Shown: positions 1 through 26,370 of the stretch, piece after piece
How the letters are laid out: each line of letters begins with the position of its first letter
Position numbering within the stretch: the first letter of the stretch is position 1
IMG/VR virus record: IMGVR_UViG_3300031565_000314
Span: 1-26,370 of that record
Direction: 5' to 3' (one strand)
Origin: a virus
Length of the DNA: 26,370 nt
Translations under genes and position numbers: made by a program
The notes under the pieces: generated by a model
What the model was told of the DNA's origin: nothing
What the model saw: only the letters and a program-made list of their open reading frames with translations
The model's database searches: none

Positions 1-391
1 CTAAGTAATCCTTAGTTGCTGTATCTAATCTACGAAACTTTGACTTAGCTTTATTAAAATCTGTTTTAATTAAATCAGCTATTGTAAAATAAGCTTTCGC
101 ATCACTGCCTTGTAATTTAATAAAATCTTTATCTGGATTACGAGCTTCTTTTTCTTTATCTACTTCTTTTTGTAATTTAGTTGCAACCTGTCTGAATACA
201 TTAGATGCTGAGCCTGCATTAAAATTATCTTTAGCTTTTTTAATGGCTTCTTTATCCTGGAGTCTTTTCTTCTCTTGTTTATCTAAGTGCTTTAACATAG
301 CATCATATTTACCACCCTTATCATTCTTACCTTCATTTATAATCTCATCAGATTTATCAGTAAATTGTTCGAATGTTTTTACATATTTCAT
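1..391 (-). CDS. Probable internal head protein with capsid-targeting-like N-terminus (3' end cut by window edge)
   Basis: The frame opens at an ATG at 389-391 and stays open to base 1, giving 130 visible residues, so the C-terminus is outside the window. The N-terminus reads MKYVKTFEQF and is followed by IINE/G at residues 17-21. This matches the start of three other proteins here (5717-7251) and resembles the T4 internal-protein targeting peptide (MKTYQEFIAE), which the gp21 prohead protease removes after (I/L)xE. After residue 20 the chain is highly charged, lysine-rich and predicted helical, as expected of a DNA-associated internal head protein. There is no signal peptide or membrane segment. 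It follows the uvsW-like gene after a 55-base gap. By inference it is packed into the prohead and trimmed at about residue 20. The mature function is unknown. Confidence 0.75.
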   Translation of the reverse strand, partial: MKYVKTFEQFTDKSDEIINEGKNDKGGKYDAMLKHLDKQEKKRLQDKEAIKKAKDNFNAGSASNVFRQVATKLQKEVDKEKEARNPDKDFIKLQGSDAKAYFTIADLIKTDFNKAKSKFRRLDTATKDYL

Positions 392-432
392 ATGAAATGA
401 CTTATTTTTTATGCCCAACATACGGGACTTTT

Positions 433-458
433 ATTATATATCTGAATTAAGCAGCAAA
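433..458 (-). promoter_or_regulatory. Possible promoter before the left-edge gene
   Basis: Read on the minus strand, a perfect TATAAT lies at 438-433, about 42 bases upstream of the ATG at 391. A TTTG, like the Bacteroidota -33 box, lies at 458-455 with a 16-base spacer and overlaps the end of the uvsW-like gene. The downstream half does not match the TAnnTTTG consensus, and such strings are common in AT-rich DNA, so this is only a candidate. Confidence 0.22.
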
Positions 459-1970
459 CTTTAGCTTCTTAACTATATAAGGGAATTGTTGGTCAGCATA
501 TATAACCTGGCGTTCAATACCATGCTTATATAGTTTGTTTTTCCAGTTACCCCAAGTAAAATCATCGACAAAATCAACTATAACTAATTTGTCTTTTTTA
601 CTATGAAGTCTTAATCCACGACCTATACTCTGTCTGATAACAATTTCAGATTTAAATGATTCTGTAAAAAATATATTATGTATATTCTTAATACTAATAC
701 CAGTACTGAACGTACCAAAACTAGCAACAAGAATAACATTATCATGTTGCTCCATTTTCTTTTTATAAGCTTCACGTAAATCATCATTAATACTACCATC
801 AACATAGTATATTAATTTATCTGGACATTTACGTCTTAGGGCTTTATAAATTTCTTCACCATGGTCAAGTCTGTGGAATAAAACTAATGCATTTTTAGTA
901 GATTTACCAATAATATTAGTAATCATATTTAACCTATCAGTATTTCCTATAACATAATTTTGTTCTAAGTTAAAAACTTTTTTACGTTCATTAGGGTCTG
1001 GGTTTCTAGAAAGTGTATGAAATGCTTCTTTCACTTCATCAGGTGCATAGTCAAGTTCAATTACTTTAACTTCACATTTAGCTACGAATCCTTTCTTTTG
1101 CAAGAAGTTTGCATTAACTTCATTTACTAAAGGTCCTGTATAACACATTAATGTTAATCTATCTAGGGTACCTGGCTTTGGAAATGTACCAGTTAAACCA
1201 TATCTATAATCGACATTCACGCATTTCTCTAAAATAGTTTTTATTGATACTGCTTTTACTTTATGCATCTCATCAACAATAACTGCATCAAAATCATTAA
1301 AGTAATCTTCTTTCTTTTTAACTAGTGATTGATATGTACCGATTACAATGTTACTATCCTTCTTTGGTTTTTGCCCAGAATAGATAGGTTCTATTTTAAG
1401 TTTAACTTGATTTTTATTATTAAATGCATAGAAATCTTCTTCAGCTTGATTTACTAAACTTACGTTAGGCACAATAAATAAAATTCTCTTTGCTAAACCA
1501 TGTTGTAACATGTAAGCTACTGTTAAGAAACTAATTAATGTTTTACCTGCAGATGTTGCTAATTCGGCACTGCACTTTCTAAATTTTAAAATTCTGAATG
1601 CAGATTCAATTTGATATTCACGTACTCCTGTGAAGCCATCCATTTTAAATCCTTCGAAAAAATCATTAGCCCATTTTGTAAAATCTTCTAATTGAATATC
1701 ATTATCAAATATATTACTTAAATCTTTAAAATAAATTGGATGATTAAATTTCTTAGCCATTTCTACTAATTCACGCCATAATCCTATTGGAATATAGCGG
1801 TCATTATAAAGATAGCAATAATATCCATCCCAGTACCCATTCTTAACTCTAGGATTAAACTTTGCATTTTTTACTTGCTTAGTTAAAGTAATCCTAATTT
1901 GTTCTAACTCAATTTCACTTGCTTCTGTTAAAACTAAAAATCTACTATCTTCACTTATTTCAAATACCAT
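447..1970 (-). CDS. uvsW: UvsW-like SF2 helicase (recombination and fork remodelling)
   Basis: This 507-residue protein is a superfamily 2 helicase of the T4 UvsW type. In T4, UvsW unwinds branched DNA, regresses stalled forks and removes R-loops, which moves replication from origins to recombination. The N-terminal ~100 residues match the small UvsW DNA-binding domain. Helicase motifs follow in order: motif I ATSAGKT at 138-144, motif II DEMH at 233-236, motif III GLTGTF at 258-263, motif V ASFGTFSTGIS at 416-426, and motif VI QSIGRGLR at 447-454. All key residues are intact, and the length is close to T4 UvsW (about 500 aa). Its ATG overlaps the TAA of the UvsY-like gene (TAATG), which suggests coupled translation. 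The adjacency to uvsY also echoes the T4 map. The family is secure. Confidence 0.93.
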   Translation of the reverse strand: MVFEISEDSRFLVLTEASEIELEQIRITLTKQVKNAKFNPRVKNGYWDGYYCYLYNDRYIPIGLWRELVEMAKKFNHPIYFKDLSNIFDNDIQLEDFTKWANDFFEGFKMDGFTGVREYQIESAFRILKFRKCSAELATSAGKTLISFLTVAYMLQHGLAKRILFIVPNVSLVNQAEEDFYAFNNKNQVKLKIEPIYSGQKPKKDSNIVIGTYQSLVKKKEDYFNDFDAVIVDEMHKVKAVSIKTILEKCVNVDYRYGLTGTFPKPGTLDRLTLMCYTGPLVNEVNANFLQKKGFVAKCEVKVIELDYAPDEVKEAFHTLSRNPDPNERKKVFNLEQNYVIGNTDRLNMITNIIGKSTKNALVLFHRLDHGEEIYKALRRKCPDKLIYYVDGSINDDLREAYKKKMEQHDNVILVASFGTFSTGISIKNIHNIFFTESFKSEIVIRQSIGRGLRLHSKKDKLVIVDFVDDFTWGNWKNKLYKHGIERQVIYADQQFPYIVKKLKFAA

Positions 1971-2425
1971 TAGATGGTTGCAATATTAATTCTATTTTTA
2001 ATAGCCCAAGCCATTTGATCGAGTGTTCTTACGCATTCACTATAATAATCAATTTGAATTTCTATAAAATTAATTTGTTTTTTAATATAATGTAAGTCGG
2101 CAATTACTGCAGCATCTTTATGCTTATCACTCATTTTATAATCATGATTATAATAATCAAGTAGTTTAGTCTTGTAACTTCTCTCATAGCTACTTTTAAT
2201 CTTTCTTAAACGTATATTGAGTTTTGCTAACTGGTCTATAATCATTTGACGATATGATAGCATTGTTACCTGAGAGTCAGATAGATTCTCAACGTTATTA
2301 AGTGTCTTAACAAGGGTAACAATTCTATCACCCCAGTTCGTACGCTGTTCAGCGAGTTGTTTTTCAATTGCTTCTAACTTTTCGTCATTAGTTAATTCAG
2401 CATTTTGTTGTACGTTATCTTCCAT
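1970..2425 (-). CDS. uvsY: UvsY-like recombination mediator
   Basis: This 151-residue, mostly helical protein is probably the recombination mediator that helps load a UvsX/RecA-type recombinase onto gp32-coated single strands. Its C-terminal half resembles T4 UvsY (137 aa). It has KTKLLDYY at 85-92 (T4 has a similar KARLDYYSG) and ends with LDQMAWAIKNRI at 135-146, comparable to the LDAIKSRGFAIKHI stretch of T4. The first ~35 residues are acidic and look like an extra N-terminal extension. The gene sits directly before the uvsW-like gene, with which it shares a TAATG overlap, and two bases after the 69-aa gene. The similarity is weak but runs in register, and the neighbours support it. A profile search would settle it. 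Confidence 0.68.
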   Translation of the reverse strand: MEDNVQQNAELTNDEKLEAIEKQLAEQRTNWGDRIVTLVKTLNNVENLSDSQVTMLSYRQMIIDQLAKLNIRLRKIKSSYERSYKTKLLDYYNHDYKMSDKHKDAAVIADLHYIKKQINFIEIQIDYYSECVRTLDQMAWAIKNRINIATI

Positions 2426-2427
2426 TT

Positions 2428-2637
2428 TTAAAACAGTTTAGTGTTATTACTATTTCTCTTTTCAGGTATATAAATCTTTACCCTATTATTAGAATATACG
2501 GGAGAAAAATCGGAAAGTTTCATACCGGCGTATGAATATTTAGATGCATCGAGTTCATCAAGTAAAATTTTAAGTTTTTTACTATCAGTAACTGCATCAT
2601 CTAGAAATTGGTTATATTCTTGTTCAAATTCGTTCAT
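2428..2637 (-). CDS. Small hypothetical protein between primase and UvsY-like genes
   Basis: This 69-residue protein is not recognised. It has an acidic helical first half (residues 1-35) and a basic C-terminal end rich in Asn, Lys and Arg, with no cysteines or membrane segment. Its ATG overlaps the primase TAA in a TAATG, and it ends two bases before the next start, so it fits a translated chain in the operon. T4 also carries very small open frames near uvsW and uvsY, but I see no specific match to them. It is called as a gene because of the exact junctions on both sides and the lack of any other explanation for the gap. Confidence 0.65.
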   Translation of the reverse strand: MNEFEQEYNQFLDDAVTDSKKLKILLDELDASKYSYAGMKLSDFSPVYSNNRVKIYIPEKRNSNNTKLF

Positions 2638-3755
2638 TATATATAATATAAATCTATTATCTTATTAGAGAAGTATTTGTTTATATATTTGTAGGAATCT
2701 ATCTTGTTTTTATAACATAATTTAATGATATCGTTTAAATCTTTAATTGTATCTTCTTTAGTTACATATCGCATTAAATCATAGTCAGAAATAAATTTCT
2801 TCCATAAAAAGACATCATGACCTTTTTTTAATTGGTCACCTGCAGCATCTTTCCCACTTCTGTCATTATCATAGAAATATCTAACAGATGGTATATCATC
2901 AAACATCGACATATCTCTATTAACAGTAGCCTGCCCTATAGAGTTTTTCATAAACTTTGAATCTATAGGTCCTTCAAAAGAAGTTACGGTTTGTGTAAAA
3001 TCAACGCTAAGAATACCGAATATAGTAGAAAGCTTATTTAATTTTTCTATTTCTATTTCATTCTCACATTTATCTAATGTTGTTAATCCTGCTTGTTCAC
3101 GTAATCTTTCAATATGGAACGTAAAGTACTTACTACTTGTATCTTTTGATATTCTTCTAACTTGATACCCAATCACTGACTTTCCATCAGGTGTTAAATT
3201 TAATACAAATAATCTACCCTGCCTCCATGAGAACTCTTTACTCTTATTAGTAAGTAAACGCTCTTTTAATATTTTATAACCTTGACTTTTTTCATCAATA
3301 GGTCTTGTACCTGTTATCCTATAAAAGACATCAAGTGGAATGCTTAATTCCTTTAATTTTTCGAATAATTCAAACTCAATGTTTCTTGCTTTAATACTTA
3401 TAACTTGATTAGTTTTAATGTAATCCATTATAGCTAATCTCTCGTCAGTATTAATATTAACTGCATTGTGTTCTTTTAATAGCATATGTAATGGTCTGTG
3501 TATGTTACAGCCATAATTATAACAGTGATACATTAAAGTATTCCAAAATAAGTTACCCCTTTTCTTCTTATTATCTTTTTCACTATCCCCACAATAAGGG
3601 CATGCAAAAGTCAAACGACCATGCATGTCCTTGATACTGGTTTTAGGTCCTGAACCAAAAGAAGTGTCCAGAATATTCTGGACACAACTCTTAATTTTTT
3701 CCCTAAAATCTTTATCTAATAGAGGGTTAATTGGGTTTGTCTTAGACATTAACAT
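2637..3755 (-). CDS. DnaG/gp61-like DNA primase
   Basis: This 372-residue protein is a primase with the two parts expected of the T4 gp61 and DnaG family. The N-terminal zinc-binding region has CPYCGDS at 52-58 and CYNYGC at 78-83. The central part holds a TOPRIM catalytic domain with the glutamate motif FEGPID at 260-265 and the acidic motif DNDRSG at 296-301. It would make RNA primers on lagging strands together with a replicative helicase, which is not in this window. The second zinc half is unusual: the Cys spacing is C-x4-C rather than C-x2-C. Two starts are possible (3755 and 3749, reading MLMSK). The first is used because it lies four bases after the ssb stop. Its TAA overlaps the ATG of the 69-aa gene. 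Confidence 0.87.
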   Translation of the reverse strand: MLMSKTNPINPLLDKDFREKIKSCVQNILDTSFGSGPKTSIKDMHGRLTFACPYCGDSEKDNKKKRGNLFWNTLMYHCYNYGCNIHRPLHMLLKEHNAVNINTDERLAIMDYIKTNQVISIKARNIEFELFEKLKELSIPLDVFYRITGTRPIDEKSQGYKILKERLLTNKSKEFSWRQGRLFVLNLTPDGKSVIGYQVRRISKDTSSKYFTFHIERLREQAGLTTLDKCENEIEIEKLNKLSTIFGILSVDFTQTVTSFEGPIDSKFMKNSIGQATVNRDMSMFDDIPSVRYFYDNDRSGKDAAGDQLKKGHDVFLWKKFISDYDLMRYVTKEDTIKDLNDIIKLCYKNKIDSYKYINKYFSNKIIDLYYI

Positions 3756-3759
3756 CTAA

Positions 3760-4692
3760 TTAGATACCTAAGTTATCTAAAAATTCGTCTAAGTTCTCGT
3801 CACCTGCATCGTTAGATTTAGCTTCTGACTCATCTTGAGATTCATCTTCAACTATAACTTTCTTAGCTACAGGTTTAGAAACTGATGGCTTAGAAGAAGG
3901 TGTCTTAGTGATTGCAGATACTGCGTCACCCGGTGAACGATATTGATTTAATATTGACTGAAGTTTAGTTTGGTCTTCAGATGACATTGGTTTGTATTCG
4001 AATTGATCTAATGATGGTGCACTGTCCATGAATTTTTTAAGTGATTCACGTCCTGCTTCATTAGCTTCAACTTCTACTCCATTTATTTCAATTGCTGTTC
4101 CAGCATCTTCAAATGATGTATCATCATAATTATTGAAATTACCTTGTCTTGTAATATACAAGTCCATGTTACGACCGTTGAAGAAGTTAAATATATCAAC
4201 TTTCTTACCAGTCTTAGGATTTAAGTATCTATCAAGTTTAGCTTTAAGCTTAACTCCATATTTTAATACCATAATTTTACCATTGTTAGCTGGTTTAACA
4301 GCGTCATCAATGATATAAACTAAAGAATAGAATACATCACGCTTTTGTAATTTCTCAGCGTTCTTTCTATCTAAAGCACTTTCACTCTTTGAAAGTTTTC
4401 TCCACAATTGTGCACATTCACAACTATTCCAATCTCCTACTGATTGAGGACTATCAAAGGTATAACCCTTGTCTGTCTCATCCTTAAGGAAATAAGTTAC
4501 TTTGTGAATGATTGATTTTGTTGGATTTGATGGATTGTAAAGAAATCTTACTTTCGCTTGATAAATTCCATCTGAAGCATCTTTTGCTTTGGGTGCGAAG
4601 ATAACTGAATCGTTTTTCTTCTCTCTGTTGTGTGTTTCAACTTCGATAGCCTTTGTACCGAAAATGTCAAAACCGTTGTTTTCTGTTGCCAT
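3760..4692 (-). CDS. gp32-like single-stranded DNA-binding protein
   Basis: This 310-residue protein matches the architecture of T4 gp32 (301 aa), which coats single strands during replication, recombination and repair. The core contains KRDVFYSLVYIIDDAVKP at 117-134 followed by NNGKIMVLKYGVKL at 136-149, the same order as the T4 segment that ends in an EGKVFKYRFGKKI-like strand. After a Ser/Pro/Lys-rich linker (about 263-282), the protein ends in an acidic tail (283-310, closing DENLDEFLDNLGI). In gp32 this tail recruits partner proteins. The zinc site of T4 gp32 appears lost: only Cys91 and Cys93 are present. An in-frame TAA 15 bases upstream fixes the start region. The gene follows the only long non-coding leader in the window. 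Confidence 0.87.
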   Translation of the reverse strand: MATENNGFDIFGTKAIEVETHNREKKNDSVIFAPKAKDASDGIYQAKVRFLYNPSNPTKSIIHKVTYFLKDETDKGYTFDSPQSVGDWNSCECAQLWRKLSKSESALDRKNAEKLQKRDVFYSLVYIIDDAVKPANNGKIMVLKYGVKLKAKLDRYLNPKTGKKVDIFNFFNGRNMDLYITRQGNFNNYDDTSFEDAGTAIEINGVEVEANEAGRESLKKFMDSAPSLDQFEYKPMSSEDQTKLQSILNQYRSPGDAVSAITKTPSSKPSVSKPVAKKVIVEDESQDESEAKSNDAGDENLDEFLDNLGI

Positions 4693-4970
4693 AAACTTTT
4701 GCCTTTTTTAATTGTTTAACTTGTTTTTAATTGCCTAATACTAGAGTCATTAAAGTGTAATCTTTAAATAGTTCTGGCCAGTAACGTGTTTAATAATATG
4801 CCTTTTAAATGCCTGTTTCTTAGTTGAGATATATATTGTCGTCTCAGGATTAGTTTCAAAGATTTTTTAGAAAAAAACTTAGGGAAATCTTTGATAATTC
4901 TGAAACAAAGCCTGTGGGGTTGGCTTATAATGATTAAGAGGTCTTAAGCCAATAAAGGGGCCTTTGACCT
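4693..4970 (-). promoter_or_regulatory. Structured leader of the gp32-like gene
   Basis: This is the only stretch near 300 bases without a gene. I see no open frame, tRNA or Shine-Dalgarno core in it. It is rich in inverted repeats: TTGGCTTA (4920-4927) with TAAGCCAA (4945-4952); AAAGATTT (4858-4865) with AAATCTTT (4885-4892), flanked by GTTTCA (4853-4858) and TGAAAC (4901-4906); a CTGGCCAG dyad (4774-4781); and TTAAAG (4750-4755) with CTTTAA (4762-4767) around a 6-base loop. The last ~55 bases before the ATG are A-rich and free of obvious structure. T4 gene 32 mRNA has a folded leader plus an unstructured stretch bound by gp32 for autorepression, and this arrangement looks similar. Promoters and a terminator for the upstream gene may also lie here but none matched a consensus. 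Confidence 0.5.
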
Positions 4971-5711
4971 TTAACTCTCTGGGTAACTTTCCCAAAGACA
5001 TCTGGCAATAAAATACGAATCTACTAGATCGTCGATAGGTTTTGGTATTTTTACCTTCTTAACATTGCGACTTAGTTCTAAGTTTAAACAATGTTTATGG
5101 AAATCTCCGCAAAGCATTTCGTCATGGTAATCTAATCGAAAATTACCTTTCTTATCTTTCTCTATTCGCTCTTTATATTTTTCCTTGATAAATCTATATT
5201 CTCCAATAAAGACGTCGAATAAATCAGCCTTATCGTAAGAGCCATATCCAGCTAGTTTTTTTATGGCTTTAGGCGAGTACACATCAAGGGTAAATTTTTT
5301 GAAAATATCTTTTTCAAGTATTAAAGTCTTGAGTGCGGTCGTTGCGCCTATAATATCTATAAGATTATTTGACTGTGAGCCAAATGAGTAGCCTTCAAAC
5401 CCAATATGTATTGTTGATTGTTTAAGTTCGCTGTTTGTTAAATTTGAAGTAATGAAATCTAATATAGCTAGAGCCTGTTCTCTATAATGAGATATTTTAG
5501 CAAATTCATTTCTACTATAAGTAGCTTCTACTAATTGGTCATTTTGAAAAACTAAGTCTACGTCCTTAAGGCACTGTACGTCTTCTTGACGTTTTAGGTC
5601 TTTCTTTTCTAATTTCTTTGGATGTGAAATAAATTTGTACTTCTTATCTTTAAGTATACAAATAGCCGGACTCTTTAAGGAATAGTCAATTCCAATATAA
5701 ATGTGATTCAT
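4971..5711 (-). CDS. RuvC-like (RNase H-fold) Holliday junction nuclease
   Basis: This 246-residue protein has the acidic residue pattern of RuvC-type resolvases. A first-strand aspartate lies in YIGIDYSLKSPA (Asp9), a glutamate in IGFEGYSFG (Glu106), and closely spaced aspartates in KPIDDLVDSYFIA (Asp227, Asp228, Asp231) on the last helix. A basic stretch around SPKAIKKLAGYGSYDK (146-161) matches the helix that RuvC enzymes use for junction contacts. It would cut four-way junctions formed during recombination-dependent replication so that DNA can be packaged. T4 uses the unrelated gp49 (endonuclease VII) for this job. It starts six bases after the glycine-zipper head protein gene and precedes the gp32 leader. 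Another RNase H-fold nuclease role is possible. Confidence 0.75.
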   Translation of the reverse strand: MNHIYIGIDYSLKSPAICILKDKKYKFISHPKKLEKKDLKRQEDVQCLKDVDLVFQNDQLVEATYSRNEFAKISHYREQALAILDFITSNLTNSELKQSTIHIGFEGYSFGSQSNNLIDIIGATTALKTLILEKDIFKKFTLDVYSPKAIKKLAGYGSYDKADLFDVFIGEYRFIKEKYKERIEKDKKGNFRLDYHDEMLCGDFHKHCLNLELSRNVKKVKIPKPIDDLVDSYFIARCLWESYPES

Positions 5712-5716
5712 TATAA

Positions 5717-6100
5717 TTAAATTAAGCGACCACCAAGTGCACTACCTAAAGCTGCACCTACTAATCTACTAGTTAACATCTCATATACGATACCTTTTTC
5801 GATACCTAAAACTCTTGCAATAATTTTACCTATTGTCTTACCTAATGCGAATCCTGTAAGGCCGCCTAATATAGAACCTATAAAACCTTCTTTAACAAGG
5901 TCTTCTTGTAAATTATTAATATCTTTATTATTGTCTAAATATTCTTTAACAAAAGCATCTATTGCTTCATCTATTTTAGCTTCTTCGTCTTCTGTAAGTT
6001 CATGTTTATAACTTTCATTTAAAGCTTCAAGTAATTGCTGGTCAGATAAACTATTTGTCTTCTCATTAATAAAATCTATAAATGTCTTAGTATCTTTCAT
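5717..6100 (-). CDS. Probable internal head protein with glycine zipper
   Basis: This 127-residue protein has two parts. The N-terminus MKDTKTFIDFINE/K carries the targeting-like K-T-F-x-x-F motif and an immediate INE site for a gp21-type protease. It is followed by an acidic helical stretch to about residue 70. The C-terminal third is hydrophobic and glycine-rich. Gly75, 79, 83, 87 and 91 are spaced exactly four apart, and Gly115, 119 and 123 repeat the pattern. Such GxxxG zippers pack membrane helices closely and occur in membrane-inserting and channel-forming peptides. By inference it is carried inside the head and may act on a membrane when DNA is delivered. A structural core role or a holin-like role are alternatives, though the targeting peptide argues against a holin. 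It ends six bases before the RuvC-like gene. Confidence 0.72.
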   Translation of the reverse strand: MKDTKTFIDFINEKTNSLSDQQLLEALNESYKHELTEDEEAKIDEAIDAFVKEYLDNNKDINNLQEDLVKEGFIGSILGGLTGFALGKTIGKIIARVLGIEKGIVYEMLTSRLVGAALGSALGGRLI

Positions 6101-6103
6101 TAG

Positions 6104-6742
6104 TTAATAATTATTTGCATCTGGATTACCTTCCATTTCTTTAGATAAAGCTTTAGCAGCAATACTTGCAATAGCTGGATTTTCTTCCATCATTGATTCC
6201 ATCTTTTCTGTATACACTTCTCTAATAGACTTCATCATTGAATTTATATATTCATGAGTTGTATCATATACAACCTGCTCATCATATGCTTTTTCATTCG
6301 TCTTCTTCATCGCAGCTTTTGCGGCAACTAAAGAAAATTCAACGTTTTCTTTCATTACTCTAGTACACATTTCTGCCATTGTTGTAAAACATTCGGTCAT
6401 GAATCCTTCTAATGTATGTGCAGGGTCTTCATCATTTTCATTATTACAAGCTTCTGCATACATTTGTTTGTACATTTCATATATACGTTCATTTAAAGAT
6501 ATCTTTTCAGGTTCAACATCCTTCTTATCATCTGAAGTATCTTCATTTGTTCCGTATACTTCTTTAGCATTATTTATAGTATCTTCAGAAAAGCCTTCAG
6601 ATTCCAATGCAGTAATAAACTTATCTAAGTCTTCCCATATATTATCTTCACCATACTGTTCAATAAACGCAATATATTTACGTTCGTCATCAGTAACTAT
6701 AGACTCATTTATAAATTGATTAAATGTCTTAAAATATTCCAT
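6104..6742 (-). CDS. Probable prohead core/internal protein, paralogue A
   Basis: This 212-residue protein is acidic and largely helical. It begins MEYFKTFNQFINE/S, the best match in the window to the T4 targeting peptide, with an INE cleavage-type site after residue 13. Residues about 20-82 form an acidic region absent from its neighbour. Residues 88-204 align with the next protein upstream (6742-7251), including ENDEDPAHTLE at 102-112 and a late helix with EYINSMMKSIREVYTEK at 164-180. Acidic helical proteins with such peptides are typical of scaffolding cores or co-packaged internal proteins. It overlaps its paralogue through TAATG and is three bases from the glycine-zipper gene. The exact role is not known from sequence. 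Confidence 0.75.
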   Translation of the reverse strand: MEYFKTFNQFINESIVTDDERKYIAFIEQYGEDNIWEDLDKFITALESEGFSEDTINNAKEVYGTNEDTSDDKKDVEPEKISLNERIYEMYKQMYAEACNNENDEDPAHTLEGFMTECFTTMAEMCTRVMKENVEFSLVAAKAAMKKTNEKAYDEQVVYDTTHEYINSMMKSIREVYTEKMESMMEENPAIASIAAKALSKEMEGNPDANNY

Positions 6743-7251
6743 TAGACTTTATTTCTTTTTTTATATATCTCAGTTTTTTCTTCTTTGATTTTTTTCATTA
6801 CCAAAGTAGCTGATGAATGGTTTGTCTTCTTAAGTTCATCTAACTTTTCACAGAATGATTCTTTCATTGAATCTATACATGCATCTAGGTATTCTTTTAA
6901 TTCATCTCTTTGAGAATTATAATCATTACCACTATCTTCACCTACGAACTGATTAGATACTGTTCTAAGAGCTGTAAAATAATCATCACTGTGCATTGCT
7001 TTAGCTGCTGCAGAACCCATAACCATTGCAGTTTCTTTTAAATATTCTTCAAGAGTATGTTCAGGGTCATTATCATTTTCATAATTAGCTGCATCTAATA
7101 TAGCTTCGTATAAAGATTCCCACAATTTCTTTTGTGTTTTCTCAGAAACTACTTTAGAGAAATTAACTCCTGGTTTTCTACTTACTGTTTCATTTTCTTC
7201 CAATGATTTATTGGCATTCATGAAATCTTCAAATGTTTTAATGTTTTTCAT
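6742..7251 (-). CDS. Probable prohead core/internal protein, paralogue B
   Basis: This 169-residue protein starts MKNIKTFEDFMNANKSLEE/N. It has the shared K-T-F-x-x-F motif and a candidate protease site (LEE) a little later, at residues 17-19. The body is paralogous to the next gene: ENDNDPEHTLE at 58-68 matches its ENDEDPAHTLE, and EYLDACIDSMKESFCEK at 120-136 matches the late helix. It lacks the ~60-residue acidic insert of the paralogue. The C-terminus is basic (KKIKEEKTEIYKKRNKV), which could contact DNA. It directly follows the tail tube-like gene, a place where T4 also carries portal and prohead core genes nearby. It is likely co-translated with its paralogue through a TAATG overlap. 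Confidence 0.75.
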   Translation of the reverse strand: MKNIKTFEDFMNANKSLEENETVSRKPGVNFSKVVSEKTQKKLWESLYEAILDAANYENDNDPEHTLEEYLKETAMVMGSAAAKAMHSDDYFTALRTVSNQFVGEDSGNDYNSQRDELKEYLDACIDSMKESFCEKLDELKKTNHSSATLVMKKIKEEKTEIYKKRNKV

Positions 7252-7252
7252 A

Positions 7253-7804
7253 TTAATCTAATTCTATTAGTACTTCTAATTCGTTATACGCTATTGATAA
7301 TTCAAATGTTGAAAATTCTGCAACGTTACTAGCAAATGACATTGATAAATCACCTATATTTTTAATTAAAGGTCTTTTTATCCTAGCTGTAACAATTATA
7401 TTACCTTCTGAATCCGTCATTCTAACATTTAAGTCTTCAATAAACTTCTGTCCATTACTAAATTTATAATAATAGTTTAAAGTATCTAGCATCATCCAAT
7501 AATTAATGAATCCATCAACTAGTTGAAATGTAACTGTAAATTCTTTTTGAAATAATTCCTGAGTTGGTAATGTATTACGCCAAGATATTTGTCTTCCTGA
7601 GTATTGAGCTTGTACAACTGGTTCAAATCCCATTCCAGGTAAATTAATACTTTGTATAGTATAATTTAAAAAATCTAATGGTTCTTCAATAACATTTCCT
7701 GGCATTCTGTTCAGATACGGTTTATACTTATCTGAAATTTCCTTAGGTATAAAATTCTTAGGAAAGTGAAATTCGAATAAATTATTCCTTGCGTCTAATA
7801 ACAT
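7253..7804 (-). CDS. Tail tube-like protein (gp19/gp54 type)
   Basis: This 183-residue protein is probably the myovirus tail tube subunit or a close baseplate relative such as gp54. It has the features of this fold. An early strand region ends in SINLPGMGFEPV (about 53-64), comparable to the ATALPAG turn of T4 gp19. Next come KEFTVTFQLVDGFINYWMM, a strand plus helix in which the tube family has its FDDWTVTV and nearby helix. The C-terminal IGDLSMSFASN...FSTFELSIAYN block closely parallels the VGELQLDWDSN...IQTFEVTLALD end of gp19. T4 gp19 is 163 aa. No sheath gene is in the window. The start is two bases after the TAA of the preceding 742-aa gene is read through in another frame, so the genes nearly touch. 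Tube versus baseplate cannot be separated by eye. Confidence 0.62.
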   Translation of the reverse strand: MLLDARNNLFEFHFPKNFIPKEISDKYKPYLNRMPGNVIEEPLDFLNYTIQSINLPGMGFEPVVQAQYSGRQISWRNTLPTQELFQKEFTVTFQLVDGFINYWMMLDTLNYYYKFSNGQKFIEDLNVRMTDSEGNIIVTARIKRPLIKNIGDLSMSFASNVAEFSTFELSIAYNELEVLIELD

Positions 7805-7805
7805 T

Positions 7806-10034
7806 TTATAACTTTATGTTTTTAATATTCTGACCTTTTAAACTATTAAAAGATTTTTGTGATATAAATTGCTCAGCACCTTTACTTATATTATTCTTTA
7901 TATTTTTAATAACAGGTGATACAATATTTAAATTACTTATTGCTTTAGTTTCACCTGATAATAAACCTTTAATTGTATCAGCCATCGTAGTATTATATTG
8001 AGCTAACATTTCAGAAGCCTGTGATAATGATCTTCTTAGATTATTATTATCTTCAGTTAATTGTGTATTACTTACTGTTAATCTATTTACAGTTTCTGTT
8101 AAACTTGAAACTTCTGATGTACTAACTATACCTGATAGTGCAAGTTGATTATTAAGATTAGCTATTTTTTCAGAATCACGTACTTGTATTTTTTCATCAA
8201 CTCTATACCACTTACCAAAATAAACTAATGTTTCATCACTCTTTGCATCATTTAATTCTAATCTAGATGATAAGTAAAAGTTTCTAGAATTATGCTTAAG
8301 TATTTTACTAGCTTCTTCTTTAGTTACTTTAAATAAAAGTTCTCCTTTAATAGGACTTAAATCTTTTACATTTGTATAATTTGATACACGCACTTCATCA
8401 CCTGTTGACTCATCAGTAAATGATAAATAGAAAGTTCCCATATTAGTTAAATCTAATAATTGAGGCTGTTTAGCACCTGTGGCTTCTTGTAATGTATTGT
8501 CATATAAAACAAATAATATAAAATTATCAAAAGGCGTAAGGCTGATTGCAGCTTCGCCTAATGGCCATATTTCTTCTGTCGGTGTCAATGATGTAATTTC
8601 AATAGCTGCATTTGCAACTCTAGTACTTTGCCCAGATTCAGTCGGTGATATATCACCTTCTTGTAATGTAGATGGTATTGACTTAACTGTACCAATAGAT
8701 GCACTTACCTTTAAGCGTTCTCTGAATCCCATTACAAATTGAGTTTCTTTAGTTATATTAGATTGAGTACCTTCAAAAATAGCTGCAGGGTTATTAAGAA
8801 CTATTTTAGAGACTTCATCAGGTAAAACATTATAAACTTTAGTTACAGTTGGTACTGTTCCCATATTTATTTTACGTATTCTTCTACCATACTTCTTTAC
8901 ATCAAAAGAACTGTATTGTGATTGTTTAATAACCTGTGTATTATCAACTTTATTAATTAATCTTAAACTATAGTCAATACGATATGATACAGCTATATGC
9001 GAATTAAGAATTATAGGTCTAAACACATAAGGCTCTCCAAAATCATTTGATTGTATAAAAGCTTGTTCTGTAGTTAATAAGAAACTTGTACCAACTTGTT
9101 CGAACACATTTATTTCATGCATTACAATCATATTAGTATTTGGCTGCTGATTTAATCCTAAAATAAAATCTTCATAAATATCACCATTATATTCTCCATA
9201 TATTTCAAAATAATCTCCGCCTTCAGATTCTTTTACAACTGCTGATAACAAGCTATATTCATCAGTCTTATTAATTGATGCAGTACTAGATTCTCCAATA
9301 TAGAAATAAGTCTGGGCATTAATAGTCTCAGTTTTATTAATAAATTTAGCAGTCAACTCTATAGTACTTTGAGTAAGTAATCCAGAATTACTAGTTAATT
9401 GATTAGCAAGTATTCCTGTATTATTAGGAGCACTTAAATATTGGTCAGTCATCCAATCTAATGCAGGTACTTTTAAAAGAAGATACTTAGTGTAAAGTCT
9501 TTCACCTATAATTAGAGGTTTAGGATTATTAATTTCATAATTATCTGGCTTCAAATAAGCAAGTGAAGCAAGGTTGTGTTTATTACCAGTACGATCTCTT
9601 ATTAATACTTCAAATATAATACCATCATTCTCAAAGAAATCAAATCCTGCTAGTAAATGAACTTTAATCGTATCGTATTCAATAGATTTAGCCGGAATAT
9701 TATAAGGACCAGTTAATTGATTTTGATAAGATGCAACGTTTATTAAATTTGGGTCAAAATCTAAATATTGTAAAGCAGTATTGGTTGTTAAGTATGCATA
9801 CTTAGATTTATCAGCTGCTATTGGTATTGCACTTAATACTCTAGTGTTACCTGTATACTCATACGGATTATCTTCATTAAATAAGAAGTTTGTATTAGTA
9901 TAAGTATTATTTAAGATATGGATTCTAGACCCATTGGTGTCAGTATCAATTGTTTCAGGCGCCGACGGGTCCCTGTAGATATATTCTACAAGAATCTGAG
10001 GAGTTAACTGTAAAAATTTTGAAGTACTTGCCAT
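7806..10034 (-). CDS. Large virion structural protein with C-terminal coiled coil
   Basis: This 742-residue protein is not recognised as a named family. Most of it is beta-rich with no cysteine-based or enzymatic motif, as expected of a tail, neck or baseplate component. Near the end, residues about 623-682 form a coiled coil (NLNNQLALSG then LTETVNRL, QLTEDNNNLRRSL), followed by a ~60-residue basic tail with repeated Lys-Asn-Ile elements (SPVIKNIKNNISKG, QNIKNIKL). It lies between the small helical protein and the tail tube-like gene, one base from each neighbour. Position and composition support a structural role in the tail or in its attachment. Its homologues should be sought among Bacteroidota phages. 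Confidence 0.6.
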   Translation of the reverse strand: MASTSKFLQLTPQILVEYIYRDPSAPETIDTDTNGSRIHILNNTYTNTNFLFNEDNPYEYTGNTRVLSAIPIAADKSKYAYLTTNTALQYLDFDPNLINVASYQNQLTGPYNIPAKSIEYDTIKVHLLAGFDFFENDGIIFEVLIRDRTGNKHNLASLAYLKPDNYEINNPKPLIIGERLYTKYLLLKVPALDWMTDQYLSAPNNTGILANQLTSNSGLLTQSTIELTAKFINKTETINAQTYFYIGESSTASINKTDEYSLLSAVVKESEGGDYFEIYGEYNGDIYEDFILGLNQQPNTNMIVMHEINVFEQVGTSFLLTTEQAFIQSNDFGEPYVFRPIILNSHIAVSYRIDYSLRLINKVDNTQVIKQSQYSSFDVKKYGRRIRKINMGTVPTVTKVYNVLPDEVSKIVLNNPAAIFEGTQSNITKETQFVMGFRERLKVSASIGTVKSIPSTLQEGDISPTESGQSTRVANAAIEITSLTPTEEIWPLGEAAISLTPFDNFILFVLYDNTLQEATGAKQPQLLDLTNMGTFYLSFTDESTGDEVRVSNYTNVKDLSPIKGELLFKVTKEEASKILKHNSRNFYLSSRLELNDAKSDETLVYFGKWYRVDEKIQVRDSEKIANLNNQLALSGIVSTSEVSSLTETVNRLTVSNTQLTEDNNNLRRSLSQASEMLAQYNTTMADTIKGLLSGETKAISNLNIVSPVIKNIKNNISKGAEQFISQKSFNSLKGQNIKNIKL

Positions 10035-10035
10035 C

Positions 10036-10284
10036 TTAATTTATTAATTCATATTCTAGTGTTTCCATATTGAATTTACCTTTTCCGTAATTCTTAATTA
10101 TATTTTCGGTAAACACCTTTTCTTTTTCTCTACTTTTTGTAAGAGCTTCTACTAATTCTTTTTGCTTTGCATAAAGCTTTTCAATAGCACTTTCTACTCC
10201 TGTTAATTCATCAAAAACATCTTGATATTCTTTTAAGATACCAAATAATTCCGACAATTCTTTTTCGTTTAATTTCTTTTTCAT
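10036..10284 (-). CDS. Small helical protein of the tail module
   Basis: This 82-residue protein is predicted almost entirely helical and probably forms a coiled coil. It has a heptad-like run from LSELFGILKEYQDVF through IEKLYAKQKELVEAL. It is highly charged and has no cysteine, membrane segment or known motif. It sits between the short fibre-like gene and the 742-aa structural protein, with gaps of eight bases and one base. A chaperone for fibre assembly or a minor structural part would fit the place, but nothing in the sequence shows which. Confidence 0.6.
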   Translation of the reverse strand: MKKKLNEKELSELFGILKEYQDVFDELTGVESAIEKLYAKQKELVEALTKSREKEKVFTENIIKNYGKGKFNMETLEYELIN

Positions 10285-10292
10285 ATTAATTA

Positions 10293-11255
10293 TTAAGCAA
10301 GTTCAAATGTTATGGTACCTCTAATAGTTTCATTATAACCACCGCTATTATAAAAATTACCAGGAAATGGTATACCTGCAATATTAAGTGGATATATTTC
10401 CATGAACCATTGTCCAGCCCATGGGTCAGGTGATGAACCTCTTCTTATTGTACATTCAACGGTTCCCCTTCTACTTGGACTATTATATGTTGCTATACCT
10501 TCACACCCATGATGTAATCCAGTATATCCTAATGCAGGGCTAGTTAAAACATTCTTTACGTTCTGTACAGGGCCTGGTAATAGCATTGCAAATTTACTAG
10601 AAAAACCAGCTCCATTATTTTGGAAATTAGTTATATTAAACGACATAAAAACTGTTTTACCTATTACTTTATAGTAAATATTAGGATCATCCCAGCCATT
10701 ACCGCCTGCAGCTACATTTGCATTAACATAACTTCCAGAACTAGAAAAAGATTTTAAACTACCAATAGCATTTATACGAATCCATCCTGCAGTATCAGTA
10801 CCTGTAACAAAATCAGTATCAGTTCTAATATTACCACCGACATTTAATTTTGAGCCAGCAGTTATTGTAGTATTTATTGCAACATTACCTCCACCTGGTT
10901 GTAAAACTAAATGATATGGTGAGGTACCTATTGTTTTACCAGCGTATGTAACATCACCTGAAGTAACTTGTAAGAATCCATAATTAGTACCATCTGCTAT
11001 TATACCAGATAATAAATGTACATCATCTTTCCACATTGTAGAACCTATACTTAATGTTTTACCACCAACTACAAATGGAGTATTAACATTTTTATATGCA
11101 TAAGGTACACTCAATGCTTTACCTTGTAAAATACCACCTGCTGTGATTTCATAAGCCGGATCAATGTCAGATACGCCTAGATGACTAGTTGTTGTCAGCG
11201 TCATTTTAATTGTATTCTTAAACTGACTATTTAATAATGATTTATTTCCTGCCAT
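10293..11255 (-). CDS. Fibre-like or receptor-binding protein
   Basis: This 320-residue protein looks like a short fibre. The first ~120 residues are low-complexity beta-rich sequence with Thr, Gly and Ser. Residues 124-143 (NVAINTTITAGSKLNVGGNI) match a repeat found four times in the adjacent 777-aa fibre. The C-terminal ~150 residues form a globular region beginning near YYKVIGKTVFMSFNITNF (194-211). This is a beta-sandwich-like head with conserved aromatic and glycine residues and two cysteines, ending GTITFELA. Such a layout fits a trimeric shaft with a receptor-binding tip. It follows the collagen-stalk fibre by 22 bases. A binding target cannot be read from sequence, and the head is where strain variation would be expected. 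Confidence 0.65.
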   Translation of the reverse strand: MAGNKSLLNSQFKNTIKMTLTTTSHLGVSDIDPAYEITAGGILQGKALSVPYAYKNVNTPFVVGGKTLSIGSTMWKDDVHLLSGIIADGTNYGFLQVTSGDVTYAGKTIGTSPYHLVLQPGGGNVAINTTITAGSKLNVGGNIRTDTDFVTGTDTAGWIRINAIGSLKSFSSSGSYVNANVAAGGNGWDDPNIYYKVIGKTVFMSFNITNFQNNGAGFSSKFAMLLPGPVQNVKNVLTSPALGYTGLHHGCEGIATYNSPSRRGTVECTIRRGSSPDPWAGQWFMEIYPLNIAGIPFPGNFYNSGGYNETIRGTITFELA

Positions 11256-12462
11256 ATATTTTTTTATTTAATATTTATTAAAAACCAGGTATAGGGCCAC
11301 CTAATGCAATATATTCACCAAAGTTTGCAAAATGTATATTTCCATTACTATCAGCAAACATTATTGCTCCTGCTTGCCCATTTCCACTTTCATGTTTACC
11401 ATAAACTACTTCAGGTGCATTTAACGGTGCATTAGGATTACTAAACCATGCATTAAATCCAATATATGAAGCACCTCCTATATTTGTTTGAGTAAATGAA
11501 TTATTACCATACACATTTAAACCATTAATTGTTCTATCTTCAAATGTACCAATATTAACTTCATCTGGGTCATAATTAAATCCACCAAATGGTGTAGGTG
11601 CATTTAACTCAGGATCAGGAATACTGTCTCTACCTTTTATTGTTAATATATGTTTTGGTCTAAGTGTATTAATACCTATAAATCCAGTTTCCTTCTTTAT
11701 AACAATTCTATGATGTGTTGTATTAGTTGGATTAGCAAGTGTTTTATTACCTATAACTAAATCACTAGTTTCATATTGGTAAATATTAAATCTTTTATCA
11801 ACGTCTAAATCTCCTGCAAATACATTACTTACAACTGAATGCCATATTCTAGCACCTGAAGTTAAGCTTCCATAAAAATCACCAGATGATGGAGTTAATG
11901 TTCCAAATCTTATAAAATGTAAACCTGTACCATCTGTATCATTTATAGTTAATCTTGAATCTGTAGCAAAACCTCCTATATTTAAACCCATTTTACCAAG
12001 ATTAGCATTTTTGCTTTGTCTAAATGTAATAGGTGAATTAGATGGATTAGATGCTGGATTGCTACCGCTATTAGAACCAGGCTCAGTTACTGGAAATATA
12101 AATAAATTTAATTCAGCCGATGTATCAGTTACTGTTGGGTTTTGTTTTATAAACCAAGCAGCTCTTCCATTACCTACTGAACCGTAAATAGGTTTAAATG
12201 CTGAAGCAACAGTATCATAATAAATATTATCACCTAAAATATTATTATCTGCGCCAATAATTATTGAACCGTTTACTTGTAATATATGAGCACTGTTAGC
12301 AGGAAATGTACTTGTACCAATTCCAACTCTACCTTCTATTATTGCACCACTAGCATCAGGTGATATAAGATTACCATAGTTTACACCTACACTTATATTA
12401 CCCTTAATACCTAATTTTGATTGAGGTATAGTTCCTGTTGTAAACGTACCAATACCAACATT
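10827..12462 (-). repeat. Five protein-level copies of a VGIGT...LxVxG motif in two fibre genes
   Basis: Copies encode NVGIGT...KLGIKGNI (12394-12462), RVGIGT...LQVNGSI (12262-12330), MGLNIGG...RLTIN (11941-11991), FIGINTLRPKHILTIKG (11632-11682) and, in the next gene, NVAINT...KLNVGGNI (10827-10886). The motif is a short turn followed by a beta strand and is often seen in shafts of fibres and in Bacteroidota surface proteins. The DNA copies have diverged, so this is not a recent duplication. Confidence 0.6.
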
Positions 12463-13611
12463 CTTAATAGTATTATTTTGTAACATTATATGAGGTGTCG
12501 ATGCTATATTAGCTGCAGGTGAACCATATCCAGTTGCAGATGTAAATATATTAATCCAGTTATTAGCTGGCTCAAAATATTGATTTAAAACATTAGTTGA
12601 TAATGCTCCAGTAGGTGCTGTATATTTAGTATATTGTAAACCTGAACCAAGAGAAGGATGATAAACTTCAACTGCGCCACCTTCATAGATATGAATAGAT
12701 GCATTAGGATTTTGTGTATAAGTTAAATAATTTAAACCACCTGCCTGTATAGTAATATTACTATCATTAGATTGAACTATTATTTGTTTACTAGTACCAA
12801 CTGCAGAACCTAATAAAATAAAATCACCTGCTGATGTCATTGTCATCGTAGCACCAAAATCTTCATCTCCTGGATTTACTAATTCACTATGAATTGCTGG
12901 ATTATTAAAAGCAATATGAGTTAAATCTGTATTAATAGTTAAAGCTGCACTAGAATTATCTAATTTATAAACATCATTATAAGCTCCTATAAAAACACGT
13001 GTTGTATCTTGACCAGTAACATGTTTAGGATAAATAATATCGTCTGTAAGTGCAGATTCTCTAATCCACTCACCCGTTGCATTTATACCACTGTTACCTG
13101 TATTACCTTTTATATTAACGCCTGTAAAACTCCATGTAGCTGATATTGCATTAAATTCCCATATGTCACCGTCAGTACTTGCATAGGAATTAAATGTATC
13201 ATTACCTTCTTGTAAATATAAATCTCCACCTCTTACTGGCTTAATAGGAATATTAAGAGTATAAGTATTTTCTGGAAATATCCAAGGCAATGCAGGCGTA
13301 GTACCTGTAGGTGCTATTGGTTGAAATCTATTTGGGTCTCCTTTAAATTGAGGATATCCAGGTGCAAGTATATTATTTACCCTTGTCGGAGAACCTGTCC
13401 AGCTTGGAGAATCAGGTGTTGTCCATAAGTCAATAGCTGTAAACCATATTGTACCTCTAGGTCCAATTGGGCCTAGACCGCCTGGTCCACCCTTAAGTCC
13501 TATAGGACCGCCTCCATTCAATAAGAGCTGATCAAAATTAAAGTTAATTTTGTTAACTAACTCATTAACTTTATCTGAAGCTAGCAGTTCCTTGATGACA
13601 ATATTAGCCAT
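11278..13611 (-). CDS. Tail fibre with collagen-like segment
   Basis: This 777-residue protein is probably a long trimeric tail fibre or tip fibre. Its N-terminus (residues 1-31) reads ELLASDKVNELVNKINFNF in its core and resembles the start of the 212-aa protein at 24259, so it may be the attachment part. It is followed by six collagen-type Gly-X-Y triplets at residues 35-53 (GPIGLKGGPGGLGPIGPRG), a known trimerising rod in phage fibres. The rest is a long Asn/Thr/Gly/Ser-rich beta shaft with four VGIGT...LxVxG repeats between residues 384 and 660. It ends in a glycine-rich C-terminal segment. There is no clear self-cleaving chaperone domain at the end. Its ATG overlaps the TAA of the 1660-aa gene in a TAATG. 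Confidence 0.78.
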   Translation of the reverse strand: MANIVIKELLASDKVNELVNKINFNFDQLLLNGGGPIGLKGGPGGLGPIGPRGTIWFTAIDLWTTPDSPSWTGSPTRVNNILAPGYPQFKGDPNRFQPIAPTGTTPALPWIFPENTYTLNIPIKPVRGGDLYLQEGNDTFNSYASTDGDIWEFNAISATWSFTGVNIKGNTGNSGINATGEWIRESALTDDIIYPKHVTGQDTTRVFIGAYNDVYKLDNSSAALTINTDLTHIAFNNPAIHSELVNPGDEDFGATMTMTSAGDFILLGSAVGTSKQIIVQSNDSNITIQAGGLNYLTYTQNPNASIHIYEGGAVEVYHPSLGSGLQYTKYTAPTGALSTNVLNQYFEPANNWINIFTSATGYGSPAANIASTPHIMLQNNTIKNVGIGTFTTGTIPQSKLGIKGNISVGVNYGNLISPDASGAIIEGRVGIGTSTFPANSAHILQVNGSIIIGADNNILGDNIYYDTVASAFKPIYGSVGNGRAAWFIKQNPTVTDTSAELNLFIFPVTEPGSNSGSNPASNPSNSPITFRQSKNANLGKMGLNIGGFATDSRLTINDTDGTGLHFIRFGTLTPSSGDFYGSLTSGARIWHSVVSNVFAGDLDVDKRFNIYQYETSDLVIGNKTLANPTNTTHHRIVIKKETGFIGINTLRPKHILTIKGRDSIPDPELNAPTPFGGFNYDPDEVNIGTFEDRTINGLNVYGNNSFTQTNIGGASYIGFNAWFSNPNAPLNAPEVVYGKHESGNGQAGAIMFADSNGNIHFANFGEYIALGGPIPGF

Positions 13612-16600
13612 TATTTCTTAATAATTTTAATACTGGGTGCAACTGAATAGTAATAACCCTTTGTTTTATTATATATCACTCGTAGGTTGAAGTTACTTCT
13701 ACCAGTAAGTGTGCTGAAATTGAAGTCTTTTACTTGACTCATACCATTAAGATTTTTACTAGTATCTACGATAGTTGAATTAATTACAGGCTGAGTATTA
13801 TTTAAAGTATTATCTCTAGATTTATTAACATATAATTCAATTAAACCTATTTTATATCTAGGTAAAATGTTATTAATAATATAACCATCAATGTCATCTT
13901 TAAGAGAATCCTGTAAACCATACCCATATTCTGGTTTAATATAAGTATTAAAATAATCTTCAATTCCTATTGATGCTAATACTTCAGTTAATTTTTTTTC
14001 TAAATAAATATCAATAATTATTTGATTAGGATTATTTAAATAAACAATCTCATAAGGATTATCAGGTTTAAGAATTTCTGTTCCTATAGTTTCAAGCTCC
14101 AATTCTGAAGTTGCTTCTATTGCATCAAATGTTTCAATTTGAATATCATCTAGAATTTTCATTATCTTAGAACCAAAGAAAGATTTTTTCTCAATAATAC
14201 TTCTCGTACCGATAATAGGACTACTATTAGTTTTACCAATATATCTGTCAAAATAACCAGCATCCCAGTTACTAGTAAATGTATAAAAATCTTTCTTATC
14301 AATAGCTATTTCTCCAATTAATGGATATCTAGGTTTAAACGCATCTATCTTAGTTAATTCTAGTACACCTTTTTTATTCTTATCATTTATTTTATGAAAG
14401 AACATATTTCTAATTAATCCAAAATTAGAATCTATTTTAAGCTGAGTATTTTTATCTCTTATAAAACTTCTAATTTGACTTTCTCTTAGAATATCACTAC
14501 TATAAATATTAGTAATATATGGATCTTCAAAATTAATTATATCAATAAATTTAGGTTGATATTTACCACTATGTCTATAAATTGGCTGAACTGTAGCTCT
14601 ATCTTTTACTATTAATTGATGTCCTATTATATCAGTTAAATTAAAATTAACAGGTTTATTATTATCAGTTACTGCTCTAAGATAACTAGGCTTAACTGTA
14701 GGCTTTGGCGTTTGTAATTCTATTACAAATAAATTATCTATAATGTTACCGTTTTCTAAAACAGTATGATATGATATATCAGGACTACCATTATTTATCA
14801 AATCAGCAATTGTTGCATAAGATACTTTAGTAAGTCTTTGATTCCAATATCTGTAACCTCCATCAATATAAATATAACTACCATTTTCAACCTGTGTATT
14901 AGTTAATGAAATCGGTTGAGGGCCTCCTGTTATTGGACTAGCTTTAAAATAATCATCAGTTAACACATCTGTAACTTGAAAATATCTTGTACTAGTACCT
15001 GAAGTAGCTTGTACTATATTATATGAACCTTGTTTATTTAATATGATTTCATCAATAAATTGTGTAAGTTCTCCAGTAGAGTTTGCACCGCCTCTAACAT
15101 TACCTAAACCAAAGCTAGTACCAGAACTTAATCTCATATCAATAGCCCCAGTTAAAATAACATCTTCATAATCCATAGTGTTATCACTATTTAAGTCAAT
15201 TGATTTAATTGATTTAAATCTACTATCTAATGCATATAATATAGTTCTATCAATAAATGCAGACGGTTCAGTAACAGTAACTGTAGATATATCCCTTTTA
15301 ATGGAATTAATAAAATCATCAATCCTTACGTATATTACTAATGTAATGTTTTTGAATTTTCTATTTTCTATAAATTCAATTTCTACGGATTTTCTTTTTG
15401 TACCCAATGGATATTGTCCAGAATGTGGAATAAGAACACTAGAAAACTTATAATCGTTATATCTATTACTTTCTTTAAATTTAATAGTTTGTAGATTATA
15501 ATCTATTTTTGTATTCGATTCTATTCTTTCTTTAACAATGGCTTTTACTCCTCTAAGAAACGCTGTAGAGAAATTAACATTAGTACCACCATCAAATACA
15601 CCATACCTTAATTGTTTCTTTACAGGTACTAATTCCTCGCTCATTATTATTTCACCTGTAGTATCTAATATAGGGTATTTAAGTAAATCAACTGTAAAAT
15701 ACTCAGTGAAGTAATCATCAGTAATATTATATAAACCACTCGATGTTACATCTAACGGATCAGGGAAGTAACTAAATACATCATTCATTTTAGACTTATC
15801 ATAAAGTCCAAAATAATATGGCAGCTTTTGTAAGTAATACCATTCATGTGTAAAATAGTCAGGGTCTCTAGTAAATTCGTCTTCAGAAGGTGAGAAATTA
15901 GTAATTCCAAATGCTTCAGACGATATTAATCTATAGTCGTGCTCTCTTGTATCTTTTCCGTTTCTATAAACCCATTTATTAATATAAGGTGTAACTCTAG
16001 AAGGCGTAGATAATTCTTGTATAGAATTTTCTTTAAGTCTATCGTATTCAATCTCTATCTTAGGAGATGTTATTTCAGAATCAACACTTTCATTTTCCAA
16101 TAATCCCTGTAAAGTAACAAACTCTTTATTTTTATAAAAGTCTTCTATTTCTTCCTGTGTATATGTAGATGTATTATCAAATTGTTTATAAAAATCTGAT
16201 TCTATATTTAATTCTCGCTCATCACCATATTCTGTACTATAGAAATCCATATCCATATCTTTAATAGGGAATATTGAAAATCTACCAAATGAAACTTTAA
16301 ATAATTCATATAAATAAATATGCTTTATAGAATCTCTAAAAATAACTTCATTATCTTCTATAATAATTGTACAATACTTATCTATGTTTTTATATCCTAT
16401 TATTTTACCGTCTTTATTCTTAATAGGTTCATCTATATAATATGAAACTTTTTTAACAGGAGCTAATCCGCTTTCTTTTCCAGTTTTATCTATAGATTTA
16501 ATATATCTATTAGGTATGTCGAAATCATTAAATGAATTGATGTCTATAAAAACTCTACTACCAGGTTCATTATTACCACCTTCATAATACCATGTATTAA

Positions 16601-18593
16601 AATTAGGATTAGAGAACCCTTGAGTATTAGATATAATATTTACATGAGCTCCAGTAAAAAATAAATCTCTACCGATAGACAAATCATTAAATCTACTTCC
16701 AGCATTTTTTGCAACTAACACAATTAAATTCTCTATACTAGTCGCTTCAAAGAAACCATCCTTTATATTATTAAAGGCTTCAGTCATTGCTTTAGCTATT
16801 TCTTTATTAGTCCCAGTAGGATTAAAAAATCTACCACTTGCTCGACCTACAGGAATATTACTTACAGAGTCTGCTGTAATTGTATAAGATTCCAAGTCTG
16901 CTGACACGTCTTTTGTAACAAGTAAAATTGAAGATGGTCCAGATACACTAGATGTAAAATCAATATCTATACCGCTAAATGTTTTTTCAACTACAACTAG
17001 TGAATTACCCTTAACTGAAACACTATACTGTGGAAATTTACCAGAAGTCTCATTTTTCCAAGCTATCTTTAAATCATTAAGTAAATCATCAACACTATTA
17101 TTAATAGCATTAACAGATATGCTAAATGAAGCATCATCGGTAATTGTAAATGTATCACCAGGAATAATACTTAGAGGAGAAAATCTATAGATTTGTTTTT
17201 TAACTAATCCCGTGAAATACTTATCACCATGTGGGACTTGTGAATTGACTCTAAGGAATGTACTGGCTTTTCCTGGTTTTTCTGATATTCTAGATTCAGT
17301 AGTAAGAATAGGCTCTTCAATACCTGTAAAATTCTTCCAATCAATAGAAGTGTTTTTTAATCTTAACTCGGTAGTATGATTCCATATACCATCTATTTTT
17401 AAATTATAGAAATCATTATTTTTATCCTGAACATAGAATAAAGATGTAAGATTACTTACATCACTATCCTTTGGTAAGAAATGCATTTCTTGTAAATCTA
17501 TTGATGTATTATTATCAGTATCTGCTGGGTCATATATAGTATCTACACTTTTACTATCAATGTATAGTACTATACCATCTTCGTTAGTTTGTATGAGACT
17601 TTTAGTATTATCTTTAACTAGGAAATTTTCATCTTTAGGTTTAGGTATTTGATTTTCATAAAATGAATCATTATATAATTCCTTACCTGAAACTTGGAAT
17701 GTACCTTCTTCTAGGGCATTTACATATAAACCGAAATATCTATTAATTGTAAAATCTTCAACGTCTTTATCATCGAATAAAAAATACATATTTAACATAT
17801 TAGCACATGCTACATTATTACGTTCAAATCCTTGTGTAATAAAAAATTCATCTTCTAATATAGTAGTATCTTTAGCAAAGAAATTATCATAAATAAATTC
17901 AGGCTTACTAGTAAATCCACCCAATTTTAAATCAATACCATTCCAGTATGTAGGTTCATTTCTTTCAAAATTAAATAAAAGAGGAGATTCTGGGAATCTT
18001 TCAGAGTTTCTAAACTTTCTAATATATTTTCCAGCTTCAGAATTTAAAGTTAAATCTATAGTTTTAATAATAGTAGCCTTTTTAAGGATATTATTTACAA
18101 AATTATTGGGGTCATTGACGAAGTCTTTATTAGAATTTTCAGATTCTGAATTAACATTATTAGCCGAAACAGGTTCTTCAATTCTAAATATTATAAAATA
18201 GTCAGGTATATTTTTCTCTAACCAAAGAGGAGCAAGTATACCAAATTCCTCATCATAAGAAACTGAGTTAACAGCTTCTGCACCTAACGAATAATTAAAT
18301 TCGTATTGTTTTCCAAAATCATTTAAAACACTAAGATCTGATGAATCACGTTGAACCTGATATATTATATCACTAGGCGTACCCTTATAAAATCTAGCTA
18401 AATCATATTCATATGCACCATTTGATGATACTCTGAATGATTTATACTTAGATTTAGATAATTCTTCTGTTGCATCAAATGACTCTAAGAATAATCCTTC
18501 CTTTGTATCAACAACTAATTTTACATTAGTGCTTAACTTCGGGTTAACCCTCAGAACGTTAAATGATGTGTTTTCTAATAATTTTACTGACAT
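13611..18593 (-). CDS. Very large virion structural protein (1660 aa)
   Basis: This is the largest gene in the window and encodes 1660 residues. It is not recognised as a named family. The sequence is rich in Asn, Asp, Ile, Lys and Tyr, with alternating beta-type stretches, no signal peptide, no membrane helix and no visible catalytic motif. The N-terminal ~130 residues look compact and well ordered (KLLENTSFNVLRVNPKL, then LFLESFDATEELSKSKY). The middle has several small beta domains, one near RVFIDINSFNDFDIP. Its size and position, between the 1171-aa protein and the collagen fibre, suggest a baseplate hub, wedge or tail-spanning component that anchors fibres. A tape-measure role is unlikely because it is not helical. 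Start codon placement follows the first ATG after a 35-base gap. Confidence 0.6.
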   Translation of the reverse strand: MSVKLLENTSFNVLRVNPKLSTNVKLVVDTKEGLFLESFDATEELSKSKYKSFRVSSNGAYEYDLARFYKGTPSDIIYQVQRDSSDLSVLNDFGKQYEFNYSLGAEAVNSVSYDEEFGILAPLWLEKNIPDYFIIFRIEEPVSANNVNSESENSNKDFVNDPNNFVNNILKKATIIKTIDLTLNSEAGKYIRKFRNSERFPESPLLFNFERNEPTYWNGIDLKLGGFTSKPEFIYDNFFAKDTTILEDEFFITQGFERNNVACANMLNMYFLFDDKDVEDFTINRYFGLYVNALEEGTFQVSGKELYNDSFYENQIPKPKDENFLVKDNTKSLIQTNEDGIVLYIDSKSVDTIYDPADTDNNTSIDLQEMHFLPKDSDVSNLTSLFYVQDKNNDFYNLKIDGIWNHTTELRLKNTSIDWKNFTGIEEPILTTESRISEKPGKASTFLRVNSQVPHGDKYFTGLVKKQIYRFSPLSIIPGDTFTITDDASFSISVNAINNSVDDLLNDLKIAWKNETSGKFPQYSVSVKGNSLVVVEKTFSGIDIDFTSSVSGPSSILLVTKDVSADLESYTITADSVSNIPVGRASGRFFNPTGTNKEIAKAMTEAFNNIKDGFFEATSIENLIVLVAKNAGSRFNDLSIGRDLFFTGAHVNIISNTQGFSNPNFNTWYYEGGNNEPGSRVFIDINSFNDFDIPNRYIKSIDKTGKESGLAPVKKVSYYIDEPIKNKDGKIIGYKNIDKYCTIIIEDNEVIFRDSIKHIYLYELFKVSFGRFSIFPIKDMDMDFYSTEYGDERELNIESDFYKQFDNTSTYTQEEIEDFYKNKEFVTLQGLLENESVDSEITSPKIEIEYDRLKENSIQELSTPSRVTPYINKWVYRNGKDTREHDYRLISSEAFGITNFSPSEDEFTRDPDYFTHEWYYLQKLPYYFGLYDKSKMNDVFSYFPDPLDVTSSGLYNITDDYFTEYFTVDLLKYPILDTTGEIIMSEELVPVKKQLRYGVFDGGTNVNFSTAFLRGVKAIVKERIESNTKIDYNLQTIKFKESNRYNDYKFSSVLIPHSGQYPLGTKRKSVEIEFIENRKFKNITLVIYVRIDDFINSIKRDISTVTVTEPSAFIDRTILYALDSRFKSIKSIDLNSDNTMDYEDVILTGAIDMRLSSGTSFGLGNVRGGANSTGELTQFIDEIILNKQGSYNIVQATSGTSTRYFQVTDVLTDDYFKASPITGGPQPISLTNTQVENGSYIYIDGGYRYWNQRLTKVSYATIADLINNGSPDISYHTVLENGNIIDNLFVIELQTPKPTVKPSYLRAVTDNNKPVNFNLTDIIGHQLIVKDRATVQPIYRHSGKYQPKFIDIINFEDPYITNIYSSDILRESQIRSFIRDKNTQLKIDSNFGLIRNMFFHKINDKNKKGVLELTKIDAFKPRYPLIGEIAIDKKDFYTFTSNWDAGYFDRYIGKTNSSPIIGTRSIIEKKSFFGSKIMKILDDIQIETFDAIEATSELELETIGTEILKPDNPYEIVYLNNPNQIIIDIYLEKKLTEVLASIGIEDYFNTYIKPEYGYGLQDSLKDDIDGYIINNILPRYKIGLIELYVNKSRDNTLNNTQPVINSTIVDTSKNLNGMSQVKDFNFSTLTGRSNFNLRVIYNKTKGYYYSVAPSIKIIKK

Positions 18594-18628
18594 TTCTATT
18601 CGTTACTTCTTATACTATTTATCTAGCA

Positions 18629-21600
18629 TTATTTATTACTAGAAGATGTAATATTAGGAGTAACTGCAATATTCTTAGAAACATCATCTAGAGCTAATCT
18701 AATGTCTCTAGAAGGTATTTTTTCTAAATTAAGTTTATTAGAACGATATTTAGCAAAAACTTCAATATCGAAAGAAAATCTTTCATTATCACCTAAATTA
18801 ATATCAAAACCCATTCTCTTAGAATAAGTCAAATCTCTAGTAGCTCCTGTTCTATCGCCACCGATAAATCCAATACCTGTATCTCCAACTCCACCAAAAT
18901 CAGTCATTCTATATTGGAATACTATAGGAATTTGAACTGCTTTATTAGTACCAAATTCTATAGTCTTAAATGATAGACTGTCATCTCCATTTACTGATAG
19001 TTGAGCCTCATCTGTAGTTGATATAAATAAATAAGAACCTACACTTGCTCTACCTAATGTATATTGGTCATCTGGTTCGAAAGCACATTTAATAGTACGT
19101 AATATTGAACCATCATAGAAATAACCTGTTTGTTTTTTACCATCAATTGCTTCAGCATTTCTTTTTGCAGCTTTGGCATTTACAATAGTTCTACCAGCAT
19201 CTAATGTACCTACTGCAGGTGCAATAGGATTAATAGCTGGATGTAATACATGTAGTAGTATTTTATTACCACTATCATAATCAGTATCAACTCCAGTTAC
19301 CGTAAAGTTTGTAGTTGTATTAGCTAATGAACCATTCCAAATATAATCTGTTGCACTTGTTCCTGCAGGAGTAAATGGATATCCAGTAGAATCAAATCTA
19401 TATTCACCATCATCTACAGTTGTTATGATAGATGAACTTCCTAAGTCTACGTTATAATCTAAATAATAATCTTCAGTACCTGCAATATCTACATATCTAG
19501 CATAAATAAATTGTGCTCTAAGTTGACTGCTTTGATGTGGAGAATTATTTATAAATGTCTGTGCAGTATCTATAGGATTAGTATACAACATAGGCACATA
19601 GTCATATTTACCTCTACTTGTATAATAAGAATCATTTATAATCTGAGCATCTGTCGGTGCACCATCACTAAATTTATTACCAGACTTAAATGCCTGTAAA
19701 CTTCTATTACCATATATTCTAGAAAATAATTCTAATGGAGTAGCTGCAATATTTTCAATAGTAATAAAATATGTTCTTGCTACAATAGCACCTTTCTTAA
19801 TATCTAAGTTTTTAACAATGTCTGCATAATAACCTGCGAATAATTTAACAAGATTATCTTTCTGTACAATATATTCGTTACCATTATCATCTAATATCTT
19901 AACACTAATAGTACCTTTAACTTTCTTAACAATAGCTTCTAATTCAGCAATCTTATTTACCATTTCAGTAAGCTTATCAAATAATGCTATAGGTTTCTGT
20001 TCTGTAGATAAGAATCCTGAGAATATATTTAAAGTATGATGTTTAAATAGCTTTTCATTTGCAGTAAACTGATCATCTACATGAGACAGTACTCCTTTAG
20101 TTGCTAGGTCTTCTTCTAACTTAATTCTTTGTTCTTCCTTAGCATTCTCATCTAATATTGATGAAACTGCATCAGCCTGTACTAAATCATCTGGGAAGTC
20201 CACTCTGATGATATCACTCCAGTCAGATTTAGCTGGATTTGAAGGATAGCCTGCTTCAGATATAGTTCTGAATCTCATTTCTACACCTTCACCTTGTGAT
20301 ATAGTAATATCAACTTGGTTAATGTTATTTCTTTCTGGGTCTTCTACATTTTGTGATTCCCAGATATATGCTCCTGTAGTTTCGTCAAATATTCTTTCTC
20401 TTATTCTTGGTTCAACTTGAACCCAATTACTCTGTGCTCCTATTCTTTCAACACCATTGTCTAAATATTTAAACTGGTCTACTTTATTTGCACCACCGTC
20501 TGAACCGATATATCTATATTCTTGTTCGAATCCAATTATTTCTTGGTCGCCAGTATATTTAGATTTTTGTGGATCAGGAATAGGGAAAAATCCTCTAATT
20601 CTATATTTAGGCTTTGCATCTGTAATACTTTCAGACTTAGCTTTAGCATTAATATCAGATACAATAGAAGCTAATAACTTTGCTGCAGAAGATCTTTGTT
20701 CAATTAATGAGTTTAATTCACTTCTGTCTTTATCTTTTTCAATAGTACTACTATATTGCTTAGTCGATACTGATGATTGTTTATTTGCTATAGCTGTATC
20801 TAATTCCTTTATCTGTGCAGAAAGTCTACTTCTATCATCAGATAATTGCTTAAGTTCTTTAAACGCTGGATTATCAGTAATATGTCCATTAACTTGAACA
20901 ACCTGTAATGCCGTAGGTTCTACTTCAGGCTTATTAGGTTTTATAGCTAATGCCGAAGGGGCTATTCTATCTTTTGCCATTGACAATAGGAATAATCCAA
21001 AGTCAGTTACTTCATTTCTATAATAAGTATCTAATGACACTGGTTCATCAGTATCAGAATTTAATGTAAGTGCATTTGTATAGAATGAAACACCAGGAGA
21101 CCAATTCTCTGCCGGTATTTTAGAAACAGGGTCAACTGCCTTACAAAATAAAACTACATACTTATCAAAGTTAATAGGAACTTGTATTTCAATACTATTC
21201 TCTACATCTTTATAAATAGAAAGAATGTTTGCACCAATTGATATACCTCTATAACCTTCAGTTAATTCTAATTCAACTGTATTTGTAGAAGTGTCAACTT
21301 GTTTAACAGTATATCTTGTGTCTTTAGGGTTAGAGTTAATTACAACACTGTCTCCTGTTTTAAGACTTAAAGTGTCTGGAAATCCAGACTCTAAATCGGT
21401 ATATGTTAATTTATTAAGTTTAAATAATTTTCTTCTAGTTTTTACTTGAGTACCATCTACAAGTACAGAATTAGAAACATCTGATATCTTAATAACATCA
21501 AAGTTTCCACTATATCTTATCTCTCTAGGAGGTAAGTCTCTATAATCATCATCTGGTATAAAATTAATACTTTCATTTATTAACTTAGTATTAAAGTCTA

Positions 21601-22144
21601 TAAAATCAATATCAGATTTACCTTTGAAATTATCATTAAAGAATTGCTTCTTAGATTCAGTATCTAATTCAAGTAAATATTTTTTAATAATTACTTTTTC
21701 TGTATCACTAGGAATTTGATTACTTACATCTAATGTAACATATAATAGCGGGTTCATGAAATCTTCAAAAAACCAATTATTCTTATATTCAAATGTACCA
21801 GGTACACTTAAACTTTCTATATCATTTGCAGGAGATTTTAATTTTGAAGTTATAACTCTCCTATGAGTACCGTCTGCAAGTTTAACTATAGTATCTGAAT
21901 CACCTAATCCTGATAAGTTTTTAATATCATTTTCTAACCTAGTAATTTCACCCTTGAGGAATCCGAAACTAGGAAGTTGTACTCTTTTTAAATTATTCTC
22001 GTCATCAAATAAGTCAACAGTAATATTTTCCTTATCAGACGTAACCGCTTCATTAATGCGATTAAAAATCTCAAGTGCATTCTTATTCAATCTTATGAAT
22101 TGAGAAAGTGCGGTTGATAATGAATTTTTAGTATTGTCTGGCAT
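18629..22144 (-). CDS. Large virion structural protein with coiled coil and fibronectin-like domain
   Basis: This 1171-residue protein is not recognised by name. From the N-terminus: a short helical part (5-35), beta-rich domains to about 400, a coiled coil at about 425-505 (LKQLSDDRSRLSAQIKEL, then ELNSLIEQRSSAAKLL), and then a probable fibronectin type III-like domain at about 512-650. That domain starts with YRIRGFFPIP and ends MRFRTISEAGYPSNPAKSDW, with the aromatic and Gly/Ser pattern of such folds. A long beta-rich C-terminal half follows. This mix fits a baseplate or tail-tip protein that connects to fibres. It is 15 bases downstream of the 692-aa gene and 35 bases before the 1660-aa gene. 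The function is inferred from architecture and neighbours only. Confidence 0.6.
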   Translation of the reverse strand: MPDNTKNSLSTALSQFIRLNKNALEIFNRINEAVTSDKENITVDLFDDENNLKRVQLPSFGFLKGEITRLENDIKNLSGLGDSDTIVKLADGTHRRVITSKLKSPANDIESLSVPGTFEYKNNWFFEDFMNPLLYVTLDVSNQIPSDTEKVIIKKYLLELDTESKKQFFNDNFKGKSDIDFIDFNTKLINESINFIPDDDYRDLPPREIRYSGNFDVIKISDVSNSVLVDGTQVKTRRKLFKLNKLTYTDLESGFPDTLSLKTGDSVVINSNPKDTRYTVKQVDTSTNTVELELTEGYRGISIGANILSIYKDVENSIEIQVPINFDKYVVLFCKAVDPVSKIPAENWSPGVSFYTNALTLNSDTDEPVSLDTYYRNEVTDFGLFLLSMAKDRIAPSALAIKPNKPEVEPTALQVVQVNGHITDNPAFKELKQLSDDRSRLSAQIKELDTAIANKQSSVSTKQYSSTIEKDKDRSELNSLIEQRSSAAKLLASIVSDINAKAKSESITDAKPKYRIRGFFPIPDPQKSKYTGDQEIIGFEQEYRYIGSDGGANKVDQFKYLDNGVERIGAQSNWVQVEPRIRERIFDETTGAYIWESQNVEDPERNNINQVDITISQGEGVEMRFRTISEAGYPSNPAKSDWSDIIRVDFPDDLVQADAVSSILDENAKEEQRIKLEEDLATKGVLSHVDDQFTANEKLFKHHTLNIFSGFLSTEQKPIALFDKLTEMVNKIAELEAIVKKVKGTISVKILDDNGNEYIVQKDNLVKLFAGYYADIVKNLDIKKGAIVARTYFITIENIAATPLELFSRIYGNRSLQAFKSGNKFSDGAPTDAQIINDSYYTSRGKYDYVPMLYTNPIDTAQTFINNSPHQSSQLRAQFIYARYVDIAGTEDYYLDYNVDLGSSSIITTVDDGEYRFDSTGYPFTPAGTSATDYIWNGSLANTTTNFTVTGVDTDYDSGNKILLHVLHPAINPIAPAVGTLDAGRTIVNAKAAKRNAEAIDGKKQTGYFYDGSILRTIKCAFEPDDQYTLGRASVGSYLFISTTDEAQLSVNGDDSLSFKTIEFGTNKAVQIPIVFQYRMTDFGGVGDTGIGFIGGDRTGATRDLTYSKRMGFDINLGDNERFSFDIEVFAKYRSNKLNLEKIPSRDIRLALDDVSKNIAVTPNITSSSNK

Positions 22145-22159
22145 CTTTTAATTATTACT

Positions 22160-24238
22160 TTATCTTAATACATCAATTGCAAATATGTAATTAACTTCAT
22201 CTATACAAGTTAATTCTATAATAGGCTTACTTCCAAGTAAATCACTTGATGGTATTGTACCCATTACTTTATTTAATGTACCTAATCCAAATTTATTTAA
22301 CTTATCAGTATAGAAAATTATATTCTTACTATTAATAGCTAAAGGAGTATCAAATACAAATCTTATTACCTGACCTTCTTTAAATCTAACACCCTGGTCA
22401 TCAATAAAAATCTTAAGGTTACTTAATGCACTGTTCTGTACATTCATTCTAACCATATTAGTAAATAGTTTCAATTTTAAATAAGAACTGATATTACTTT
22501 GATTTAAATCTAAAGGAGTAGTTGAATTAATAATATTTTCAAATGTGTCTTCTTTATAAATCTGGTTAATTATATATTTCTGATTCTGGTTTGTTACTTT
22601 TATTTTGTTAGGTACTGACTTATCAATTAAAATACCATCACCTGCACGAAGTACATCAGTGTTATATTGTAAATTAAGAGGTATATTACCACTAACGATT
22701 GCTTGTATATCATCACTATTCTTAGCTATTAAATCTATAATAGCAGTAGAGTTAGATAATGCAAGATTAGAGTTTTGTATATTAGCTTCTAGTTCATCAA
22801 GTCTTAATTTAAGTTCTGTTACATTTTCACTAGTATAAACTGAATTTTCAAGTTCATTTACTCTATTAATTACGTCATAAAAATTAGACTGTGTTTCATA
22901 TAAAATCTTAACAGCCTCTTGCATTTGCGCCGATACATCTAGGAATAAATCCATAGAGAAAGTACTATAATCATTTATTACACTTACTATAGCTGCATTA
23001 TCAATACTAGTATCTTGCTTTAAATTTATTTTAAATCCAAATGAATTACCATTTAATCCTGTTATATCATTTGGTTTTATTTTCTTATATCTTTCAATGA
23101 AACTGCCTTGTGTATTTGGAGTTAAATTATTTAAGAATAAAATACCATATAAATTAGTAGCTCTATTATCTGGATTAGATACTTCATAAATATCATAATA
23201 AACTAATACAGCGTTAAATTCAAAGTTCTTAGCTCTTGTTATAGAATTATATTCTTGTATTGTTGAAACTTTAGGGTCTACAACTATATCAGTATATGAT
23301 TCTGCATCAAAATCAATTGAGATACCATCAAGCTTAGACCTTAAAAAAGTAATATCTGTAAATGGATCAACTGCACCTCCGTAATCACTTTGTAATTTAG
23401 TAATTTCAATAGATGAAGCGTCTTCAAATGTTAATGGTTCTGTATAATAAGAATCAGTTTTTATACTACCGTGCCAATTAGCATCAGGGTCAGTATATGT
23501 TATAGGTGCATCATAATCATAAAATGCTTGCATTGATAATCCAGCAGGATGAATACTTGAAGTATTTCTTCCAACAATAAATTCGTTGTTACCTGGGGAA
23601 ATTATCATATTAGGTTGATAATTATTATCACTTAATGCTTTAAATAAAACAGTAGGTGTATTACCAACTCTAGTAGGTACATTTATATAAATTTCTTGAT
23701 ATGCCTCTCCGCCTTTATCTACATGGTTAATAGCATCAATATTTCCAATATACTCAACTACTCTTTGATATCTTTTAGTACCTGATAATAATGTATCTTC
23801 TTCAACAAATCTCTTTTCAGCTATTGCTGGATTCTTTTCAGTCTGATTACCTTCTCTAAATCTAATACCACCCATTTCCTTTAACCATTTAAAGAAAACT
23901 CTTTCTGGTATAGTTTGTTTTAAATCAGAACTATAATCATTATCCATTAATAATAATGACTCTAGATTTAATGCATAATTTTGAAATGATTCTGCTATGT
24001 TAATATTATCATCTGAATCTAATCCTTTGAATATAGCACCATCTATTGCTCTAAACTGTAAATAATTTTGACCCTGAACTGGGGTTTGTACATTAGGTAG
24101 ATTTAATAATACATATTTAGAAAACTCAAAATTAAGCTGAGGATTATTATTAGTCCTAGTTAAATCCCTAGCTCCTGAAGAGAAAGCATAAAAGCTACCT
24201 CCTTGGGATTGTATCGTTCTTATTAACGGTGTAGCCAT
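22160..24238 (-). CDS. Virion structural protein with central coiled coil (692 aa)
   Basis: This 692-residue protein is not recognised by name. The N-terminal ~430 residues are beta-rich with Tyr, Asn and Asp. A coiled coil spans about 439-514 (QEAVKILYETQSNFYDVIN, then TELKLRLDELEANIQNS). After it comes a fibre-type turn, LRAGDGILIDKSVPNKIKV, a glycine turn often placed where a coiled coil passes into a beta shaft. A compact C-terminal beta domain ends with ELTCIDEVNYIFAIDVLR. It could be a trimeric fibre, a collar or whisker part, or a baseplate-associated protein. It lies 20 bases after the 212-aa gene and 15 bases before the 1171-aa gene, inside the structural run. Confidence 0.6.
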   Translation of the reverse strand: MATPLIRTIQSQGGSFYAFSSGARDLTRTNNNPQLNFEFSKYVLLNLPNVQTPVQGQNYLQFRAIDGAIFKGLDSDDNINIAESFQNYALNLESLLLMDNDYSSDLKQTIPERVFFKWLKEMGGIRFREGNQTEKNPAIAEKRFVEEDTLLSGTKRYQRVVEYIGNIDAINHVDKGGEAYQEIYINVPTRVGNTPTVLFKALSDNNYQPNMIISPGNNEFIVGRNTSSIHPAGLSMQAFYDYDAPITYTDPDANWHGSIKTDSYYTEPLTFEDASSIEITKLQSDYGGAVDPFTDITFLRSKLDGISIDFDAESYTDIVVDPKVSTIQEYNSITRAKNFEFNAVLVYYDIYEVSNPDNRATNLYGILFLNNLTPNTQGSFIERYKKIKPNDITGLNGNSFGFKINLKQDTSIDNAAIVSVINDYSTFSMDLFLDVSAQMQEAVKILYETQSNFYDVINRVNELENSVYTSENVTELKLRLDELEANIQNSNLALSNSTAIIDLIAKNSDDIQAIVSGNIPLNLQYNTDVLRAGDGILIDKSVPNKIKVTNQNQKYIINQIYKEDTFENIINSTTPLDLNQSNISSYLKLKLFTNMVRMNVQNSALSNLKIFIDDQGVRFKEGQVIRFVFDTPLAINSKNIIFYTDKLNKFGLGTLNKVMGTIPSSDLLGSKPIIELTCIDEVNYIFAIDVLR

Positions 24239-24258
24239 TAATTGTGTTTTAAATTATT

Positions 24259-24897
24259 TTATGTACTAGGTGTATAATTGTGTCCACCTACAATATAGAA
24301 TGCTCCATTATTAGTTGAGTCAAGTATAAATCTAATTGTTACTGTTGAACCAACATCATTAAGATTAATTTGAGTATTAGTACTATCAATAACAAATACA
24401 ACACCTAATGCTCCTTTGATTATAATATTACCACCACCTTTTTGTTCAACTGAGAATGTTAATTCTTGTCCTGGGTGAGCTTCTTCTACTTCAATTTCTA
24501 AATCGCCAGTAGACGAATGTTTAATTGAATATGTTCCTGCTCCATTTGTAGAAATAGGATCCAATGGATTTGACCATGTAGCTTCATCAATTAACATAAA
24601 ACTATTATGAGCAAATAAACCATTTATAGAGAACAATGACGATGGCTGTGTAACTGTTACGCTAGTATTAATATTAAATGCTGATGTAGTAATATCTAAA
24701 TTGTAGTTACCTACAGGTCCTACATGTAGTTCAAGTGTTTGAATTGAGTTTAACCCATCAAGTGTTCCAGCATCTGGATCTAAATAAGTCTCAATTGCAT
24801 TAATTTCATCGCGCAATATTGCGAAATTGTCATTAATTACGATACGTGATCCTGAAATTGAATCGGTACCTAATAATTCTGTAAGTGTAACTGCCAT
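24259..24897 (-). CDS. Small virion structural protein with fibre-type attachment N-terminus
   Basis: This 212-residue protein has an N-terminal segment (ELLGTDSISGSRIVINDNF, residues 7-25) that lines up with the start of the 777-aa fibre with exact spacing (ELL, D, IN, NF, L). It is followed by a short helix and then a beta-sandwich-like body from about residue 50 with many Thr, Ser, Asn and Gly and a glycine-rich KGGGNIIIKG turn (153-162). There is no membrane segment or enzyme motif. It looks like a small spike, fibre or decoration protein attached to the tail. The gene is 11 bases after the right-edge gene and 20 bases before the 692-aa gene. The structural role is inferred. Confidence 0.6.
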   Translation of the reverse strand: MAVTLTELLGTDSISGSRIVINDNFAILRDEINAIETYLDPDAGTLDGLNSIQTLELHVGPVGNYNLDITTSAFNINTSVTVTQPSSLFSINGLFAHNSFMLIDEATWSNPLDPISTNGAGTYSIKHSSTGDLEIEVEEAHPGQELTFSVEQKGGGNIIIKGALGVVFVIDSTNTQINLNDVGSTVTIRFILDSTNNGAFYIVGGHNYTPST

Positions 24898-24908
24898 CTT
24901 TTGTTGTT

Positions 24909-26370
24909 TTATTTTATCACAATAATGTTCCTGGAAACTGAGTTTTTATTACCGTTACTGTCTTCTAGTGACAAATCCAATGAATATCGACCTGCACGCT
25001 TGAATAAGTAAGTAAACCATCTACCAGTAAAGTATATATTGTCAGTCTGAGGGCTATCTATATTAACTAGATGCCATTCTGGTTTATCTTTCCCGGGTAT
25101 GTCACACATATCATATGTAAATGTAACATGCGTCAGTTTAGGTAAAATTTTACCATCATTTAAAAATCTGACATTATTATATGTTGGGTTATTAGTTTCA
25201 TGTAATTGTTCATATCTTATATCTATTCCATTAGTCCATTCTAATGTAGTCCAATCTCCGTTTCTACCGAAATGTCTAGCAACTGCTTGTATGAATACAA
25301 CTGTTTCACCATCTGTAGTTAAATCATATACTGGATTATATATAAACTTTTTAATAACTGCATCAGAACTGTTATTTAATTCTGTAGCTGCAGTTTCTAA
25401 ATCATTAGTATTAAATATATGTATACCAATACTTTCAAATGGTAAAATTTGCTCAATTAATAATTGCTCACCTATATTAACTTCATATATTCTAAAATTA
25501 GCTGGAGTATCTCCGCTTATTTTAGTTGAATCCCACCATAAATGATACGCATCATTCCATGTAGCTGAAGCTAGATTATCCCAATGATATGGTCCAGGTG
25601 TATAAAGATAATTTAATATTGGAGCATCTGGATTTGTAAAATGATATGATAACTGTTGGTCAGGATTAGTATTATTTAAAATATAATTAGCTCTATCTAA
25701 AGCTTCATATAAACTAGCATTACCTTCCCATGTAGAAGCCTGTGGAACTATAGGTAATTCCCAATCTGATGAATAACTATCCCAAGTTGCTTCCTTTGTA
25801 GTATTTGAATCCCATGTATATTCTTTTTCTTGAAATTTATAAAATCCAGAAAATTCAACATTCTTTGAAAGAACTGTAACAAAATCAGGTTGTATTTTTG
25901 ATGACATCTGGTTAAATGTATCATATAATCTCATTTCAACATTATATGTACCAGTATATGGTAAAGCTAGTGCAACTTTATTAAAATCACCTATATCACC
26001 CCTTACTGTATACTCATATGCTGCCTGCGTATCAGTTGCATCTTTCCATATTCTCCATTCTATTTCATAGAAGTTACCAATACCAAAAGTATTCCAAGTA
26101 TTTGTAGTATTGCCTGTAACGAATTTCTTTTGCATTTCAGGTTTATTTCCTGGAACACCTCCATCAATAGCAATACCATTAAATTCAACTCCTATGTTCG
26201 CAGTGAATATTTGCTTGAATCTAATAGTATCAAATAATGTATCATCATTCTTATCTTCTTTAGTAATTGTATAATATGACCAAGGCTTACCATCGTCAGT
26301 TGTAGCAGCTACTAATATCTGAGCATATAGATTATTAATAATTGTTTGCTTACTGTCTCCGAACTGAACT
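24909..26370 (-). CDS. Ig/PKD-like virion structural protein (5' end cut by window edge)
   Basis: The frame is open from the stop at 24909 to the right edge with no stop, giving about 486 visible residues. The first in-window ATG (26135) is therefore probably internal, and the true start lies beyond 26370. Two Ig or PKD-like beta units can be seen, one around LALPYTGTYNVEMRLYDTF (residues 56-74 counted from Met at 26135) and one at the C-terminus, FKRAGRYSLDLSLEDSNG, ending in IIVIK. Between them lies a Trp-rich region with TWDS, TWDS, TWEG, HWDN, TWND and WWDS elements (25527-25817). No catalytic or membrane motif is seen. Its place at the head of the structural run suggests a tail or baseplate component, perhaps one that binds sugars, though that is only a guess. 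Confidence 0.65.
   Translation of the reverse strand, partial: VQFGDSKQTIINNLYAQILVAATTDDGKPWSYYTITKEDKNDDTLFDTIRFKQIFTANIGVEFNGIAIDGGVPGNKPEMQKKFVTGNTTNTWNTFGIGNFYEIEWRIWKDATDTQAAYEYTVRGDIGDFNKVALALPYTGTYNVEMRLYDTFNQMSSKIQPDFVTVLSKNVEFSGFYKFQEKEYTWDSNTTKEATWDSYSSDWELPIVPQASTWEGNASLYEALDRANYILNNTNPDQQLSYHFTNPDAPILNYLYTPGPYHWDNLASATWNDAYHLWWDSTKISGDTPANFRIYEVNIGEQLLIEQILPFESIGIHIFNTNDLETAATELNNSSDAVIKKFIYNPVYDLTTDGETVVFIQAVARHFGRNGDWTTLEWTNGIDIRYEQLHETNNPTYNNVRFLNDGKILPKLTHVTFTYDMCDIPGKDKPEWHLVNIDSPQTDNIYFTGRWFTYLFKRAGRYSLDLSLEDSNGNKNSVSRNIIVIK

Follow-up and report, generated by a model that had tools for sequence, protein, structure and literature searches.

The window, the 26,370-base stretch of DNA analysed here, is a fragment of a T4-like virus in which the main genes are all on the minus strand. 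The gene order runs UvsW helicase, UvsY-like, primase, gp32, RuvC-like resolvase, then three genes designated B, C and D, the tail tube and more structural genes; a fourth gene of interest, A, follows UvsW and is truncated at the window edge (Table 1). The whole window is syntenic with LR756500.1, a 462 kb uncultured phage record that is its closest large relative (UvsW 52%, tube 50%, B 47%), and also with L003 (UvsW 66%). The presence of UvsW, gp32, primase and tail tube in the window, and of gp23 and a Peptidase S77 domain in the syntenic relative, places the fragment in the T4-like (gp23/gp21) lineage.

Table 1. Features of the window. A slash within a site marks the predicted cut.
Feature	Position	Strand	Remarks
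Gene A, lysine-rich tagged protein MKYVKTFEQF..., cut by window edge	2..391	-	no known family
Tag of A, MKYVKTFEQFTDK	353..391	-	profile score 12.1
Candidate protease site of A, I18-N19-E20/G21	332..340	-	sequence; displaced as in T4 IPI
T4-type replication genes UvsW, UvsY-like, primase, gp32, RuvC-like	447..5711	-	between A and the B-C-D cluster
Gene B, tagged MKDTKTFIDFINE..., C-terminal glycine-zipper-like hydrophobic domain	5717..6100	-	conserved in a large phage group
Glycine-rich hydrophobic domain of B (GFIGSILGGLTGFALGKTIGKIIA...)	5720..5887	-	AlphaFold all-helical, moderate to low confidence
Possible second protease site of B, V69-K70-E71/G72	5888..5896	-	
Tag of B, canonical site F10-I11-N12-E13/K14	6062..6100	-	
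Gene C, tagged MEYFKTFNQFINE..., paralogue of D	6104..6742	-	
Tag of C, canonical site F10-I11-N12-E13/S14	6704..6742	-	score 26.1
Gene D, tagged MKNIKTFEDFMNA..., paralogue of C	6742..7251	-	fast-evolving (30% to L003 homologue)
Candidate protease site of D, L17-E18-E19/N20	7195..7203	-	sequence only
Tag of D, MKNIKTFEDFMNA, no Glu at 13	7213..7251	-	score 19.7
Tail tube gene adjoining tagged cluster	7253..7804	-	PHROG 45 E=3e-11; LR756500 homologue 50%

Genes A to D share a common start. All four begin M-x3-KTF-x2-F in exact register, with KTF at residues 5-7 and phenylalanine at residue 10, reading MKYVKTFEQFTDKSDEIINE/G in A (from 391), MKDTKTFIDFINE/K in B (from 6100), MEYFKTFNQFINE/S in C (from 6742) and MKNIKTFEDFMNANKSLEE/N in D (from 7251). 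No other open reading frame in the window has an M...KTF..F start. An earlier note on this DNA had described this start in the four genes, and both the shared register and the gene boundaries hold, with A given as 2-391 after checking. The same note stated that only two of the four are related beyond the N-terminus; in agreement, blastp after removal of the first 14 residues related C to D (24%, E about 3e-11) and none of the remaining pairs. The note also gave an (I/L)xE sequence for each protein. The canonical site is present at the T4-equivalent E13 in B and C. In A and D a K or A occupies residue 13, and the closest (I/L)xE ends later, at E20 and E19, respectively. Gene A reaches at least 167 aa in the near-identical contig L002. 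Neither Pfam nor PHROGs gave a convincing match to A-D, gene C had no match among 50,697 phage records, and a scan revealed no relatives of C or D beyond L002 and L003. The AlphaFold model of D, at pLDDT 46, was uninformative.

Given how frequent K, F, I, N and E are in this genome, the resemblance could in principle be a product of chance or low complexity in AT-rich DNA. A codon-degenerate M...KTF..FINE pattern matched 52 stretches across all IMG/VR contigs compared with 3 for a permuted pattern of the same composition, and the same pattern gave 4 matches in 257 Gb of cellular genomes, two of which lacked a tag-scoring open frame. Gene starts were also scored with a leave-one-genome-out profile against shuffled N-termini, using a score cut of 13. 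Three of the 20 window genes were tagged by this measure, compared with 0.0 in shuffles, and the tag of A fell just under the cut at 12.1. Seven related records (34-462 kb) contained 7-27 tagged genes each versus ~0.1 or fewer in shuffles, with 17 in LR756500, 14 of 52 in G009, 27 in G023, 19 in G024, 10 in G018 and 7 each in G031 and G014. The count per record rose to about 28 when the scored genome was included in profile training. Since the pattern counts are far above those of the permuted and cellular controls, and the shuffles agree, we rejected chance, to which we give a negligible probability. The earlier note had proposed a search for further tagged starts, and many were found, both in the closest large relative and elsewhere among tag-bearing phages. 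The tag has drifted to MKYIKEYEEFILE in LR756500. L026/G009 has a nearly unbroken series of 15 tagged genes, with starts of the form MK[HYN]IK[TS][FY]..F.

The G009 run allowed the extent of conservation to be followed in the DNA. Identity between the tagged genes rises from 42% upstream to 78% across the 13 codons of the tag and falls to 35% right after, and the conserved tag codons vary synonymously. The drop in identity after codon 13, together with the synonymous changes, points to selection at the protein level that ends at the predicted cut. A nucleotide-level feature of gene starts, serving translation or regulation and encoding KTFxxF incidentally, would be in line with the constant position of the tag at the start codon and with a preference for the Thr codon ACA (73% vs 42%). 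However, the conserved positions use TTT and TTC 7:7, ATT, ATA and ATC, and GAA and GAG; the Lys codons match background, F/Y and I/L/V are swapped at the protein level and the upstream DNA is unconserved. We rejected this codon-level reading on the synonymous variation and consider it extremely improbable. Common descent, in which the N-terminal stretch would be a domain inherited through gene duplication and not a mobile tag, was likewise rejected and is very unlikely. It could draw on the paralogy of C and D (same blastp E-value) and on duplicated cargo families of the DUF285 and leucine-rich repeat types, but when the tag is trimmed most of the 204 distinct tagged proteins have no detectable relation, and the DNA likeness ends at codon 13.

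A protein-level tag of this kind has a counterpart in the capsid-targeting sequence (CTS) of the T4 internal proteins IPI, IPII and IPIII, reportedly described by Mullaney and Black in 1996. The CTS is likewise short and N-terminal, has aromatic residues three apart followed by (I/L)xE/A, and is common to otherwise unrelated proteins. When a tag profile of the related phages, with T4 excluded from training, was run on T4, ipII, ipIII, 61.1 and ipI were the top 4 of 1285 start sites. The scores of ipII, ipIII and 61.1, about 21.8, are far above the shuffled maxima (4.2-12.4), whereas ipI, at 10.1, lies within them and is not significant alone. This retrieval by a T4-free profile supports the T4-like capsid targeting that the earlier note had proposed. 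The consensus M-[K/E]-x-[I/L]-K-T-[F/Y]-x-x-F-[I/L/V]-x-E/[A/S/N/G], where the last slash marks the cut, equals T4 MKT[F/Y]xEFIxE/A plus three residues after the start, so that M-x3-KT[FY] is the usual difference from T4. Aligned on KT[FY], the conserved F/Y, F, I/L/V and E correspond to T4 residues 4, 7, 8 and 10, and the aromatics equivalent to residues 4 and 7 are F7 and F10 in all four window genes. In T4, incorporation needs no more than the first ten residues of IPIII, and suppressor substitutions showed targeting to depend most on residues 4 and 7, and processing on residues 8 and 10 (PMC9026906). The shared start of A-D is thus very probably a T4-type CTS, an explanation that in full includes the loading of cargo into the prohead, and packaging of A-D is predicted with the same high confidence. 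Giant-phage heads of the SPN3US and phiKZ type also receive cargo through propeptides cut by a related protease, but those are mostly >100 residues long (PMC5694885), whereas the tags here are 13-20 residues and T4-like. A literature search, with most subscription journals and preprints outside its coverage, found no paper on the tag outside T-even phages and their close relatives.

The residues after the tag core are those expected of a cleavage site. In a set of 92 proteins selected solely on the tag core, 61 have [ILV]xE directly behind it, and in 47 of these the next residue is A, G, S or N; the background of [ILV]xE at residues 11/13 of untagged proteins is 3.9%. Cleavage at the tag is predicted with good confidence for B and C, while for A and D we consider it moderately probable. 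T4 IPI (MKTFKEFTSTTTPVSTITE/A) also has no Glu at residue 10, with E19 closing the first (I/L)xE of the protein; this fits a mature form of 76 residues out of 95 aa (PMC3012670). The displaced sites of A and D match the IPI arrangement; the case is weaker for D, because L17-E18-E19 is not kept in the L003 homologue. Beyond the tag, additional (I/L/V)xE sites show only weak enrichment overall (0.20 vs 0.11 per protein, p about 0.01), highest in G009 and G014.

The gp21-type protease named in the earlier note as the cutting enzyme was not seen in the 26 kb window, which holds no head genes either. A homologue of T4 gp21 (Peptidase S77, PF03420) is present in LR756500.1, where the S77 domain (E=2e-12) opens a 632-aa protein whose gene is flanked by those for gp23 and a portal-like protein of 560 aa. 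An S77 match (E<=0.01) was found in 14 of 15 tag-bearing records >=100 kb, 11 of them above the curated cut-off, although several of the records appear to be near duplicates, which leaves roughly ten lineages. A random 16-mer control for the base rate of the protease gave 0 contigs >=100 kb, and the two control contigs of this size, one with an S77 match, are too few to set a base rate behind 14 of 15. The T4-like phage Mel-JY01 has gp21 and no tags by profile, so the protease does not imply tags. In contrast to the 212 aa of T4 gp21, the protease domain in this group is N-terminal in a much longer open frame, which spans about 570-820 aa in most members and mostly about 600-700 aa. The LR756500.1 protein (226725-228623; L009:26725-28623) has a long repeat-rich C-terminal extension, as do most S77-matching relatives, and is perhaps a protease-scaffold fusion. 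Several related 'RYGVE'-repeat proteins, homing-type-nuclease-like, also lie among the head and replication genes of LR756500 (L009:23125-24924, L009:31551-33164, L004:10545-12488).

Gene B differs from its neighbors in its distribution. Its relatives number 438 in viral contigs, and among the 50,697 phage records its only match is LR756500. Over 36 homologues the tag is strongly conserved (K5 97%, T/S6 100%, F7 100%, F/Y10 92%, I/L/V/M11 97%, E13 89%), and B homologues bridge the two tag forms, as most start MKTF..Y[IL]xE as in T4 and a minority M-x3-KTF. The AlphaFold model of B (pLDDT 64) gave no Foldseek match below E=2. E71 and G72 at the possible second cut, which precedes the conserved glycine-rich domain, are invariant in B homologues, but residue 69 is usually Thr; we rejected a conserved canonical (I/L)xE there and retain the site as a suggestion only. 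Being widespread and conserved, B resembles a core virion component more than a variable effector, and we consider a core virion or ejection protein the more likely role. A packaged core or ejection protein acting at the membrane is the reading of B that we favor most, though only tentatively and at well under even confidence. The fast-evolving C and D appear to fit the variable internal-protein type better than B.

The conservation of B bears on whether the tag directs proteins to the prohead core for assembly, as scaffold or core components or in control of head size, and not as injected effectors. The T4 core also contains gp22, gp67 and gp68 (PMC5694885), B is conserved at 438 viral loci and lies between tail and replication genes, and in G014 a tagged gene (93037-93408) directly precedes the protease (match at 93524). 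The tagged proteins as a whole are nevertheless unlike scaffolds, as the trimmed set forms 129 unrelated families, most of them present in only one or two phages, and includes enzyme domains (ART, 2H/Acb1-like, CTP-transferase, GNAT, RimK and R2K). An assembly role as the general explanation is accordingly unlikely, and delivery of the tagged proteins as cargo remains the preferred reading.

Most of the tagged families match nothing. The matches that were found are to DUF285 repeats, leucine-rich repeats, cytidylyltransferase/NMNAT-like (two), GNAT, RimK-like, R2K ATP-grasp and DUF2201 metallopeptidase, along with a 2'-5' RNA ligase-like/2H protein with a sub-threshold Acb1 match and an ART-PolyVal (ADP-ribosyltransferase-like) match below the cut-off. 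We treat them as hints of function. DUF285 (Mycoplasma-type repeat) proteins are an unusual cargo and are multi-copy in some phages (L038, L030, L035, L037, L063, L102, L104). Five phages (L004:17941-19206, L003:11236-12510, L123:7659-8954, L084:2865-4178, L091:15249-16988) share a tagged, ligase-like family marked by the motifs KTDG and EGIVF, each member having an x-E-GG step, mostly of (I/L)xE type, just before the conserved domain. In the L091 member an intein-like insertion splits the K-TDG motif. A PDB sequence search with this family returned nothing. The product of the adjoining gene (L003:12520-14460 and L004:15948-17909) is large and lacks the tag; it combines a second KxDG-like part at the N-terminus with a cytidylyltransferase/NMNAT-like domain (PF01467) at the C-terminus.

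By analogy with T4, binding of the two aromatic tag residues to the prohead core would bring every tagged protein into the prohead during assembly, and the gp21-type protease would then cut after (I/L/V)xE to free the body. The freed cargo would remain inside the head alongside the DNA and would most likely enter the host with it, there to act against early defences or for takeover. Injection of the tagged cargo is, in our estimate, somewhat favored. The mechanism is known from T4; its size and its spread in uncultured huge phages appear to be new, with 7-28 tagged proteins per record, many of them enzymes, compared with three or four in T4. Our literature search found no virion proteomics for this phage group. 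We also entertain, at slightly under even confidence, the broader proposal that one modular 13-residue tag serves as a genome-wide cargo system in huge T4-like phages, under which almost any gene could be placed. Before any phage gene expression, each particle would then deliver its own set of one to three dozen anti-defence and takeover proteins, among them enzymes acting on ADP-ribose, cyclic nucleotides, NAD precursors and RNA.

The functions of the three internal proteins of T4 took decades to find. A block of Type IV restriction enzymes has now been reported for all three (PMC12373910). If the tag marks cargo in huge phages, likely delivered proteins could be read from sequence alone, and each would gain a predicted boundary consisting of tag, cut site and mature body. 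The tagged proteins would then form a short list of candidates for new anti-defence factors, nearly all of them without an assigned function.

A further observation concerns the major capsid protein. T4 gp61.1 (NC_000866 18966-19130) begins with the capsid tag and continues as a near copy of the N-terminal arm of mature gp23 (NPENISIGTTSGAVVNKGP vs NATNIAAGQTSGAVTQIGP). Small proteins of the huge phages copy the quite different arm of their own major capsid protein (GMG..LPG.P...GSGD), at LR756500.1 265261-265644, G014 73737-74339 and L003:16239-17180. These copies bear a tag-like KFIKTFNEF or MKYVKTFESF, located at the C-terminal end in LR756500, and may represent a lineage-matched mimic of the capsid arm.

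Follow-up and report, generated by a model that had tools for sequence, protein, structure and literature searches.

The internal head proteins of bacteriophage T4 (IPI, IPII and IPIII) are basic proteins that share mainly their targeting sequence, an N-terminal signal of the MKT[FY]xEF type that ends in xE and is followed by a small residue; in the T4 record, ipII and ipIII start with MKTYQEFIAE|A and ipI with MKTFKEF. The T4 targeting sequence carries proteins into the core (PMC9958956), and proteases of the T4 type cut after xxE, the SPN3US site being A-X-E with S preferred at P1' (PMC10052503). Another small internal virion protein, gp14 of phage T7 (about 200 aa, several predicted transmembrane helices, other virion type), has been proposed to enter a host membrane and to oligomerise (PMC8954989). 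GxxxG repeats are found in the Pfam families Gly-zipper_Omp (PF13488), Rick_17kDa_Anti (PF05433) and Gly-zipper_YMGG (PF13441), as well as in the T6SS effector Tde1, which is delivered by a contractile machine, resembles phage tape measure proteins and permeabilises the target inner membrane through its N-terminal glycine zipper; Tde1 further comprises a DNase domain and, by prediction, a transmembrane segment (PMC10240207).

Here we describe a viral protein that combines a T4-like N-terminal signal with a glycine zipper. It is encoded in IMG/VR record IMGVR_UViG_3300031565_000314, which was analysed as a complete record of 26,370 bases (hereafter the window), by an ATG-initiated open reading frame of 127 codons at 5717–6100 on the minus strand, where all parts of the gene located below also lie. 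Our main reading, to which we assign a probability of roughly 0.38, is that the gene encodes the precursor of a minor internal head protein that would be recruited, cut, assembled as an oligomer of hairpins and active on a membrane at genome entry. The pathway would begin with an N-terminal signal of the form MKTFxEYLxE bringing the precursor into the prohead core, where the T4-type prohead protease would cut after E29 and E71 and thus remove an acidic propeptide; we regard these two steps, taken together, as probable. Granted both, it is rather likely that the piece staying in the head would be basic, 56 residues long and, according to the structural model, folded into a hairpin of two helices with a ridge of glycines, and that such hairpins would pack into oligomers via this ridge. 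The weakest step, held only tentatively, is the last one, in which the hairpin would leave with the DNA and associate with, or permeabilise, the host inner membrane for genome entry.

Residues 1–13 (MKDTKTFIDFINE; 6062–6100) form a capsid-targeting-like N-terminus, already recognised as such in an earlier sequence-only reading of this DNA, and this assignment was borne out by column conservation, by the match to the T4 ipII and ipIII starts and by an occurrence at N-termini in relatives that is far above chance. Family members start with MKTF-x-[DE]-Y-L-x-E, for example MKTFLEYLNE, and residues 5–13 follow the pattern K5-T6-F7-x-[DE]-[YF]-[LI]-x-E13. The strict signal stands at the starts of 11, 5, 5 and 3 genes in four long contigs and of 8 genes in the part of LR756500 that was read; the count expected by shuffling is 0.01–0.2 per contig, and an internal control position gave zero. 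Moreover, the small gene between the portal (gp20) and protease genes begins with a form of the signal in all four contigs that contain the head module. No known internal-protein profile of Pfam or PHROG matched the zipper protein; since targeting sequences are mainly what the T4 internal proteins have in common, such a match is a weak criterion.

The signal is followed by an acidic, fast-evolving helical linker or propeptide (residues 14–71; 5888–6061), delimited by charge and column entropy, within which lie two conserved protease-like sites. The first, LNE|S at residues 27–30 (6011–6022), is of the type [LIV]xE followed by S, G or A and is present in 48 of 49 homologues. The second, VKE|G at residues 69–72 (5885–5896), marks the start of the zipper domain; E71-G72 is found in 49/49 homologues, most of which read TNE|G, so that P3 is mostly T, the T4 type having I or L at this position. 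The related motif [LIVT]NE[SGA] occurs 2.31 times per 1000 residues in head proteins (portal, core gene, protease-scaffold, MCP and zipper protein) versus 0.39 elsewhere, the head value being about 1.6 without the zipper protein's own eight sites; it is located at residue 6/7 of 5/5 MCPs, and RVNE|[SA] comes just after the protease domain in 5/5 genomes. Across the 49 homologues, the net charge is −9 to −18 for residues 1–71 and +3 to +6 from residue 72 to the end, and a cut at E71 would therefore free a basic fragment from an acidic propeptide. From these sequence features the zipper protein is probably a head-targeted, processed precursor.

The family to which this protein belongs is real, widespread, strongly conserved and uncharacterised. 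A first scan of IMG/VR gave 10 loci and a profile scan at least 438, of which 80 were kept; conservation was calculated from 49 distinct sequences. Scans of the window protein against Pfam and PHROG returned no family, and a PDB sequence search with the family profile gave no significant match. Relatives were found neither in bacterial or archaeal genomes nor in the isolated phages searched, and profile searches of pT24, LR756504 and LR756501 returned no homologue. The only named homologues are in the 462-kb LR756500 and, more distantly, in Lak megaphages of Prevotella (profile E 7.6e-13; reverse tblastn to LR756500 5e-7); used alone as query, the Lak protein finds only Lak-like sequence and LR756500. 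The family, present in hundreds of large contigs of uncultured phages, is common in aquatic viral contigs and strongly constrained, and it has no entry in Pfam or PHROG.

As features in common with T4, the relatives encode a portal of the T4 type (PF07230, 8.5e-67), a gp23-type MCP and an S77-type protease to which a long scaffold-like region is fused. A 2025 survey placed large aquatic phages of Bacteroidota ('moraphages') near Lak and inside a T4-related group, and reported no tape measure gene in them (PMC12619734). Gene content leads us to infer that the zipper-protein contigs belong to the moraphage group; these are probably large T4-type phages infecting Bacteroidota. In Lak-B5 the homologue (497396–497722) lies on the minus strand, as do the three genes after it, which code for 491, 463 and 339 residues, and the prohead protease gene (491572–493317), which comes next, four genes away. 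As this run ends at the prohead protease, it provides a link to head genes that is independent of the usual tail-tube neighbourhood of the family. The Lak protein keeps E29 and E71, each followed by Gly (LFE|G at the first site), and has lost five of the twelve conserved glycines, with G75, G80, G83, G91 and G115 replaced by T, S, S, M and L, respectively.

The sequence-only reading had also noted glycines exactly four residues apart at 75, 79, 83, 87 and 91 and at 115, 119 and 123, and these positions are correct. Zipper 1 (G75–G91) occupies 5828–5878 and zipper 2 (G115–G123) 5732–5758, residues 75–123 together corresponding to 5732–5878; the protein has glycines at 72, 75, 79, 80, 83, 87, 91, 99, 103, 115, 119, 123 and 124, and a single register modulo 4 holds ten of the thirteen. 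Shuffling of residues 70–127 reproduced the two runs, of five and of three glycines, in about 0.1% of trials and placed ten glycines in a single register in 4e-5 of them; when the entire protein was shuffled, both runs appeared in 1e-5. No other protein of the window has a glycine run longer than three. The strongest evidence that the pattern is not due to chance comes from conservation, as none of the twelve glycines at positions 72–123 varies among the 49 distinct homologues, which use varied Gly codons for them. Also invariant are L81, F84, A85, L86, K88, L98, the LTSRL segment L109–L113 and A117. The mean column entropy is 0.55 bits for residues 70–127 versus 1.58 for residues 15–67, mean identity to the window protein is 73% in the zipper domain versus 35% in the N-terminal 70 residues, and dN/dS is about 0.17 in the C-terminal half versus about 0.44 in the N-terminal half, these last values being approximate because dS is near 0.9. 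An LR756500 protein with a run of eleven glycines four apart and a targeting-like N-terminus was set aside, as its run belongs to a linker of QG repeats and the protein is of a different kind.

The predicted mature part (residues 72–127; 5720–5887), basic by net charge, was modelled by AlphaFold2 as a hairpin of helices 73–98 and 104–126, 26 and 23 residues long and composed almost entirely of Gly, Ala, Leu, Ile and Val besides a few charges, with a mean pLDDT of 84.9; the full-length protein gave a poor model (mean pLDDT 65), in which helix 1 is broken at 79–83 with low confidence. Foldseek comparison of the full model with PDB and viral structures returned nothing at E ≤ 0.001. Six matches of the hairpin alone, among them ATP synthase c-subunits, a pore-forming toxin subunit and an SMR transporter, had E values of 5.9–9.5, are not significant and were not used as evidence. 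The glycine runs had been described as lying in hydrophobic segments, which holds only below transmembrane thresholds: the Kyte-Doolittle peak over 19 residues is 1.31, short of the usual transmembrane cut-off of 1.6, and on the Wimley-White octanol scale the best sum is +0.6 kcal/mol. For comparison, a membrane-anchored-looking protein from the same gene cluster in a relative reaches −9.5. Within the predicted helices K88 and R112 are invariant, position 107 is always acidic (D/E107) and K92 is conserved. In its second half, helix 1 is more amphipathic than shuffled sequences (P ~0.01), which fits an interfacial helix and a soluble bundle equally.

The earlier proposal of a head protein that enters the host membrane has accordingly fared differently in its two halves. 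The head half gains support from the N-terminal match and its enrichment, the conserved protease-like sites and the Lak gene run. Membrane action at genome delivery is a plausible hypothesis that we hold with some reserve: the predicted mature piece is a two-helix hairpin of transmembrane length, and against this stand the marginal hydrophobicity, the conserved charges inside the helices and the partial loss of the zipper in Lak.

Comparison with the described systems places the protein apart from each of them. The T4 internal proteins are much less hydrophobic (Kyte-Doolittle at most 0.54), so that the zipper protein differs from them in kind. They also have no glycine zipper (runs of at most two), whereas the zipper protein has a highly conserved hairpin, preceded by a predicted acidic propeptide of some length; outside the N-terminus there is no sequence homology. 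We file it as working like the T4 internal proteins, without homology. PF13488 and PF05433 match weakly in 48/48 members scanned, every bit score seen lying below the curated cut-offs (best seen 20.6 against 25; window protein 12.5); these matches are short and in varying registers, and the zipper protein has no lipoprotein signal. As to an ejection protein of the T7 gp14 type, neither a PHROG match nor a strong transmembrane segment was found. The zipper makes up most of the predicted product here, unlike in Tde1; a GxxxG run is present, hydrophobicity is below threshold and the predicted hairpin length is suitable.

The same hydrophobicity data bear on a soluble alternative, in which the protein would be targeted and processed in the same way and its glycine ridge would pack a soluble oligomer that never enters a membrane, binding packaged DNA or lining the inside of the portal or shell. 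A positive charge of the product (+3 to +6), which recalls that of the basic T4 internal proteins, would suit this role, as would the marginal hydrophobicity, the conserved charges in both helices and the zipper partly lost in Lak; two helices of 23–26 residues made nearly entirely of Gly, Ala, Leu, Ile and Val besides a few charges would not, nor would a hydrophobicity peak far above that of the T4 internal proteins (1.31 vs at most 0.54), and we consider it unlikely, if still worth weighing. Clearly less credible is a prohead-assembly anchor, a hairpin tying the growing core and portal to the inner membrane, comparable to the gp40/gp20 initiator stage of T4, and cut at prohead release. T4 proheads do begin on the inner membrane, helped by the chaperone gp40 (PMC9958956), a core-targeting N-terminus joined to a hydrophobic C-terminus would bridge core and membrane, and high conservation suits an essential assembly factor; however, PHROG and Pfam scans gave no gp40 family match, and the hydrophobicity is again marginal.

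Gene order in the main clade bears on a role in the tail, as a lumen plug, a tube initiator or a stand-in for a part of a tape measure protein that acts on membranes. Upstream of the zipper gene, 76/76 testable loci have a tail-tube gene (in the window the gp19-like gene at 7253–7804, minus strand; phrog_45, E 2.9e-11, and synteny), and the survey of moraphages reported no gene for a tape measure protein (PMC12619734). Yet a RuvC-like gene lies downstream just as constantly, in 77/77 testable loci (in the window the resolvase gene at 4971–5711, minus strand; phrog_159, E 1.2e-10, and synteny), the Lak gene lies close to the protease and a long way from the tail tube, and the N-terminus is of the head type; a tail function is thus improbable. 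Finally, a coincidental N-terminal match in an unrelated late membrane protein such as a holin or antiholin, to which small size and a predicted two-helix hairpin would conform, is very improbable given the motif frequency, the T4 comparison, the conserved cut sites and the lack of a strong transmembrane segment.

Our main reading, a processed internal head protein acting on the membrane at genome entry, draws further support from a zipper domain conserved more than the N-terminus and from a mature piece whose hairpin model reaches pLDDT 85, in contrast to the poor model of the full precursor; the zipper of Tde1 provides a published precedent for glycine zippers that act in membranes (PMC10240207). 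Against it count the absence of the family from the isolated phages searched, the position of the gene, which in the main clade adjoins tail and recombination genes and not the head cluster, an extreme conservation unlike that of the variable T4 internal proteins, the break of helix 1 at the zipper in the full-length model and the T at P3 of the E71 site, in addition to the sub-threshold hydrophobicity, the zipper partly lost in Lak and the in-helix K88, R112 and acidic 107. A more specific version, which we regard as doubtful, is that in T4-derived phages of Bacteroidota, including Lak, the prohead protease would cut a dedicated head-packaged precursor into glycine-packed hairpins, and these, once ejected, would form an inner-membrane channel or seal for genome entry, accompanying the DNA or going ahead of it; in long-tailed phages this role usually belongs to the tape measure protein. 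Were the proposed pathway true, contractile-tailed phages would own a head-borne, protease-activated membrane protein, to our knowledge not described for T4 (see also PMC9958956), and it would help to explain how phage genomes of great length get through the inner membrane in a lineage for which the 2025 survey reported no tape measure gene.

Several further observations concern these phages. In contigs G001, G002, G003 and G004 and in LR756500, 3–11 genes per contig begin with K-x-[FY]-x-x-[FY]-h-x-E, most of them without assigned function; going by this start, they may represent a large set of head-packaged proteins, and the shared N-terminal signal predicts which function-unassigned genes of these phages are head-packaged. 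A gene of Tenacibaculum phage pT24 annotated as DNA ligase (L013:3579-6389) starts with MKNFQSFVDKFVGES, a targeting-like N-terminus on an enzyme. Around the prohead protease of Lak-B5 (L160, 487390–499097), several genes begin with a short segment ending in a site of the LFE/LYE/MES type (9 seen vs 1.1 expected, 94 ORFs), perhaps Lak's form of the signal. The T4-type prohead protease-scaffold fusion is located at L103:13751-15667, with equivalents in G002, G003, G004 and LR756500, and a conserved stretch of the RVNE|[SA]YG type, directly behind the protease domain, resembles a site of self-cleavage.

In the window, two genes with a head-targeting-like N-terminus stand between the tail tube and zipper genes (6104–7251). 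They encode, on the minus strand, proteins of 212 aa (6104–6742; MEYFKTFNQFINE|S, with INE|S at residue 13) and 169 aa (6742–7251; MKNIKTFEDFMN), neither of which has a match in phage records; the 169-aa protein has homologues in the close relatives L017 and L018 only, and since the L018 region in question also gives a weak match to the 212-aa protein, the two may be paralogues. The tail tube and zipper genes lead straight into replication and recombination genes of the same strand (447–5711; RuvC-like, gp32-like ssb, primase, UvsY-like and helicase), an order unlike that of T4. No tape measure protein was identified among the large proteins of the window, three of which (7806–10034, 13611–18593 and 18629–22144) have relatives in these phages and no assigned function. 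Collagen-like repeats (GGGPIGLKGGPGG) stand near the start of a glycine-rich protein encoded at 11278–13611, which resembles tail-fibre proteins of the relatives.
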